Origin: Roseomonas rosulenta
GTDB lineage: Bacteria > Pseudomonadota > Alphaproteobacteria > Acetobacterales > Acetobacteraceae
DNA: 64,000 bases
Assembly (NCBI RefSeq): GCF_016106005.1
Contig: NZ_JACADR010000002.1
Location: 1-64,000 of the forward strand
Direction of reading: 5' to 3'
The notes beneath the pieces were generated by a model. The model made no database searches, was not told the origin of the DNA, and saw only the letters and a list, made by a program, of their open reading frames with translations. Below, piece after piece: positions 1-64,000 of the stretch. Within the stretch, counting starts at the first letter, position 1. Each line of letters begins with the position of its first letter. Made by a program: the position numbers and the translations under genes.

Positions 1-1
1 G

Positions 2-1018
2 CTGCGTCGGCTGGGCCGCGAGGCCGAGGCGATCCGCCGGCTCGACCTCGCGGCGCCGCTCGCGCCCCCGGGCGGCACGGCCGAGGTGGCGGCGCTGGGC
101 GAGACGATGGGCGCGATGAAGTCCGCGCTGCGGCTGTTCAGCGTCTATGTGCCGCGCGACTTGGTGCGCAAGCTGATGGCCGAGGGCGCGGAGGCGGAAC
201 TCGGTGGCGAGCGCCGGCGCCTGACGGTGATGTTCTCCGACGTGCAGGGCTTCACCAGCATCGCCGAGCACATGGACCCGGAGGAGCTGATGCGCATCAC
301 CTCCGCCTATTTCCAGTCGCTGACCGACGACCTGCTGGAGCACCACGCGACCATCGACAAGTATATCGGCGATGCGGTGATGGCGATCTGGAACGCGCCG
401 AAGCGCGACCTCGCCCACGCGCTGCACGGCTGCCGCGCGGCCCTTCACGCGCGCGCGCTGACGCTGCGCCTCGAGGAGGAATTCGCCGCGCGCGGCTGGC
501 CACGGCTGCACACGCGCTTCGGCATCCACACCGGCGATGCGGTGGTGGGCAATGTCGGGTCCTCCGACCGCATGGCCTACACGGCGATCGGGTCGATGGT
601 GAACCTCGCCTCGCGGCTCGAGGGCATGAACAAGATGTACGGCACGCAGATCCTGGTGAGCGAGGCGACGCGCATCGGCGCGGGCAGCGGCTTCGTGTTC
701 CGCCCGGTGGACCTGGTGCTCGCGAAGGGCACGCAGGATCCGGTCGAAGTGCATGAGCTGGTGGGCCTGTCGGTCGCCGCCGACGCGAAGGACGCGCCGC
801 TGGTCGCCGACCGCGGGCTGGTCGTGCGCCTGCCGGCCTGGGGCGAGGCGATCCGTCGCTTCCGTGCCGGGCAGTTCGCCGCCGCGCGCGCTGCCCTGCG
901 CGAGGCCGGCGACCCGGCGCAGGACCCGCTGGTGGCGGCCTATGCCGCGCGCCTCACGCGCTTCCCCGAGGAACCGCCGACCGGCTGGTCACCGGTGACG
1001 CGGCTCGACAGCAAGTAG
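2..1018 (+). CDS. Class III adenylate/guanylate cyclase, C-terminal part (5' truncated by window edge)
   Basis: Makes a cyclic nucleotide (probably cAMP) from NTP. The frame is open to the left edge, so the protein begins outside the window; 338 residues are visible. The first ~60 visible residues look like the end of a HAMP linker leading into the YVP-RDLV segment usual before a catalytic domain, so the missing part is probably a membrane sensor. Cyclase motifs are in order: FSDVQGFT with metal-binding Asp, DKYIGDAVMA with the second Asp, GIHTGDAVVGNVG, and YTAIGSMVNLASRLE with transition-state Asn and Arg. Thr sits where many cyclases have the purine-selecting Asp, as in class IIIb enzymes. 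An internal GTG at 86 could be mistaken for the start but lies inside the linker. The patatin gene follows 7 bp later. Confidence 0.93.
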   Translation: MRRLGREAEAIRRLDLAAPLAPPGGTAEVAALGETMGAMKSALRLFSVYVPRDLVRKLMAEGAEAELGGERRRLTVMFSDVQGFTSIAEHMDPEELMRITSAYFQSLTDDLLEHHATIDKYIGDAVMAIWNAPKRDLAHALHGCRAALHARALTLRLEEEFAARGWPRLHTRFGIHTGDAVVGNVGSSDRMAYTAIGSMVNLASRLEGMNKMYGTQILVSEATRIGAGSGFVFRPVDLVLAKGTQDPVEVHELVGLSVAADAKDAPLVADRGLVVRLPAWGEAIRRFRAGQFAAARAALREAGDPAQDPLVAAYAARLTRFPEEPPTGWSPVTRLDSK

Positions 1019-1025
1019 GACGGCG

Positions 1026-2048
1026 ATGGCGCAGGCGAACCGCAAGCGGATCAAGCTGGCGCTGCAGGGCGGCGGATCGCATGGCGCCTTCACCTGGGGC
1101 GTGCTGGAGCGCCTGCTGGCGGATGAGCGCATCGAGATCGAGGCCGTGGTGGGCACCAGCGCGGGGGCGATGAATGCCGCCGTGCTGGTCGACGGGCTGA
1201 TCGCCGGCGGCCCGGCCGAGGCGCAGCGGCGCCTCGACGTGTTCTGGGAGGGCATCGGCAACATCGCCGCCTTCTCGCCTGTGCAGCCCACGCCGCTCGA
1301 CCTGATGTTCAGCCCGGGGAACATGGATTTCTCGCCGGCCTGGCGGATCGCCGACGTGCTGCAGCGGCAGTTCTCTCCCTACGAGTTCAACCCGGCGAAC
1401 GTGAACCCGCTGCACGAGCACATCGAGGCGGTGGTGGATTTCGCGCGCCTGCGCGCCGCCGCCGGCCCCGCGATGTTCGTCTGCGCGACCAACGTGCTGA
1501 CCGGGCGGCTGCGCGTCTTCGACCGCGCGGAGATGAGCGCGGCGGCGGTGATGGCCTCTGCCTGCGTGCCGCTGCTGCACCAGGCGGTCGAGGTCGGCGG
1601 CGAGCACTACTGGGACGGCGGCTATTGCGGCAACCCGCCGATCTTCCCGCTGATCTACATGGGCGGCGCGCCGGACATCCTGATCGTACAGCTCAACCCG
1701 GTGAACATCCCCGAGGTGCCGCGCGACATCCGCGCCATCGTGGACCGGATGAACACGCTCGCCTTCAATTCATCCCTGATGCGCGAGATGCGGATGATCC
1801 GCTTCGTGACCGACCTGATCGACCAGGGGCAGTTGCCGAAGGAGAAGCACCTGCGCTGCTTCATCCACACCATCGACGCCGAGGCGGAGCTGGCGGCGCT
1901 GAACGCATCGTCGAAGCTGAACGCCAGCATGGGCTTCCTTCGCCACCTACGCGCGCTGGGCGCGGCGAAGGCGGAGGAGTTCCTCGATGCGCATTTCGAT
2001 GCGATCGGAGCTCGTTCCTCCACCGATGTCGTCGACAAGTTCCTCTGA
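1026..2048 (+). CDS. Patatin-like phospholipase
   Basis: Predicted lipid acyl hydrolase of 340 residues. It carries the patatin Ser-Asp dyad signature: the oxyanion-hole loop GGGSHGAF near residue 16, the nucleophile elbow GTSAG near residue 45, and DGGYCGNPPI around residue 200, whose Asp completes the dyad. No signal peptide or membrane segment is visible, so it should act in the cytoplasm or at the inner face of the membrane. It starts just after the cyclase stop and ends 6 bp before a methyltransferase gene, so the three are probably co-transcribed. Bacterial members act on phospholipids, polyhydroxyalkanoate granules or as toxins; no neighbouring phasin or secretion gene decides between these. 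Confidence 0.9.
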   Translation: MAQANRKRIKLALQGGGSHGAFTWGVLERLLADERIEIEAVVGTSAGAMNAAVLVDGLIAGGPAEAQRRLDVFWEGIGNIAAFSPVQPTPLDLMFSPGNMDFSPAWRIADVLQRQFSPYEFNPANVNPLHEHIEAVVDFARLRAAAGPAMFVCATNVLTGRLRVFDRAEMSAAAVMASACVPLLHQAVEVGGEHYWDGGYCGNPPIFPLIYMGGAPDILIVQLNPVNIPEVPRDIRAIVDRMNTLAFNSSLMREMRMIRFVTDLIDQGQLPKEKHLRCFIHTIDAEAELAALNASSKLNASMGFLRHLRALGAAKAEEFLDAHFDAIGARSSTDVVDKFL

Positions 2049-2054
2049 CGCGAG

Positions 2055-2504
2055 ATGCCGGGCGTGATCTCGAAGCGGATCGCGGATTTCGTCGAAAGGC
2101 TGCCGCTCCGGCCTGGCCTGCATGTGCTCGAGATCGGCTGCGGGCCGGGTGTCGCCGCGCGCGCCGTGGCTGATCGGATCGGCCATGGCCGCGTCCTTGC
2201 CATCGACCGTTCGGCGCGCGCGATCAGCATCGCCATGGCAGGGTCTGCGCGCGAGATCGCCAGCGGCCGGCTCGCCTTCCGTCACTGCGCCATCGAGGAT
2301 TTCCGGCCCGACCCGGGCGATGCGCCCTTCGACCTCGCCTTCGCGATGCGCGTCGGCGCACTCGATGGCCGATACCCGGATGCGGGCCGGCGGGCGCTGG
2401 CGCGGCTGAAGGCCGTCCTGAAGCCGGAAGGGCTTCTGGTGATCGACGATGCCGAGCCGCTGCGCGGCGACGCAATTCCCGATGCCGGGGCGAGCGGTCA
2501 GTAG
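2055..2504 (+). CDS. Small class I SAM-dependent methyltransferase
   Basis: A 149-residue Rossmann methyltransferase. Motif I is VLEIGCGPGVAARA near residues 24-37, followed by the acidic end of strand 2 (VLAIDRS) that binds the SAM ribose. PFDLAFAMRVGALDG corresponds to the motif IV region and LKPEGLLVIDD to the post-II region. It is short but looks complete, since small members of this family stop soon after that last strand. The substrate cannot be read from sequence. It follows the patatin gene by 6 bp, and its last 7 bases overlap the 3' end of the convergent PLP-enzyme gene. Confidence 0.8.
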   Translation: MPGVISKRIADFVERLPLRPGLHVLEIGCGPGVAARAVADRIGHGRVLAIDRSARAISIAMAGSAREIASGRLAFRHCAIEDFRPDPGDAPFDLAFAMRVGALDGRYPDAGRRALARLKAVLKPEGLLVIDDAEPLRGDAIPDAGASGQ

Positions 2505-3742
2505 GTTCGTTCGTTGGCGCCGATACGCCCGGTCTGTCCGCCGCGCGCGGCCGACACGGCTCGCGCCACAGCCTCCACGTATTCGCCCGCCACCTCGCGA
2601 TGGATCGGGTTGAGGTGCAGGTGGATGCCGTCCGGTTCCTGCTGGCGGCCGACCAGCCAGCCCTCGGCGTCCAGTGCGGCGGCGACCTTGGCGATGTCGA
2701 GCGCCGGGTCTGTCGCACGCCAGACGAAGATGCCGAGGTCGCTCGGCGCCAGGATCCCGAGGCCCGGTATGGCGGCGATGCCGGCGGTCATGATGGCCTT
2801 GGCCTCCATGATCAGACGCGCGCAGCGCAGGTAGCCCTCCTCGCCGAGGTGGTTCATCGCCGCCCAGGCCGCGGCCACCGCGCCGCCCGGGCGCGTGCCC
2901 TGCGTCGTGTAGGCGGCATAGGGCCCGCGCTGCCAGGCGCAGCTTTCGAACTTGTGCCATTCGCGATCGGCGGCATCCGCCACCAGCAGTAGCGAAGCCC
3001 CCTTTGGCGCCATGCCGTGCTTGTGGATGTCGGCCGACATCGACGTGACACCCGGCACATTCAGCTCGAAGGGCGGGATGTCGTGGCCCAGGCGGCGCAC
3101 ATAGGGGGCGAGGAACGCGCCCACGCAGGCATCGACATGCATCCAGGCGCCGCTTCGCGCCGCCAGCGCGGCGATGTCGGCGATCGGGTCGAAGGTGCCG
3201 AAGGGATAGTTCGGCGCGGAGCCGACCAGCGCGACGGTCTCCGCATCCATCCGCGCTTCCATCGCCGCGACATCGGCGCGCAGGTCGGCGCCGATCGGCA
3301 CGCGCCGCGCCTCCATGCCGAGGGCTTCCGCCGCGCGGTCGAAGGTGAGATGCGCGGAGTTCGGCAGCACGATGTTGGGCCGCGCCACGCCGCGCTGCGT
3401 GCGCGCGCGGTTCCGCGCCGCCATCATGGCGAGGAAGATGCTCTCCGACCCGCCCGAGGTGAAGGTGCCCCCTGCCCGCTCCCCGCCGCCGAGCAGCGAG
3501 AGCGCCATGGCGATGACCTCGTCCTCAAGCGACTTCAGGCTGGGGAAGGCGCGCTGACCGAGGTTGTTCTCGGTCCAGTAGGCCAGGTAGGCCTGCTGCT
3601 GGACGCGCTCCAGCTCCTCGTCGAGCCAGTAGAAATACACGGCGAGCCGGCCGCGCCGCCAGTCGCGGTCGCCCTGCTTGCGGTCAAGCAGCGCGGCGAG
3701 GACGGCATCGGCCGGCATGCCGGTGGCGGGGATGCCGGTCAT
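2498..3742 (-). CDS. PLP-dependent decarboxylase/lyase, sphingosine-1-phosphate lyase/group II type
   Basis: A 414-residue fold-type I PLP enzyme. GGTFTSGGSESIFLAM is the phosphate-binding region typical of group II decarboxylases and S1P lyases, HVDACVGAF holds the Asp that contacts the pyridine nitrogen, and SADIHKHGMAPKG contains the Schiff-base Lys. Overall it resembles the sphingosine-phosphate-lyase branch more than glutamate or aromatic amino-acid decarboxylases, but it lacks the membrane anchor of eukaryotic S1P lyase. It is the last gene of the kor operon: its ATG overlaps the stop of the phosphoribosyltransferase by 4 bp, so translation is probably coupled. The substrate is unknown; a phosphorylated long-chain base or an acidic amino acid are the obvious candidates. 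Confidence 0.85.
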   Translation of the reverse strand: MTGIPATGMPADAVLAALLDRKQGDRDWRRGRLAVYFYWLDEELERVQQQAYLAYWTENNLGQRAFPSLKSLEDEVIAMALSLLGGGERAGGTFTSGGSESIFLAMMAARNRARTQRGVARPNIVLPNSAHLTFDRAAEALGMEARRVPIGADLRADVAAMEARMDAETVALVGSAPNYPFGTFDPIADIAALAARSGAWMHVDACVGAFLAPYVRRLGHDIPPFELNVPGVTSMSADIHKHGMAPKGASLLLVADAADREWHKFESCAWQRGPYAAYTTQGTRPGGAVAAAWAAMNHLGEEGYLRCARLIMEAKAIMTAGIAAIPGLGILAPSDLGIFVWRATDPALDIAKVAAALDAEGWLVGRQQEPDGIHLHLNPIHREVAGEYVEAVARAVSAARGGQTGRIGANERTY

Positions 3743-4404
3743 GGCGTCGCTTCCCCTCGGCCGGCTTGCAGCAGCGCCAGCACCTCGTCGTCGTCGAGTT
3801 GGTGGAAATCCTCGTAGCAGCCGCCGATGCCGCGCGGGATCGGACAGATCTCGGCGCAGACGATCCGGTCGGCCTCGGGTGCCAGTTCGTCGATGCTGTC
3901 CTGCGGGGCGACGGGGATGGCCAGCACCAGTGGCGCGGCCCCCTGCCGGCGCAGCGCGCGCAGCGCGGCGCGGGCCGAGGCGCCGGTGGCGAGCCCATCA
4001 TCGACCAGGATCGCCGCGCGCCCGCGCGGATCGGGGCGCGACCGTCCGCGCAGATAGACCGCCTGGCGGCGCGCCAGCTCCTGCGCCTGTTCGGCCTGCA
4101 CGCGGGTGATCGCCTCGGCGTCGAGCCCGAAGGCGCGCACGATGCCGTGGTTCAGCACGGGCTGGTCCTCGCCCTCGGCCAGCGCGCCGAAGGCGAGCTC
4201 CGGTTGCCACGGCACGCCGAGCTTGCGCACCAGGAAGGGCTGCAGCGGTGCGCGCAGCGCCTCTGCGACCGGCGCGGCCACCGCCGCCCCGCCGCGCAGC
4301 AAACCATAGACGATGGGTGCGTTCAGGCCGAGCGACCGCAGCAGGGGGACGAGGCGCTCCCCCGCCGCCCGCCGGTCGCGGAACAGGGCGATGCGCCGGG
4401 CCAT
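3739..4404 (-). CDS. Phosphoribosyltransferase family protein
   Basis: A 221-residue type I phosphoribosyltransferase-fold protein. The diagnostic PRPP loop is ILVDDGLATGAS, two acidic residues followed by the phosphate-binding turn, in the second half. The N-terminal YGLLRGGAAVAAPVA fits the family's first loop. The frame is open further upstream, but I chose the ATG at 4404 because it begins the homologous sequence (MARRIALF) and lies 10 bp after the korB stop; the longer form would overlap korB. Stand-alone proteins of this type are often predicted hydrolases or transferases of unknown substrate. Its place between korB and a PLP enzyme in one operon is unusual. Confidence 0.85.
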   Translation of the reverse strand: MARRIALFRDRRAAGERLVPLLRSLGLNAPIVYGLLRGGAAVAAPVAEALRAPLQPFLVRKLGVPWQPELAFGALAEGEDQPVLNHGIVRAFGLDAEAITRVQAEQAQELARRQAVYLRGRSRPDPRGRAAILVDDGLATGASARAALRALRRQGAAPLVLAIPVAPQDSIDELAPEADRIVCAEICPIPRGIGGCYEDFHQLDDDEVLALLQAGRGEATP

Positions 4405-4414
4405 GGCGCCAGGA

Positions 4415-5470
4415 TCAGCGCAGGGAGGCGTTGATCGCCTCGAGCGCCGGTACGCCGGGACAGAGATCGGCATCGCCGAGCGCGTTCAGCGGCCCAGCCA
4501 TGGTCCCCAGGTGCTCGTGCAGCGCCGAGGGCTCGGGGTCCACGTAGATCAGGCCGGTGACGATCTCTCCCGCTGCCTTGCGCTCCAGGATGTGGTGCAT
4601 GGCGGAGGCGCGGTTGGTCGGGTCGTGCCCCTCGTGCAGCTTGCGCAGGCGCAGCGTGGTGCCGTCGTGCTGCGTCACCTCCGTCACCTCGCCGGGCGCG
4701 TATTGCACGGTGATCTCGTCGCGGCGGAGCATGATGTCGAGCTTGTTCAGCGCCTCGTTGTGCTCGCGCACGTAGTCGTAGGACTTCGTGCTGCCCGGGT
4801 GGTTGTTGAAGGCCACGCAGGGGCTGAGCACGTCGATGAAGGCGGCGCCGTCATGGACCAGCGCGGCCTCGATCAGCGGCACGAGCTGTTCCTTGTCGCC
4901 CGAGAAGGACCGCGCGACGAACGTCGCGCCGAGCTGCACCGCAATGGCCGCGAGGTCGATCGGCTGGTCGGTGTTGATCGCCCCCTTCTTCGCCACCGAC
5001 CCCCAGTCGGAGGTGGCGGAGAACTGGCCCTTGGTGAGGCCGTACACGCCGTTGTTCTCGACGATGTAGCACATGTTCACGCCGCGCCGGATGGAATGCG
5101 CGAACTGCCCGAAGCCGATCGACGCACTGTCGCCATCGCCCGATACGCCCAGGTAGACCAGGTCGCGGTTTGCGAGATACGCCCCGGTCAACACCGATGG
5201 CATGCGCCCATGCACGGAATTGAACCCGTGCGCATTGCCGAGGAAATAGGTCGGCGTCTTGGACGAGCATCCGATGCCCGACAGCTTGGCGATGCGGTGC
5301 GGCGGCAGTGAAAGGTTGAAGCAGGCCTGGATGATAGCAGCGCTGATCGAATCATGCCCGCAGCCGGCGCAGAGCGTGCTGATCGCGCCCTCGTAGTCGC
5401 GGCGCGTCAGGCCGATCGCGTTGGTCGGCAGCTTCGGGTGATGCAGCTTGGGCTTCGGCAGGTAGCTCAT
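4415..5470 (-). CDS. korB: 2-oxoacid:ferredoxin oxidoreductase, beta subunit
   Basis: Thiamine-diphosphate subunit of a 2-oxoacid (probably 2-oxoglutarate) ferredoxin oxidoreductase, which oxidatively decarboxylates the oxoacid to the acyl-CoA while reducing ferredoxin. The 351 residues include the CAGCGHD segment (Cys34, Cys37) expected to help ligate the catalytic-core cluster, GIGCSSKTP, and the ThDP/Mg site GDGDSASIG...ENNGVYG. The ATG overlaps the korA stop by 4 bp, giving tight coupling of the two subunits. These enzymes are often oxygen-sensitive, so its presence suggests low-oxygen metabolism or an oxygen-tolerant variant. Whether it prefers 2-oxoglutarate over pyruvate or branched oxoacids is inferred from overall similarity only. 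Confidence 0.9.
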   Translation of the reverse strand: MSYLPKPKLHHPKLPTNAIGLTRRDYEGAISTLCAGCGHDSISAAIIQACFNLSLPPHRIAKLSGIGCSSKTPTYFLGNAHGFNSVHGRMPSVLTGAYLANRDLVYLGVSGDGDSASIGFGQFAHSIRRGVNMCYIVENNGVYGLTKGQFSATSDWGSVAKKGAINTDQPIDLAAIAVQLGATFVARSFSGDKEQLVPLIEAALVHDGAAFIDVLSPCVAFNNHPGSTKSYDYVREHNEALNKLDIMLRRDEITVQYAPGEVTEVTQHDGTTLRLRKLHEGHDPTNRASAMHHILERKAAGEIVTGLIYVDPEPSALHEHLGTMAGPLNALGDADLCPGVPALEAINASLR

Positions 5471-7308
5471 GGCGTGGCCTTGCGGAAGGGCAGGATGTTG
5501 GCCGCCGCGGCGCGATTGGCGATGGCGGCGTGGATGAAGCGCGCGGTGATCGGCGTGCCGTCGAAATGCAGCACGGGAACCAGCCGCGCCGGGTCGATCT
5601 GTTCCTCGTTCACCAGCAGGGTGCGCAGCTGCGCGTCGCGGTTCTGCTCGACGACGAAGACGCGCTCATGCGCCGCGACGAAGTCGGCCACGTCCTGGTG
5701 GAAGGGGAAGGCGCGGATGCGCATCGCGTCGAGCTGGATGCCATCCGCCTCGAGCGCCGCCAGCGCCTCGCGCATCGCGGCCGAGGAGGATCCGTAGAAG
5801 ATGACGCCATCGCGCGCCGGCTGCCTCGCCGGGATCATGACCGGACGCGGCACGATCGACTTCGCGGTGCCGAACTTCTTCAGCAGGCGTTCCATGTTGT
5901 CGACGTATGGCGCGCCTTCCTCGGTATAGCGCGCGTAGCGGTCGCGCGAGGTGCCGCGCGTGAAGAAGGCGCCCTTCTCCGGATGCGTGCCGGGCCAGGT
6001 GCGATACGGGATGCCGTCGCCATCCACGTCGAGATAGCGGCCGAAGGTCTTGGCTTCGTCCAGGGCCGCGGCATCGAGCACCTTGCCGCGATCCATGCGG
6101 CGGTTCGGGTCCCACTTGAACGGCTCACAGAGCCAGTCGTTCATGCCGATGTCGAGGTCGAGCATGACGAAGATCGGCGTCTGCAGCCGGTCCGCCAGGT
6201 CGAAGGCCGTGGCGCCGAACTCGAAGCACTCGGTCGGGTCCTCGGGCAGCAGCAGCACGTGCTTGGTGTCGCCGTGGCTGGCATAGGCGGCGCTGAGCAG
6301 GTCGGATTGCTGCGTGCGCGTCGGCATGCCGGTCGACGGCCCGGCGCGCTGCACGTCGAAGATCACCGCGGGGATCTCGGCGAAATAGGCGAGGCCCACG
6401 AATTCCTGCATCAGGGAGATCCCGGGGCCAGAGGTGGCGGTGAAGGCGCGCGCGCCGTTCCAGGAGGCGCCGATCACCATGCCGATGGAGGCGAGTTCAT
6501 CTTCGGCCTGGACGATGGCGTAGCGCTTGGCCCCCGTCGCCGGGTCCTTGCGCAGCTTACCGCAGTATTTCTCGAAGGCCTCGGCGAGCGAAGTCGAGGG
6601 CGTAATGGGATACCAGGCGCAGACCGTCGCCCCGCCATAGACCGCGCCCAATGCCGCCGCGGCATTGCCCTCGACGAAGATCCGGTCGCCCACCGCATCC
6701 GCGCGCTTCAGCGTCAGGCCGATCGGGCAGGCGAGGTTCTCCTGTGCCCAGGCGCGGCCCTTCTCGAGTGCCGCGAAATTCGCCGGCACCAGCTTCTCCT
6801 TGCCCTTGAACTGCGCGGCGATGGCCTGCTGCACCGCCTCCACCTCCATGTCGAGCAGCGCCGACAGCGCGCCGAGATAGACGATGTTCTTGAACAGCTG
6901 CCGCTGCCGCGGGTCGGAATAGGCGGCATTGGTGATCTCGGTGAGCGGCACGCCGATGACCGTGATGTCGTCGCGGAAGCGCGACTTCGGCATGGGGCGC
7001 GTCGAATCGTAGAACAGGTAGCCGCCGGGCTCGATCTCGGCCACGTCGCGGTCCCAGGTCTGCGGGTTCATCGCGACCATCATGTCCACGCCGCCGCGCC
7101 GGCCCATTTGGCCGGCCTCGCTCACCCGCACCTCGAACCAGGTGGGCAGGCCCTGGATGTTCGAGGGGAAGATGTTGCGCGACGCGATGGGGATGCCCAT
7201 CCGCAGGATGGATCTGGCGAAGAGCCCGTTGGCGGAGGCAGAACCGGACCCGTTGACGTTGGCAAACTTGACGACGAAGTCGTTCGTCGCGGTTATCGGC
7301 TGTGGCAT
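5467..7308 (-). CDS. korA: 2-oxoacid:ferredoxin oxidoreductase, fused gamma-alpha subunit
   Basis: The 613-residue partner of korB. An N-terminal gamma domain (~residues 1-200) is fused to the alpha domain, as in 2-oxoglutarate synthases of proteobacteria. In the alpha part YPITPSTSLAEAFEKY and AEDELASIGMVIGASWNGARA are family hallmarks, and SGPGISLMQEFVG follows. The open frame extends to 7575 but that part is a shadow of the upstream gene; I chose the ATG at 7308, which begins MPQPITATNDFVV and overlaps the 3' end of the flavoprotein gene by 16 bp. Together with korB and the upstream flavoprotein it could form a 2-oxoglutarate:NADP+ oxidoreductase like that described from Azoarcus evansii. 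Confidence 0.9.
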   Translation of the reverse strand: MPQPITATNDFVVKFANVNGSGSASANGLFARSILRMGIPIASRNIFPSNIQGLPTWFEVRVSEAGQMGRRGGVDMMVAMNPQTWDRDVAEIEPGGYLFYDSTRPMPKSRFRDDITVIGVPLTEITNAAYSDPRQRQLFKNIVYLGALSALLDMEVEAVQQAIAAQFKGKEKLVPANFAALEKGRAWAQENLACPIGLTLKRADAVGDRIFVEGNAAAALGAVYGGATVCAWYPITPSTSLAEAFEKYCGKLRKDPATGAKRYAIVQAEDELASIGMVIGASWNGARAFTATSGPGISLMQEFVGLAYFAEIPAVIFDVQRAGPSTGMPTRTQQSDLLSAAYASHGDTKHVLLLPEDPTECFEFGATAFDLADRLQTPIFVMLDLDIGMNDWLCEPFKWDPNRRMDRGKVLDAAALDEAKTFGRYLDVDGDGIPYRTWPGTHPEKGAFFTRGTSRDRYARYTEEGAPYVDNMERLLKKFGTAKSIVPRPVMIPARQPARDGVIFYGSSSAAMREALAALEADGIQLDAMRIRAFPFHQDVADFVAAHERVFVVEQNRDAQLRTLLVNEEQIDPARLVPVLHFDGTPITARFIHAAIANRAAAANILPFRKATP

Positions 7309-9086
7309 GCGTGCGCCTTCGGCTTCGCGGTCTCGAGCAGGAACTTCTGCATGTCCCAGGCACCGGTCGGGCAGCGCTCGGCGCACATGCCGCAGTGCAG
7401 GCAGACATCCTCGTCCTTCACCATGACGCGCCCGGTCTTGAGACCGTCCTGCACGTACAGGTCCTGGTAGAGGTTGACGGCCGGCGCCTTGAGGCGCGTG
7501 CGCAGCTCGTCCTCGTCGCCATTCTCGGTGAAGGTGATGCAGTCGGTCGGGCAGATGTCCACGCAGGCGTCGCATTCGATGCAGGCCTTGGCGCTGAACA
7601 CGGTCTGCACGTCGCAGTTCAGGCAGCGCTGCGTCTCGAGATAGGCCATCTCCCGGTCGAAGCCGAGCTCGACCTCCACGGTGATGTCGCGCAGCGCCTT
7701 CTCGGGCGGGATATGCGGCACCTTGTAGCGCAGGTCGGGCGAGACCGCGTTGTCATAGGCCCATTCGTGGATGCCCATCTTCTGGCTGGCGATGCGCACC
7801 TCGGGCGAGGGCCGCGTCGCCACATCGCCGCCCTGGCAGAAGATGTCGATCGACACCGCCGCCTCATGCCCATGCGCGACCGCCCAGATGATGTTCTTCG
7901 GCCCGAAGGCCGCATCGCCGCCGAAGAAGACGCGCGGATTGGTCGATTGCAGCGTGGCCTGGTCGAGCTTCGGCAGCCCCCAGCGGTCGAACTCGACGCC
8001 GGCGTCGCGCTCGATCCAGGGAAAGGCGTTCTCCTGCCCGATCGCGACCAGAACCTCGTCGCATTCGATCGTCACGTCCGGCTCGCCGGTCGGGAGCAGC
8101 TGGCGGCGACCCTTGTCGTCGAATTGCGCGGCGACCTTCTCGAAGACCATGCCGGTCAGTCGGCCATTGTCGTGCAGCACCTGCTTGGGCACGAGGAAGT
8201 TGAGGATCGGGATGCCCTCGTTCATCGCGTCCTCCTTCTCCCAGGGGGACGCCTTCATTTCCTCGAAGCCGGAGCGGACAATGACCTTCACCTCCTCGCC
8301 GCCGAGGCGACGGGCGGAGCGGCAGCAATCCATCGCGGTATTGCCGCCGCCCAGCACGATCACGCGCTTGGCGACCTCCTTCACATGGCCAAAGGAGACC
8401 GAGGCCAGCCAGTCGATGCCGAGATGGATATGCGCCGCCGCCTCCGCGCGGCCGGGCACGTCGAGCTCTCGCCCGCGCGGCGCGCCGGAGCCGACGAAGA
8501 CCGCGTCGTAGCCCTCGGCCAGCAGCGCCTTCAGGCTGTCCACGCGGCGGTTCAGGTGGCTGACCACGCCGCCGCGGTCGAGGATGTAGCCGCATTCCTC
8601 GTCGATCACTTCCTCCGGCAGGCGGAAGCGCGGGATCTGCTGGCGGATGAAGCCGCCGGCCTTGGCCTGGCTGTCGAAGACATGCACCTCGTAGCCAAGC
8701 GGCGCGAGGTCGCGCGCCACCGTCAGGCTCGCAGGGCCGGCGCCCACGCAGGCGATGCGCTTGCCATTCCCCTGCGCCGGGATTGCCGGCATGCGGTGCG
8801 ACACGTCGCCCTTGTTGTCGGCCGCGACGCGCTTCAGGCGGCAGATCGCGACGGGTTCTTCCTCGACGCGGCCGCGCCGGCAGGCGGGCTCGCAGGGCCG
8901 GTCGCAGGTGCGCCCGAGGATCCCCGGAAAGACGTTGGACTGCCAGTTCACCATATAGGCGTCGGCGTAGCGCCCGGCCGCGATCATGCGGATGTATTCC
9001 GGCACCGGCGTATGCGCCGGGCAGGCCCATTGGCAATCGACCACCTTGTGGAAGTAGTCCGGGGACGAGATGTCCGTCGGCTTCAC
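7293..9086 (-). CDS. FAD/NAD(P)-binding iron-sulfur oxidoreductase (GltD-like, with C-terminal ferredoxin domain)
   Basis: A 597-residue electron-transfer flavoprotein. The N-terminus has the cysteine pattern of glutamate-synthase small subunits (DCQWACPAHTPVPEY, then RTCDRPCEPACRRG). Next come an FAD fingerprint (CVGAGPASLTVARDL) and an NAD(P) fingerprint (VLGGGNTAMDCCRSARRLG). The last ~110 residues hold two ferredoxin motifs, CIECDACVDICP and CLHCGMCAERCP, enough for two 4Fe-4S clusters. As first gene of the kor operon it is the likely electron acceptor of KorAB, passing electrons to NAD(P)+ as KorC does in the Azoarcus enzyme; BzdV-type proteins have a similar architecture. A good ribosome site (GGGAGG) precedes the ATG. 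The reverse role, reduced ferredoxin supply for carboxylation, cannot be excluded. Confidence 0.87.
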   Translation of the reverse strand: MKPTDISSPDYFHKVVDCQWACPAHTPVPEYIRMIAAGRYADAYMVNWQSNVFPGILGRTCDRPCEPACRRGRVEEEPVAICRLKRVAADNKGDVSHRMPAIPAQGNGKRIACVGAGPASLTVARDLAPLGYEVHVFDSQAKAGGFIRQQIPRFRLPEEVIDEECGYILDRGGVVSHLNRRVDSLKALLAEGYDAVFVGSGAPRGRELDVPGRAEAAAHIHLGIDWLASVSFGHVKEVAKRVIVLGGGNTAMDCCRSARRLGGEEVKVIVRSGFEEMKASPWEKEDAMNEGIPILNFLVPKQVLHDNGRLTGMVFEKVAAQFDDKGRRQLLPTGEPDVTIECDEVLVAIGQENAFPWIERDAGVEFDRWGLPKLDQATLQSTNPRVFFGGDAAFGPKNIIWAVAHGHEAAVSIDIFCQGGDVATRPSPEVRIASQKMGIHEWAYDNAVSPDLRYKVPHIPPEKALRDITVEVELGFDREMAYLETQRCLNCDVQTVFSAKACIECDACVDICPTDCITFTENGDEDELRTRLKAPAVNLYQDLYVQDGLKTGRVMVKDEDVCLHCGMCAERCPTGAWDMQKFLLETAKPKAHACHSR

Positions 9087-9134
9087 GCGTGCGACCTCCC
9101 TGGGGCTGGATGCCGCAACACGGGGAGCGCGCCA

Positions 9135-9150
9135 TCGGTCACGCGACCGA
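9135..9150. promoter_or_regulatory. Inverted repeat upstream of the kor operon (candidate operator)
   Basis: A perfect dyad TCGGTC-N4-GACCGA lies about 50 bp before the first gene of the kor operon. Its size and symmetry fit a TetR- or GntR-like repressor site, but no regulator gene is adjacent and I recognise no named family consensus. The rest of the 225-bp gap holds only the hairpins at its right end. Confidence 0.3.
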
Positions 9151-9278
9151 AGCCTTCTTGCATTCAGGGGACGGCGGCTGTGCCAGCGCCGGTGTCATTC
9201 CTGTTCGTCACTCCCCGCCGTCGAACGGCTTGGGAGGAAGCCTGCACCAAGGTGGCGATGGCGGCAATGCGGAGATTC

Positions 9279-9310
9279 GCGCCGTAACGCGGCGCAACCT
9301 TTGGTTGCGC
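9279..9310 (-). terminator. Two overlapping hairpins after the urease operon
   Basis: Immediately after the stop of the last gene of the urease operon is a perfect 8-bp hairpin, GCGCAACC-TTT-GGTTGCGC (9292-9310). Overlapping it by 4 bp is a second dyad, GCGCCG-N5-CGGCGC (9279-9295), so only one of the two can form fully. There is no T-run after either, so this may be a Rho-dependent end or an mRNA 3' stabiliser rather than a classical intrinsic terminator. Confidence 0.5.
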
Positions 9311-9311
9311 G

Positions 9312-10231
9312 TCAGCCATGCTCCCGCATCATGCGCACCGTCGCGAGAAGCGCGCGCTCGTAGCGCTCGCGTTCGCGCGCGGTCACCTCGGGCGGCCAGT
9401 CGCGGAAGCCGCGGCCGGTCTTGGGGCCGAGGCGGTTCTCCGCCACCAGCCGCGCAAGAGTCGGGCTCGGATCGGGGCTGTTGCACAGCGAGGGGTAGAT
9501 GGTGCGCCCGGCCTCGAGCTGCGTCTCGAGCCCCGCCAGTTCCTTCTGCAGGATCGGTCCGGCCGCGAGGTAGCGGAAGCCGAAGCAGTAGCGCACCGCG
9601 TTGTCGACATCCTCGGCGGTCGCGAGTCCCTGGTCGATCACTGCGAAGGCCTCGCGCATCAGCGCGTGCTGGATGCGGTTCGCGAGGAAGCCCGGCACGT
9701 CGCGCGCGACACGGATCACCTTGCGGCCAAGCCCGTCCATGATGGCAGCGACGGCGTCGCATACGGCGGGGTCGGTGTATTCGCCCTGCACCACCTCGAC
9801 GCCGGGGACCAGGTGGGCGGGCAGGAAGAAGTGCAGGTTGGCGCAGCGCGCACGCGTGGCGATCCCGCCGGCAATGTCGGTGATGCGATAGCCCGAGGCG
9901 TTCGACACCACCGGGACATGCGCCGGCACCAGCGTATCGAGCCGCGCGAAGACCTCCTGCTTCAGCGCGAGCCTCTCGGGCACGGCCTCCACGACGATCT
10001 CGGCCGAGTCGTAGTCCGGCGCCTCCATCGCATCGAGCATTGCAAGGCGCGCGACATCGTCGGGATTGCCATCGAGCTGCCCGATCGAGGCGCGGACCCG
10101 TGCCTCGGCCTCCGGCCATCGCGCCCGGTTCGTCTCGACCGCACTGACGCGCCATCCGCCGGCGAGGAAGATCGCCGCGATGTCGCAGCCCATCAGCCCC
10201 ATGCCGAGGATGACGGCATGCCGGGGCGTGC

Positions 10232-10235
<4 letters not shown>
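9312..10235 (-). CDS. 3-hydroxyacyl-CoA dehydrogenase family protein (NAD-dependent)
   Basis: A 307-residue dehydrogenase with an N-terminal Rossmann domain ([20 protein letters not shown], residues 8-27, NAD fingerprint) and a C-terminal 3HCDH domain. [20 protein letters not shown] and [12 protein letters not shown] match the family, as does the catalytic His region [16 protein letters not shown] followed by [17 protein letters not shown]. Small stand-alone members oxidise short hydroxyacids or hydroxyacyl-CoAs, carnitine or gulonate, so the substrate is open. It is the last gene of the urease operon, its ATG overlapping the ureG stop by 4 bp, although it has no known role in urease assembly. 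Confidence 0.82.
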
Positions 10236-10848
<613 letters not shown>

Positions 10849-10852
<4 letters not shown>

Positions 10853-11607
10853 GATCTGAACAGCCTCGTGTATTGCGTCTCATGACGCAGGGAGAACAGG
10901 TCGAGCGCGGGGCTGGAGGTGCCCAGCGTGTCGAGATCCGCGGCCAGCGCCGCCTGCGCCGCGGCCGAGACCACCGGCAGCAGCGCCGCCGTCGCCATCT
11001 GCCCATCGGTCTGCCCAAGCGGCACCAGCCGCACGCCGGCCGAGACCAGGTTCGCCGCGAAGGCGGACAGATACCCGAAGGCCGCATCGGGCAAGGCCAC
11101 GCCATGCGCCGCCGCCGCCGCACCGAAAGCGACGGCATGCGCGATGCGTCGCGGATGCCGCGCGGCGAAGGCGGCGAGGCGCGGCTCCGGCCAGGCGGCG
11201 AGCGTGACATTCACGAAGGCGGTGCCCTGTGCCTCCGCTTCCAGCGCGGTCTCCGCCGTGCCGCGCCAGGCGGCGCCCAGCACCGCAACCTCGTCCAGCA
11301 CCTTCGCGCGCCCCTTCGCCATGGCGCGATGCGCGGCCGCCAGCAGCGCGCCATCGACGCGCCCCGCGCCGTCACGCAAGGCTGCGGTTACGTAGGCGAC
11401 CAGTTCCTCGCGGTTGCGCACCGCGCCGTCCTCGACCGCCGTCTCGAGCCCGTGGCTGTAGGTATAGGCGCCCACCGGATAGGCCGGCGAGAGCCAGGCC
11501 AGCAGCCGGTACAGCGCCTCAGTGCTGGTGGTGGTCGTGGTCGTGGTGATGGTCGTGGTCGCCGTGATGGTGGTGGTGATGGCCAGGGTGGCGATTGTGC
11601 TCGCCAT
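10849..11607 (-). CDS. ureF: Urease accessory protein UreF (start uncertain)
   Basis: All-alpha protein that bridges UreD-urease and UreG and gates GTP hydrolysis during nickel insertion. The conserved body begins at [24 protein letters not shown] and continues to the usual C-terminus. The start is unclear: the nearest in-frame ATG (11607) lies inside ureE and gives 252 residues, with a Thr/Ile-rich leader read from the +1 frame of the ureE polyhistidine codons; another ATG is at 11658. No ATG or GTG lies between 11607 and the conserved body. The gene overlaps ureE by at least 89 bp, far more than the 1-8 bp overlaps elsewhere in this operon. Confidence 0.93.
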
Positions 11608-12046
11608 AGGCGCCGCCCTCCGGGTCGAAGGGCGCGTCCACCTTGCGCAGCGTGGCACCCAGCCCTTCCAGCATGTGCACGATCACATGATCGTCGCGGA
11701 TCAGCAGGCGCTCGCCCTCAATCTGCGTCGGCAAATGCCGGTTGCCGAGATGCCAGGCGAGGCGCGCCAGGTGTTCGCGCGTGGACGCCGTGATCTCCAC
11801 CAGCGGTTCCGGCGCGGCGCGCACGCGCACATAGCCGCCGGTCGCCAGCGCCAGCCCGTCGCCATCGCGCAATACCGTCGCCTCCGGCAGGTCGAGCAGG
11901 AAGGCGAGCCCCCCCTGCCCCGTGTAGAGCCTGCGGCGCCGGTGCCGGTCGTCGAAATCCACCAGCACGCTGTCGCGCGCCTCCGCCTCGGGCCAGGTGC
12001 CGGCGCGCAGGACCTCGGTGGCGCGTGGGGTGCTTTCGTTGTCCAT
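11519..12046 (-). CDS. ureE: Urease nickel metallochaperone UreE with polyhistidine tail
   Basis: Dimeric nickel chaperone that loads UreG/UreDF. The 175 residues comprise the N-terminal peptide-binding-like domain, the metal-binding domain (RHLPTQIEGERLLIRDDHVI) and a C-terminal tail with about 14 His among its last 26 residues, interspersed with Asp. Such tails store extra Ni(II). I chose the ATG at 12046 because a GAGGA ribosome site overlaps the ureC stop just upstream; the open frame reaches further but inside ureC. The tail codons overlap the beginning of ureF in another frame. Confidence 0.96.
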   Translation of the reverse strand: MDNESTPRATEVLRAGTWPEAEARDSVLVDFDDRHRRRRLYTGQGGLAFLLDLPEATVLRDGDGLALATGGYVRVRAAPEPLVEITASTREHLARLAWHLGNRHLPTQIEGERLLIRDDHVIVHMLEGLGATLRKVDAPFDPEGGAYGEHNRHPGHHHHHHGDHDHHHDHDHHQH

Positions 12047-12054
12047 CGAGATCC

Positions 12055-13769
<1,715 letters not shown>

Positions 13770-13770
<1 letters not shown>

Positions 13771-14075
13771 TACAGCGCTCCTTCCGTCTCGCCGCGGAAG
13801 CCGTGCACGATCCGCGCGCCGGAGAACTCCACCAGGCGCACGCGGCGCGTCTGCCCGGGTTCGAAGCGCACCGCCGTGCCGGCGGCGATGTCGAGCCGGC
13901 GCCCGCGCGCGACGGCGCGGTCGAAGCGCAGCAGCGGGTTGGTCTCGGCGAAGTGGTAGTGGCTGCCGACCTGCACGGGGCGATCGCCTGTGTTCGCGAC
14001 CTCGAGCTCGATCGCGGCGCGCCCGGCGTTGAGCTCGATCTCGCCGGCGGCGGGCAGGATCTCTCCCGGGATCAT
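13770..14075 (-). CDS. ureB: Urease beta subunit
   Basis: Structural subunit of the (UreABC)3 trimer, 101 residues, standard length. It begins [19 protein letters not shown] and contains the conserved [18 protein letters not shown] and [19 protein letters not shown] segments. It overlaps the end of ureA by 4 bp and ureC by 1 bp, so the three structural subunits are translationally coupled and made in equal amounts. Confidence 0.98.
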
Positions 14076-14566
14076 CGGCGGGCTCCCTTGGCGCGGGTGG
14101 CGGGCTTGCGCTTGGCGGCCGGCTTGGGCTTCGTCCTGGCAGGTGGCTTGGCCTTGGCCGATGTCTTGGCCTTCGCGGCGGCCTTGGGTTTCGCCTTCGG
14201 CGCGGCCTTCGCCCTCGTGGCCGGCTTCGCGCGCGTCGCGCGCGCCTTCGCCACCGGATCCGCATCGCGGATCGGCTCGTGCACCGTCACGAGCTTCGTG
14301 CCGTCCGGGAAGGTCGCCTCGACCTGGATCTCGTGGATCATCTCGGCGATGCCGTCCATCACGTGGTCGCGGCTGATCACCTTGGCGCCGTCGCGCATCA
14401 GTTCGGCGACCGAGCGCCCGTCGCGCGCGCCCTCCACCACGAAGTCGGTGATCAGCGCCACCGCCTCCGGATGGTTCAGCCGCAACCCGCGCTCGAGCCG
14501 GCGGCGCGCGACGATCGCCGCCATCGCCACCAACAGCTTGTCCTTCTCCCGAGGCGTCAGGTTCAT
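14072..14566 (-). CDS. ureA: Urease gamma subunit with unusual Lys/Ala/Pro-rich C-terminal extension
   Basis: The first ~100 residues are a normal gamma subunit ([20 protein letters not shown]..., [41 protein letters not shown]-like end). Instead of stopping there the frame continues for about 60 residues of low-complexity sequence built from K, A, P, R and T, for example [16 protein letters not shown] (tail codons ~14075-14265). It resembles histone H1-like or PhaF/AlgP-type tails. A family member is normally close to 100 residues, so this is a real oddity. I prefer the ATG at 14566 over one five codons upstream because MNLTPRE is the family start. The stop still overlaps ureB by 4 bp, so the extension has stayed in frame with the operon. 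Confidence 0.95.
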
Positions 14567-14620
14567 CTCGTCACGCTCCACACCCCTGCATGGCTTCCGC
14601 GCATCATGGCCGCCTCGCGC

Positions 14621-15460
14621 TCAACTCGTCCACAGCCGCGGCAGCCGCGCCGGCTGGCCCAGCGCCCGCGCCCGCAGCAGGCAGATCGCCGCGCCGAGCG
14701 CGTCGCGCAGCGCCACCGCATCGCCCAGCCAGCGCGCGAGCAGCAGGCCAGGGCGGATCAGGCTTGCGGCAGCGCCCGCCTCGCGCAGCGCGTCGCGCAG
14801 CGGCGTGAGCGGTTCCGGCGCGGCCAGCACCAGGCTCGCCATCGCCTCGGCCCCGCCGAAGCCGAAGCGGTCGGCGCGCCGTTCCGCCAGGTCCTCCGCC
14901 AGCGCCAGCCCATCCGCCCAGACCAGAGCGCCGCCGCGGCTGAGCCGCCAGGCGTCGCGCAGCAGGCCACCCTGCATCACCTCCCCGCGCGCGCGCCGCC
15001 CGAACACCAGCATCTCGGCGAACAGGAGCCGCGCATCGGGCGCGAGCGAGACGGCGATGCGCCGTTCCAGCCGCGCGCCGTCGAACAGGATCGTCTCCTG
15101 CGGCAGCCATTCGAGCGTGGCACCGGCGCCGACCTCCATCTCCACGTCGATGCGCGTGGCCGGGCCGAGGCTGCGATAGACCTTCTCCGCCGCCGGCGTG
15201 GACAGCGTCGCGACCGCACCGGGCCCGAGCCGCAGGTCGAAGCGCAGCGAATCCCCGCCGGCCAGACCACCCGCGGTATTGACCAGCGCCGCGAGCGGCG
15301 CCTCGCCCGGATCGGGCGTGGGAAACAGGATGCGCGCCGGCGAGGCCTGGAACAGATGCGCGATGCGGGTCGCGGCGCCGCTGCGCCGGAAATGCAGTTC
15401 GGCCCCGCCGCGGGCGCGCTGGTGTGCCGGGGCGGCTGGTCGTGAGGCGGTCATCGCCAT
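14621..15460 (-). CDS. ureD: Urease accessory protein UreD
   Basis: Scaffold protein that binds apo-urease and, with UreF and UreG, forms the activation complex. About 279 residues; GGAELHFRRSGAATRIAHLFQ, ALVNTAGGLAGGDSLRFDL, STPAAEKVYRS and LEWLPQETILFDGARLERRI are typical. The frame stays open for kilobases upstream by chance in GC-rich DNA. The start is set near MAMTASRPAAP (15460 or 15454); neither has a clear ribosome site. It is the first gene of the minus-strand operon ureD-A-B-C-E-F-G-dehydrogenase and diverges from the urea transporter. Confidence 0.94.
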   Translation of the reverse strand: MAMTASRPAAPAHQRARGGAELHFRRSGAATRIAHLFQASPARILFPTPDPGEAPLAALVNTAGGLAGGDSLRFDLRLGPGAVATLSTPAAEKVYRSLGPATRIDVEMEVGAGATLEWLPQETILFDGARLERRIAVSLAPDARLLFAEMLVFGRRARGEVMQGGLLRDAWRLSRGGALVWADGLALAEDLAERRADRFGFGGAEAMASLVLAAPEPLTPLRDALREAGAAASLIRPGLLLARWLGDAVALRDALGAAICLLRARALGQPARLPRLWTS

Positions 15461-15529
15461 GAGCGTCGCATGGGGCGGCGGCATTGCAAATCTGCGCAGC
15501 GACAGGGCGGGAAGAGCAGGAAGCATGCA

Positions 15530-15544
15530 CCACCTGCACAGTGG
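15530..15544. promoter_or_regulatory. Candidate NtrC-type enhancer dyad
   Basis: CCAC-N7-GTGG has the half-site spacing of NtrC sites (GCAC-N7-GTGC) with the outer base changed on each side. It lies in the usual enhancer range upstream of the sigma-54 promoter of urtA. The match is partial, so this is suggestive only. Confidence 0.3.
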
Positions 15545-15713
15545 CTGGGCGCCCCGCTCGCACGGATGACAGGCGATCCATCTCCGACCAGCACGCGCCA
15601 TGCGGTTCGTGCCGTCACCCGCGCGGCCCGGGCGCTCGCAAATTGCCCCCGCGTGCGCGGCGGGCCGTGAGAGCGGCTGCCTGATCGCGTGTTGCGCCGC
15701 ATGCAGCCTGCCC

Positions 15714-15730
15714 TTGGCACGCTTCTCGCT
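15714..15730 (+). promoter_or_regulatory. Sigma-54 promoter for urtABCDE
   Basis: TTGGCACG-CTTC-TCGCT matches the consensus YTGGCACG-N4-TTGCW at every fixed position but one (C for T beside the -12 GC). The -24 GG and -12 GC are separated by exactly 10 bp. The predicted start of transcription is near 15741, leaving a leader of about 83 nt before urtA. Sigma-54 dependence fits control of urea uptake by NtrC under nitrogen limitation. Confidence 0.72.
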
Positions 15731-15823
15731 CACCCCCGAGGCGGATCGACCCCGGGATGGGCGTCGGCGGAGGGTCCGCCCGATGTTCCTGCCCGGGGTG
15801 CCGATCCGGTCAGGAGGATCTGC

Positions 15824-17074
15824 ATGAGCAACACCCCCATCACCCGGATCGGCCGGCGCGTCGCCCTGCTCGGCGCCGGCGCCGCCCTCGCCGCCCCCGC
15901 GCTGCGACCGGCCTTCGGCCAGGGCGCACCGATCAAGGTGGGCGTGCTGCACTCGCTGTCGGGCACCATGGCGATCAGCGAGACCGCGCTGCGCGACACC
16001 GTGCTGATGATGGTCGAATGGATCAACGGCCGCGGCGGCCTGCTCGGCCGGCGTGTTGAAGCCGTGGTGGTCGATCCCGCCTCCAACTGGCCGCTGTTCG
16101 CCGAGAAGGCGCGCGAGCTGCTGCAGGTGCACCGCGTCGATGTGACCTTCGGCTGCTGGACCTCGGTCTCGCGCAAGTCGGTGCTGCCGGTCTTCGAGGA
16201 ACTGAACGGCCTCCTGTTCTACCCCGTGCAGTACGAGGGTGAGGAACAGTCGCGCAACGTGTTCTACACGGGCGCGGCGCCGAACCAGCAGGCGATCCCG
16301 GCGGTCGAGTACCTGATGAGCGCCGATGGCGGCGAGGCCAAGCGCATCGCGCTGCTGGGCACCGACTACGTCTATCCGCGCACCACCAACCGCATCCTGC
16401 GCGCCTTCCTCAACTCCAAGGGCATCCCCGATGCCGACATCATGGAGGAATACACGCCCTTCGGCCATTCCGACTGGCAGGGGATCGTGGCGCGCGTGAA
16501 GCGCTTCGCCGGCGAAGGCAAGAAGACCGCCATCGTCTCGACCATCAACGGCGACGCCAACGTTCCCTTCTACCGCGAACTGGGCAATCAGGGCATCAAG
16601 GCGGAGGACATCCCCTCGGTCGCCTTCTCGGTCGGCGAGGAGGAACTGGCGGGCATCGACACGCGCCCACTGGTCGGCCACCTGGCGGCCTGGAACTACT
16701 TCATGTCGGTGCAGTCGCCGGCGAACACCGAGTTCCTGAACATGTGGCGCGCCTTCATCCGCAATCCGCGCCGGGTCACCAACGACCCGATGGAAGCCAC
16801 CTATACGGGCTTCAAGATGTGGACCCAGGCCGTGGCCCAGGCCGGCTCCACCGCGGTCGATGCGGTGCGCGAGGCGATGTACGGCCAGAAGGTGGAAGCC
16901 CCCGCCGGCTACACCGAGGAGATGCACCGCAACCACCACCTGTCCAAGCCGGTGATGATCGGCGAGATCCAGGCGGACGGGCAGTTCAACATCGTCTGGA
17001 AGACGCCGACGGCGATCGTGGCCGAGAACTGGTCGCCCTTCATTCCCGAGAACGCCGCGCGTCGCCGCGGCTGA
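15824..17074 (+). CDS. urtA: Urea ABC transporter substrate-binding protein
   Basis: Periplasmic urea-binding protein of the branched-chain-amino-acid (HAAT) family, 416 residues. The N-terminus has a twin-arginine-like signal (RIGRRVALLGAGAALAAP) ending before FGQGAPIKVGVLHSLSGTMA. UrtA hallmarks include FGCWTSVSRKSVLPVFEE, LFYPVQYEGEEQSRNVFYTG and LLGTDYVYPRTTNRI. The ATG at 15824 is chosen over the longer open frame because AGGAGG lies 6 bp before it and the signal peptide begins there. First gene of the urtABCDE operon, behind the sigma-54 promoter. Confidence 0.97.
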   Translation: MSNTPITRIGRRVALLGAGAALAAPALRPAFGQGAPIKVGVLHSLSGTMAISETALRDTVLMMVEWINGRGGLLGRRVEAVVVDPASNWPLFAEKARELLQVHRVDVTFGCWTSVSRKSVLPVFEELNGLLFYPVQYEGEEQSRNVFYTGAAPNQQAIPAVEYLMSADGGEAKRIALLGTDYVYPRTTNRILRAFLNSKGIPDADIMEEYTPFGHSDWQGIVARVKRFAGEGKKTAIVSTINGDANVPFYRELGNQGIKAEDIPSVAFSVGEEELAGIDTRPLVGHLAAWNYFMSVQSPANTEFLNMWRAFIRNPRRVTNDPMEATYTGFKMWTQAVAQAGSTAVDAVREAMYGQKVEAPAGYTEEMHRNHHLSKPVMIGEIQADGQFNIVWKTPTAIVAENWSPFIPENAARRRG

Positions 17075-17119
17075 TGGAACGCGCGGCGTCCGGGGCCCCC
17101 GGCGCCGCGCCTCCCGCCC

Positions 17120-18688
17120 ATGAAGGTTCTTCTCGCCCTGCTCCTGGTGCTTGCCGCGGCGCTGCCGGCGCGTGCTCAGGATGCTTTCCTGGCGAACCTG
17201 CCGCGCCTCGGTGCGGGCTTCGGCGAACAGGCCGCTGCAGCCGAGGAACTGGGCGCCGCGGGGGATCCGCGTGCGCTGCCGGTGCTCCAGGCCCTTTCGG
17301 ATGGGCGCCTTCTGCGTCGCGCCGACGGATCCCTGCTGATCCAGTCCGTGCCGGGCCAGGCGGTCGAGGCCGTGAGCGGCACCGCCGCCGATCCTGCCGG
17401 GGCCGAGACGGTGCGCATCAACAACCGTGTCCGCGCGGCCCTGCGGGTGGCGCTGGGGCGGCTGCAGATCGTCGCGAACGACCCCGAGGCGCGCCTCACC
17501 GCCGTGCAGGGCGTGCTGCGCAGCCGCAGCGCGTCCGACATCCCGATCCTCGAGACCGCCCTGGCGCGCGAGACGGTGCCGCGCATCCGCGCACAGATCG
17601 AACTGGCGCTGGCTGCCTCGCGCCTGGCCGCGGACAATCCGGACGTGAAGCGCGCGGCGATCGCGGGGCTGGCGGCCAATGGCAGCGACACCGCGCGCAG
17701 CATCCTGCTGGAATCGCGCGCTGCGAACCCGGCGCTCTCGGACGAGATCGCCGCCGCCGTCGCGTCCATCGACCGCACCCTGGCACTGCGCCGCGCGGCT
17801 GAAACCCTGTTCCAGGGCCTCTCGCTCGGCTCCGTGCTGCTGCTGGCGGCACTGGGCCTGGCGGTGACCTTCGGCGTCATGGGCGTGATCAACATGGCGC
17901 ATGGCGAGTTCGTCATGCTCGGGGCCTACACCACCTTCCTGGTTCAGCAGGCGTGTCGTGACATCCCGTGGCTGCTGCCGTGGTCGCTGCCGCTCTCGGT
18001 GCCCGCCGCCTTCCTGGTGGCAGCCGCGGTCGGCGCCATCATGGAGCGCGGGTTGATCCGGCACCTGTATGGCCGCCCGCTCGAGACGCTGCTGATGACC
18101 TTCGGCGTCGGCATGATGATCCAGCAGGCGGTGCGCATCGCCTTCGGCGCGCAGAACCGCGAAGTGCTGAGCCCGTCCTGGATGCAGGGCACGCTGACCC
18201 TGCCGGGCGGCGTGATGGTCACCCAGAACCGGCTATGGATCATCGTCTTCGGCATCGCCGTGCTCCTGCTGGTGATGGCTGCCATCCGCTTCACCCGCTT
18301 CGGGCTCGAGATGCGCGCGGTGGTGCAGAACCGGCGCATCGCCGCCACCATGGGTATCCGCACCGGGCGCGTGGATGCGCTGACCTTTGCCTTCGGATCA
18401 GGCATTGCCGGCATGGCCGGGGTGGCGCTGTCGCAGATCGACAATGTGTCGCCCAACCTCGGCACCGGCTACATCGTGGACAGCTTCATGGTGGTGGTGT
18501 TCGGCGGCGTGGGCTCGCTGGCGGGCACGCTCGTCGGCGCCTTCACGCTCGGCATCGTCAACAAGGTGCTGGAACCCTACGCCGGGGCGGTGCTGGCGAA
18601 GGTCGCGGTGCTGGTCGGCATCATGCTGTTCATCCAGCGGCGTCCGAAGGGGCTCTTCGCCCTCAAGGGCCGGGCGGCGGATTCGTGA
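17120..18688 (+). CDS. urtB: Urea ABC transporter permease UrtB
   Basis: Inner-membrane permease of the urea transporter, 522 residues. After a signal peptide (MKVLLALLLVLAAALPARAQ) comes a ~200-residue helical periplasmic domain rich in Ala and Leu, a feature of UrtB that LivH lacks. The LivH-like membrane domain starts near residue 230 (LFQGLSLGSVLLLAALGLAVTFGVMG) and holds about eight membrane segments. NMAHGEFVMLGAYT and the conserved permease segment VVFGGVGSLAGTLVGAF are present. It follows urtA by 45 bp and its stop overlaps urtC. Confidence 0.97.
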   Translation: MKVLLALLLVLAAALPARAQDAFLANLPRLGAGFGEQAAAAEELGAAGDPRALPVLQALSDGRLLRRADGSLLIQSVPGQAVEAVSGTAADPAGAETVRINNRVRAALRVALGRLQIVANDPEARLTAVQGVLRSRSASDIPILETALARETVPRIRAQIELALAASRLAADNPDVKRAAIAGLAANGSDTARSILLESRAANPALSDEIAAAVASIDRTLALRRAAETLFQGLSLGSVLLLAALGLAVTFGVMGVINMAHGEFVMLGAYTTFLVQQACRDIPWLLPWSLPLSVPAAFLVAAAVGAIMERGLIRHLYGRPLETLLMTFGVGMMIQQAVRIAFGAQNREVLSPSWMQGTLTLPGGVMVTQNRLWIIVFGIAVLLLVMAAIRFTRFGLEMRAVVQNRRIAATMGIRTGRVDALTFAFGSGIAGMAGVALSQIDNVSPNLGTGYIVDSFMVVVFGGVGSLAGTLVGAFTLGIVNKVLEPYAGAVLAKVAVLVGIMLFIQRRPKGLFALKGRAADS

Positions 18689-19779
18689 GCGCGGTGGCTG
18701 AGACGGCGCCCATGGCGCCACGCCGCCGGCCCTACACGACGGCGGCGCTGGGTGCGGCGCTACTGCTGCTGGCGCTGGTGCCCGTGCTCAACGGACTGCC
18801 GGATACACATGCGCTGCACGTGTCCGACTTCATCGTCTCGATCGTCGGCAAGTGGATCTGCTACGCGATCCTCGCACTCGCCATCGACATCGCCTGGGGA
18901 TACGCCGGCATCCTCAGCCTCGGCCACGGCGCCTTCTTCGCGCTGGGCGGCTATGCCATGGGCATGCACCTGATGCGTCGCATCGGCGACCGCGGCGTCT
19001 ATGGTCACCCCGTGCTCCCGGACTTCATGGTGTTCCTCGGCTATCCGGAACTGCCCTGGTACTGGCTCGGCTTCGACAACTTCCCCTTCGCCATGGCGAT
19101 GGCGCTGCTGGTGCCTGGTGCGCTGGCGGGGTTGGTCGGCTGGCTCGCTTTCCGCAGCCGCATCACCGGCGTCTATTTCTCGATCATCACGCAGGCCATG
19201 ACCTATGCGCTGATGCTGGCCTTCTTCCGCAATGACATGGGCTTCGGGGGCAACAACGGCTTCACCGACTTCAAGGACCTGCTGGGCGTGCCGCTCAACA
19301 CACGCGCGGCGCGGGCGGGGCTGTTCTATGCGGCGCTGGTGTCGCTCGCGCTGTGTCTTCTCATCTGCGCCTATGTGGTGAAGTCGAAGCTCGGGCGCGT
19401 GCTGGTGGCGGTGCGCGATGCCGAGAGCCGGGTGAGATTCCTCGGCTACAACGTGACCTCCTACAAGCTGTTCGTCTTTGTTCTTTCCGCCATGATCTCC
19501 GGCCTGGCGGGCGCGCTCTACGTGCCGCTGGTCGGCATCATCAATCCGGGCGAGTTCAGCCCGGGCAATTCGATCGAGGCCGTGATCTGGGTCGCCGTCG
19601 GCGGGCGCGGCACGCTGGGCGGCGCGCTGCTCGGCGCCTTCTCGGTCAATGCCGTCAAGACCTGGCTGACCTCCTTCGCGCCGGATTTCTGGCCCTTCGT
19701 GCTGGGCGGATTGTTCGTCGCGGTCACGCTGTTCCTGCCCAAGGGCCTGGTCGGGCTGCTGCGGAGGCGCGGCGGATGA
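18685..19779 (+). CDS. urtC: Urea ABC transporter permease UrtC
   Basis: Second membrane subunit, LivM-like, 364 residues. I chose the GTG at 18685, which overlaps the urtB stop by 4 bp (GTGA). The sequence then runs through several membrane segments with the LivM signature DIAWGYAGILSLGHGAFFAL and the family segment ESRVRFLGYNV near residue 250. The stop overlaps urtD by 4 bp. Confidence 0.96.
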   Translation: MSAVAETAPMAPRRRPYTTAALGAALLLLALVPVLNGLPDTHALHVSDFIVSIVGKWICYAILALAIDIAWGYAGILSLGHGAFFALGGYAMGMHLMRRIGDRGVYGHPVLPDFMVFLGYPELPWYWLGFDNFPFAMAMALLVPGALAGLVGWLAFRSRITGVYFSIITQAMTYALMLAFFRNDMGFGGNNGFTDFKDLLGVPLNTRAARAGLFYAALVSLALCLLICAYVVKSKLGRVLVAVRDAESRVRFLGYNVTSYKLFVFVLSAMISGLAGALYVPLVGIINPGEFSPGNSIEAVIWVAVGGRGTLGGALLGAFSVNAVKTWLTSFAPDFWPFVLGGLFVAVTLFLPKGLVGLLRRRGG

Positions 19780-20513
19780 AGGGCAACAGCCTCTACCTCG
19801 ATGGCGTGTCGGTGGTCTTCGATGGCTTCCGCGCGCTGAACAACCTCTCGCTGATCGTCGAGCCGGGCGAGATGCGCGCCGTCATCGGCCCGAACGGCGC
19901 GGGCAAGACCACCATGATGGACGTGATCACCGGCAAGACGCGCCCCACCGCCGGCACGGTGCGCTTCGGCGATCACGACCTCACGCGCATGGACGAGGCG
20001 TCCATCGCCAATCTCGGCATCGGGCGGAAGTTCCAGAAGCCCACGGTCTTCGATGCGCTGACGGTGTTCGAGAACCTGGAGCTCGCGCTGAAGGCCCCGC
20101 GCGGCACGCTCGCCGCGCTGCATTGGCGCCTGGGCACGGAAGCGCATGAGAAGATCGACGAGACGCTGTCCGAGATCGGCCTGACCGCCGGCGCGCAGGA
20201 CCTCGCCGGCATCCTCTCCCACGGCCAGCGCCAGTGGCTCGAGATCGGCATGCTGCTGATGCAGGACCCGCAACTGCTGCTGGTGGACGAACCCGTCGCC
20301 GGCATGACGGACCAGGAGACCGAGCACACCGCCGCCCTGCTGCGCCGCATCGCCGGCACGCGATCCGTCGTGGTGGTGGAGCACGACCTGGAATTCGTCC
20401 GCGCGCTCGGCCGCAAGGTCACGGTGCTGCACGAGGGCACGGTGCTGTCGGAAGGCCCGATCGACCAGGTGCAGGGCGACCCGCGCGTCATCGAAGTCTA
20501 TCTGGGGCGCTGA
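19776..20513 (+). CDS. urtD: Urea ABC transporter ATP-binding protein UrtD
   Basis: LivG-like ATPase, 245 residues. Walker A is GPNGAGKTT and Walker B LLLVDEPVAGM; the signature loop reads LSHGQRQWLEIG, the Ser-His-Gly variant characteristic of UrtD. The ATG overlaps the urtC stop by 4 bp. It pairs with UrtE to drive urea import. Confidence 0.97.
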   Translation: MKGNSLYLDGVSVVFDGFRALNNLSLIVEPGEMRAVIGPNGAGKTTMMDVITGKTRPTAGTVRFGDHDLTRMDEASIANLGIGRKFQKPTVFDALTVFENLELALKAPRGTLAALHWRLGTEAHEKIDETLSEIGLTAGAQDLAGILSHGQRQWLEIGMLLMQDPQLLLVDEPVAGMTDQETEHTAALLRRIAGTRSVVVVEHDLEFVRALGRKVTVLHEGTVLSEGPIDQVQGDPRVIEVYLGR

Positions 20514-20516
20514 GGG

Positions 20517-21209
20517 ATGCTGCAGGCCACCGGCATCGAGCTCTACTATGGCGCATCTCTGTGCCTGCGTGGCGTGGACCTGGTGGCGGAACCCGGCACC
20601 ATCACCTGCGTCCTCGGGCGCAACGGTGTGGGCAAGTCATCGCTCATGCGCTCGATCATGGGGCTCGAACGCATCCGTGCGGGGTCCATCGTCTGGGAAG
20701 GCCGCGACATTTCCGCCGCATCGCCCGCCGAGCGCGCGCGCGCCGGAATCGGCTACGTGCCGCAGGGGCGCGAGATCTTCCCCTTCCTGACCGTGCAGGA
20801 GAACCTCGAGACCGCGCTCGCCGCCGCTCCGCGCGGGTCGCGCGTGTCGGACGAAGTCTTCGAGATGTTCCCCATCCTGAAGCAGTTCCTGCGCCGACGC
20901 GGCGGCGACCTCTCGGGCGGGCAGCAGCAGCAGCTGGCGATCGCGCGCGCGCTGACCGCACGCCCGCGCCTGCTGATCCTGGATGAACCGACCGAGGGCA
21001 TCCAGCCCAACATCATCAAGGACATCGCCCGGGTGATCTCGCTGCTCGCGAAGGACCGCGGCATGGCGGTGGTGCTGGTCGAGCAGTACTACGAATTCGC
21101 CCGCAGCCTGGGCGACCGCCTGGCGATCATGGTGCGCGGCGAGGTCGCCCTCTCCGGCCGCGCCGGCGAGTTGGACGAGGAAGCCGTGCGCGCCCTGCTG
21201 ACCGTCTGA
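20517..21209 (+). CDS. urtE: Urea ABC transporter ATP-binding protein UrtE
   Basis: LivF-like ATPase, 230 residues. Walker A GRNGVGKSS, signature LSGGQQQQLAIARAL and Walker B LLILDEPTEGIQPNIIKDI are present; GIQPNII is characteristic of UrtE. It starts 3 bp after the urtD stop and ends the operon, converging on an alcohol dehydrogenase gene 57 bp away. No strong terminator hairpin is visible in that gap. Confidence 0.97.
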   Translation: MLQATGIELYYGASLCLRGVDLVAEPGTITCVLGRNGVGKSSLMRSIMGLERIRAGSIVWEGRDISAASPAERARAGIGYVPQGREIFPFLTVQENLETALAAAPRGSRVSDEVFEMFPILKQFLRRRGGDLSGGQQQQLAIARALTARPRLLILDEPTEGIQPNIIKDIARVISLLAKDRGMAVVLVEQYYEFARSLGDRLAIMVRGEVALSGRAGELDEEAVRALLTV

Positions 21210-21266
21210 GGTCGCCTTCGCCGCATTCTCCGGTTCGCCGGGCGTGCCGACCGGCTCGCTGATACG

Positions 21267-22400
21267 TCAGGCGTTCGGCCGCAGCATCTGCCGCAGCACG
21301 GTGCCGTCGCTCAAAAGGTCGAAGCCTTCGTTGATCTGATCGAGCGTGATGTGGCTCGTCTTCAGTCTGTCCACCGGCAGCTTGCCGCGGCGATAAAGGC
21401 CGAGCAGCCGCGGCAGGTCGCGCTCCGGAACGCAGGAACCCATGTAGGACCCGCGGATGCTGCGCTCCTCGCTGACCATGTTGGCATGCAGGTAGGAGAC
21501 CTGCGCGTTGATGTTGGGCAGCCCGGCGCTGATCGTCTGCCCGCCGCGCGCGGTGATGGCGATGGCCAGTTGCATCGCCGGGATCGACCCCGCCGTCTCG
21601 ACGACCGTATCGAGGCCGCCATCCGTCGCCTCGCGCACCTGTGCGGCGCAATCCTCGTTGCCCGCCAGGAACACGTCAGTGGCGCCCCATTGCGTCGCGA
21701 GCTCGAGCTTCGCCGGATTGGTGTCGATCGCGACGATCCGCTCCGCCCCCGCCGCCACCGCGGCGAACAGCGCGTTCATGCCCACGCCGCCCAGCCCGAC
21801 CACGGCCACGCCCTCGCCCGCGTCCAGCCGCGCCGTGTTCAGCACCGCGCCGGCGCCGGTCATCACTGCGCAGCCGAAGATCGCGGCATCGTCCAGCGGC
21901 ACGTCCTTGCCGATCTTCACCGCCGAGCGGCGCGCCACCACCGCATACTGCGCGAACAGCGACAGGCCGGAATTGTGGTTGATCGGCGTGCCGTCGAGCC
22001 GTCGCAGTCGCCGCCCCCCGGTGGGCAACTGCCCGGTCGCGCGGAAGGCGTTCCCGGTCGGGCAGATGTTCGGCCGCCCGCGTACGCAATAGCGGCAATT
22101 CCCGCAGGAGGGCGCGAACACCGTCACCACATGGTCGCCCGGCGTTATGTCGGTGATGCCCGGCCCCACCTCCCGCACGATGCCCGCGCCCTCGTGCCCG
22201 ATCACGATCGGCAACGGGCGCGGCCGCTGGTTCTCGATGGTGGACAGGTCCGAATGGCACAGCCCCGCGGCGGCGACCTCGATCAGCATCTCGCCCGGTC
22301 CGGGGCCGTCGAGTTCCACCTCCTCCACCACCATCGGGCGCGAGGTTGCATAGGGGCGCGGCTTGCCCTGCTCGAACAGGATGGCGGCCTTCATGCGCAT
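21267..22400 (-). CDS. Zinc-dependent alcohol dehydrogenase (MDR family)
   Basis: A 377-residue medium-chain dehydrogenase. The catalytic zinc site is seen in GLCHSDL and IGHEGAGIV, the structural zinc site in CGNCRYCVRGRPNIC, and the NAD site in VVGLGGVGMNALFAAVAAGA followed by an acidic residue (AIDTN), which favours NAD over NADP. It resembles class III-like alcohol dehydrogenases acting on aliphatic or aryl alcohols. The frame extends far upstream, but GAGGA lies 8 bp before the ATG at 22400, next to the stop of the DUF1028 gene, suggesting the two are co-transcribed. Confidence 0.9.
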   Translation of the reverse strand: MRMKAAILFEQGKPRPYATSRPMVVEEVELDGPGPGEMLIEVAAAGLCHSDLSTIENQRPRPLPIVIGHEGAGIVREVGPGITDITPGDHVVTVFAPSCGNCRYCVRGRPNICPTGNAFRATGQLPTGGRRLRRLDGTPINHNSGLSLFAQYAVVARRSAVKIGKDVPLDDAAIFGCAVMTGAGAVLNTARLDAGEGVAVVGLGGVGMNALFAAVAAGAERIVAIDTNPAKLELATQWGATDVFLAGNEDCAAQVREATDGGLDTVVETAGSIPAMQLAIAITARGGQTISAGLPNINAQVSYLHANMVSEERSIRGSYMGSCVPERDLPRLLGLYRRGKLPVDRLKTSHITLDQINEGFDLLSDGTVLRQMLRPNA

Positions 22401-22411
22401 GGGGCGTGTCC

Positions 22412-23068
22412 TCAGATGATCGGCGCGTCGTCGGGATCGACCGCACGTCGCACGAAGCCGTCGGCGAGCGGTGCGTATTCCTCCCACAGCCGCCGCAGCG
22501 CGGGCAGCGGCGCGGGGTCCTTGTCGATGCGCAGGTCGACATAGGGGAAGCATTCCCGGTCCACCACGACCAGGCAGGCGGAGGTTACGTCGCCATGCTC
22601 GCCGCCCGCCGCCTCGCCCGCCTCCAGGGCACGCATCAGACGTTCGGCCAATGGCTGGCCGGACGCAGCGAGGAAGGCCGCCGCCATCGCCGGCGCCACA
22701 TCCTCGTTCGCCAGGATGTTCCCCAGCGCGACGACATCGACGCCATGCGCCACGCTGCGCGCCGGCTTCACATTGGCACCGTCGAAATGCGCGGTCGCGC
22801 CGGTTCGGTCCATCACCGCCACCTGGCGCCAGCGATGATGCGGCGTGGAGGCCACCAGCGCGTCGATCGCCTCGCGCGCCGAACAGCCTGACCGCAGCAG
22901 GTCGAGCCCGCGCGGCCCCAGCCGCGGATCGGTACGGTGCTGCGTCAGCACGCCGCCCACCCCCGCCGCGAGGAAGGGCACGCGCGTGCCCACCGCGATG
23001 GAGGATGTCGTCACCGCCGCGCCGAACTGCCCCGTCCGCGCGCATCGCCCGAGAAGCGAGAAGGTCAT
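22412..23068 (-). CDS. DUF1028 family protein (Ntn-hydrolase-like)
   Basis: A 218-residue protein that opens MTFSLLGRCARTGQFGAAVTTSSIAVG, the family's typical beginning, and continues with GVGGVLTQHRTDPRLGPRGLDLL and VALGNILANEDVAPAM. The family is related to Ntn-hydrolases but its reaction is not established. It commonly travels with transporters and amidohydrolases in catabolic clusters, and here it is divergent from an orphan peptide-binding protein. The ATG at 23068 has a purine-rich site (GGAAAGGG) upstream. Confidence 0.85.
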   Translation of the reverse strand: MTFSLLGRCARTGQFGAAVTTSSIAVGTRVPFLAAGVGGVLTQHRTDPRLGPRGLDLLRSGCSAREAIDALVASTPHHRWRQVAVMDRTGATAHFDGANVKPARSVAHGVDVVALGNILANEDVAPAMAAAFLAASGQPLAERLMRALEAGEAAGGEHGDVTSACLVVVDRECFPYVDLRIDKDPAPLPALRRLWEEYAPLADGFVRRAVDPDDAPII

Positions 23069-23188
23069 GCCGACCCTTTCCAGGAACCGGCCGCATTGAA
23101 GGCCGCCGCGCCGCACCCGTCCAGCCACCCGCGATGGACAAGCCGCGCGCCGCTGCCATGATGCCGCCACCGCACCAGGGAGGACGCC

Positions 23189-24778
23189 ATGTCCAGGCGC
23201 AGCTTCACCCTCATCGCGGCCGCCGCGGCGCTGTTCGCGACGGCCACGCCCGCACCCGCGCAGCAGCCCGCGCCCCAGGGCACGCTGCGCATCGTGCTCG
23301 TGAACATGCTGGCGAGCCTCGACCCTGTGCTCTCGACCGCCGCCTTCGTGCGCAACCATGGCTTCATGGTCTACGACCAGCTCTACGCCTTCGACAGCCA
23401 GGGCGAGGCGCGCCCGCAGATGGTTGAGCGCCACGAGGTCTCGGCCGATGGCATGACCTATCGGTTCACCCTGCGCGAGGGCCTGGCCTTCCACGACGGC
23501 CAGCCGGTGCGCGCTGCCGATGCGGTCGCCTCGATCCGCCGCTGGGGCCAGCGCGACATCGCCGGGCGTGCGCTGCTCGCCGCCACCGCGGCGCTGGAGG
23601 TCGTGGACGACCGCACCTTCACGCTCCGCCTGTCGCGCCCCTTCGGCCTGGTGATCGAGGCCCTGGCGCGCCCGACGGCTAGCGCGCTGTTCGTGATGCC
23701 GGAACGCATCGCCGCGACGCCGGCCACCACCGCGATCACGGACGCTACCGGCTCCGGCCCCTTCATCTTCCGCGCGCAGGACTTCCTGCCGGGCGAGCGT
23801 GCCGTCTACACGCGCAACCCCGCCTACCGCCCGCGCAGCGAGCCGGCGGACGGGCTGGCGGGCGGCAAGGTCGTGCAGCTCGAGCGCGTCGAATGGCTCG
23901 GCATCGCCGACCCCGCCACCGCGGCGGCTGCACTGCAATCGGGCGAGATCGACTTCATCGAGCAGCCCAGCCCGGACGTGCTGCCGGTGCTAGCGCGCAA
24001 CCGCAACATCCGCACCTTCGCGCTGAACCCAATCGGCTCCGTGGTCTGGCTGCGGCCGAACCACCAGATCCCGCCCTTCAACAACCCGCAGGCGCGCCGC
24101 GCCCTGCTCTACCTGGTGAACCAGCAGGAGAACCTGCAGGCGATCGGCGTGCCACCCTCCGAGCAGGTGCCTTATTGCCCGGCCTACTTCCTCTGCGGCA
24201 CGCCGCTCGAAAGCAGCGCCGGCGCCGAGGGGCTGCGCGAGATCGATGTCGAGCGCGCCCGCGCCCTGCTGCGCGAGGCCGGCTACAATGGCGAGCGCGT
24301 GGTCTTCCTCAACGCCACCGACTCGCCCATCAACAATGCTGTCACCCTCACCATGGCGGCCAACATGCGCCGCGCCGGCCTCAACATGGACGTGGTGGCA
24401 ATGGACTGGGCGACGCTGACGCAGCGGCGCAACCGGCGCGAACCGATCGAGCAGGGCGGCTGGAACCTGTTCGTGACGGTGGCGAACGTGCTCGATGCGC
24501 AGAACCCGCTGGTGAACCTCTATCTCGGCTCGCCCTGCGAGGGCGGTCTCGCCGGCTGGCCCTGCGATGCCGAGCTCGAACGCCTTCGCGCCGCCTGGTG
24601 GGAGGAACCCGACCCCGCGAAGCGACGCCAGGTGCTGGAACAGGTGCATGCCCGCGCCTATGCGGTACTGCCCTACATCAATGGCGGGCAGTTCCGCGTA
24701 CTGGCGGCGCATCGGGCCAATGTCGAGGGCCTGCGCCCGACCACCATCCCGGTCTTCTGGGGTGTGACCAAGCGGTGA
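23189..24778 (+). CDS. ABC transporter substrate-binding protein, SBP_bac_5 (peptide/nickel) type, orphan
   Basis: Periplasmic binding protein of 529 residues with a clear signal peptide (MSRRSFTLIAAAAALFATAT...APAQ) and AGGGAGGA immediately upstream of the ATG. Family features are the LRIVLVNMLASLDPVLSTAA beginning, YRFTLREGLAFHDGQPVRAAD near residue 90 and the NNPQARRALLYLVNQ segment. No permease or ATPase gene is adjacent, so it must use a transporter encoded elsewhere, perhaps the one at 34-41 kb. Its stop overlaps the next gene by 4 bp (GTGA), so the two products probably handle the same compound. Confidence 0.92.
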   Translation: MSRRSFTLIAAAAALFATATPAPAQQPAPQGTLRIVLVNMLASLDPVLSTAAFVRNHGFMVYDQLYAFDSQGEARPQMVERHEVSADGMTYRFTLREGLAFHDGQPVRAADAVASIRRWGQRDIAGRALLAATAALEVVDDRTFTLRLSRPFGLVIEALARPTASALFVMPERIAATPATTAITDATGSGPFIFRAQDFLPGERAVYTRNPAYRPRSEPADGLAGGKVVQLERVEWLGIADPATAAAALQSGEIDFIEQPSPDVLPVLARNRNIRTFALNPIGSVVWLRPNHQIPPFNNPQARRALLYLVNQQENLQAIGVPPSEQVPYCPAYFLCGTPLESSAGAEGLREIDVERARALLREAGYNGERVVFLNATDSPINNAVTLTMAANMRRAGLNMDVVAMDWATLTQRRNRREPIEQGGWNLFVTVANVLDAQNPLVNLYLGSPCEGGLAGWPCDAELERLRAAWWEEPDPAKRRQVLEQVHARAYAVLPYINGGQFRVLAAHRANVEGLRPTTIPVFWGVTKR

Positions 24779-25527
24779 CCACCATCGCCATCCCCGAGGC
24801 CGGCTACCGCTTCATCCCGGCGGTCATGCAGTATTCCGGCGGCGTCGCCGCGCTGCCCGGCTTCCGGCTGGAACGCGCCCGTTTCGCCGAACCCGTGCCG
24901 ATGGCGGAGGGCTGGCGGCGCATCGCGGCGCATCTCTCGGCCCTCGGTCGCCCGTTGACCGCCTTCGCGGCGTGCGAACTGCGCTCGCCCGCACCCTTCA
25001 CCGAGGCCGGCTTCGCGACCTTCAACGCCGGCTATGCGAAGGTGCTCGGCGAATGGGGCGTGCTGCGAGACGGCGCGAATCCCGTCGCGCGCAGCAATGT
25101 CTGCCCGCGCCACGCACCGCCTGCCGAGCCCTGCTTCCATGCCTTCGTCTACACCCTGCGCGACGCTGGCGCCGCGCCGTCCTTCGCGGTCGCCGGCAGC
25201 GGGGAATCCGTCGAGGGCAAGGGCAGCTATCGCGACAACACCGTCGCCTATGGCGACACCTCGCCCGCCGGCATGCTGCAGAAGGGCCTGTGGGTGCTGG
25301 GCGAGATGGAACGCCGTATGGGCCTGCTCGGCCATGGCTGGGCCGACACCACCGGCGTGCAGGCCTACACCATCCACCCGCTGCCGTCGGTGCTGACCGA
25401 GGCCATCGTCACGCGCGGCGCCGCGCGCCACGGCCTCACCTGGCAGGATTGCCGCCCGCCGGTCGAGGGCCTGGAGTTCGAGATGGATTGCCGCGGCATC
25501 GGGCGGGAGATCGTCCTGCCCGGGTGA
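24775..25527 (+). CDS. Conserved protein resembling 2-amino-5-chloromuconate deaminase CnbZ (RidA-like), tentative
   Basis: A 250-residue cytoplasmic protein starting at a GTG that overlaps the stop of the binding-protein gene. I recognise the overall pattern (YRFIPAVMQYSGGVAALPGF, ACELRSPAPFTEAGF, NPVARSNVCPR, AGSGESVEGKG) from proteins annotated as CnbZ-type deaminases, distant relatives of the RidA/YjgF enamine deaminases. The real substrate of most members is unknown, and a chloroaromatic role should not be assumed: no other ring-cleavage gene is here. Alternative: a hydrolase of the compound bound by its neighbour. Confidence 0.55.
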   Translation: MTTIAIPEAGYRFIPAVMQYSGGVAALPGFRLERARFAEPVPMAEGWRRIAAHLSALGRPLTAFAACELRSPAPFTEAGFATFNAGYAKVLGEWGVLRDGANPVARSNVCPRHAPPAEPCFHAFVYTLRDAGAAPSFAVAGSGESVEGKGSYRDNTVAYGDTSPAGMLQKGLWVLGEMERRMGLLGHGWADTTGVQAYTIHPLPSVLTEAIVTRGAARHGLTWQDCRPPVEGLEFEMDCRGIGREIVLPG

Positions 25528-25613
25528 TGCCTTTGCGTGCCCTCAGGCGACGAGCGCAGCCCAACCGAGGCGCCTGGCTACGCCCGACGAGCGGCGGCGG
25601 CCAGTCGGGCGAT

Positions 25614-25628
25614 CCGCCCGCCGGGCGG
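25614..25628. terminator. Hairpin between convergent genes
   Basis: CCGCCC-GCC-GGGCGG in the 135-bp gap between convergent genes, within a longer GC-rich run. No T-tract follows on either strand, so termination strength is uncertain. Nothing else is seen in this gap. Confidence 0.35.
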
Positions 25629-25662
25629 CCGGCGGGAGGTTCCAACCCGGCCTCGGCATCCC

Positions 25663-26436
25663 CTACGGCTGCATGTGGCTGCCGCCATCCTCCAGCCAGT
25701 TCTGCCCGGTGATGAAGGACGCGCCCTCCGACAGCAGGAAGCAGATCAGCGGCGCCACTTCCGCCGGCGCGGCGATACGCCCGAGCGGAATGCGCGACAT
25801 GGTCTGCTCGCGGAAGCGCTCGGAACGGATCACCTCGGTCATCGGCGTCTCCACCGTGCCGAAGCCCACGGAGTTCACGCGGATGCCGTAGCGCGCCCAT
25901 TCGCGCGCCGCCGTCATCGTGATGCCATACAGCCCCGCCTTCGCGGCCGAATAGTTCACCTGCCCGATCGACCCGCGCTTGCCCGCGGTGGAGGAGATGT
26001 TGACGATCGCCCCCGGCCGCGCGTCGCCGGCCTTGGCGCGCGCGATCATGTGCCGCCCCACCGCCTGCTGCATCAGGTGGCAGGCGGTCAGGTTCACGTC
26101 GATCACCGCCTGCCACTGCGGCAGCGTCATCTTCTCGATCATCGCCGGGCGCGTGATGCCGGCATTGTTGACCAGACCGTGCACCGCGCCGAAGCGCGCG
26201 ACCGCGTCATCGACGATGCGCGCGCAGACCGCCTCGTCCGTCACGTCGCCCTGGATCGCCAGCGTGCGCTCGCCGGCGAGTGCCGACGACACCGCGGCGA
26301 AGGTCTCCGGGTTGCGCTCCACCATCACCAGGTTACCGCCGAGTTCCAGCACCAGTTCGGAGATGGCGCGGCCGATCCCCTGCCCCGTGCCGGTCACGAC
26401 AATCGTGCGACCGGTCAATTCCATCGGATTGCGCAT
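25663..26436 (-). CDS. SDR-family oxidoreductase (FabG-like)
   Basis: A 257-residue classical short-chain dehydrogenase. The cofactor loop is VTGTGQGIGRA (residues ~14-24), followed by NNAG, a catalytic Ser in NISSTAGKRG, the YSAAK catalytic motif, and a C-terminal GQNWLEDGGSHMQ close to the usual GQ-x-DGG ending. Typical substrates are 3-oxoacyl thioesters, sugars or hydroxy-acids; the sequence does not choose among them. It is 63 bp downstream of the ketopantoate-reductase-like gene and probably shares its transcript. Confidence 0.88.
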   Translation of the reverse strand: MRNPMELTGRTIVVTGTGQGIGRAISELVLELGGNLVMVERNPETFAAVSSALAGERTLAIQGDVTDEAVCARIVDDAVARFGAVHGLVNNAGITRPAMIEKMTLPQWQAVIDVNLTACHLMQQAVGRHMIARAKAGDARPGAIVNISSTAGKRGSIGQVNYSAAKAGLYGITMTAAREWARYGIRVNSVGFGTVETPMTEVIRSERFREQTMSRIPLGRIAAPAEVAPLICFLLSEGASFITGQNWLEDGGSHMQP

Positions 26437-26499
26437 GGCGTTCCCTTCCCCTGATCTCGTTGCCGGGAAGGGTCGCGCGGGGAGCGCCGCCCGGCAAGG

Positions 26500-27564
26500 T
26501 CAGTTCAGCCGGAGGCCCCGGATCAGATCGGGCGAGGCCGTGACCTCGCCGCGCTCGACACGCTTCACGATCTCCGTCAGCGCGGCGTTGGCGCGGGCCG
26601 CGAGGCCGATCTCGGCGCCGCGCGCCACCACGAAGCCGTTGAGAAACTCGATCTCCGTCCGCCGCCCCTTCACCATGTCCTGGCCCATCGAGGCGCGATG
26701 CGCGCCGCCACCGGGCTTCTGCGTGTCCGCCATGCGCTGCGCGTCATAGGCGCGGCGCGCCGCGTCATCGCCCTCGCCGGCGCGGGCGATGATCTCGGGG
26801 TCGAGGTGCAGGATCTCCTCGAGGTCGTAGCCCAGCGCCTGGCCGACGCGGATCGCCTCGGACCCCAGCCGCGCGGCGAAGGCGCGGATCGCGTCATCCG
26901 CCGTCGCCTCCTTCGCCACCAGCCCGGTCGCGGCGGCGATGCCGTTGCCCATCACGTTCGCCACCAGCTTCGACCAGCGCTCGCCCCACAGGTTCGTCGT
27001 GGTCAGGGCGGAATCCGACAGCGCCAGCAGCGACGTGATGTATTCGGCGCGCGGCGAGATCCGCCCATGCGGCTCGCCCACCCGGTAGACGGTGTGCGAC
27101 GCACCGGACTTGCCGGCCGCGCGCTTCACCAGCCCCGGGCCCGACAGCTCCACCGTGATCAGCGAAGCGATGGCGCCGAGCACGCGGCCCCAGCCGACGA
27201 TTCCCGCGATCACTTCCTCATTGATGCAGTTCTGCAGCGAGACGACATAGCCGGAGGGCGCGAGGTACTGCGCGATCATGGTCGTCGCCCAGGCGGTGTC
27301 GTAGGACTTCATGCAGACGAAGGCGACATCGACCGGGCGTTCCTTCGCGAAGGACTGCAACTCGGTGATATGGATCGCGCGCACCGGCACGGTGAAGGCC
27401 GGCACGTCCTTCAGGTGCTCGATGGTCAGCCCGCGGCTGCGCATCGCCTCGACGTGCTCGGGCCAGGGATCGACGAAGGTCACGTCGTGGCCGGCCTGCG
27501 CCATGTAGGCGCCGGCATAGCCGCCGACGGCGCCGGCTCCGATGATGGCGATGCGTGGCTTCAT
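26500..27564 (-). CDS. Ketopantoate reductase-like protein (PanE/ApbA family)
   Basis: A 354-residue 2-dehydropantoate-2-reductase-fold enzyme, longer than true PanE (about 300). The Rossmann fingerprint is IIGAGAVGGYAGAYMAQAGH (residues 6-25). DVAFVCMKSYDTAW carries the conserved Lys of the family, and LWGERWSKLVANVMGNGIAA the C-terminal helix motif. No other pantothenate gene is nearby, so a catabolic 2-oxoacid or hydroxyacid dehydrogenase role beside the SDR is more likely than coenzyme A synthesis. It is divergent from the DUF4347-like gene. Confidence 0.83.
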   Translation of the reverse strand: MKPRIAIIGAGAVGGYAGAYMAQAGHDVTFVDPWPEHVEAMRSRGLTIEHLKDVPAFTVPVRAIHITELQSFAKERPVDVAFVCMKSYDTAWATTMIAQYLAPSGYVVSLQNCINEEVIAGIVGWGRVLGAIASLITVELSGPGLVKRAAGKSGASHTVYRVGEPHGRISPRAEYITSLLALSDSALTTTNLWGERWSKLVANVMGNGIAAATGLVAKEATADDAIRAFAARLGSEAIRVGQALGYDLEEILHLDPEIIARAGEGDDAARRAYDAQRMADTQKPGGGAHRASMGQDMVKGRRTEIEFLNGFVVARGAEIGLAARANAALTEIVKRVERGEVTASPDLIRGLRLN

Positions 27565-27583
27565 TGGCGTTCCGTCCCGTCAT

Positions 27584-27597
27584 TCGATCCACGTCAA
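27584..27597. promoter_or_regulatory. Candidate FNR/CRP-family box
   Basis: TCGAT-CCAC-GTCAA matches the FNR/FixK consensus TTGAT-N4-ATCAA at 8 of 10 positions, and the right half GTCAA is common in alphaproteobacterial sites. It lies in the 115-bp divergent gap, about 83 bp before the DUF4347-like gene and 20 bp before the ketopantoate-reductase-like gene. Function is not shown. Confidence 0.35.
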
Positions 27598-27679
27598 GGC
27601 GCCCGCGCCCCGCATGTGGGAGGCATGTTCCGGTGAAGCCCGCCTCCCGGCAAGGGCACACGAGGACAGGACCACGCCG

Positions 27680-28231
27680 ATGAAGACGACGGCCGCCACG
27701 CTCTATGTCTACGATCCGCAGTTCGAGGCGAACGCGAAGGCCTTCCAGGAGGAGATCGGCGGCGATTGCGCGATCCGCCCGGTGACCGGCTTCGACGACC
27801 TGGTCAAGGCGCTCGACTCCTACACCCAGGTCGGCTTCCTGGTGTTCGACACCCATGGCGAACCTGGCAAGGTCGCGCTGGCGGATGGCAGCCGGGTGGA
27901 AGGCTTCGACTTCCGGCTGCTGCGGCTGCTGCCGAAGGAGTTGCTGCGCAAGGACGCGCGCGTCCTGTTCTACGGCTGCAACATCGGCGAAGGCGCGGCC
28001 GGGGATACCTTCCTCGACGATTTCGGCCTGGCGGCCTTCCGCGGCAAGGGCGGCACCGCCGGCGCCAGCACCGTGACCAACTTCTCCCTCTCGCTCGGTC
28101 CGCTCGGCTCGGTCGAGACATGGATGGAACTCGAGAGCCCCTTCGCTGCCCGGCTCAAGGTGGCGCGCTTCAACGAGGCCGGCACGCGCGAGGCGAGCAT
28201 GAGCGTCGATCGCTGGGGCAACCGGGACTGA
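27680..28231 (+). CDS. Small DUF4347-like protein (CHAT/caspase-fold related, tentative)
   Basis: A 183-residue protein without signal peptide. The central region FLVFDTHGEPGKVAL...VLFYGCNIGEGAAGDTFLDDFG has the His-Gly and Gly-Cys pair and the surrounding residues that I associate with DUF4347, the domain found near the N-terminus of some large repeat-rich surface proteins and distantly related to caspase-like CHAT/C80 peptidases. Here it stands alone in the cytoplasm. If the fold is right, the His of DTHGE and the Cys of YGCNIG would be the catalytic pair. GAGGACAGG lies ~10 bp before the ATG at 27680. Neighbours give no clue to substrate. Confidence 0.6.
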   Translation: MKTTAATLYVYDPQFEANAKAFQEEIGGDCAIRPVTGFDDLVKALDSYTQVGFLVFDTHGEPGKVALADGSRVEGFDFRLLRLLPKELLRKDARVLFYGCNIGEGAAGDTFLDDFGLAAFRGKGGTAGASTVTNFSLSLGPLGSVETWMELESPFAARLKVARFNEAGTREASMSVDRWGNRD

Positions 28232-28247
28232 CGCGCGCCGCCCAGCC

Positions 28248-29201
28248 TCAGCCGGCGGCGATCGCCGCCTCCACCGCCAGCGCCACGGCCAGCGCGCGCC
28301 GCCCCGCCGCGCCGTCCACCGCCACCGGCGCGCCATCGAGGCAGGCGGCGACGAAGGCCGCCTGCTCGGCCTCCAGGCTGTCATGGTCGGTCCAGGTGGC
28401 GCGGTCGATGCCATGGCCCGGCATGTTCGCGACCGCCTCCGCCCCGCCGCGGCGCAGCACCGCGAGCGAGCGGTCGAGGAAGTCCACGCTCATCTCGCCC
28501 TCGGTGCCGAGCACGCGCAAGCGGCGCTCCATCGCGAGCGACACCCGCGATGCCGTGATCACCGCCGCCCGCCCGCCCGGGAAGCGCAGCCGCGCCACCG
28601 CGAAATCCGGCCGTTCCGAGGCCACCGCCGCGCCGACCGCCTCGATGCCCTCGGGCTCCGCCCCGGCCAGGGTCAGCACCAGGTCGATGTCGTGGATCAT
28701 CAGGTCCAGAACGACCGACACATCCAGGCTGCGCGGCCGGAAGGGCGCGGCGCGCACCGCCTCGAAGGACAGGGCGCGGCCGCCCGAGGGTGCGCCAACA
28801 ACGGCGCGGAAGGCGGCCGAGAAGCGCTCGATATGGCCGACCTGGAGCACCCGCCCGGCCGCGGCAGCCTGCGCGACCAGCGCATCGGCCTGCGCCAGCG
28901 TGGCCGCGATCGGCTTCTCGATGAAGACATGCCGACCGGCCGCCAGCGCCGCCTCCGCCAGGTCGAAGTGAAAACGCGTCGGCACCGCAACGATCACCGC
29001 GTCGGCGGCGGCGATCAGCGCGCCGGCCTCCATCGGCGCCGCCCCGACCTCGGCCGCCACCGCGGCGGCGCGGGCGGGGTCGGCGTCGTGCAGCCCGACC
29101 AGGCGGATGCGCGGGTTGGCGGCGGCCTTGAGGGCGTGGAAGCGGCCGAAATGGCCGACCCCCAGGATGCCGAGGGCGAGTCGAGGGTCCGGGGCGTTCA
29201 T
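28248..29201 (-). CDS. Gfo/Idh/MocA-family oxidoreductase
   Basis: A 317-residue NAD(P)-dependent sugar oxidoreductase. The Rossmann loop is GILGVGHFGRFHALKAA, followed by FIEKPIAATLAQAD with the conserved EKP, and VVLDLMIHDIDLVLTLAG matching the family's GG-x-x-x-D-x-x-x-H-like segment, here with Leu-Met-Ile replacing part of it. Similar short members include GnnA-type UDP-N-acetylglucosamine 3-dehydrogenases of lipid A pathways, but no lpx gene is adjacent, so that is only a possibility. It diverges from secDF across 115 bp of C/G-tract DNA. Confidence 0.82.
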   Translation of the reverse strand: MNAPDPRLALGILGVGHFGRFHALKAAANPRIRLVGLHDADPARAAAVAAEVGAAPMEAGALIAAADAVIVAVPTRFHFDLAEAALAAGRHVFIEKPIAATLAQADALVAQAAAAGRVLQVGHIERFSAAFRAVVGAPSGGRALSFEAVRAAPFRPRSLDVSVVLDLMIHDIDLVLTLAGAEPEGIEAVGAAVASERPDFAVARLRFPGGRAAVITASRVSLAMERRLRVLGTEGEMSVDFLDRSLAVLRRGGAEAVANMPGHGIDRATWTDHDSLEAEQAAFVAACLDGAPVAVDGAAGRRALAVALAVEAAIAAG

Positions 29202-29316
29202 GCCCCGCTCCTACCCCCTTCGCGGGGGCATGGAAATCCGCCCCCCGCGCGGGGTTGCATCGCCCCTCCCCCCTCGCCATTGTCCGCCCGCTTCGAACCT
29301 GGGGTGCCGTCTGCCG

Positions 29317-31884
29317 ATGCTGAATTTCGCGCGCTGGAAGACCGCCGCGATCCTGCTGGTCTGCCTGGCCGGGGTGCTCGTCAGCATCCCCAACCTGCTG
29401 CCGCGCGCCGCCTTCCCGGACTGGTTCCCGGTGCGCCAGGTGAACCTCGGGCTCGACCTGCGCGGCGGGTCCTACCTCCTGCTGGAGGTAGACCTCAACA
29501 CCGTGGTCCGGGAGCGGCTCGACAGCATGGTCGATGCCGCCCGCATGCGGCTGCGCACGGCCAATGTGCGCTACGTGAACCTCGCCTCCGACACGGCGAA
29601 CCGGCGCATGGGGCTGCGCGTGACCGACCCCGCGCAGATCCCCGCCGCCGTCGCCGTGCTGCGCGAACTGGCCAACCCGATCCAGGCCAGCACCGGCCAG
29701 TCGGTGCCCGACCTCGACGTGACCAGCCAGCCGGACGGGCAGGTCTGGGCCGCGCTGACCGAGGCCGGGCTGCGCGCCAAGGCGTCCTCCGCCGTCGAGC
29801 AATCCATCGAGATCGTCCGCCGCCGCGTCGACGAGACCGGCGTGGCCGAGGCGCTGATCGCCCGCCAGGGCCAGAGCCGCATCCTGGTCACGCTGCCCGG
29901 CATCGAGGACCCGGACCGCATCAAGACCCTGCTCGGGCGCACCGCCCGCATGACCTTCCACCTGGTGGACGAGGCCGCCTCGCTTGCGGCAACGCCGCCC
30001 CCCGGCGTGATGTTCCTCCCCGGCGAGCGCGAGGGCGAGCGCTTCGCCGTGCGCCGCCGCGTCGAGGTGGACGGCGCCAACCTGACGAACGCCCGCGCCG
30101 GGCAGGACGGGCGCACCGGCGAATGGGTGGTGAACTTCACCTTCGATTCGGTCGGCACGCGCCGCTTCGCGCAGATCACGCGCGAGAATGTCGGGCGCCC
30201 CTTCGCGGTGGTGCTGGACGAGAAGGTCATCACCGCCCCGGTGATCCGCGAGCCGATCGTGGGCGGCCAGGGCCAGATCAGCGGGTCCTTCAACGCGCGC
30301 AGCGCCAACGACCTGGCGGTACTGCTGCGCGCCGGGGCCCTGCCCGCGCCCCTCACGGTGGTGGAGGAACGCACCGTCGGGCCCGAGCTGGGGGCGGATG
30401 CGATCCGGGCGGGCATGATCTCGCTGGCCGCGGGCACGATCTTCGTCTTCCTCTACATGGGCTTCGCCTACGGCATCCTCGGCTGGTTCGCCAACATCGC
30501 GCTCGCCATCAACATCATCCTGCTGGTCGCCTTCATGTCGCTGATCGAGGCGACGCTGACCCTGCCCGGCATCGCCGGCATCGTGCTGACGCTCGGCACC
30601 GCGCTCGACGCGAACATCCTGATCAACGAGCGTATCCGCGAGGAGGTGCGCAACGGACGAACGCCGATCAGCGCGCTCGAGGCCGGCTACACCAAGGCCT
30701 CGGGCACCATCCTCGATTCGAACCTGACCAATCTCATCGCCATGGCCTGCCTCTATGGCTTCGGCTCCGGCCCGGTGAAGGGCTTCGCCGTCACGGTCGC
30801 GGTGGGCACGGTGGTGCAGATGTGGACCGCGACCGTGCTGACGCGGCTGTTCGTCTCATGGTGGTACAAGCGCACGCGGCCCAAGGAACTGCCGGTCTTC
30901 CAGCGGCCCGGCCTGTCGCTCTACGAAAGGCTGCGTCGCCCGCTCTTCCGCATCTTCCCCGACAACACGCGCATCCCCTTCATGAAGGGCGCGCGGATCG
31001 GGCTGGTGGTGTCCGCGCTGCTGTCCTCCGCCTCGGTCGCGATCGCCTTCCATCCGGGGCTCGAGAAGGGCATCGACTTCAAGGGTGGCATCGAGATGGA
31101 GGTGCGCACGCCCACGCCGGGTGACATCGGCATGCTTCGCGCCGCGGTGGGCGGGCTCAACCTCGGCGACGTCACGCTGCTGCAGTTCGGCGATGCATCG
31201 ACCTATGCGCTACGCCTGCCCGCCCAGGGCGACGAGGGCGCGGTGCAGCGCTCCGTCAACGCGGTGCGCAGCGCGCTCGAGCAGGTCGCGCCGGGCACGC
31301 GGATCCTGCGGGTCGAGGCGGTGGGCAACCGCGTCTCGAACGAACTGTTCATCGGCGGCCTGCTCGCGCTCGGGCTCTCCTTCCTGGCGATGCTCGTCTA
31401 CATCTGGGCGCGCTTCGAATGGCAGTTCGGCATCGCCGCCATCACCACCCTGATCCTGGACGCCACCAAGACCATCGGCTTCATGGTGCTGTTCCAGATC
31501 GAGTTCAACCTGACCACCATCGCCGGCATCTTGACCGTGATCGGCTTCAGCGCGAACGACAAGGTGGTGGTGTTCGACCGCATGCGAGAGAACCTGCGCA
31601 AGTTCAAGCAGATGCCGCTCGAACAGTTGGTCGATCAGTCGATCAACGAGACGATGAACCGATCGCTCGGCACGTCCATGACGTTGCTGCTCTCGGCATT
31701 GCCCCTGGCGCTGTTCGGCGGCGATACCCTGTCGGGCTTCGCCTGGGTGATGGTGGTGGGGATCGTGATCTCGGCTGGGTCGTCGGTGTTCATCGCGGCA
31801 CCGATCGTGCTCTTCACCGGGCGGACCCGGCTGCGGCGCGGCGAGGCCGAGGCGCCCGCAGGAGCGAACCCCGCAAAGCCGTGA
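29317..31884 (+). CDS. secDF: Protein translocase subunit SecDF (single-chain fusion)
   Basis: Inner-membrane RND-type factor that uses the proton gradient to pull secreted proteins through SecYEG; 855 residues. The SecD half has one N-terminal membrane helix, the LGLDLRGGSYLLLEVD motif, a large periplasmic P1 domain and five membrane helices including TALDANILINERIREE. The SecF half starts near residue 560 with GIDFKGGIEMEV, followed by GFSANDKVVVFDRMRENL. SecD and SecF are commonly separate genes, with fusions in several lineages. ATG 29317 begins MLNFARWKTAAILL; the longer frame upstream runs into the divergent promoter. No yajC is adjacent. Confidence 0.96.
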   Translation: MLNFARWKTAAILLVCLAGVLVSIPNLLPRAAFPDWFPVRQVNLGLDLRGGSYLLLEVDLNTVVRERLDSMVDAARMRLRTANVRYVNLASDTANRRMGLRVTDPAQIPAAVAVLRELANPIQASTGQSVPDLDVTSQPDGQVWAALTEAGLRAKASSAVEQSIEIVRRRVDETGVAEALIARQGQSRILVTLPGIEDPDRIKTLLGRTARMTFHLVDEAASLAATPPPGVMFLPGEREGERFAVRRRVEVDGANLTNARAGQDGRTGEWVVNFTFDSVGTRRFAQITRENVGRPFAVVLDEKVITAPVIREPIVGGQGQISGSFNARSANDLAVLLRAGALPAPLTVVEERTVGPELGADAIRAGMISLAAGTIFVFLYMGFAYGILGWFANIALAINIILLVAFMSLIEATLTLPGIAGIVLTLGTALDANILINERIREEVRNGRTPISALEAGYTKASGTILDSNLTNLIAMACLYGFGSGPVKGFAVTVAVGTVVQMWTATVLTRLFVSWWYKRTRPKELPVFQRPGLSLYERLRRPLFRIFPDNTRIPFMKGARIGLVVSALLSSASVAIAFHPGLEKGIDFKGGIEMEVRTPTPGDIGMLRAAVGGLNLGDVTLLQFGDASTYALRLPAQGDEGAVQRSVNAVRSALEQVAPGTRILRVEAVGNRVSNELFIGGLLALGLSFLAMLVYIWARFEWQFGIAAITTLILDATKTIGFMVLFQIEFNLTTIAGILTVIGFSANDKVVVFDRMRENLRKFKQMPLEQLVDQSINETMNRSLGTSMTLLLSALPLALFGGDTLSGFAWVMVVGIVISAGSSVFIAAPIVLFTGRTRLRRGEAEAPAGANPAKP

Positions 31885-31889
31885 TGCCC

Positions 31890-31921
31890 GCGGCGTGGCC
31901 CACGTCAGTGAGCCACGCCGC
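31890..31921. terminator. Strong bidirectional hairpin between secDF and the iron alcohol dehydrogenase gene
   Basis: A perfect 9-bp stem, GCGGCGTGG with CCACGCCGC, whose loop contains a further 3-bp stem (CAC-gtca-GTG). It begins 6 bp after the secDF stop and ends just before the stop of the convergent gene. No T-run is present, but the stem is the strongest seen in the window and fits a shared transcription end. Confidence 0.6.
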
Positions 31922-31929
31922 CTGACGGA

Positions 31930-33099
31930 TCAGCCCGCCCAGGCGCGCCGGTAGAGCGCGACGATCTCCTCGGCGCCGGGCACCGCCGGGTTGTTCGCGG
32001 GCGAGCCCGAGGCCAGCGCCTGCGCCGCCATGGTCGGCAGCAGCCCGTCCCACTTCGCGGCATCAATGCCGAAGGCGGCGGGCGTGGGCACCGCCAGGTC
32101 TCGGTTCAGGTCGCGCAGTTCCTGCAGCAGCCTCGCCGCCGCCGACTGGTCGCCCTCGGCCGCCGTCGCGACGCCCATGGCGCGCGCCGCCTCCGCATAG
32201 CGCGGCAGCGCGGCGTTCAGGCTGTATTCCGTCACCGCCGGCAGCAGCATGGCGTTGGACAGCCCATGCGGGACATGGAAATGCGCCCCGATCGGGCGCG
32301 ACATGCCATGCACCAGCGCGACCGAGGAATTGCTGAAGGCGATGCCCGCCAGCGTCGCCCCCTTCATCATCGCCGCGCGCGCGATGGCGTTGGACGGTTC
32401 GCGATAGACCGTGCGCAGGTTGGGCGCGATCAGCCGCATGGCACGCAGCGCGTATTCATCGGCCTCGTCATTCGCGCGCTTGCTCACGAAGGCTTCGAGC
32501 GCATGCGTCAGGCTGTCGATTCCGGTATCCGCCGTGATGCGCGGCGGCAGCGAGTAGGTCAGCTCGAAATCCACCACCGCCGCCAGGGGCAGAGCCCCCA
32601 GGCCGGCGATCAGCATCTTCTCGTCGCGCTCGGTGTCGGTGATGACGGTGAAGCGCGTCGCCTCGCTGCCCGTGCCCGCCGTGGTCGGGATGCAGATCAC
32701 CGGCAGCGCGGCGCGGTTGGCCTGCGCGGGCACCTTGAAGTCGCGCATCTTGGCACCCGGCGGCGCGGCGCCCAGGATCGCCATGGCCTTCGCGGTGTCC
32801 ATCGGCGATCCGCCGCCGAAGCCGACCAGGCAGTCGTAGTCGCCACCCTTCATCGCGGCGACGCCGGCCTCGATCACCGCATCGGTCGGGTCGGGCACGG
32901 TGTCGCTGAACACGCCCGGCGCGATACCCGCGGCGCGCAGGGGTGCCAGCGCCTTCTCCACCGTGCCGGAGGAGACCATCCAGGGATCCGTCACCAGCAG
33001 CGGGCGCGACAGACCGAACTGCGCCAGCACTTCGGCCAGCTTCGCGACGGAGCCGCCGCCGATCATCATCAGCCGCGGCGAGACGAAGGTGGTGGTCAT
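31930..33099 (-). CDS. Iron-containing alcohol dehydrogenase
   Basis: A 389-residue group III alcohol dehydrogenase. The NAD-binding GFGGGSPMDTAKAMAIL, IPTTAGTGSEATRFTVI and the metal-binding histidines in DSLTHALEAFVS and HGMSRPIGAHFHVPHGLSNA are clear. Substrates range from propanediol and butanol to hydroxyacids or maleylacetate. The ATG overlaps the stop of a 3-hydroxyisobutyrate-dehydrogenase-like gene by 4 bp, so the pair may oxidise and reduce related short hydroxy compounds. Confidence 0.93.
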   Translation of the reverse strand: MTTTFVSPRLMMIGGGSVAKLAEVLAQFGLSRPLLVTDPWMVSSGTVEKALAPLRAAGIAPGVFSDTVPDPTDAVIEAGVAAMKGGDYDCLVGFGGGSPMDTAKAMAILGAAPPGAKMRDFKVPAQANRAALPVICIPTTAGTGSEATRFTVITDTERDEKMLIAGLGALPLAAVVDFELTYSLPPRITADTGIDSLTHALEAFVSKRANDEADEYALRAMRLIAPNLRTVYREPSNAIARAAMMKGATLAGIAFSNSSVALVHGMSRPIGAHFHVPHGLSNAMLLPAVTEYSLNAALPRYAEAARAMGVATAAEGDQSAAARLLQELRDLNRDLAVPTPAAFGIDAAKWDGLLPTMAAQALASGSPANNPAVPGAEEIVALYRRAWAG

Positions 33100-33983
33100 G
33101 CCCGCTGCCCCGCCCGGATCATGGTGATGATGCCGGAGAAATCCTTGCCCCCGCCGCCGCCTTCGACGAAGCGGTCGAAAAGCGCCAGCGCCAGCGCGCC
33201 GACCGGCGCATCGACCCCCGCGTCCTTCGCCGCCTGCTGCGCGAGGCCGAGATCCTTGCGCATCAGCGCCGCGGTGAAGCCCGGCGCGTAGTCACGGTTG
33301 GCCGGGCTCGCCGGTACCGGCCCGGGCACCGGGCAGTAGGAATTGAGCGCCCAGGACATCGCGGTGGATTTCGAGCAGACGTCATACAACGCCTGCGCCG
33401 GCAGTCCGAGCCGCTCGGCCATCACGAAGGCCTCGCTGGTCACGGCCATGGTCGCCGCCAGCATCATGTTGTTGCACAGCTTCGCGACCTGGCCCGCGCC
33501 GGCCTCGCCGCAATGCACGATGGTCTTGCCCATGGCTTCGAGGACGGGGCGCGCACGTTCCACAGCCGCGGCGTCGCCGCCGACCATGAAGGTCAGCGTG
33601 CCGGCCTCGGCCCCCATCACGCCGCCCGAGACCGGCGCATCGAGGAAGGGGCGGCCGGTCGCCGCCGCGACCTCGCGCGCCGTCGCGACATCGATGGTCG
33701 AGCAATCCATCAGCAGCGCATCCGCGCGGGAGGCCTTGGACAGGCCGCCCTGCCCCAGCCAGGCGTCGCGCACCTGCTCGCCCGCCGGCAGCATCGTGAT
33801 GACCACATCGGCGTCCTTCGCCGCGGCCGCGGCCGAGAAGCCCGCCACGGCGCCCGCCGCGACCAGCGCATCGACGGCCGGCTGGACGATGTCGAAGACC
33901 ACGACCTGATGCCCGGCCTTGAGCAGGTTGCGCGCCATCGGCCCGCCCATCCTGCCGAGGCCGATGAAGCCGATCCGTGCCAT
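33096..33983 (-). CDS. 3-hydroxyisobutyrate dehydrogenase-like NAD(P)-dependent oxidoreductase
   Basis: A 295-residue beta-hydroxyacid dehydrogenase. Features in order: GFIGLGRMGGPMARNLLKAG (cofactor loop), APVSGGVMGAEAGTLTFMVGG (substrate-binding signature), and AKLCNNMMLAATMAVTSEA with the catalytic Lys. Members act on 3-hydroxyisobutyrate, tartronate semialdehyde, or sulfo/phospho analogues; the remaining valine-pathway genes are not here. First gene of a two-gene transcript with the iron alcohol dehydrogenase. Confidence 0.87.
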   Translation of the reverse strand: MARIGFIGLGRMGGPMARNLLKAGHQVVVFDIVQPAVDALVAAGAVAGFSAAAAAKDADVVITMLPAGEQVRDAWLGQGGLSKASRADALLMDCSTIDVATAREVAAATGRPFLDAPVSGGVMGAEAGTLTFMVGGDAAAVERARPVLEAMGKTIVHCGEAGAGQVAKLCNNMMLAATMAVTSEAFVMAERLGLPAQALYDVCSKSTAMSWALNSYCPVPGPVPASPANRDYAPGFTAALMRKDLGLAQQAAKDAGVDAPVGALALALFDRFVEGGGGGKDFSGIITMIRAGQRA

Positions 33984-34058
33984 GGCGCCTTCCCTCCGTG
34001 TTCAGCGCCCGGGAGGGTAGGCGCGGGCGGGTGCGGCGTCACCTCCTCGGCGCGGTGG

Positions 34059-34151
34059 TCACGGCTCCGAGGCGTGGCGGACGGCCTCGATGTCCTGGCC
34101 ATTCGGAGCGAAGACGAAGGCGGCGGCGAGGCCAACATGGTCGATGACCAT
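34059..34151 (-). pseudogene. Remnant of a VOC/glyoxalase-family gene (internally deleted)
   Basis: A 30-codon frame with ATG and TGA in the 200-bp gap before the hydroxyisobutyrate-dehydrogenase gene. Its beginning, MVIDHVGLA, matches the first strand of glyoxalase/dioxygenase (VOC) proteins, and it runs directly into AAAFVFAPNGQDIEAVRHA, which matches their last strand (usually AFVLDPDGNNIEAVCH). The ~100 residues normally between are missing, so this looks like an in-frame internal deletion. AAGGTG upstream of the ATG could be the original ribosome site. The identification rests on recalled family patterns. Confidence 0.6.
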
Positions 34152-34183
34152 GCGGCACCTTGGCGTCGTGGAAGCGACGCGGC

Positions 34184-35251
34184 CTATAGCGAGGCGGCGC
34201 GCGCCCTCGCATAAAGCGCGAGCCGCATCGCCGCGGCCGGCGCCAGCCCGCCGCTGAGGTCGAGCCCCGCCGGGGGCAGCGTCTCGGCGAAGTGGCAGGC
34301 TGCGGCGTGCCCGTCCGACAGCGTGCGCAGCGCCGGTTCCTCCTGGCGGCAGCGCTCCTGCGCGAAGGCGCAGCGCGTGTGGAATCGGCAGCCGGGCGGG
34401 ATGTTCATCGGGCTCGGCACGTCGCCGCCGAGCGGCTTCACCTGGCCGCGGCGCTGCGGGTCGGGATGCGGGATCGCCGCCAGCAGCGCGCGCGTATAGG
34501 GGTGGCGCGGGGTGGCAAACAGGTCGCGCTTGCGCGCCGTCTCGACGATGCGCCCGAGATACATGACCGCCACGCGGTCCGCGACATGCTTCACCACCGC
34601 AAGGTCATGCGCGATGAACAGGTAGGCGAGGCCGAAGCGCCGCTGCAGGTCCTTGAGCAGGTTCACCACCTGCGCCTGGATCGAGACGTCCAGCGCGCTG
34701 ACCGGCTCGTCGCAAACGATCAACTCGGGCTGCACCGAAAGCGCGCGCGCGATGCCGATGCGCTGGCGCTGGCCGCCGCTGAACTCGTGCGGATAGCGTT
34801 CCGCGTGGAAGCCGCGCAGCCCGACCAGGGAGAGCAGCTCCGCCACCCGCGCGCGGCGCGATGCGGCATCGCCGATGCCGTGCACCTGCATCGGCTCGGC
34901 GATGGTGTCCGCCACCGTCAGACGCGGGTTGAGGCTCGCATAGGGGTCCTGGAAGACGATCTGCATCCGCCGCCGCATCGCGCGCAGCGCGCCGCCCGAA
35001 ATGCCGGTGATGTCGCGCCCCTCGAAGCGCAGCGTCCCGGCGGAGGGCTCGATCAGGCGCAGCACGAGGCGCGCCGTGGTGGACTTCCCGCAGCCGGATT
35101 CGCCCACCAGCGCCAGCGTCTCGCCACGGTCGAGGGTGAAGGAGACGCCATCCACCGCGCGCACCGTGCCGACCTGCTTCGCCAGCAGCAGGCCGCGGCG
35201 CACGGGGTAGTGCTTGGCGAGGTCGGTGACCTCCAGCAGCGGCGCGCTCAT
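34184..35251 (-). CDS. Oligopeptide/dipeptide ABC transporter ATP-binding protein (DppF/OppF type)
   Basis: ATPase of 355 residues. Walker A is [12 protein letters not shown], signature [15 protein letters not shown], Walker [17 protein letters not shown]. The C-terminal oligo_HPY domain has the Cys-rich [20 protein letters not shown] that binds a cluster or metal in this family. A tail of ~35 residues beyond that domain looks poorly conserved. Last gene of the eight-gene transport/hydrolase operon; its ATG overlaps the dppD-like stop by 4 bp. Confidence 0.94.
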
Positions 35252-36234
35252 GCGGCGAAGGCCTCGACGGGCGCACGCAGGCAGGCGGCCTGGTGGCCTG
35301 GGGCGATGTCGCGCAGCGGCGGCGGTTCGGCCTTGCAGGCCTCGGCGGCGAAGGGGCAGCGCGGGTGGAACCGGCAGCCCTTCGGCAGGGCGAAGGGCGG
35401 CGGCACCGAGCCGTCGATGGCGAGCAGGGTCTCGCGGTCCTCATCCAGCCGCGGCACCGATCCCAGCAGGCCGAGGGTGTAGGGATGCATCGGGTCGCCG
35501 AACAGCGCGCCGGCCGGGGCGCGTTCCACCACGCGGCCGGCATACATCACCGCGACCTCGTCCGCCATTTCAGCCACCACGCCGAGGTCGTGGGTGATCA
35601 GGATGATGGACATGCCGGTCTCGGCCTGCAGGTCGCGCAGCAGGTCCAGGATCTGTGCCTGCACGGTCACGTCGAGCGCGGTGGTGGGCTCGTCCGCGAT
35701 CAGCAGCTTCGGCCGGCAGGCCAGCGCCATCGCGATCATCACGCGCTGGCGCATCCCGCCCGATAGCTGGTGCGGGTATTCCTCGAAGCGCCGCGCGGGC
35801 GCGGGGATGCGCACGCGCGTCAGCGCCTCGATCGCGCGGTCGCGCAGCTCGGCGCCGGTAGCGCGCGTGTCGTGCGCGCGCATCGCCTCGGTGATCTGGA
35901 AACCGACCGTATGGACCGGGTTCAGGCTGGTCATCGGCTCCTGGAAGATCATGGCGACCTGGCTGCCACGCACATCGCGCATCTGCGCGCCGGACAGCGC
36001 CAGCAGATCGCGCCCGTCCAGCACCACGCGCCCGGCCGCGACGCGGCCCGGATGCGCCACCAGGCGCATCACCGACAGCGAGAGCACCGACTTCCCGCAG
36101 CCAGATTCCCCCACGATGCCGAGCGTGCGTCCGCGCGGCACGGAGAGATCAACGCCGTCCACCGCGGCGATCTCCCCGCCATGGGTGCGGAAGACCGTGC
36201 GCAGGCCCTCGATGCGCAGCAGCGGTTCCGACAT
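35248..36234 (-). CDS. Oligopeptide/dipeptide ABC transporter ATP-binding protein (DppD/OppD type)
   Basis: ATPase partner, 328 residues. Walker [14 protein letters not shown], signature [16 protein letters not shown], Walker [17 protein letters not shown] and the C-terminal [18 protein letters not shown] are present. The frame could start three codons earlier at TTG, but the ATG at 36234 shares one base with the stop of the upstream amidohydrolase (TGATG), the usual coupled arrangement. Confidence 0.94.
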
Positions 36235-37667
36235 CACGACCAATGGAAGGTCGGCGGAGCGATCTTCTCCGGGCTGCGATGCGCCCAGTCACGCTGCGTG
36301 ACACCCGCGGCGACTCGCTTCTGCGCCTCGTGCAGGTGCTCGGCCGCCTGGCGGTAGTCCATGGTCAGGACCTCGCCATCCTCGACGACCTTGTTGCCGT
36401 CCACATAGACCGCCTTCAGCGCGCGGTCGCCGGCGGAGTAGATCAGGCTGCGGATCGGATCATAGGCCGGGCGGATCATCGGATGCGTGATGTCCACCAG
36501 TGAGAAATCCGCCTTGCAGCCCACCGCGATGCGCCCGATGTCGTCCCGCCCGAGCGCCTTCGCACCACCAATGGTGGCCGCATTGAACAGGTCGGTGGTC
36601 TGCAGCGTGCGCGGATTGCCCGCCTGCGTGCGTGCGATATGCGCGGCGAGGCGCATCTCATCCAGCATGTTGTGCGGATAGGTGTCGGTGCCGATGCCCA
36701 TGTTCACGCCGCGGCGGATGTAGCGCCCCAGGTCCTTCATCGCGATGCCGCGCCGCGCAAACACGGTCGGGCAATGCGCGACGGTGGTGCCGGTGTCGGC
36801 CAGGCGGTCGAGGTCGGTCTCGGTGTGCCAGCGCGTGGAGGGATGGTCGTCGAGGAAGATGCCATGCCCGATGATGCTGCGTTCGCCCAGCAGCCCCATC
36901 GAATCCAGCCAGCCGATCGGGGTCACACCATGCCGGCGCGTGATCTCGTGGAACTCCACCACCGACTGCGCGGCGTGGATCTGCCAGGACAGGCCACGCT
37001 TGGCCGCTTCCGCGTGACTGTCCTTCAGCAGCCCGGCCGAGCAGGTGTCGATCTGCGCGGGCACCACCATGCCGAAGAGACGGCCGCATTCGTGCTGCTC
37101 GGCGCGCTCGACCAGGCGCAGCGCCTCCTCCATCGCCTTCTCGCCGGCCTTCTCGTCCCATTCGTATTCGACGACATGGCCGTTCTTGGTGAACCACCGC
37201 GCCGAGCGGAACATCGGCGCGATGCACACGCGCATCCCCGCCTCGGCCAGCAGGTCGAGCCAGCCCGGATGCGCCATCGACAGGTCGGCGAGCGTGGTCA
37301 CACCCGACAGCAGCAGTTCCGACAGCGCGACCCGCACGCAATGCGGTACGGCGTCCGCATCGGCGCGGAAGATCGGCATGAACTCGTAGAGCGAGGAGTT
37401 ATACAGGCCCGGCGAGCCGATCTCGTCGAGGAAGCCCTTGTTCAGCGGCTCGCTCGATGGGTGCGAATGGATGTTCACGAGCCCCGGCATGACCATCAGC
37501 CCGCGCCCGTCGATCACCGTCTCGGCCGCGCCCTCGTAGCCGCGGCCCATAAAGGTGATGGTGCCGCCCTCGAAGGCGACATCCGTGTCGGGCATGTAGC
37601 TGTGCGACCTCGCCGTGGAGTCCCACCCCACGACGAGTTCCGCGTTCCTGATGAGCGTGATGGCCAT
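36234..37667 (-). CDS. Amidohydrolase, TrzA/AtzA-like (metal-dependent deaminase/hydrolase)
   Basis: A 477-residue amidohydrolase-superfamily enzyme of the chlorohydrolase/deaminase (AtzA, TrzA, SsnA) group. His67 and His69 (NIHSHP) form the first metal motif, WQIHAAQS gives the third His, [12 protein letters not shown] the fourth, and [15 protein letters not shown] the metal-binding Asp. It lacks the second metal of urease-type enzymes, so a mononuclear site is expected. Family substrates are N-heterocycles, guanidino and amidino compounds. It lies inside a peptide-type ABC operon, between the binding protein and the ATPase genes, so it should act on the imported molecule. Confidence 0.88.
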
Positions 37668-37680
37668 GCCAGTGGTCTCC

Positions 37681-39282
37681 TTACCGCGTCAGCCGGATGT
37701 CGAGGCCCTTGTAGAGCGCCACGCCGTAGATGCCGTGCGCGCGCACGCCCTCAACGCGCTGGGCCGAGGCCACCCAGAGCTGCTCCCGCGCCACCGGCAT
37801 CCAGACGTTGTTCTCGGCGATGATGCGCTGCGCGCGCGCGATCGCCGCGGCCCGCACCGCCGGATCGATGGCGGTCTGGGCCTCGCGCAGCGCCGCATCC
37901 GTCGCCGGGTCCGACCAGTTCATGCGGTTCGGCGTCGGACGGTTCGCGCTGTTGAAATACAGCGAGAAGGCATCGGTCGCCGTGACATAGGGGTACGACA
38001 TCACGAAGGCATCGAATTCCTGCGTCGCGAGCCGGCCCCAGCCCACGGTCGCGTCCCACATCTGGATGCGCATCTCGATGCCCACACGCCGCAGGTCCGC
38101 CTGCACCGCCTGGAGGTACTGCTGTGCCGCCTGGGTCTGGATGGAATAGACAAGGAAGGAAGCGCGCTGGCCGTCCTTCATGCGCACCCCGTCGCTGCCC
38201 ATGCGCCAGCCAGCCTCATCCAGCACGCGCCGCGCCCCGTCCGGGTCGAACCCAGGCACCAGGCGACCCGCCTCGGCATCGAAGCCGGCCGTGGCCGGGT
38301 TCAGATAGGCATCCGCCACGGTCGCCGCGCCGAACCAAGTGGCGCGCACCAGCGCCTCGCGGTTCACCGCCATGTTGATGGCGCGGCGCACGGCGGGGTC
38401 GCCCACCACGGGCTTGTCGACCTTGAAGCCCATGAAGTGGTCCCAGAAGTAGTTGGGCTGTTGGGACATGCGCACATTCGGCGTGCGCTGCAGCTGCGCG
38501 ATCGCGATGTACGGGATGTACTGCGTCACGTCGCCCTGCCCCGTCTGCAGCGCGGCAAGCCGCGTCTGGCTCTCGGGCGAGACGCGCCACACCACGCGCT
38601 CCACCTGCGGCGCGGGGTTCTGGTACATCCCCGGCGGCCCCCAGCGGTAGTTCGGGTGGCGCTGCAGTACCAGTTCCTGCCGCGGCGTCCAGGACACCCA
38701 GCAATACGGCCCCGTGCCATTGAAGCCCTGCACGCCGAAGTTCTGCCCCAGCCGCTCCACCGTGTTGCGATCGACGATCGAGGCGAAGAACAGCGACAGC
38801 TGGTACAGCAGCTCGCCGAAGGGCTCGTTCAGCTCGTATTCGACGGTGTGCGCGTCGCGCGCGCGGATCTCCTTCACCGGGCCGGCGCGCCAGCGCACCG
38901 GGCTGCGCGTCGCGGGGTCGATCCAGCGGTTGATGGAATAGACCACGTCATCGGCCGTGAAGGGCCGCCCGTCGCAGAAGGTCACGTCGCGGCGAAGGTG
39001 GAAGGTGTAGGTGCGCCCGTCCGGGCTGACCTCCCAGCGTTCCGCCAGCAACGGGCGGATCGTCTGCATGTCGAAGTCGAGCGCCACCAGCGTGTCGCTC
39101 ATCATGTAGATGACCTCGCCGGCCGAACGTGCGGTCGATCGCGGCGGGTCGTAGTTGTCGGAATCGATCTCCCGCAGCACCACCAGCGTGTTGCGCGGAT
39201 TGGCCGCCTGCGCGAGGGCATCGCCCACCGGCAGTGCGGCCGCCATCGCGACCAGCGCGGCGCCGAGCGTCTTCCTCATCAT
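37681..39282 (-). CDS. ABC transporter substrate-binding protein (dipeptide/oligopeptide type)
   Basis: Periplasmic binding protein of 533 residues. MMRKTLGAALVAMAAALPVGDALAQ is a signal peptide; GAGAGGTGGA is the ribosome site directly before the two possible ATG codons (39282/39279), so the longer open frame is discounted. SBP_bac_5 features include RTYTFHLRRDVTFCDGRPFTADDVVYSINRW and the Asn/Tyr-rich ligand region FDAFVMSYPYVTATDAFSLYFNS. It carries the specificity of the operon; the ligand cannot be read off, but the flanking hydrolases suggest an amide or heterocyclic nitrogen compound. Confidence 0.93.
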   Translation of the reverse strand: MMRKTLGAALVAMAAALPVGDALAQAANPRNTLVVLREIDSDNYDPPRSTARSAGEVIYMMSDTLVALDFDMQTIRPLLAERWEVSPDGRTYTFHLRRDVTFCDGRPFTADDVVYSINRWIDPATRSPVRWRAGPVKEIRARDAHTVEYELNEPFGELLYQLSLFFASIVDRNTVERLGQNFGVQGFNGTGPYCWVSWTPRQELVLQRHPNYRWGPPGMYQNPAPQVERVVWRVSPESQTRLAALQTGQGDVTQYIPYIAIAQLQRTPNVRMSQQPNYFWDHFMGFKVDKPVVGDPAVRRAINMAVNREALVRATWFGAATVADAYLNPATAGFDAEAGRLVPGFDPDGARRVLDEAGWRMGSDGVRMKDGQRASFLVYSIQTQAAQQYLQAVQADLRRVGIEMRIQMWDATVGWGRLATQEFDAFVMSYPYVTATDAFSLYFNSANRPTPNRMNWSDPATDAALREAQTAIDPAVRAAAIARAQRIIAENNVWMPVAREQLWVASAQRVEGVRAHGIYGVALYKGLDIRLTR

Positions 39283-39296
39283 TCCACCTCTCCCGT

Positions 39297-40172
39297 TCAA
39301 ATGCGTAGCCTGGGGTCGAGCGCGTCCCGCAAGGCGTCCCCGAGGACGTTGAAGGCGAGCACGACGATGAAGATCGCGATGCACGGCACCACCGCGATAT
39401 GCGGCGCGAAGAACAGGAAGTTGCGCCCCTCGCTCGCCATGGCACCGAGTTCCGGCGTGGGCGGCTGCGCGCCGAGGCCGAGGAAGGACAGCGCCGAGCC
39501 CAGCAGGATCACCTGCCCGAAGCGCAGCGTGGCAAACACGAAAATGGACGACAGGCAGTTCGGCGCCAGGTGCCGCCAGATCAGCCGCGCATCTGTCATG
39601 CCGGTGGCGCGTGCCGCCTCGATGAAGTCGAGCCGCATCACGACCATGGCGGATCCGCGCACGATGCGCGCCATCAGCGGCACCGTTGCGACCGAAAGTG
39701 CGAGCACCACCGAGAAGATGCCCGGCCCGAAGATCGCGGCGATGGCGAGCCCCACCAGGATCGCCGGAAAGGACAGCATCATGTCCACCAGGCGCATGAT
39801 CGGTCCGTCCAGCCAGCGATGGTAGAAAGCGGCCAGGAAGCCGAGCAGCGCGCCGAAGGACCCGCCCAGCGCCACCGCCGCGAAGCCCATCAGCAGCGAC
39901 ACCCGCAGCCCGTAGAGCAGCCGTGTGACCATGTCCCGCCCCTGCGCATCGGCGCCGAGCGGCAGGCCCGGGCTGCCCGGCGGCTGCATCGCGAGAGAGA
40001 GATCGTTGTCGTAGGGATCGGTCGGCGCCAGCACCGGGGCCAGCACCGCCGCCGCGATGATCAGCACCACCAGCACCAGTGAGACCGCCGCCGCGGGTTC
40101 GCGCAGCAGCCGCGACAGAATGCCCGGGCGCGGCGGGGCAATGGGCTCGGCGGTGTCGGTGCTCGCACTCAT
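39297..40172 (-). CDS. Dipeptide-type ABC transporter permease (DppC/OppC type)
   Basis: Inner-membrane permease of 291 residues with an N-terminal membrane helix (VSLVLVVLIIAAAVLAPVLAP), the LGADAQGRDMVTRLLYGLRVSL motif of OppC proteins, and the coupling loop EAARATGMTDARLIWRHLAPN. About six membrane segments. The ATG at 40172 overlaps the dppB-like stop by 4 bp; the much longer open frame upstream is a shadow. Confidence 0.95.
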   Translation of the reverse strand: MSASTDTAEPIAPPRPGILSRLLREPAAAVSLVLVVLIIAAAVLAPVLAPTDPYDNDLSLAMQPPGSPGLPLGADAQGRDMVTRLLYGLRVSLLMGFAAVALGGSFGALLGFLAAFYHRWLDGPIMRLVDMMLSFPAILVGLAIAAIFGPGIFSVVLALSVATVPLMARIVRGSAMVVMRLDFIEAARATGMTDARLIWRHLAPNCLSSIFVFATLRFGQVILLGSALSFLGLGAQPPTPELGAMASEGRNFLFFAPHIAVVPCIAIFIVVLAFNVLGDALRDALDPRLRI

Positions 40173-41110
40173 GCCGCGCGGATCCGCGGGTCGAGCGCGG
40201 CGTAGAGCACGTCCACCGCCAGGTTCACCAGGATGAAGCCCATCGACAGCACGATGATGGTGCCCTGCGCCATCGGCACGTCCGTCTGCAATATGGCGCT
40301 GACGGCGAGCCGGCCGATGCCCGGCCAGGCGAAGACCGTCTCGGTCACCACCGCGCCGCCCAGCAGGAAGCCGATCTGCAGGCCGATCAGCGTCACCACC
40401 GGCACCAGGGCGTTGCGCAGCGCGTGGCGCAGCACCACCAGGCGCTCGGTCAGCCCCTTGGCGCGCGCGGTGCGCACATGGTCGGCCGAGAGCACGTCCA
40501 GCACCGCCGTGCGCGTCATGCGCGCCACCGGCCCGATGAACACGCCGCCGAGCGTGATGGCCGGCAGGATCAAGGACCGGATGCCATCCATCGTCCAGAT
40601 CGGCCCGCCGCGCCCGGTGAAGGGCAGCCACTGCCACTGGAAGCCGACGAACCAGATCAGCACGAGGCCGAGGAAGAACACCGGCACCGACACGCCCGCG
40701 ACGGACACTGCCATGATCACGCGGTCGATCACCGAGCCCCGCCAATACCCCGCCAGCGTGCCGAGCAGGATGCCGAGCGGGATGGACCAGAACAGGCTCG
40801 CGACCATGAGTTCCAGCGTCGGCCCTATGGTGGCGGCCAGTTCCTGCGTGACCGGCACGTTGTTGATGATGGAGGCGCCGAGATCGCCCTGCACCAGCCG
40901 CCACAGATACAGGCCGAACTGCACGTAGAGCGGCCGGTCGAGGCCGAGATCGCTGCGGATCGCCGCGATCACGTCCGGTGTCGCGGTCGGCCCGGCACGC
41001 ACGGTGGCCGGGTCGGTCGGCACCACCTGCATCAGCAGGAAGCCGATCAGCAGCACGCCGAACATCACCGGCACGGCCTGCAGCAGGCGATGGAGCGCGT
41101 GGCGCAGCAT
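40169..41110 (-). CDS. Dipeptide-type ABC transporter permease (DppB/OppB type)
   Basis: Inner-membrane permease of 313 residues. It begins MLRHALHRLLQAVPVMFGVLLIGFLL, followed by the OppB-type LGLDRPLYVQFGLYLWRLVQGDLG, and carries the coupling loop RTARAKGLTERLVVLRHALRN. Its ATG shares one base with the stop of the YtcJ-like amidohydrolase (TGATG). It forms the transport pore with the DppC-type protein. Confidence 0.95.
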   Translation of the reverse strand: MLRHALHRLLQAVPVMFGVLLIGFLLMQVVPTDPATVRAGPTATPDVIAAIRSDLGLDRPLYVQFGLYLWRLVQGDLGASIINNVPVTQELAATIGPTLELMVASLFWSIPLGILLGTLAGYWRGSVIDRVIMAVSVAGVSVPVFFLGLVLIWFVGFQWQWLPFTGRGGPIWTMDGIRSLILPAITLGGVFIGPVARMTRTAVLDVLSADHVRTARAKGLTERLVVLRHALRNALVPVVTLIGLQIGFLLGGAVVTETVFAWPGIGRLAVSAILQTDVPMAQGTIIVLSMGFILVNLAVDVLYAALDPRIRAA

Positions 41111-42720
41111 CAGGCGAAGGCACCGTGGCGGTCGAAGATGGGCGCGCCGTCGCGCAGGGTCAGGTCCGCCTGCACGGAGCGCATCTCCTCCGCGTCGATG
41201 GCGAAGACGTCGCGCGAGAGCACCGCGATGTCGGCCTGCATCCCCGGTTCGAGCGTGCCACGGCGGTCCTCGGTGAACTGCGTGTAGGCGCCGCACCAGG
41301 TGTAGCAGTGCACCGCCTCCTCGGCGGTCAGCCGCTCCTCCGGCCCCATCACCGTGCCGCGGTTGGTCTTGCGCGTCAGCATGGTGAACAGGTTCACGAA
41401 GGGATCGACGGTCGAGACCGGACAATCCGAGGACGCCGCCGGATGCGCGCCCTCATCCAGCCAGGTCTTCATCGGATAGGCGTGCATCGACCGCGCGGGG
41501 CCGAGATTCTTCACGTACAGGTCGCCGAACTCGTACATGAAGATCGGCTGGGGCACGGGCAGGATGCCGCGCGCCTTCATCCGACGCCGCTGGTCGCGCG
41601 TGACGAAGCCGCAGTGTTCGATGCGATGGCGCCGCCCGGCGAAGGGATGCGCGGCGCTGTCGGCAGCCTCCATGCCCAGCAGCACCTGCTCGATCGCCGC
41701 GTCGCCGATGGCGTGGATGTCGAGCTGCCAGCCCTGCTCATGGTACTGCTTCAGCAGCGCGTGGATGGTCTCGTCGGGGAAGGTGAACACACCCGTCCCC
41801 CCTTGCAGGTAGGGCTCGAAGAAGGCCGCGGTCAGCCCGCCGGCGGAGCCATCGGCGAAGACCTTCACCGCGCCCCAGCGCAGGCTGTCGTCGCCATCCA
41901 TCGGCCGCATGCCGGCCGCCCAGGCCTCCGCGGCGATGCCTTCCGGATTGCCCGCCAGCACCTGCCACATGCGCAGCGTCAGCCGGCCGGCGGCCTTCGC
42001 CGCCTCATAGGCCGCGACTTCCGCGAAGCCCGCCGTCATGCCGACATTCATGTCGGTGGCTGAGGCGAAGCCGAGCGAGGCCAGGTGGTCGCAGGCGGCG
42101 CCGATCGCGCCCACCATGGTCGCCTGGTCGGGCGGCGGGATCACGTCGCGCACCAGGCGCATCGCGCGTTCCTGGAACAGCCCGGTCAGCGCGCCGCCCT
42201 TGCGTTCGATGACGCCGCCTTCGGGGTCTGGCGTGTTGTGCCCGACGCCCGCCAGCTTCATCGCCAGCGTGTTCGCGACCGCCATGTGCCCGCAGGTGCG
42301 CACGATCGCGACGGGATTGTCCGGTGCGGCGCGGTCCAGCTCGCTCGCCAGCGGGTGCCGCCCGACATCGAGCTCCGCATGGTCGTAGCCGCGCCCGAGC
42401 ACCCAGGCCCCCTTGGGCGCCGCCTTCGCGGCATCGCCGATGCGCCGCAGCACCTCGTCGAGCGTCCGCACCTCCTCGGCGCGCAGGTTCACCTGCGCGA
42501 GGCCGAGGCCGTAGGGCAGCAGGTGCATATGCGCCTCGTTGAAGGCAGGGATCGCCACGCGCCCGGCGAGGTCGACGCGCCGCGTGCCCGCACCCGCCGC
42601 CCCGCGCGCGTCATCGCCCAGTGCGAACACACGCCCGTCCTTCAGCGCGACCGCATCGGAGAACCCGCCGGCGAGGCCGCGAAAGACGCGCCCGCCCTCG
42701 ATCAGCGTGTCGGCCGTCAC
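41110..42720 (-). CDS. YtcJ-like amidohydrolase
   Basis: A 536-residue amidohydrolase of the YtcJ/NfdA group. The first metal motif is AFNEAHMHLLPYG, with His-x-His in the usual place. Further family motifs are QLDIHAIGDAAIEQVL, RRHRIEHCGFV and HPAASSDCPVSTVDPF with the metal Asp. Characterised relatives hydrolyse N-substituted formamides or other amides. It is second in the operon, overlapping the aldolase stop by 4 bp and the permease start by 1 bp, so this operon encodes two unrelated amidohydrolases. Confidence 0.9.
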   Translation of the reverse strand: MTADTLIEGGRVFRGLAGGFSDAVALKDGRVFALGDDARGAAGAGTRRVDLAGRVAIPAFNEAHMHLLPYGLGLAQVNLRAEEVRTLDEVLRRIGDAAKAAPKGAWVLGRGYDHAELDVGRHPLASELDRAAPDNPVAIVRTCGHMAVANTLAMKLAGVGHNTPDPEGGVIERKGGALTGLFQERAMRLVRDVIPPPDQATMVGAIGAACDHLASLGFASATDMNVGMTAGFAEVAAYEAAKAAGRLTLRMWQVLAGNPEGIAAEAWAAGMRPMDGDDSLRWGAVKVFADGSAGGLTAAFFEPYLQGGTGVFTFPDETIHALLKQYHEQGWQLDIHAIGDAAIEQVLLGMEAADSAAHPFAGRRHRIEHCGFVTRDQRRRMKARGILPVPQPIFMYEFGDLYVKNLGPARSMHAYPMKTWLDEGAHPAASSDCPVSTVDPFVNLFTMLTRKTNRGTVMGPEERLTAEEAVHCYTWCGAYTQFTEDRRGTLEPGMQADIAVLSRDVFAIDAEEMRSVQADLTLRDGAPIFDRHGAFA

Positions 42721-43490
42721 GAACGGTAGTCCGGCTTCCCGTCCTCGATGAGCCGCAGCGCCGAGGCCCAGGCCATGTCGAAATGCTTGCCGTCGCCGCC
42801 GCGGTTGAACTGCGCGGCGGTGTGCAGCCGCACCTGTTCCGGCGGCAGCACCAGCTCCGCTCCGCCCGCCAGCGCCGAGATCTGCGCCTGGCAGGCGCGT
42901 TCCAGGTAGTAGATGTTGAGAAAGGCCTCCGCCGCATGCCGCCCGCAGACCAGCAGCCCGTGGTTGCGCAGGATCATGGCGCTGTGCGGCCCCAGGTCGC
43001 GCACCAGCCGCTCGCGTTCCTCAAGCTCGAGCGCGATGCCCTCGTAGTCGTGATAGGCGAGATGCCCGTAGAACTTCAGCGCGTGCTGGCTGATCGGCAG
43101 CAGCCCCTGCCGCTGCGCCGAGACGGCGATGCCGGCCTCGGTATGCGTGTGGATCACCACCGCCGCATCCTCGCGCGCCGCATGGATGGCGGAATGGATC
43201 ACGAAGCCCGCCGCGTTCACCGGCTTCGACCCGGCGCCGTCCTCGACCACGTTGCCGTCCAGATCGATCTTCACGAGGTCGGAGGCCCGCATCTCGTGGA
43301 ACAGCACGCCGTAGCGGTTGATCAGGAAGTGGTGCTGGGGCCCCGGTACGCGCGCGCTGATGTGCGTGTAGATGAAGTCGGTCATGCGGAAATGCGCAAC
43401 AAGCCGGTACAACGCCGCGAGGTCGCAGCGGATCCGCCATTCCTCCTCGGTGATGCCGCGAAGCGCGGCCGGCGGGCTGACGACATTCAT
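42717..43490 (-). CDS. Class II aldolase/adducin-family protein
   Basis: A 257-residue zinc aldolase-like protein. THISARVPG is the N-terminal motif, VVIHTHTEAGIAVSAQ holds the two zinc His residues, and LRNHGLLVCGRHAAEAFLNIYYLE the third His near residue 185. The acidic residue used as general base in fuculose-phosphate aldolase is not obvious, and many relatives of this subfamily have no known activity. I chose the ATG at 43490 (MNVVSPP). It is the first gene of the eight-gene transport/hydrolase operon. Confidence 0.85.
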   Translation of the reverse strand: MNVVSPPAALRGITEEEWRIRCDLAALYRLVAHFRMTDFIYTHISARVPGPQHHFLINRYGVLFHEMRASDLVKIDLDGNVVEDGAGSKPVNAAGFVIHSAIHAAREDAAVVIHTHTEAGIAVSAQRQGLLPISQHALKFYGHLAYHDYEGIALELEERERLVRDLGPHSAMILRNHGLLVCGRHAAEAFLNIYYLERACQAQISALAGGAELVLPPEQVRLHTAAQFNRGGDGKHFDMAWASALRLIEDGKPDYRS

Positions 43491-43558
43491 GAAGCGGTCT
43501 CCGCGAGAGCTTGCGAAACTGTCATCTCGCGCGCCCGCCGCGTCAACCGGCCGCACGC

Positions 43559-43571
43559 CTGCGTAACGCAG
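43559..43571. promoter_or_regulatory. Short palindrome upstream of the transport/hydrolase operon
   Basis: CTGCGT-A-ACGCAG, a perfect 13-bp palindrome about 70 bp before the first gene of the operon. It could be a repressor or activator site. No regulator gene is adjacent and the motif is short, so chance is possible. Confidence 0.25.
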
Positions 43572-43594
43572 CGTCGCGCCGCGCCTGCGTGCCG

Positions 43595-43610
43595 GCCAGG
43601 CAGGCCTGGC
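43595..43610 (-). terminator. Palindrome downstream of the transglutaminase cluster
   Basis: GCCAGGC-AG-GCCTGGC, 18 bp after the stop of the last gene of the ATP-grasp/transglutaminase set. Its two-base centre would open to a small loop in RNA. No T-tract; a transcription end or boundary is plausible. Confidence 0.35.
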
Positions 43611-43628
43611 GCGACGGCGGGCAGCGCC

Positions 43629-44504
43629 TCAGGCCGGCACCGGGCCTTCCGCTTCCTCGAGATCGACGCCCACCCACAGCCCGTGCTCGCCCCCGCCCAG
43701 GATGACGCCGCGCAGCGGGCTGACATCGCCGAAATCGCGCCCCCAGGCGAGCACCACATGCTCGTCGCGCACCACGATGTCGTTGGTCGGGTCGAGGCCC
43801 ACCCAGCCATGCTCCGGCCCCAGCCAGGCCTCGACCCAGGCATGCGACTGGTCGGCGCCACGCCGCGCCGTCCCGCCCGGCGGCGGACGCGTGCGCACAT
43901 AGCCCGAGACATAGCGCGCCGGCAGGCCGAGCCCACGCAGGCCGCTCACCATCACGTGCGCATAGTCCTGGCACACCCCGACCCGGCTCTCGAGCACCTC
44001 CGCCACCTGCGTGTTCGGACCCGTCGCGCCGGGCTTGTAGGTGAAGTCGCGCCGGATGCGCGCCATCAGCTCGAGCAGCCCGGCCAGCACCGGACGGCGC
44101 GCCGGAAACGACGCCGCCGCATAGCCCCGCGCCGCCGGCACCAGCGGCGCGAGCGGGCTGCCGAAGGTGAATTCCACAGCCTCGGAGCCGCGCGCGATGT
44201 CGCGCACCACCTCCCAGGGCAGCGTGGTCGCGGGCGCAGGTGGCTCGGGGAAGCGCACCTCGACCAGAGCCTCGGCCACCACCTCGAAGCGCGCATGGGG
44301 AACGTCGATGAAGACGCGGGTCGCGAGATTGCCGAAATGGTCCGGCGCCTCGCTCACATGGGACGGCGCGGGCGTCACCTCCAGCGTCGCGCGCGCCACC
44401 TGCTGATGCGCGAGGCTCCGCGGCGTCAGCAGCAGCAGGTGCGCCGCGAGGTCCACCGGATGCGCATAGGCATAGGTGGTAACATGCCGCAGCCGATAGA
44501 TCAC
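43629..44504 (-). CDS. Transglutaminase-like cysteine protease-fold protein (bacterial N-terminal domain type)
   Basis: A 291-residue protein with an N-terminal beta domain (IYRLRHVTTYAYAHPVDLAAH, the bacterial transglutaminase-like N-region) and a core with the complete triad: Cys in GVCQDYAHVMVSGLRGLG, His in SHAWVEAWLGPEHGW and Asp in GLDPTND. No signal peptide, so it is predicted to be cytoplasmic. It starts at a GTG overlapping the stop of the ATP-grasp/alpha-E gene. Family members may cleave, ligate or cross-link peptides; its partners here favour peptide synthesis or trimming. Confidence 0.9.
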   Translation of the reverse strand: MIYRLRHVTTYAYAHPVDLAAHLLLLTPRSLAHQQVARATLEVTPAPSHVSEAPDHFGNLATRVFIDVPHARFEVVAEALVEVRFPEPPAPATTLPWEVVRDIARGSEAVEFTFGSPLAPLVPAARGYAAASFPARRPVLAGLLELMARIRRDFTYKPGATGPNTQVAEVLESRVGVCQDYAHVMVSGLRGLGLPARYVSGYVRTRPPPGGTARRGADQSHAWVEAWLGPEHGWVGLDPTNDIVVRDEHVVLAWGRDFGDVSPLRGVILGGGEHGLWVGVDLEEAEGPVPA

Positions 44505-46978
44505 GCCGCCCCCCGGAAGGCGGGCGTCGCACCTTCGATGCCGACCATCTGCGTCAGCGGCAGCAGCGCGAAATAGCGCCGCGTCACCGCATCCGACAGC
44601 GCGGCAATGCGGTTCGCCATCGCCTCCAGCCGCGGCGGCAGGCCGGCCGCCGCCACCGCCTGGTCCGGCGCGCGGATCACATCGGCCACGATCGCCTCCG
44701 CCTCCGCGAGCAGCAGCGCCGCCTCGCCCGGCAGGGCGGGGTCGTCCTCGCGCGCCACCTCCGACAGGCTGCGGCTGATCGCTTCCAGCTGGAAGGCGAG
44801 CGCGCGCGGATTGGACGGGTCCGCCAGCACCAGGTCGAGCGCCGGCGCCGGCTGCAATATGGTGAGGTAGCGGCTGCGATAGGTGATGACGCTGTCGCAC
44901 AGTTCGAGCATCAGCCGCAGCCCGCCCTCGATGCGCGCCGGCGGCTGGTCGAGCGCGAACTGCACTTCCGAGGCGATCGCCTGTGCGCGCTCCACCCGCC
45001 GCCCGAGGTCGAGGAACAGCCAGGCGCCGCCGCGCACCATGCTCTCCGCCGCAACCCCCGCCACCGCGGTGGCGAAGCGCAGCACCGAGATCATCGCGCG
45101 GCCGATCGTCTCGAGCCCGTCGCCGGCGGCCAGCATCTCGGCCCGCGCGGTGCGCAGCGTGAGCGTGAAGGTCGCATGCATGTCGGCGGTCAACCGGTCG
45201 CGCACCATGGCGGTCAACGCCGCGATGCGTTCCGCCAGCGCCGGCAGCGCGCCGCCTTCGCGCAGCGCCGCGGCGATGATCCCCGGCAGCGCCTGCGCGG
45301 CGGAGGACCCCGCGACCTCCTCCGCGCCGGTGAAGCCGGCCTGGCCCAGGCAGCGCGCAAGTGCTGCGACCTCCGCCTGCTCACGCGGCAGCACCACCCC
45401 GCGCGAGATGCGCGCCTGCGTCGCGCGCACCAGCCGTGCGGCGCGCTCCAGCCGTTCCGTATACCGCCCGAGCCAGAACAGATTGTCCGCGACGCGCGAG
45501 GGCAGCGCGCCGGGCTGCCGGCGGATCGGCAGCGGCGGCAGTTGCAGCGCCGCGGGGCCGATGATGTCGGCCCCTTCATCGGCCAGCACCCAGACATCCT
45601 TCGACAGCCCCTGCACCGGCAGCGCGCCGCCGATCGACGCCGCCTCGCCGATGCGCGCGAGGCCACCCGGCATGACGCGCCACGCCGCGCCGTCGAACAC
45701 GGCGAACATGCGCAGCATCAGCGGGCGCGGCTCCAGCCCCTCGCCAACCACGCAGGGCACGACGGAGGCGACCGGCAGGCGCGTCGCGGCATAGGCGGCG
45801 GGCCGTGCCTCCGCCCCGATGGCATTGGCCCAGGCATCGAGCGGCACGGGGGTGGGTGCGGCGCCATCGGTCGCACCGCGCACCAGCCAGCCGGGCTCGT
45901 TCGCCAGGCGCGCGCGCGCCGCGGCATCGCCGAGCCAGAGCGTCTCGACCGAGGGAAGCAGCAGCGCCTGCCCCAGCAGCCGCGGCGCCAGCGCCTCGAG
46001 GAAGCCGGCCAGCGCCGGCGCCTCGGCCAGTCCAGCCCCCGGCGCGTTCAGGATGCGCACCGCCCCCTGCCGCGCGGCATCGAGCAGCCCCGGCACGCCG
46101 GAGACGCCCGCCTGCGCGCATTCCAGCGGGTCAAGCGCCGCGCCCTCGATGCGCGAGAGCAGCACATCCACCCGCTGCAGGCCCTGCAGCGTCTTGAGGT
46201 ACAGCGCGCCGCCGCGAACGGTCAGGTCGCCGCATTCCACGAGCGCGCAGGAAAGCTCGCGCGAGAGCAGCATGTCCTCGAACCAGCGCGGATGCTGCGT
46301 GCCGCGCGTGAGCAGCGCCACCGCCGGATCGCCGCGCTCGGGCGGGGCAAGGCGCTGCAGCGCATCCTGCCACAGGTCGAAGAAGGGCCGCATGGACCGG
46401 ACCTGCGTGCCGCGGAAGGCTTCCGGCATGACGCGCGCGAGCAGCCGGCGGTTCTCCCGCGCCAGGCCCGGCCCGGCCGGCGCCGTGGTGCGGTCCGCCA
46501 GCACGCGCCAGGCGCCATCGGGGCCGCGCAGCAGGTCCGCCGCGTACAGGTGCAGCATCGGCCGTGCCGGCGCTTCGCCCGCGTGCCGGCACGCGCGCAG
46601 GAAGGCGGGATTGGCGAAGACCACCTCAGGCGGGATCGCGCCCTCGGCCAGCAGGCGCTGCGGGCCATAGAGGTCGGCCAGCAGCGCCTCCAGCAGCGCC
46701 GCGCGCTGCGCGATGCCGGCCTCGAGCTGCGCGAACTCGGCCGCCGGGAGCACCATGGGCAGCGGGTCGCAGCGCCAGGCGGCCTCGCGCTTCGAGCCCG
46801 GCAGCACGCCGGCCATGCCCTCGTCCTCGAAGGCGCGGTCGAGCCGCCGGGCGCGCTCGCCCAGCACCCCCTCGCCCATGCCGCCCAGGATGCCGAGCAG
46901 GGTGCGCCAATGCGGGCGCACGCCGCCCCTGCCATCGACCATCTCGTCGAGCGGCGGGACGGCCTCGGGCTCAGCCAT
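44501..46978 (-). CDS. Circularly permuted ATP-grasp protein fused to an alpha-E domain
   Basis: An 825-residue fusion. Residues ~1-480 form the circularly permuted ATP-grasp domain (GVLPGSKREAAWRCDPLPMVL, HLYAADLLRGPDGAWRVLADR, ENRRLLARVMPEAF, LLTRGTQHPRWFEDMLLSREL). Residues ~500-815 form the all-helical alpha-E domain (RVADNLFWLGRYTERLERAARLVRA, FLDLGRRVERAQAIAS). In many genomes these are two separate genes. ATP-grasp enzymes form amide bonds between carboxylates and amines, and this type is predicted to synthesise a peptide or tag; alpha-E is of unknown function. The ATG at 46978 overlaps the end of the DUF2126 gene by 8 bp. Confidence 0.9.
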   Translation of the reverse strand: MAEPEAVPPLDEMVDGRGGVRPHWRTLLGILGGMGEGVLGERARRLDRAFEDEGMAGVLPGSKREAAWRCDPLPMVLPAAEFAQLEAGIAQRAALLEALLADLYGPQRLLAEGAIPPEVVFANPAFLRACRHAGEAPARPMLHLYAADLLRGPDGAWRVLADRTTAPAGPGLARENRRLLARVMPEAFRGTQVRSMRPFFDLWQDALQRLAPPERGDPAVALLTRGTQHPRWFEDMLLSRELSCALVECGDLTVRGGALYLKTLQGLQRVDVLLSRIEGAALDPLECAQAGVSGVPGLLDAARQGAVRILNAPGAGLAEAPALAGFLEALAPRLLGQALLLPSVETLWLGDAAARARLANEPGWLVRGATDGAAPTPVPLDAWANAIGAEARPAAYAATRLPVASVVPCVVGEGLEPRPLMLRMFAVFDGAAWRVMPGGLARIGEAASIGGALPVQGLSKDVWVLADEGADIIGPAALQLPPLPIRRQPGALPSRVADNLFWLGRYTERLERAARLVRATQARISRGVVLPREQAEVAALARCLGQAGFTGAEEVAGSSAAQALPGIIAAALREGGALPALAERIAALTAMVRDRLTADMHATFTLTLRTARAEMLAAGDGLETIGRAMISVLRFATAVAGVAAESMVRGGAWLFLDLGRRVERAQAIASEVQFALDQPPARIEGGLRLMLELCDSVITYRSRYLTILQPAPALDLVLADPSNPRALAFQLEAISRSLSEVAREDDPALPGEAALLLAEAEAIVADVIRAPDQAVAAAGLPPRLEAMANRIAALSDAVTRRYFALLPLTQMVGIEGATPAFRGAA

Positions 46979-49900
46979 GACGTCGCAGGTCGAGGGTGAA
47001 GGGCAGTTCGAGGCCGGGCGGCGGCTCGGGCGGCGCCAGGCGGCCGGGCGTATGCCCGAAGGGCTGCACGCGGGCACGCCGGCGCGCCTCGGCCTCGTTG
47101 GCATTGACCGGATAGCGGTCGTAGCTCCGCCCGCCCGGATGCGCGACGTGATAGGTCATGCCCCCCAGGCTGCGCCCGTTCCACCGGTCGAAGACATCGA
47201 GCACCAGCGGCGTCTGCGGCCGGATGGTGGGGTGCAGCGACGAAGGCGGGTTCCACGCCTTGAAGCGGATGCCCGCCACGTATTCGCCGGCACGCTCCGT
47301 CGCGCGCAGCGGCACCGCGACGCCATTCACCGCCAGCGCGTGGCGATCCGGCACCCAGTTGGTCACGCGCGCCTGCACGCGCTCCACGCTGCTGTCGACG
47401 TAGCGGGCGGTGCCGCCGGCCACCTGTTCCTCGGCCAGCACGTGCCAGGGCTCGAGCGCGTGGCGCAGTTCGAGGCCGATGTCGCGCACGCTCGCCTCCC
47501 CGATCAGCGGGAAGCGGAAGGCCATGTGCGGGGCGAACCAGTCGGGGTCGATCGGCGCGCCCAGGTTACGCAGCTCGTCGATCGCGTCCTGAAAATCCTG
47601 CCCGCAATAGTGCGGCAGCATGAACTGGTCGTTCAGCCGCGTGCCCCAGCGCACCAGCCGGCGCTCATAGGGGCGCTCCCAGAAGGCGGCGAGGGCCGCG
47701 CGCATCAGCAGCATCTGCACCGCCGACATCTCGGCGTGCGGCGGCATCTCGAAGCCGCGGAACTCCACCAGCCCGCGCCGGCCGCCGCTCGTCGCCGGAT
47801 CGTACATCTTGTCGATGCAGAATTCCGTGCGGTGGGTGTTGCCGGTCATGTCCGCGAGGATGTTGCGGAACAGCCGGTCGGTCATCCAGGGCGGCACCTC
47901 CTGCCAGGCATGCACCTTGGAGAAGGCGATCTCGAGCTCATGGATCGCATCCATGCGCGCCTCGTCGATGCGCGGATGCTGGCTGGTCGGGCCGATGAAC
48001 AGGCCGCTGAACAGGTAGGACAGCGAGGGATGGTTGTGCCAGAAGCCGACCAGCGACTTCAGCAGGTCGGGCCGGCGCAGGAAGGGGCTTTCCGCGACCG
48101 TCTCGCCGCCCATCACGACATGGTTGCCGCCCCCGGTGCCGACATGGCGGCCATCGGTCATGAACTTCTCGGCGGCGAGGCCGACCTGGCGGGCTTCCTC
48201 GTAGAGCGCGACGGTGCGCCCGACCACCTCGTCCCAGCTGCCCGCCGGGTGGATGTTCACCTCGATCACGCCCGGATCCGGCGTGACCGAGAAATGCAGC
48301 AGCCGCGGATCCGACGGCGGCAGGTAGCCTTCCAGCACCACCTTGCGGCCCAGCTCGGCCGCCGTCGCCTCGACCGCCGCCACCATGTCGAGCCAGTCCT
48401 CCGCGGCGAAGAGCGGCGGGAAGAAGACGTGCAGCATCCCCTCCCGCGCCTCGATGGTGAGCGCCGTGCGCACCACGCCGGCGTCGGACTCGCCCACCAC
48501 CGGGATGGGCTGCGGCTGCGGGCGGAAATCCTCGATGCCCGAGGCGGTGCCCTCGCCCGCCAGCGGCGCGCGGAGCGCGCGCTGCACCAGGCTCTCGGGC
48601 ATCTGCTGCGCGCGCAGCGCCCGCTGCGCCATCAGCGCCGAATGGGGCGGCAGGTCGGCGCGCCAGGCGAAGGGGTCGGCCTCGTGCTGCTGCACGCGCG
48701 CCGCATCCTCCGGCGACATCCAGGGCAGCGCGGCGAGCGGCAGGCGCAGCCCGATCGGGCTGTCACCCGGGATGAGGAACAGGTGCTCACCGCGGAAGAA
48801 CCAGCGGCCCGACTGCCAGCGGCGCACGCCGTCCTGCATGACGCGGCGGATCGGCAGCACCGATCCGACCTCGGCCGAGAGGCCCTGGCCGAACACCTGC
48901 GCGAGGCGCTTGCGCTCCAGCGCATCGGCGAGCCTCGCGTCCTCGACCACGACATTGGCGGGCAGGCGCTGTTCCTTCCACAGGTAGTAGTGGATGTCCT
49001 CGTGCGCGCCCTGCACCAGGGCGGGGTCCACCTGCAGGCGCTCGGCCAGCAGCCGGGCGAAGCGCGCCGCGTCCGCTGCGGTGGCGGTGTCACGGTCGTC
49101 GTCGGAGGCGAGCAGCGTGGGGTCGGTCCAGACCGGCTCGCCATCGGCGCGCCAGTGGGAATGGAGCGCCCAGCGCGGCAACTGCTCGCCCGGGTAGTGC
49201 TTGCCCATGTTGGTGGTCAGCGCGGCACCCGGCGACCACAGCTTCACCAGCCGGCGCAGCAGCCGCCCGGCATAGGCGCGCTTGGTGGGTCCCAGCGCAT
49301 CGGTGTTCCATTCCGCGGCGTCGCGGTCGGAGGCGGCGACGAAGGTCGGCTCGCCACCCATGGTCAGGCGCATGCCCAGCGCCTTCAGCTTGCGGTCCAC
49401 CGCCTCGCCGGCGGCGCGGATCGCGTCCCACTGGCCGGGCGCGTAGGGCTTGGTGACGCGCGGCGTCTCGCGGATTCGGCGGACGCTCATCTCGAATCCG
49501 AATTCGGTCTCGACCTTCTCGAGCCCGCCCGAGATCGGCGCCGCGGATTGCGGCTCGGGTGTCGCCGCCAGCGGGATGTGCCCTTCGCCCGTCATCAGGC
49601 CGGAGGTCGCATCGAGGCCGATCCACCCCGCGCCGGGCAGGTAGACCTCGGCCCAGGCATGCAGGTCGGTGAAGTCGCTGGTCGGTCCCTCGGGCCCTTC
49701 GAGCGGCTTCTGGTCGGCCACCAGCTGGATCAGGTAGCCCGAGACGAAGCGGGCCGCGAAGCCGAGCCGGCGCAGCAGCTGCACCAGCAGCCAGGCGCTG
49801 TCCCGGCACGATCCCCTGCCCTGCTCGAGCGTGGTGTCGGGTGACCAGACGCCGGGCTCCATGCGCACGACATAGGCGATGCGCGACTGCACCAGGGCAT

Positions 49901-50345
49901 TCAGCGCCACCAACATGTCGACCGTGCGCTGCTCGGTGCGCGGCACTTCGGCCAGCAGGGCCTCCAGCAGCGGGCCGGAGGGGTCGATCCGGCGGAACGG
50001 TGCCAGTTCCTGCTCGAGCCCCGGATCGTAGGCGAAGGGCCAGGTCTCGGCCTCGGGCTCGAGGAAGAAGTCGAAGGGGTTGATCGTCGCCATGTCGGCA
50101 ACGAGGTCCACGGTCACGTCGAAATGCGTCACGCGCTCGGGAAACACTACGCGGGCCAGGAAATTTCCCTGCGGGTCCTGCTGCCAGTTCAGGAAGTGGG
50201 GCTTGGGTTCGACCTTCAGCGCATAGGAGAGCACAGGCGTCCGGCTGTGCGGCGCCGGTCGCAGTCGGATGGTCTGCGGGCCGAGGCTGGCAGGCCGGGC
50301 ATAGCGGTAGCTGGTGCGGTGCGTCAGCGCGACGTGGATGGACAT
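46971..50345 (-). CDS. Transglutaminase-DUF2126 fusion protein
   Basis: A very large protein of 1124 residues. The N-terminal ~290 residues are a transglutaminase-like domain: MSIHVALTHRTSYRYARPAS, catalytic Cys in GRGSCRDSAWLLVQLLRRLG, His in FTDLHAWAEVYLPGAGW and Asp in GLDATSG. The rest is DUF2126, with GGEPTFVAASDRDAAEWN, HEDIHYYLWKEQRLPANV, DPGVIEVNIHPAGSWDE and GGGNHVVMGG. Parts of DUF2126 resemble COOH-NH2 ligases of the glutamine-synthetase/GCS2 superfamily, which would make it an amide-bond former. First gene of the cluster. I chose ATG 50345, where the transglutaminase domain begins; the open frame continues upstream by chance. Confidence 0.92.
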   Translation of the reverse strand: MSIHVALTHRTSYRYARPASLGPQTIRLRPAPHSRTPVLSYALKVEPKPHFLNWQQDPQGNFLARVVFPERVTHFDVTVDLVADMATINPFDFFLEPEAETWPFAYDPGLEQELAPFRRIDPSGPLLEALLAEVPRTEQRTVDMLVALNALVQSRIAYVVRMEPGVWSPDTTLEQGRGSCRDSAWLLVQLLRRLGFAARFVSGYLIQLVADQKPLEGPEGPTSDFTDLHAWAEVYLPGAGWIGLDATSGLMTGEGHIPLAATPEPQSAAPISGGLEKVETEFGFEMSVRRIRETPRVTKPYAPGQWDAIRAAGEAVDRKLKALGMRLTMGGEPTFVAASDRDAAEWNTDALGPTKRAYAGRLLRRLVKLWSPGAALTTNMGKHYPGEQLPRWALHSHWRADGEPVWTDPTLLASDDDRDTATAADAARFARLLAERLQVDPALVQGAHEDIHYYLWKEQRLPANVVVEDARLADALERKRLAQVFGQGLSAEVGSVLPIRRVMQDGVRRWQSGRWFFRGEHLFLIPGDSPIGLRLPLAALPWMSPEDAARVQQHEADPFAWRADLPPHSALMAQRALRAQQMPESLVQRALRAPLAGEGTASGIEDFRPQPQPIPVVGESDAGVVRTALTIEAREGMLHVFFPPLFAAEDWLDMVAAVEATAAELGRKVVLEGYLPPSDPRLLHFSVTPDPGVIEVNIHPAGSWDEVVGRTVALYEEARQVGLAAEKFMTDGRHVGTGGGNHVVMGGETVAESPFLRRPDLLKSLVGFWHNHPSLSYLFSGLFIGPTSQHPRIDEARMDAIHELEIAFSKVHAWQEVPPWMTDRLFRNILADMTGNTHRTEFCIDKMYDPATSGGRRGLVEFRGFEMPPHAEMSAVQMLLMRAALAAFWERPYERRLVRWGTRLNDQFMLPHYCGQDFQDAIDELRNLGAPIDPDWFAPHMAFRFPLIGEASVRDIGLELRHALEPWHVLAEEQVAGGTARYVDSSVERVQARVTNWVPDRHALAVNGVAVPLRATERAGEYVAGIRFKAWNPPSSLHPTIRPQTPLVLDVFDRWNGRSLGGMTYHVAHPGGRSYDRYPVNANEAEARRRARVQPFGHTPGRLAPPEPPPGLELPFTLDLRRHG

Positions 50346-50432
50346 GTCCGGGCCTGGATCGGTTGGGTCCGTTTCACACGGATGCGACAGGCGATGCAAT
50401 CCGCGGTCCAACCGAGCGCCCGTCGTCCGGTC

Positions 50433-50446
50433 TTGCGCTGCGTCAA
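50433..50446. promoter_or_regulatory. Weak FNR/CRP-family-like dyad
   Basis: TTGCG-CTGC-GTCAA lies 56 bp before the ferric-reductase-like gene in the 156-bp divergent gap. It keeps the outer TTG...CAA of FNR/NnrR-type sites and the GTCAA half seen at 27593-27597, matching TTGAT-N4-ATCAA at 7 of 10 positions. Confidence 0.25.
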
Positions 50447-50501
50447 GACTTCGGCCGCGGCGATCGCCTAGGCAGGCGGGACAGGATCGAAAGGACCAGG
50501 C

Positions 50502-51851
50502 ATGCCGGCTGCCCTGCTTCTGGCCGCATATGCGGTGCTGGTCATCCTGCCCGTGGCCCTCGGCTGGGCGCGCGTCGGGCCGGCGCGGCCCTGGATGGAC
50601 GAGCTGTCCTCCGCCCTCGCCATGGCGGGCTTCGCCGCGCTGCTGCTGGAATTCCTGCTCTCGGGCCGCTTTAGTGCCATCAGCGGGGGCATCGGCATCG
50701 ACCGGACCATGCGCTGGCACCAGGCCTTCGCCCGGGTGCTGACGGTGGCGCTGCTGGCCCACCCCTTTCTGTACGACTACGCCGCCTTCCGCTTCGCCCC
50801 GCCGATCCCGGCGCAGGACCTGGCGGCGGCGGACCCGGCGCGCGCGGCGGTGCTCGGCCTCACCGGCGGGTCCGCCGCGACGGGGTGGATCGCCTGGCTG
50901 ATGCTGTTCTGCCTCACCGGCCTCGCGATCTTCCGACGCGCCACGCCCTATACCTACGAGGGCTGGCGGGTGATGCACGGGCTGACGGCGGCTGCGGTTG
51001 CCCTCACCGGGCTGCTCCATGCGCTGGAGGCCGGGCGCTACAGCGCCGACGCTCCGCTCGCCGCCTATTGGGGCGTGCTGACGGCGGTGGCGCTGTTCAC
51101 GCTGGTCGAGGTCTACATCCTCCGCCCGCGCCGGCTCGCCCGCCGCCCCTGGCGCATCGCCGCCGTCACGCCCGCGGCCGAGCGCAGCTGGGAGGTGACG
51201 CTGACCCCCGCCGGCCATGACGGGCTTGCCTTCACGCCCGGGCAATTCGCCTGGCTGCGCCTCGCCTGCTCGCCGCATGCGGTGCGGGAGCATCCCTTCT
51301 CGATCGCCTCCGCCCCCGGCGAGCCGGAAGGCCGGCTGCGCTTCCTGATCAAGGAGGCCGGCGACTTCACCAGCACCATCGGCAGCCTGCCCGTGGGCGC
51401 CCCGGCCTATGTCGACGGCCCGCACGGCGTGCTGGTCACCGAGGGGCGCGCCGCGCCCGGCATCGCCATGCTGGCGGGCGGGATCGGCCTCGCGCCGATG
51501 CTCTCCATGCTGCGCGCCGCGCGGACGGCGCGGGACAGCCGGCCGATGCTGCTGCTCTACGGCAACCGCCATGCCGGGCAGATCCTGGCCCGCGAGGAAC
51601 TGGCGGAGCTGGCGCGCGCCCTGCCGCTCGAGGTGGTGCATGTGCTGAGCGAACCGCCCCCCGGCTGGGCGGGTGCCACGGGGATGCTCTCGCGCGACCT
51701 GGTCCGCGCGCGCTGTGCCGAAGCCGCCAGGGCCGGCTGGATCTTCGTCCTGTGCGGCCCGCCCGCCATGCTGCGCGAGGCGCGGGTGGGCCTCGCCGCG
51801 CTCGGCGTCCCGGGCTCGCGCATCCTCGAGGAACGCTTCGTCTACGATTGA
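50502..51851 (+). CDS. Ferric reductase-like transmembrane flavocytochrome (FAD/NAD(P)H oxidoreductase)
   Basis: A 449-residue fusion of a six-helix heme b membrane domain with a ferredoxin-NADP reductase module. Candidate bis-His heme ligands are in MRWHQAF, LLAHPFLYDY, RVMHGLTAAA and TGLLHALEAG. The cytosolic half begins near residue 215 (RPWRIAAVTPAAERSWEVTL), binds FAD through EHPFSIASAPG, and NAD(P)H through LAGGIGLAPMLSML and FVLCGPPAMLRE. It should move electrons from NAD(P)H across the inner membrane, to ferric iron or a periplasmic acceptor. It stands alone, 54 bp before the aminoacylase gene. Confidence 0.9.
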   Translation: MPAALLLAAYAVLVILPVALGWARVGPARPWMDELSSALAMAGFAALLLEFLLSGRFSAISGGIGIDRTMRWHQAFARVLTVALLAHPFLYDYAAFRFAPPIPAQDLAAADPARAAVLGLTGGSAATGWIAWLMLFCLTGLAIFRRATPYTYEGWRVMHGLTAAAVALTGLLHALEAGRYSADAPLAAYWGVLTAVALFTLVEVYILRPRRLARRPWRIAAVTPAAERSWEVTLTPAGHDGLAFTPGQFAWLRLACSPHAVREHPFSIASAPGEPEGRLRFLIKEAGDFTSTIGSLPVGAPAYVDGPHGVLVTEGRAAPGIAMLAGGIGLAPMLSMLRAARTARDSRPMLLLYGNRHAGQILAREELAELARALPLEVVHVLSEPPPGWAGATGMLSRDLVRARCAEAARAGWIFVLCGPPAMLREARVGLAALGVPGSRILEERFVYD

Positions 51852-51876
51852 GCCCCCGCCCCGCTGCGCCTAGGCT
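51848..51876 (+). promoter_or_regulatory. Candidate sigma-70 promoter for the D-aminoacylase-type gene
   Basis: TTGAGC, 17 bp, TAGGCT: each hexamer agrees with the standard one at 4 of 6 and 3 of 6 positions and the spacing is ideal. The -10 is 30 bp before the ATG. The -35 overlaps the stop codon of the preceding gene. Confidence 0.4.
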
Positions 51877-51905
51877 GCCCGCGAACGGGACAGGAAGCGC
51901 AGGCC

Positions 51906-53624
51906 ATGGCCGATCTGGTGATCCGCGGCGGGACGGTGGTGGACGGCACGGGAAGCGCGCCCATCGAGGCCGATATTGCCATCGAGGGCGGCCGCATCAC
52001 GCAGGTCGGCCGCGTGGCCGAGCGCGGGCGCGAGGAGATCGACGCGCGCGGCCACCTGGTCACCCCCGGCTTCGTCGATATCCACACCCATTACGACGGC
52101 CAGGCGGTGTGGGATTCGCACCTCGCCCCTTCGGCCTGGCATGGCGTGACCACGGCGGTGATGGGCAATTGCGGCGTCGGCTTCGCCCCCTGCCGCGCGG
52201 CCGACCGCGACAAGCTGATCGAACTTATGGAGGGCGTGGAGGACATCCCCGGCCCCATCCTGCACGAGGGCCTCGACTGGCGCTGGGAGAGCTTCCCCGA
52301 ATACCTCGATGCGCTGGACGCCAGGCCGCGCGACATCGACATCTGCGCCCTGCTGCCGCATGGCGCGCTGCGCGTGCATGTGATGGGCGAACGCGGCCTG
52401 GCGCTCGAGAACGCCAACCAGGCCGATATCGCACGGATGCGTGAGATCACCGCGGAAGCCGTGCGCGCCGGCGCGTTTGGCGTCTCCACCTCGCGCACCA
52501 TCAGCCACAAGACCCTGAAGGGCGACCCCACGCCCACGCTTCGTGCCCAGGAGGAAGAACTCCACGGCCTGGCGCTCGGCCTGCGCGACGGCGGCGGCGG
52601 GCTGCTGGAACTGGTGTCGGACTGGAACACGCCCGACCCCGCCACCGAATTCGCCATCGTGCGCCGCGTGGTCGAGGCGACCGGGCAGCCGGTGGTCTTC
52701 TCGCTCACCGCGCGCCACGACCGGACCGAGGCATGGAAGGAACTGCTCGCCCTGTCCGACGATGCGGCGGCGCGCGGCCTGCCGATCCGACCGGTGTTCC
52801 CGCCGCGGCCGATCGGCATCCTGCTCGGGCTGAACGGCAGCCAGAATCCCTTCGCCGGCTGCGCGTCGTACAAGGAGATCGCGCACCTGCCCGCGCCGGC
52901 GCGCGCCGCGGCCATGCGCGACCCGGCGCTGCGCGCGCGCATCCTCTCGGAGGACCGCATCAGCGGATCGACCTTCCCGCTCATCACGCGCCTCGGCTTC
53001 GAGCGCATGTTCCCCTTCGGCGATCCGCCGGACTACGCCCCGCCGCGCGACGCCTCGATCGCCGCCATGGCCGCGCGCGAGGGCCGGACCGCCGAGGAGG
53101 TCGCCTATGACCTGCTGGTCGCCGATGACGGCGCGGGCTTCATCTTCGCCCCGCTCACCAACTTCGCCGACTACACGCTCGCGGCCAGCGCCGAGTGCCT
53201 GCGCCACCCCAATGCCATCGCCGGCCTGTCGGATGGCGGGGCGCATGTGGGCTTCATCTCGGACGGGTCCTTCCCGACCTTCCTGCTCGCCTACTGGGCG
53301 CGCGACGGGAAGGAGGCCGTATTCCCGGTGCAGGAGATCGTCCGCCGCCTGACCTCCGACACCGCGCGCGCGGCGGGGCTGCACGACCGCGGCGTGCTGC
53401 GCCCGGGGCTGCGCGCCGATGTGAACGTGATCGACCTGACGGCGCTGGCGCTCGAGGCGCCGCGGATGGTCGCCGACCTGCCCGCCGGCGGGCGGCGGCT
53501 GCTGCAGCGTGCGCGCGGCTATGCCGCGACGGTGGTGGCCGGCGCCGTCACCTATCGCGACGGCGTGGCCACCGGTGCCCTGCCCGGCCGCCTGGTGCGC
53601 GCCGGACGGCACGCCGCGCTGTGA
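51906..53624 (+). CDS. N-acyl-D-amino-acid deacylase-type amidohydrolase
   Basis: A 572-residue amidohydrolase of the D-aminoacylase/dihydroorotase-like group. His60 and His62 lie in DIHTHYDGQAVWD, and WHGVTTAVMGNCGVGFAPCR is the diagnostic GNCG segment of D-aminoacylases. A later ISDGSF region with GLSDGGAHVG supplies the metal-binding Asp. Products of this reaction are free D-amino acids, which the D-amino-acid dehydrogenase encoded 5 kb away could oxidise. The family also contains N-acyl-urea and hydantoin-like hydrolases, so the exact amide is uncertain. Confidence 0.85.
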   Translation: MADLVIRGGTVVDGTGSAPIEADIAIEGGRITQVGRVAERGREEIDARGHLVTPGFVDIHTHYDGQAVWDSHLAPSAWHGVTTAVMGNCGVGFAPCRAADRDKLIELMEGVEDIPGPILHEGLDWRWESFPEYLDALDARPRDIDICALLPHGALRVHVMGERGLALENANQADIARMREITAEAVRAGAFGVSTSRTISHKTLKGDPTPTLRAQEEELHGLALGLRDGGGGLLELVSDWNTPDPATEFAIVRRVVEATGQPVVFSLTARHDRTEAWKELLALSDDAAARGLPIRPVFPPRPIGILLGLNGSQNPFAGCASYKEIAHLPAPARAAAMRDPALRARILSEDRISGSTFPLITRLGFERMFPFGDPPDYAPPRDASIAAMAAREGRTAEEVAYDLLVADDGAGFIFAPLTNFADYTLAASAECLRHPNAIAGLSDGGAHVGFISDGSFPTFLLAYWARDGKEAVFPVQEIVRRLTSDTARAAGLHDRGVLRPGLRADVNVIDLTALALEAPRMVADLPAGGRRLLQRARGYAATVVAGAVTYRDGVATGALPGRLVRAGRHAAL

Positions 53625-53658
53625 TGCAGGCCACGGACAGGCCGCACAGGCGCGCCGC

Positions 53659-53694
53659 AGGCTAGCCCCGCCGTCCCCATCAAGGGGCGGCGGG
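53659..53694. promoter_or_regulatory. AGGCTAGCCC element and hairpin before the small secreted-protein gene
   Basis: A copy of the 10-mer AGGCTAGCCC (53659-53668), also found twice at 54.9 kb, runs into an imperfect hairpin: CCCGCC pairs with GGCGGG and CCCC with GGGG around the loop ATCAA (53667-53694). It may terminate the aminoacylase transcript; the TAGCCC could also serve as a -10 element for the next gene. Confidence 0.3.
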
Positions 53695-53708
53695 AGCAGG
53701 AGGCGCCC

Positions 53709-53936
53709 ATGCCCGGCCCGCGGCTGCACATCCTTGTCGGCCTCGTCATCGCCTGCGCCGTCACCGCCGGCGCGGCGCGCGCCTCGCTGGTGCTGCCCGC
53801 GCGGGACCGCTGCCAGCTCGCCGGCCCCTACGCGAGCCTGAGCGACGCGATCGAGGCGGCGCAGGCCGCGCGCGAGCGCGGCGCCAACCCCACCACCTTC
53901 CGCACCGAGGACGGCTACTTCGTGCGTGCCTGCTGA
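53709..53936 (+). CDS. Small secreted protein of unknown function
   Basis: A 75-residue protein with a strong ribosome site (GCAGGAGG) 7 bp before the ATG. Residues 1-25 are a Sec-type signal peptide (ILVGLVIACAVTAGAARA). The mature part is ~50 residues with two cysteines (RCQLAGPYASLSDA ... FVRAC), which could form a disulfide in the periplasm. The GPYASLSDAIEAAQAARERGA segment recalls one SPOR-like repeat (G-x-F/Y ... A ... A ... G) but is too short to assign. Its last 22 bp overlap the convergent dehydrogenase gene. Confidence 0.65.
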   Translation: MPGPRLHILVGLVIACAVTAGAARASLVLPARDRCQLAGPYASLSDAIEAAQAARERGANPTTFRTEDGYFVRAC

Positions 53937-54853
53937 CGCGCTTCCAGCAGCCGCACCAGCGCGGCGTCGCGCCGTGCCGCCAGCTCCGCGGTGGTGGCGC
54001 CGCCGGTGCCCTCGGCGACACCTTCCACCAGCATCCGCTGCACCGCCGCATCCACCTTCGGATCGCCGAGATCCATCCACCAGGATTCAAGCGCCGGCAG
54101 CAGGTGGTGCAGGAAGTGGTCGATGCCGCCCTCCCCACCGGCCAGGTGGAAAGTGGTGTGCGGGCCCATCAGCGCCCAGCGCAGCCCGGGGCCCTCGCTG
54201 ATCGCGGCATCCACGTCGGCGACGCTCGCCACACCTTCCGCGACCAGGTGCACCGCCTCCCGCCACAGCGCCGCCTGCAGGCGGTTCGCGAGGTGGCCCG
54301 GCACCTCCTTGCGGATCTCGATCGGGTGCTTGCCGATGGCGCGGTAGAATTCCATCGCCGCGGCCACCGCCTCGGGGCTGGCCTTGGCGCCGCCCACCAC
54401 CTCGACCAGCGGGATCAGGTGCGGCGGGTTGAAGGGATGGCCGATCACCACGCGTTCGGGATGCGCGCAGCGTTCCGACAGCCGGCTCGCGAGCAGTCCC
54501 GAGGTCGATGACGCGATCACCACGTCGGGCGGCACGGCAGCATCGATCCGCGCCAGCAGGTCCTGCTTGATGTCGAGCCGCTCCGGCGCGCTCTCCTGCA
54601 CGAAGTCGCAGCCCGCGCAGGCTGCCGCGGGATCAGCGTCGAAGGTCCAGGCATCCGGATCGGCATCCGCCTTGCCGCCGAGCCGCATCAGGGTCGGCCA
54701 GGCGCCGGCGATCATCCGCCGCAGCAGGTCGGGCGCACCCGGCGAGGGATCGCTCGCGCTGACGCTCAGCCCGCGGCTGAGGAAATACGCTGCCCAGGAG
54801 GCGCCGATGGTGCCCGCGCCGATCACCGCGACGCGCTTGATCTCGGTCCGCAT
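53915..54853 (-). CDS. L-carnitine dehydrogenase-like/3-hydroxyacyl-CoA dehydrogenase family protein
   Basis: A 312-residue NAD-dependent dehydrogenase. The Rossmann loop is VAVIGAGTIGASWAAYFLSRG (residues ~8-28); QESAPERLDIKQDLLARIDA, SSTSGLLASRL and the catalytic-His region GHPFNPPHLIPLVEVVGG follow. KEVPGHLANRLQAALWREAVHL and GPGLRWALMGPHTTFHLAGG strongly recall carnitine 3-dehydrogenases rather than beta-oxidation enzymes. The other dehydrogenase of this superfamily at 9.3 kb is clearly different. No thioesterase or betainyl-CoA cleavage gene is adjacent, so carnitine as substrate is a good guess only. Confidence 0.85.
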   Translation of the reverse strand: MRTEIKRVAVIGAGTIGASWAAYFLSRGLSVSASDPSPGAPDLLRRMIAGAWPTLMRLGGKADADPDAWTFDADPAAACAGCDFVQESAPERLDIKQDLLARIDAAVPPDVVIASSTSGLLASRLSERCAHPERVVIGHPFNPPHLIPLVEVVGGAKASPEAVAAAMEFYRAIGKHPIEIRKEVPGHLANRLQAALWREAVHLVAEGVASVADVDAAISEGPGLRWALMGPHTTFHLAGGEGGIDHFLHHLLPALESWWMDLGDPKVDAAVQRMLVEGVAEGTGGATTAELAARRDAALVRLLEARQQARTK

Positions 54854-54878
54854 GTCGTTCCCTCGCCTTGCCGCGCGC

Positions 54879-54921
54879 AGGCTAGCCCGCCCTGGCCACG
54901 CGCAGGAAGCGGGGCTAGCCT
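54879..54921. promoter_or_regulatory. Divergent promoter region with two inverted AGGCTAGCCC copies
   Basis: AGGCTAGCCC (54879-54888) and its reverse complement GGGCTAGCCT (54912-54921) face each other, 33 bp centre to centre, between the divergent dehydrogenase and serine-hydrolase genes. For the plus strand, TGGCCA-N17-TAGCCT (54893-54921) reads as a sigma-70-like promoter 24 bp before the ATG. The copies may be the two -10 regions or an operator pair. Confidence 0.4.
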
Positions 54922-54944
54922 CCGCGCCGGCAGGAGGAACGCCC

Positions 54945-55787
54945 ATGCAGGATCTCGTCGCGCGGATGAACGCCATCTGCGACGCGCAGCCCTTCGACAC
55001 GACCTGGTACGTGAAGGACCTCGCGACCGGCTGGGAGGCCGATCGCGGCGGCGACGTCGTCACGCCCTCCGCCAGCACGCGCAAGACCTCGATCCTGATG
55101 CACGCGCTCTCGAAGGTGCATGAGGGCAGGCTGCGGCTCGACGAGCCCTGCACGATCGAGGCGCGGCTGCAGGAAGGTGTCGACAGCGGCACCTACCAGT
55201 ACATGACGCCGGGCTGCGTCATTCCGCTGCGCGACGCCTTCGTGAACATGATCATCACCTCGGACAATGTCTGCACGCAGATCGTCCTGGAACGGCTGGA
55301 TCGCGACGAGCTCAACGCCTGGTGCCGGGGCATCGGCATGACCGGCACGACGCATCGCGTGAACTTCCCCCCGCCCGGCCTGGCCTGGGACCACCAGATC
55401 GACGCGGTGGCGAGCACCACGGCGCGCGACCAGGGGCTGCTGCTCGACCGCATGGTGAAGGGCGCGACCGACGCCGCGGAACCGGCCGCGATCGGTGCCA
55501 CGCCGGAGCTCTGCAGGCTCGGCCTCGACATCCTGTCCTGGCAGCGGCTGCGCAACCTGATCCCATCCCTCCTGCCGGCCAAGACGAAGGTCGCGAACAA
55601 GACCGGGCGCGGGCCGCGCGGGCGGATGGATGCGGGCGTGGTGTATCGCGGCGAGGTGCCGCGCTTCATCATCTCGGTCTATTGCGACCGCGTGCCGGAC
55701 ACGCTGCCCGACGGGCTGCCGGGCTATACCGCCGCCTACGCCACCGCCGGGCGGCTGACCCGGCTTTGCTGGGACACGATGAACTGA
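54945..55787 (+). CDS. Serine hydrolase, class A beta-lactamase/PBP fold, lacking the general-base Glu
   Basis: A 280-residue protein with the three active-site motifs of the beta-lactamase/penicillin-recognising fold: S44-T-R-K47 (SxxK), S106-D-N108 (SDN) and K219-T-G221 (KTG). The E-x-x-L-N loop that gives class A lactamases their deacylating Glu should lie about 35 residues after SDN; there I see NFPPPGLAWDHQ with no Glu. There is no signal peptide, unlike secreted lactamases, so it is probably a cytoplasmic amide or ester hydrolase. AGGAGG lies 7 bp before the ATG, which rules out the longer open frame. It is followed after 1 bp by the hydratase gene. Confidence 0.85.
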   Translation: MQDLVARMNAICDAQPFDTTWYVKDLATGWEADRGGDVVTPSASTRKTSILMHALSKVHEGRLRLDEPCTIEARLQEGVDSGTYQYMTPGCVIPLRDAFVNMIITSDNVCTQIVLERLDRDELNAWCRGIGMTGTTHRVNFPPPGLAWDHQIDAVASTTARDQGLLLDRMVKGATDAAEPAAIGATPELCRLGLDILSWQRLRNLIPSLLPAKTKVANKTGRGPRGRMDAGVVYRGEVPRFIISVYCDRVPDTLPDGLPGYTAAYATAGRLTRLCWDTMN

Positions 55788-55788
55788 C

Positions 55789-56658
55789 ATGACCGACGCG
55801 GAATTCGAGGCGGCGATCGCCGCCCTGCAGGACTGGGTGGGGCGCGAGCGGATCGTCGAGGACGAGATCGGCCTGTCCTCCGCGCGCCGCATCGCCGGCA
55901 TGCTCGACATCGACCCGGCCTCGCTGAAGCAGGGCGACGCGCTGCCGCCGCACTGGTTCACCATGTTCTTCCCCGACATCGCGAAGCAGTCCGACATCGG
56001 TCCCGACGGCCACCCCAACAAGGGCGTGTTCCTGCCGCCGATCCCGCTGCCGCGGCGCATGGGCGCGGGCCGGCGCGTGACGATCAACGAAGCCCTGCGC
56101 ATCGGCACGCCGGCCATCAAGCGCGCCATCGTGGCACAGGTGCTGCCCAAGATCGGCCGCACCGGTCGCATGGCGATCCTGACCATGCGCCACGTCATCG
56201 AATGCGAGGGCCGCACCGTCGCGGTGGACGAGTTCGACGCCATGTACCGGGAGGCGCCGCCGCCCGGCCAGCCGAGCCCGCAGACGCCGCCCAACCCGGC
56301 GCCGACGAACGGCATCTATGCCGACCGGGTGCTGCTCTCCTCGGCGCTGGTGTTCCGCTATTCCTCGGTGACCTGGAACGCGCATCGCATCCACTACGAC
56401 GCGGATTATGCGCGCAGCGAGGAAGGCTATCCCGCGACCGTGCAGAATGGCGGGCTGACCATGCAATTGCTGCTCGATGCCGCGCTGAAGCGTGCGCCGG
56501 GGCGGCTCGCCGGGTTCACCGCGCGGCTCGCGCGCCCGCTCTGGGTGGGTGATACGGTCACGCTGTGCGGTGCGGCGCCGGTCGATGGGAAGATGGCCTG
56601 CTGGGCGACCGACAAGGACGGCAACCTCTGTGCCACGATGGAGCTGGCTTTCGCATGA
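55789..56658 (+). CDS. MaoC/HTD2-like acyl-CoA hydratase (mesaconyl- or itaconyl-CoA hydratase type)
   Basis: A 289-residue hot-dog-fold hydratase. The N-terminal half is an FAS1-like dehydratase domain (LPPHWFTMFFPD...GVFLPPIPLPRRMGAG). The C-terminal half holds FRYSSVTWNAHRIHYDADYAR and EGYPATVQNG, the signature shared by mesaconyl-C4-CoA hydratase and itaconyl-CoA hydratase. It would add water to a branched unsaturated dicarboxylyl-CoA to give citramalyl-CoA or a relative. The stop overlaps the CitE-like gene by 4 bp, which makes the next step, C-C cleavage, very likely the partner reaction. Confidence 0.82.
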   Translation: MTDAEFEAAIAALQDWVGRERIVEDEIGLSSARRIAGMLDIDPASLKQGDALPPHWFTMFFPDIAKQSDIGPDGHPNKGVFLPPIPLPRRMGAGRRVTINEALRIGTPAIKRAIVAQVLPKIGRTGRMAILTMRHVIECEGRTVAVDEFDAMYREAPPPGQPSPQTPPNPAPTNGIYADRVLLSSALVFRYSSVTWNAHRIHYDADYARSEEGYPATVQNGGLTMQLLLDAALKRAPGRLAGFTARLARPLWVGDTVTLCGAAPVDGKMACWATDKDGNLCATMELAFA

Positions 56659-57524
56659 CGCGCCCTGCCCCCGCCACCTGGCGGTCGCTGATGTTCGTGC
56701 CCGCCAGCGGCGAGAAATTCGTCGCCAAGGCGCATACCCGCGGCGCGGATGTGGTGATTCTCGACCTTGAGGATTCCATCCCGCCCGGCGGCAAGCAGGC
56801 GGCGCGGGATGCGCTGCCGGCCGCTGCGGCAAGCGTCGGCCAGGCGGGGGCGGAGGTGGCGGTGCGCATCAACCGCGCGCTGGAGCTTGCCATCCCCGAC
56901 ATCGCCGCCGCCGTGATGCCGGCGGTCGGCACGCTGATGCTGCCCAAGGTGATGGGGCCGGAACACATCCGCCTGCTGTCGGAGGTGGTGGCGGCACGCG
57001 AGGCCGCGCTTGGCATGGCGCCGGGCCATACGCGCTTCGTCGCGGTGGTGGAGACGCCCGATGCGCTGCCCTTGCTGGGTGCCATCGCCAGCGCCGACCC
57101 GCGCGTGGTGGCGCTGGGCATCGGTGCGGAGGATCTCTCGACGGAGCTGGAGGCGGTGCCCGGCGCCGACCTGCTCTACCATTTCGGGATGATGGTGGTG
57201 GCGGCGGCGCGCGCGGCGCGCGTGCAGCCCATGGGATCGGTCGGGCCCTTCGCGGATTTCTCGGATCTCGAGGGCTATCGCGCCTCGCTGAAGCGGTCCC
57301 GCGCGCTGGGCTTCGCCTGCCAGGCCTGCATCCATCCCGCACAGGTGGCGGTGATCAACGAGGAATACGGGCCCTCGCCCGCCGAGGTGGATCGCGCGCG
57401 CCGGCTGATCGCCGCCTTCGACGCCGCGATCGCGCAGGGCCAGGGTGCGGTGGCCTTCGAGGGCCAGATGATCGACCTGCCGGTGGTCGAGCGCGCGCGC
57501 AGGCTGCTGGCACGGGCGCGCTGA
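56655..57524 (+). CDS. CitE-like acyl-CoA lyase (HpcH/HpaI family; citramalyl-/malyl-CoA lyase type)
   Basis: A 289-residue TIM-barrel lyase beginning MTRPAPATWRSLMFVPASGEKF. DVVILDLEDSIPPGGKQAAR has the conserved Asp-Leu-Glu-Asp, VAVRIN the Arg that contacts the substrate, and the metal-binding Glu/Asp pair lies in VETPDAL and GAEDLSTEL. It should split a beta-hydroxy-dicarboxylyl-CoA such as citramalyl-CoA (to acetyl-CoA and pyruvate) or malyl-CoA. It is translationally coupled to the hydratase. No citrate-lyase alpha or gamma subunit and no CoA-transferase is nearby. Confidence 0.85.
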   Translation: MTRPAPATWRSLMFVPASGEKFVAKAHTRGADVVILDLEDSIPPGGKQAARDALPAAAASVGQAGAEVAVRINRALELAIPDIAAAVMPAVGTLMLPKVMGPEHIRLLSEVVAAREAALGMAPGHTRFVAVVETPDALPLLGAIASADPRVVALGIGAEDLSTELEAVPGADLLYHFGMMVVAAARAARVQPMGSVGPFADFSDLEGYRASLKRSRALGFACQACIHPAQVAVINEEYGPSPAEVDRARRLIAAFDAAIAQGQGAVAFEGQMIDLPVVERARRLLARAR

Positions 57525-57814
57525 AACGGCTTGCAACTGGCGACCGGATTACGATATAGGAATTATATCAGCGCCTTCCTTGCGCCCGGCACGCAGTGCC
57601 GAAGCAGCCTTCGCTCGATGCAGGCGCAGAGTCATCAACGCTGCGCGAAGGGCCTGAAGGCCAGCAACGCAGGAGTTTCACCGCTGTACCCGTCAGGCGC
57701 CGGTCGGGGCGCCCGCGGGAAGCTTGGCGTCGCGGCACGCGCCACAGCGCCCCTCTGGCCTGCAGCTCGGGCTTTGGTACGGCGGAACTAAAGGCCTAAA
57801 AGCCTAAAGGTCGG
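57525..57814. other. Non-coding gap of locally lower GC with a perfect dyad
   Basis: A 290-bp stretch between the CitE-like gene and the small monooxygenase gene. Near its left end (57540-57570) the GC content drops sharply and the dyad GATATA-N5-TATATC (57553-57569) stands out. GGCC-TGAA-GGCC and a GCCTAAA direct repeat (57795-57810) follow. Short open frames exist but lack ribosome sites and recognisable products. No tRNA or transposon end was found. Confidence 0.5.
57553..57569. promoter_or_regulatory. A/T-rich operator-like dyad
   Basis: GATATA-GGAAT-TATATC is a perfect 6-bp inverted repeat with 5-bp spacer in otherwise GC-rich DNA. It resembles operators of GntR- or TetR-type regulators. 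It lies 30 bp after the CitE-like gene and 436 bp before the start of the monooxygenase gene, so its target is unclear; a promoter for an unseen small RNA is possible. Confidence 0.3.
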
Positions 57815-58117
57815 TCACAGCTCGCACATGGTCAGCACGCGCCCGTCGATCAGCGGCGTATAGGCTTCGCGCACCTTGGGCATGCGCGGGTTCGCCACAT
57901 GCGCCTTGACCGCCGCCTGGTCGGTATAGACCTCGACCAGCATGATGCGGCTCTCGTCGCGCGTGCCGTCGGCGTTCATCGGCTGCAGCACGTCGAAGCG
58001 CTCGCAACCGGGCTCCTCGGACAGCGTGAGGCGCGCATGCTCGCGGATCAGCGCGTCGAAGGCGGCGTGCTGGCCGGGCTTCGGCTTGAACTCGACGTGG
58101 ATGGCGACCTTGGGCAT
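57815..58117 (-). CDS. Antibiotic-biosynthesis-monooxygenase (ABM)-domain protein
   Basis: A 100-residue dimeric ferredoxin-like protein: MPKVAIHVEFKPKPGQHAAFDAL at the start, then EEPGCERFDVLQP and a MLVEVYTDQAAVKAHVANPR segment, all usual for ABM/YgiN-type quinol monooxygenases. No cofactor is needed in this family; substrates include quinols, and many members have no known reaction. It lies 55 bp downstream of dadA on the same strand with a good ATG context, so it may be co-transcribed with dadA. Confidence 0.85.
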   Translation of the reverse strand: MPKVAIHVEFKPKPGQHAAFDALIREHARLTLSEEPGCERFDVLQPMNADGTRDESRIMLVEVYTDQAAVKAHVANPRMPKVREAYTPLIDGRVLTMCEL

Positions 58118-58172
58118 GGCGGTTGCTCCTGTGTGCCACCCAAAGTGGCAAGGAACCGCCGCGCCGTGAAGG

Positions 58173-59432
58173 TCACGCCGCCGCGTAGCGGTCCAGTGCC
58201 AGGTCGGCGGTCTCGATCTCCGGCTTGCGGCCCGTCACCAGGTCCGCCAGCACGCGCCCCGACCCGCAGGCCATGGTCCAGCCGAGCGTACCGTGCCCGG
58301 TGTTGAGGTGCAGGTTGCGCAGCCGCGTCGGGCCGACCACCGGCGTGCCGTCCGGCGTCATCGGCCGCAGGCCGGTCCAGAAGGACGCCTCGGCGACGTC
58401 GCCGCCGCGCGGGAACAGGTCGGTCACCGAGTGCTCCAGCGTCTCGCGCCGCGGCTTGCGTAGCGCGGTCGAGAAACCGGCGAGTTCGGCCGTGCCGCCG
58501 ACGCGGATGCGGTCGCCCAGGCGGGTGATCGCGACCTTGTAGGTCTCGTCCATCACGGTCGAGACTGGCGCGCCGCCCTCGTCCCTCACCGGCAGCGTCA
58601 GCGAATACCCCTTCACCGGATAGACCGGCACGCGCAGGCCGAGCGGCGCGAGAAGCGCCGGTGTATAGCTGCCCAGCGCCGCGACATAGGCATCGGCGGT
58701 CTCGGTGCCGGCCTCGGTCACCACGCCGGTCACGCGGTCGCCCTCGGTCGTCAGGCCCTTGATGGTGACGCCGTAGCGGAAGCGCACCCCGATCGCCTCG
58801 GCCATGGCGGCCAGGCGCTGCGTGAAGATATGCGCGTCGCCGGTCTCGTCATCGGACAGGCGCAGTCCGCCGACGAACTTGCTCTGCACGTGGCGCAGCG
58901 CCGGCTCGGCGGCGACGCAGCCGGCCGGGTCCAGCACCTCATAGGGCACCTTGAAGGTGTCGAGCACCGCCTTGTCGCCGCCCACCGCATCGAGCTGCTT
59001 CTGCGTGCGGAACAGCTGCAGCGTGCCGAGCGAACGCCCGTCATAGGCGATGCCGGTCTCGCGCCGCAGGTCGCCCAGGCAGTCGCGGGAATACTCGGCA
59101 AGCCGGACCATGCGCGTCTTGTTGAGCCGGTAGGCCGCCTCGGTGCAGTTCGCCAGCATGGCGGCGAGCCAGGTATAGAGGCGCTGGTCCGCGCGCGGCC
59201 AAAGCACCAAAGGCCGGTGGCGCATCATCAGCCACTTCAGCGCCTTCACCGGAATGCCCGGGCCGGCCCAGGGGGCGGAATAGCCGTAGGAAAGCTGCCC
59301 CGCATTGGCGAAAGACGTCTCCATCCCCGCCGCCGGCTGGCGGTCGAGCACGGTCACCTCATGCCCCGCGCGGGCCAGGTACCAGGCGCTGGTGACGCCG
59401 ACGACGCCGCTGCCGAGCACGATGACGCGCAT
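58173..59432 (-). CDS. dadA: D-amino-acid dehydrogenase (FAD-dependent)
   Basis: A 419-residue DAO-superfamily flavoprotein. FAD-binding [20 protein letters not shown] begins at residue 4; the DadA-specific [21 protein letters not shown] and [21 protein letters not shown] are present, and [10 protein letters not shown] lies in the substrate domain. It oxidises D-amino acids (typically D-alanine) to 2-oxoacids and ammonia, passing electrons to quinone at the inner membrane. The ATG at 59432 begins the flavin-binding strand directly. It is divergent from an Lrp-type gene, as in other dad loci. The usual alanine racemase dadX is absent here. Confidence 0.94.
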
Positions 59433-59491
59433 GGTGGTGAACCCCCTCGATCCGATGCGGCAATCATGGCGGACGGGGTGTGGCATTTGCT

Positions 59492-59564
59492 GCGGAAGAT
59501 TCGTGCATTCCGCCAAATGGGGCATTATCCTGCGCGGATTCCGCCACTCCTTCGCAGATTCTGC
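59492..59564. promoter_or_regulatory. Palindromic operator array between dadA and the Lrp-type regulator
   Basis: Three dyads occupy the 134-bp divergent gap: GCGGAA-N10-TTCCGC (59492-59513), GCGGATTCCGC (59534-59544) and GCAGATTCTGC (59554-59564). The last two share the pattern GC-R-GATTC-Y-GC and are centred 20 bp apart, two DNA turns, as expected for an Lrp oligomer. ATTCCGCC also recurs 31 bp apart. The last dyad ends 2 bp before the regulator's ATG, which suggests self-repression. Confidence 0.6.
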
Positions 59565-59566
59565 CC

Positions 59567-60013
59567 ATGCTCGACGACGCCGACCAACGCATCCTGAAGG
59601 CCCTGCGCCAGGATGGGCGCATGACCAATGCCGCGCTCGCCGAGGCCGTGGGCCTGTCGCAATCGGCCTGCCTGCGCCGGCTGCGGCTGCTTGAATCGCG
59701 CGGCGTGATCCGCGGCTACACCGCCATCATCGAGGAACCGCAGCACGGCGACACCGTCACGGTGATCGTGCAGATCACGCTCGACCGACAGACCGAGGAA
59801 CACCTCTCGCGCTTCGAGACAGCGGTGAAGCGCCTGCCGGAAGTGCGCGACTGCTTCCTGATGACCGGCATGTCGGACTATCTACTGCGCGTGGAGGTGC
59901 GCGACGCGGCGGATTACGAACGCATCCACAAGGAACAGCTCTCGCGCCTCCCCGGGGTGGCGCGAATCCAGTCCTCCTTTGCGATCCGCCGCGTGATCGG
60001 CGGGCGCGGCTAG
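59567..60013 (+). CDS. Lrp/AsnC-family transcriptional regulator
   Basis: A 148-residue regulator. The N-terminal winged helix-turn-helix ([37 protein letters not shown]) is followed by a RAM ligand domain ([31 protein letters not shown]). I chose the ATG at 59567, where the family sequence starts ([10 protein letters not shown]); the longer frame would cover the operator array. By position it should control dadA in response to an amino acid, probably D- or L-alanine, and repress itself. Its 3' end meets the convergent DapA-family gene after 10 bp. Confidence 0.93.
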
Positions 60014-60035
60014 GCGGCCGCGGCTAGGCGGCCGC
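60008..60035. repeat. Tandem 14-bp duplication at a convergent gene junction
   Basis: GGCTAGGCGGCCGC occurs twice in tandem without a mismatch. The first copy provides the TAG stop of the Lrp-type gene on the plus strand; the second contains the CTA that is the TAG stop of the minus-strand DapA-family gene. The internal GCGGCCGC is self-complementary, so each copy can fold and may help end transcription from both sides. Confidence 0.75.
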
Positions 60036-60947
60036 GGCCAGCCTTTCCGTCCGCGCGAGGCGGACCAGAAGGTAGTCCACCTCGCCCGCGGTCTCCGCGC
60101 TCAGCTTCGGCCCAGGCGCGCGCAGCGTCGCATGGGCGATGATACCGCGCTTCACCAGCACGTACTTGCGGATGGCGAGGCCAAGCCCCGGCTGCACCTC
60201 GGTGCGGATCAGCGGCAGGTGGATGTCGAAAAGGTCCTGCGCGGCGTCGCGCTGCCCGGCCCACATCATCCGGCACACATTCACCAGCATCTCGGGGAAG
60301 GCGTAGCCGGTCATGATGCCATCCGCGCCGCGCGCGAGTTCCTCCGGCAGGAACTGCCCGCCCACGCCCCCCAGGATCGACAGGCGCGGCATCTTTCCCT
60401 CGGCCTCCAGCCGCCGCACCGCGGTCAGCTTGTCGAGGCCCGGCCAGTCCTCCGCCTTCAGCATCACCACGCGCGGGTCGGCCGCCATGCGCGCGATCAT
60501 CGGCGCCGTCATGGTGATGCCGGTGAGTTGCGGGTAGTCCTGGAGCACGAAGGGTGCATCCACCGTCTCGACCGCCTGCGCGATGTAGGAGACCGCCGCC
60601 TCGTCGCCCTTCAGCCCAGGCGGCGGCGAGACCATGATGCCCGCAGCCCCGAGGTCCAGCACCGCGCGCGACAGCGCCTTCATCTGCGCGAATCCCGGCG
60701 ACGACGCACCCACCACCACCGGCACCCGCCCTGCCACGCGCTTCAGCACGCGATCGACGAAGGCGACGGATTCCTCCTGCGTCAGCTTGGGCGCCTCCCC
60801 CATCACGCCGAGCAGCGTCATCCCGGCGGCACCGGCCGCGAGGAAGGCGTCGGTCATCCGGTCGGCGCTGGCGAGGTCGAGCGACCCATCCGGCAGGAAC
60901 GGCGTGGGGGCAATGACGAAAACGCCCTTGGCGGATCGGTCGAGCAT
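60024..60947 (-). CDS. DapA-family class I aldolase (dihydrodipicolinate synthase/N-acetylneuraminate lyase-like)
   Basis: A ~307-residue TIM-barrel aldolase. The pyruvate carboxylate loop is LLGVMGEAP, the catalytic Tyr lies in LQDYPQLTG and the Schiff-base Lys in VVMLKAEDWPG. It differs from true DapA in spacing and C-terminus and is better called a DapA-like lyase of unknown 2-oxoacid. Start choice: AAAGGG sits 6 bp before the ATG at 60947, while the ATG at 60953 and TTG at 60962 would overlap or precede it. It is divergent from the PrpF-like gene with only 56 bp between the starts. Confidence 0.85.
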   Translation of the reverse strand: MLDRSAKGVFVIAPTPFLPDGSLDLASADRMTDAFLAAGAAGMTLLGVMGEAPKLTQEESVAFVDRVLKRVAGRVPVVVGASSPGFAQMKALSRAVLDLGAAGIMVSPPPGLKGDEAAVSYIAQAVETVDAPFVLQDYPQLTGITMTAPMIARMAADPRVVMLKAEDWPGLDKLTAVRRLEAEGKMPRLSILGGVGGQFLPEELARGADGIMTGYAFPEMLVNVCRMMWAGQRDAAQDLFDIHLPLIRTEVQPGLGLAIRKYVLVKRGIIAHATLRAPGPKLSAETAGEVDYLLVRLARTERLAAAA

Positions 60948-61003
60948 GGGCATCCCTTTCAAGACGACACCGCCAGCATAGCGCCGCAGGAGCAGACCGC
61001 CAG

Positions 61004-62143
61004 ATGGACCAGGCCTTCATCCCCGCCGTGTTCATGCGCGGCGGATCCTCCAAGGGGGTGTTCTTCCACGCGAAGGACCTGCCGCGCGACCGCGGGAAGC
61101 AGGATGCGATCTTCCTGTCGGTGCTGGGCAGCCCCGATCCCTACGGGCGGCAGCTCGACGGTATGGGCGGGGGGATCTCGTCGCTGTCGAAGGCCGTGAT
61201 TGTCGGGCCGCCGACGCATGCGGACGCCGATGTGGACTACACCTTCGCGCAGGTCGCGGTGGATCGCCCGCTGGTGGACTGGTCGTCCAACTGCGGCAAC
61301 CTTTCCTCCGCCATCGGCCCCTTCGCGGTGGATGAGGGCCTCGTGCGCGCCTCCGACGGCGAAGCGCTGGTGCGCATCCACCAGGTCAACACGCAGCGCA
61401 TCATCCATGCGCGCTTCCCGGTGCGCGGCGGGCGCGCGGCGGTGGCCGGCGACTTCGCCATGGCCGGCGTGTCGGGCACCGGCGCGCGCATCCGGCTCGA
61501 CTTCCTCGCCCCCGGCGGTGGCGCGACCGGATCGTTGCTGCCCACCGGCGCCGCGCTCGACACGCTGGACCATGACGGGCGCCGCTACAGGGCCACCATG
61601 GTCGATGCCGCCAATGCCTGCGTCTTCCTCGATGCGCACGAGCTCGGCCTGACCGGCACCGAGAGCCCCGAGGCGATCGAGGCCAGTCCCGCAACGATGG
61701 CGCTGCTCGATGCGCTGCGGCGGATCGCGGCGGTGCGCAAGGGCCTCTGCGCCACGCCCGAGGCGGCGCCGCTCGCCATCCCGAAGGTCGCGGTCGTGGC
61801 ACCCGCCGCGCCCTATCGCGCGCTCGACGGCGCGGAGCATGCCGCCGGCACGCACGACATCGCGGTGCGCATGATCTCGATGGAACGTGCCCATCGCGCC
61901 GTGCCGCTCACCGGCGGCATGGCGCTCGGCGTCGCCTGCCGCATCGCCGGTTCGCTGCCGCAATCGATGGCCGGCCTCATCGCGGGCGACGAGGTGCGCG
62001 TTGCAAATCCCTCCGGCATCCTCTCGGTCGGCGCCGAGGTTTCGCGCCGCGAAACCGGCTGGTTCGCCGACAGTGCCGTGGTGTTCCGCACCGCGCGGCG
62101 CCTCATGCAAGGTGCGGTCGCGGTGCCGATGCGCCTGCTTTGA
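61004..62143 (+). CDS. PrpF-family isomerase (2-methylaconitate isomerase/4-oxalomesaconate tautomerase-like)
   Basis: A 379-residue diaminopimelate-epimerase-fold isomerase. PAVFMRGGSSKGVFFHAKDLP is the PrpF beginning, WSSNCGNLSSAIGPFA carries the conserved Asn-Cys-Gly, and MVDAANACVFLDA and RMISMERAHRAVPLTGGM follow. PrpF acts in the 2-methylcitrate cycle with AcnD, but no prpBCD/acnD is here. The same family includes GalD, which tautomerises 4-oxalomesaconate in gallate breakdown; the downstream LigI-like hydrolase makes that reading attractive. The binding-protein gene starts 58 bp downstream. Confidence 0.88.
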   Translation: MDQAFIPAVFMRGGSSKGVFFHAKDLPRDRGKQDAIFLSVLGSPDPYGRQLDGMGGGISSLSKAVIVGPPTHADADVDYTFAQVAVDRPLVDWSSNCGNLSSAIGPFAVDEGLVRASDGEALVRIHQVNTQRIIHARFPVRGGRAAVAGDFAMAGVSGTGARIRLDFLAPGGGATGSLLPTGAALDTLDHDGRRYRATMVDAANACVFLDAHELGLTGTESPEAIEASPATMALLDALRRIAAVRKGLCATPEAAPLAIPKVAVVAPAAPYRALDGAEHAAGTHDIAVRMISMERAHRAVPLTGGMALGVACRIAGSLPQSMAGLIAGDEVRVANPSGILSVGAEVSRRETGWFADSAVVFRTARRLMQGAVAVPMRLL

Positions 62144-62201
62144 GGGCGCGGCGCGACGTGCGATAGGTGGCGCGTCCAGGAAGCACACGGAGAACCATCC
62201 G

Positions 62202-63179
62202 ATGGTCAGCCGCCGGCATGCGCTTGCCGCCGCCACCCTGCTTGCCGCGCCCGCGGCGCGGGCGCAGGCCACCTGGCCCGACCGGCCGATCCGCGTGGTA
62301 GTGCCCTTCGCAGCCGGCGGCAATGCCGACACCATCGCCCGCATCCTCCAGCCGCGCCTGCAGGAGAAGCTCGGCCAGCCGGTGGTGGTCGAGAACCGGC
62401 CCGGCGCCGGCGGCGCGGTCGGCGCGGCGGAGGTCGCGCGGGTTCGCCCGGATGGCTACACCCTGCTGATCGGATCGAACGGCCCGCTCAGCGTGAACCC
62501 CGCGGTGCAGGCCCGCCTGCCCTACGATGCCGAGCGCGACTTCGCGCCCGTCGCCATGGCCATGCAGGTGCCGCATTGCCTGATGGTGCAGCAGGGCGCG
62601 CCCTATCGCAGCCTGGCCGATGTCGTCGCCGCATCCCGCGCGCAGCCCGATGCGCTGGGGGCGGGCACCGCCGGGGTCGCGAGCGCCACGCATCTCTCGC
62701 TGGAGGCCTTCAAGCTCGCCTCCGGCGCGCGCATCCTGCACGTGCCCTATCGCGGCGGCGGCGCCGCGCTGCCGGATTTCATCGCCGGCAACATCCCGCT
62801 GCTGTTTACCGAATTCTCGACCGCGCTGCCGCTGCACCGCGACAGCAAGGGGCGCATCCTGGCGGTGGCCTCGACCACACGGCTGGCAGCGGTGCCGGAG
62901 GTGCCGACCATGATCGAGCAGGGTATCGCCGGCTTCACCGCCGCCTCCTATGTCGGCCTCATCGCGACGGCCGGCACGCCGTCGGAGGCGCTGCGCAAGC
63001 TGGGCGAGGCGATGACGGCCATCGTCGCCGAACCGGATTTCCAGCGTCGCATGGAAGCAATGGGCGGCGAGACGGCGTCCGGCGCGCTCGCCACCCCCGA
63101 GGGCTTCGCCGCCTTCATCCGCGACGACCTGCGCCGGTCGCGCGAGGTGGTGCGCTCCGCGGGGATCACCGCGCAATGA
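62202..63179 (+). CDS. Tripartite tricarboxylate transporter substrate-binding protein (Bug/TctC family)
   Basis: Periplasmic binding protein of 325 residues. MVSRRHALAAATLLAAPAARAQ is a signal peptide with a twin-Arg-like start; WPDRPIRVVVPFAAGGNADTIAR is the classical TctC opening, and VVENRPGAGGAVGAAEVAR and TAGVASATHLSLEAF follow. No TctA/TctB membrane subunits are adjacent, as is common for the many orphan Bug proteins in this kind of bacterium. Context suggests a di- or tricarboxylate from aromatic catabolism as ligand. GGAGAA precedes the ATG at 62202. Its stop overlaps the next gene by 4 bp. Confidence 0.93.
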   Translation: MVSRRHALAAATLLAAPAARAQATWPDRPIRVVVPFAAGGNADTIARILQPRLQEKLGQPVVVENRPGAGGAVGAAEVARVRPDGYTLLIGSNGPLSVNPAVQARLPYDAERDFAPVAMAMQVPHCLMVQQGAPYRSLADVVAASRAQPDALGAGTAGVASATHLSLEAFKLASGARILHVPYRGGGAALPDFIAGNIPLLFTEFSTALPLHRDSKGRILAVASTTRLAAVPEVPTMIEQGIAGFTAASYVGLIATAGTPSEALRKLGEAMTAIVAEPDFQRRMEAMGGETASGALATPEGFAAFIRDDLRRSREVVRSAGITAQ

Positions 63180-64000
63180 CGCCGCGCGAGACACCCTCGG
63201 GCGCGACCGACTGCCACTGCCACATCTTCGGCCCCGCCGCGCGCTTTCCGTATGCCGAGCCGCGATCCTACACGCCAGAGGACGAGACGCTCGAGGACTA
63301 CCTCGCCTTGCTCGACCGCCTGCAGCTTGACCGCGGCGTGATCGTGCAGCCCTCCGCCTATGACCGCGACAATGCCTGCACGCTGGATGCGCTGCGCCGC
63401 GCGCCGGACCGGCTGCGCGGCGTGGCCGTGGTGGGCAGCGAGGCGACGGCGGACACGCTGCGCGCGATGCATCGCGACGGCATCCGTGGCCTGCGCGCCA
63501 ACGAATACCGGCGCGACGGCGTCGCCGCCTATCATGGCGGGGTGCGGCTCAGCGAGATCGAACCGCTCATGCCCGTGATGGCCGAGCTCGGCTGGCACCT
63601 GCAGCTCTGGATCGACGCGCGGCACCTGCCGGAGCTCGAACCGCGCCTCGCCAGGCTGCCCGTGCCCATCGTGGCGGACCACATGGGCCGCATGCACCAC
63701 AGCCACGGCACCAACGACCCCGGCTTCCAGGCGCTGGTCCGCGGCGTGGCCGAGGGCCGCTACATGACCAAGCTCTCGGGCACATATCGCCTGGGAGCAA
63801 CGGCGCCGGACTACCTCGAGGCTAAGCCCTTCCACGACGCGCTGGTCGCAGCCAATCCCGATGCGCTGGTCTGGGGCACCGACTGGCCGCATCCGCGCCC
63901 CGATGGCGGGCGGCCGGATGCGGCGCGGCTGCTGCGGGTGTTCCTCGACTGGACGACCGATCCCGTGCTGCGGCGGAAGATCCTGACGGACACGCCGGCG
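63176..64000 (+). CDS. LigI-like amidohydrolase (2-pyrone-4,6-dicarboxylate lactonase family), 3' end outside window
   Basis: The frame starts at an ATG that overlaps the preceding stop (ATGA) and is open to the right edge, giving 275 visible residues that seem to lack only the last few. DCHCHIFGPAARFPYAEPRS is the start typical of COG3618-type hydrolases, VIVQPSAYDRDNACTLDALR and VADHMGRM (metal-site His) follow, and VWGTDWPHPRP carries the catalytic Asp. LigI hydrolyses the lactone 2-pyrone-4,6-dicarboxylate to 4-oxalomesaconate; other relatives act on sugar or terpenoid lactones. With a PrpF-type tautomerase two genes upstream, the oxalomesaconate route fits. Confidence 0.85.
   Translation, partial: MTPRETPSGATDCHCHIFGPAARFPYAEPRSYTPEDETLEDYLALLDRLQLDRGVIVQPSAYDRDNACTLDALRRAPDRLRGVAVVGSEATADTLRAMHRDGIRGLRANEYRRDGVAAYHGGVRLSEIEPLMPVMAELGWHLQLWIDARHLPELEPRLARLPVPIVADHMGRMHHSHGTNDPGFQALVRGVAEGRYMTKLSGTYRLGATAPDYLEAKPFHDALVAANPDALVWGTDWPHPRPDGGRPDAARLLRVFLDWTTDPVLRRKILTDTPA

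Follow-up and report, generated by a model that had tools for sequence, protein, structure and literature searches.

What does a protein with the fold of a class A beta-lactamase do if it is predicted to stay in the cytoplasm, has no counterpart of the deacylating Glu166 and is encoded one base away from enzymes of CoA-ester metabolism? The question is raised by a gene of Roseomonas rosulenta that lies in the first 64,000 nucleotides of contig NZ_JACADR010000002.1, the stretch of DNA analysed here and referred to below as the window.

The gene and the location of its product

54945..55787 (+): class-A-fold serine hydrolase of 280 residues, predicted cytoplasmic, PF13354 (open reading frame, Pfam, AlphaFold model)
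54932..54937 (+): Shine-Dalgarno sequence AGGAGG ahead of the hydrolase ATG (sequence)

The product, hereafter the hydrolase, matches the Pfam family PF13354 (Beta-lactamase2) with 160 bits (E = 6.9e-47, cut-off 22); at E 0.01 it does not match any further Pfam family. The gene is under purifying selection, as judged from dN/dS values of 0.12-0.44 against 11 relatives. A phage origin was rejected, since none of 50,697 phage records matched at E 1e-3. The genome has no further class-A-like protein, its sole other PF13354 match being an S11 D-Ala-D-Ala carboxypeptidase (PF00768, 185 bits).

The hydrolase is very probably cytoplasmic, since its start is supported by the Shine-Dalgarno sequence and its N-terminus does not resemble a signal peptide and runs straight into the fold. 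No part of the N-terminus is strongly hydrophobic (the maximum 15-residue Kyte-Doolittle mean within the first 30 residues is 0.33), and in the AlphaFold model residues 2-13 and 18-25 already form a helix and a strand of the fold. The same ATG is preceded by GGAG in the window and in all 17 inspected loci out of the 28 that belong to the same clade (hereafter, the Neoroseomonas clade). The N-termini of orthologues, inspected by eye, show no obvious signal peptide; the highest N-terminal Kyte-Doolittle mean among them is 1.39 (locus L098). Export from an upstream start was considered as well. The frame is open to 54384, but a gene starting there would overlap the divergent dehydrogenase gene (53915-54853), and it is 54945 that the Shine-Dalgarno sequence precedes. 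The original prediction of an open reading frame without a signal peptide thus appears to be correct.

Conservation of the active site

55074..55085 (+): SxxK motif S44-T-R-K47, with Arg46 as an invariant family signature (S44, R46 and K47 in 83/83 orthologues)
55260..55268 (+): SDN motif S106-D107-N108 (83/83)
55353..55430 (+): omega-loop region, residues 137-162, without Glu166 (conserved H137, P142, D149, H150 and D162)
55599..55607 (+): KTG motif K219-T220-G221 (alignment; KGG in 18/83 orthologues)

Residue counts refer to 83 aligned orthologues, 28 of them from the Neoroseomonas clade (including the window) and 55 from elsewhere; L059, which has an internal stop, was excluded from both the trees and the counts. 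The three motifs had been reported as intact, and so they are: S44, R46, K47, S106, D107, N108, K219 and G221 are invariant in 83/83 sequences, a set that covers all catalytic residues except Glu166. The KGG variant of the third motif is carried by all 11 sequences of the rhizobial clade, all 6 of the Burkholderiales clade and L085 (L033-L035, L084, L085, L089-L091, L093, L098, L104, L105, L108-L111, L113 and L114). This substitution may alter the recognition of a carboxylate.

The other early claim about the active site, that the omega loop lacks the deacylating Glu, is borne out by every alignment. The equivalent of Ambler position 166 is P143 according to phmmer (against both PBP-A and the ancestral lactamase 4c6y) and to the profile alignment with a PBP-A mutant, and F141 according to MAFFT and to the profile alignment with wild-type PBP-A; the F141-P142 pairing parallels Glu166-Pro167 of lactamases and Leu158-Pro of PBP-A. 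Position 141 is hydrophobic in 83/83 orthologues (F, I, V, L or M), and at position 143 they carry P (75 sequences), R (5) or A (3). Neither position has Glu, so the residue is not Glu whichever aligner is used. A substitute Glu elsewhere in the loop was sought and none is conserved: across residues 137-162 Glu is present only at positions 149 (1/83), 153 (42/83, the highest count) and 154 (8/83). Conserved in this region are H137, P142 and D162 (83/83 each), H150 (81/83) and D149 (79/83), among which H137, D149 and H150 are the visible candidates that might replace Glu166 as the base. Under the thresholds chosen, the clade is separated from the other orthologues at seven positions (53, 120, 141, 157, 170, 240 and 268). 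All of them are outside the SxxK, SDN and KTG motifs, with 141 and 157 falling within the omega-loop region.

Fold and closest relatives

The AlphaFold2 model, built from 51 sequences, has a pLDDT of 95.4 and a pTM of 0.93 and displays a complete class-A fold. In a Foldseek search the ten best rows were all PBP-A chains, the first with E = 8e-18. VIA-align placed at the top a Chitinophaga structure (6v4w, Z 35.1), LRA-5 (34.2), PBP-A (34.2) and a Sphaerobacter structure (4ewf, 34.1), several of these being tied, and most of the remaining rows were class A lactamases with Z of 31.6-33.5. The VIA-align superposition with PBP-A has an rmsd of 2.0 over 253 aligned residues at 26% identity. Searching the PDB with the family profile also returned PBP-A first (91.6 bits), with 77.5 bits for 4ewf and 58 bits for the best class A lactamase. 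By sequence, then, the hydrolase is closest to PBP-A, and it is not a class A beta-lactamase: it scores 51.6 bits with the NCBIfam model of that class, below the cut-off of 200. In a tree that includes five solved chains the hydrolase family is recovered as one clade (support 100/100). On its side of this tree, which joins long branches and contains only one PBP-A sequence, are PBP-A, 4ewf and a set of paralogues. The paralogues are a distant PF13354-like group from the same bacterial family (L020 and L022-L025) and have no obvious signal peptide. They keep S-x-x-K and KTG, the motif lysine not being preceded by Arg.

PBP-A of Thermosynechococcus elongatus (Tll2115; 2j7v/2j8y) is an exported protein working outside the cytoplasm. 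The hydrolase is similar to it in the fold, the SxxK, SDN and KTG motifs and the lack of Glu166, at whose position PBP-A has Leu158, as seen from the titles of PDB entries for its mutants. However, the hydrolase family differs from PBP-A in being predicted cytoplasmic, in occurring in several non-cyanobacterial phyla, in the Arg that occupies the second x of SxxK and in its frequent link to importers. Sections of PMC11189452 describe PBP-A as a DD-carboxypeptidase and DD-endopeptidase that acts on peptidoglycan and as a cyanobacteria-only protein. In other words, an enzyme of this kind can be a competent peptidase without Glu166.

LRA-5 (8eo5), a class A beta-lactamase precursor from a soil metagenome, has the class A fold, SDN and KTG in common with the hydrolase, but the two are only 20% identical and LRA-5 has been studied as a lactamase precursor. 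According to sections of PMC12777564, Val166 replaces Glu in LRA-5, its activity on beta-lactams is biologically insignificant, which is attributed to the missing Glu, and it is at most 33% identical to enzymes such as PER. Since both PBP-A and LRA-5 are without Glu166, its absence from a class-A fold is already known; what is new here is the cytoplasmic, importer-linked form. Sphaerobacter thermophilus 4ewf, titled 'beta-lactamase', likewise has the class A fold and no Glu at the aligned position. The class A lactamases proper (TEM, PER and the ancestral GNCA and PNCA) have the fold and the three motifs in common with the hydrolase at 14-23% identity, but they do have Glu166, and enzymes of this class are exported to the periplasm or outside. 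A weak match over SxxK-SDN to ORF12 of clavulanic acid biosynthesis (2xep) is not significant (E = 0.045). The ORF12 chain is longer than the hydrolase (458 residues) and is reportedly a two-domain protein, in which a lactamase-like domain functions within a metabolic pathway.

Distribution

A full-length copy with at least 51% identity is found in 17 of 200 genomes of the same bacterial family, including that of the window. In a collection of genomes from 84,980 species, 212 relatives were confirmed among 251 pattern matches. The best 80 of these 212, on which all host assignments rest, come from Acetobacteraceae and relatives, Rhizobiales, Burkholderiales, Rokubacteria, Methylomirabilota, Chloroflexota, one deltaproteobacterium and Tectomicrobia, that is, from at least five phyla as labelled, many of the hosts being metagenome bins. 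Many rhizobial copies reside on large plasmids.

The CoA-ester operon of the Neoroseomonas clade

51906..53624 (+): Amidohydro_3 protein, upstream on the same strand (profile matches)
53915..54853 (-): 3-hydroxyacyl-CoA or carnitine dehydrogenase-like gene, divergent neighbour (profile matches; adjoins the hydrolase gene in 28/28 clade loci)
55789..56658 (+): hydratase, homologue of itaconyl-CoA hydratase (match to 8khg, E = 7e-43)
56655..57524 (+): HpcH/HpaI (CitE/RipC-type) CoA-ester lyase (citE model, 165 bits, cut-off 443; RipC model, 151 bits, cut-off 375)
61004..62143 (+): PrpF-family isomerase (profile matches)
62199..63179 (+): TctC-type binding protein (profile match)
Contig 65718-69075, past the window end: CoA-transferase, TctC and CoA-transferase set (searches of the contig)

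The tight spacing noted at the outset is confirmed. The TGA of the hydrolase gene ends at 55787 and the ATG of the hydratase gene starts at 55789, leaving a gap of one base, and the start of the lyase gene overlaps the end of the hydratase gene by four bases. The best solved match of the lyase is malyl-CoA/beta-methylmalyl-CoA lyase, covering its C-terminal part. The hydratase has no Pfam match at E 0.01 despite the clear match to 8khg, which reflects a gap in the Pfam library. Two CaiB-family CoA-transferases are encoded ~10 and ~12 kb downstream of the hydrolase; their best models include succinate-glutarate and mesaconate types, every one scoring below its cut-off. In six of eight further clade genomes CoA-transferases are located on the same strand, 9-20 kb from the hydrolase, and in the other two (G160 and G222) no nearby CoA-transferase is found among the matches listed. 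CoA-transferase genes are common in clade genomes, with 18-25 matches in each.

Judging by homology, the closest known systems are the itaconate degradation operons (Rip; Ict-Ich-Ccl), in which homologues of both the hydratase and the lyase are found. The window differs from the Rip operon in that its lyase is well under the RipC equivalog cut-off (151 versus 375 bits) and its CoA-transferases are ~10 kb away. We know of no itaconate degradation operon with a class-A-fold gene. The gene content supports the presence of a dicarboxyl-CoA route in this region, but it points neither to a particular acid nor to a particular action of the hydrolase.

The order hydrolase-hydratase-lyase is kept in 28/28 loci of the Neoroseomonas clade. 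By contrast, the hydratase-lyase pair is beside the hydrolase in 0/55 orthologous loci outside the clade, some of which have short flanks. The link to CoA-ester metabolism, as originally proposed, is thus real but lineage-specific. By homology its partners are CoA-ester enzymes, but as a general explanation of the family the proposal is not supported.

Importer genes outside the clade

Outside the clade a different neighbour is frequent. A binding protein of the SBP_bac_5 family or a Dpp permease is encoded within 8 kb of the hydrolase in 40/55 loci and within 1 kb in 30/55, whereas in the Neoroseomonas clade SBP_bac_5 is found within 8 kb in 2/28 loci and within 1 kb in 0/28. The family identity of representative importer proteins was established with Pfam, and the same loci supplied the proteins for the importer profiles. 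In the remaining 15 of the 55 loci no importer is encoded within 8 kb; the flank on one side is shorter than 6 kb in 8 of these 15.

Some genomes hold dozens of such binding proteins, and for this reason each genome's own count was used as the baseline. In 20 of the 55 loci, from genomes hand-chosen to span lineages and not fully independent, SBP_bac_5 was observed within 8 kb in 11 cases where 2.48 would be expected (P = 3e-6) and, at the tighter limit of 1 kb, in 7 where the expectation is 0.66 (P = 1.6e-6). These expectations lean high, as they used first-look candidate counts, which equal or exceed match counts. An importer link by mere chance is ruled out for the family by this comparison, with the clade of the window itself falling outside the result. 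The clearest cases are two Burkholderiales, which have three and four SBP_bac_5 proteins in genomes of ~6.0 and ~5.8 Mb; in each genome one of these proteins is encoded in the gene cluster of the hydrolase, ~5 kb away. On the tree, from which 12 near-identical clade rows were omitted, the importer context appears in most main branches and the hydratase context is limited to one tip clade. At least nine changes are needed to account for the importer context, so it is not the result of one simple inheritance.

The arrangement of the importer loci varies. In Rhizobium the genes are arranged as LysR, permease, permease, fused ATPase, hydrolase, binding protein and M20 metallopeptidase. Four Burkholderiales loci (L084, L089, L091 and L093) have, after the importer genes, the hydrolase and then a PGA_cap protein. 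The latter was scanned in L089 (10567-12267), the other three loci having a protein of the same cluster; in NCBIfam it comes closest to the model of the MslH lasso-peptide C-terminal Trp epimerase, scoring 241 bits where the cut-off is 700. S15 and M20 peptidases are encoded near the hydrolase in a deltaproteobacterial locus (L112), and an N-formylglutamate amidohydrolase-like protein in L098. Some other non-clade neighbours are unrelated (malate synthase, DnaJ, CorA and trypsin-like proteins). Besides peptides, importers of the SBP_bac_5 type transport nickel, opines, glutathione and further compounds that are not peptides, and neither of the two binding proteins that were scanned reached the cut-off of any specific model.

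The window has a complete Dpp-type importer of its own (34184-42720, minus strand), with two ATPases, a binding protein and permeases, accompanied by two amidohydrolase genes. Located ~14 kb upstream of the hydrolase, it is weak evidence for a link, because the genome contains 54 SBP_bac_5 matches. Between the two, at 43629-51000 on the minus strand, there are transglutaminase-like open reading frames, which we take to be a transglutaminase, circularly permuted ATP-grasp and DUF2126 set. Among the open-access papers searched, we found nothing on the hydrolase family or on class-A-fold genes in peptide-importer or itaconate operons.

Discussion

Based on these observations, we propose that the hydrolase is an acyl-serine amidase or peptidase resembling PBP-A, which works in the cytoplasm on small amides, most of them imported, and which in the Neoroseomonas clade was recruited into a dicarboxyl-CoA catabolic operon. 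We would give this reading roughly an even chance. The frequent presence of peptide-type importers beside its relatives, along with peptidase- and amidase-like genes at several of these loci, suggests that the substrates are probably small amides or peptides taken up by the cell and not drugs. As the motifs and the fold imply, Ser44, helped by Lys47, Ser106 and Lys219, would attack a small amide, probably a peptide bond, to give an acyl-enzyme. The latter would then be resolved without a Glu166-bound water, as in DD-peptidases of the PBP-A type. In many lineages the substrate is probably delivered by the adjacent Dpp/Opp-type ABC importer. In the Neoroseomonas clade, where the gene is a constant member of an operon whose hydratase and lyase are homologous to enzymes of itaconate-type catabolism, the hydrolase may, speculatively, split a conjugate to free either a C5-dicarboxylic acid or the amine joined to it, ahead of a CoA-transferase. 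One could go further and suggest, with considerable doubt, that the family is an importer-coupled intracellular branch of penicillin-recognising enzymes, present in at least five phyla, which would cleave imported small peptides protected by D-amino acids or in some other way, or amides, by acyl-serine catalysis with deacylation that does not involve Glu166 (possibly relying on H137 or on D149-H150), and whose Neoroseomonas members might have been enlisted to supply a C5-dicarboxyl-CoA pathway.

The original prediction of a non-antibiotic amidase, esterase or transacylase is reasonable, because the hydrolase scores below the class A cut-off and lacks Glu166; as to the esterase activity or lactone opening that it mentions, nothing that we found favours an ester or lactone over an amide. 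If the substrate were a lactone, lactam or ester, the hydrolase would free a C5-dicarboxylic acid of the itaconate, mesaconate or citramalate type, which would pass to a CoA-transferase and, after hydration, be cleaved to acetyl-CoA and pyruvate. The operon invariably kept in the clade, the homology of its hydratase to itaconyl-CoA hydratase and the downstream CoA-transferases, recurring in most of the further clade genomes, are all consistent with such a sequence of events. Nonetheless, we consider it unlikely, since the same enzyme with the same active-site residues is present in 55 loci without a hydratase or lyase nearby, and the clade-specific positions lie outside the three motifs. The sequence gives no sign of a preference for esters or lactones. 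Still less probable, in our opinion, is a transacylase that hands the acyl group to an amine or alcohol instead of water. It would account for the loss of Glu; the general base is missing from its usual position, and acyl transfer is established for the related transpeptidases among penicillin-binding proteins. However, many of the neighbours that were scanned look catabolic, and PBP-A, equally devoid of Glu166, is hydrolytic as both carboxypeptidase and endopeptidase in sections of PMC11189452, so that the loss of this residue does not require transacylation.

Two further readings were considered. The complete class A fold with SxxK, SDN and KTG could be taken to mean an intracellular beta-lactam-binding protein or a slow beta-lactamase. 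Beta-lactams act in the periplasm, though, and no export signal is seen in the hydrolase. Together with the missing Glu166, the score of 51.6 against 200 bits and the biologically insignificant activity of LRA-5, another protein without Glu166 (sections of PMC12777564), this makes a role in binding or degrading antibiotics very unlikely. The position of the gene next to transporters, with LysR regulators close by in rhizobia, might also fit a non-catalytic ligand sensor or a scaffold of the importer operon; we find this hardly credible, considering that the catalytic residues are invariant across phyla in 83/83 sequences.

The assignment has a practical side. Some proteins of the family are labelled 'class A beta-lactamase-related serine hydrolase' in databases, and resistance counts for environmental genomes could be too high as a result. 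The neighbouring importers provide a way of getting at the substrate. If the proposed reading is true, there is a large intracellular group, sister to the class A beta-lactamases, whose role is metabolic and not antibiotic, and this group would be well suited to studying how water gains access to the acyl-enzyme without Glu166 and how lactamases and peptidases are related.
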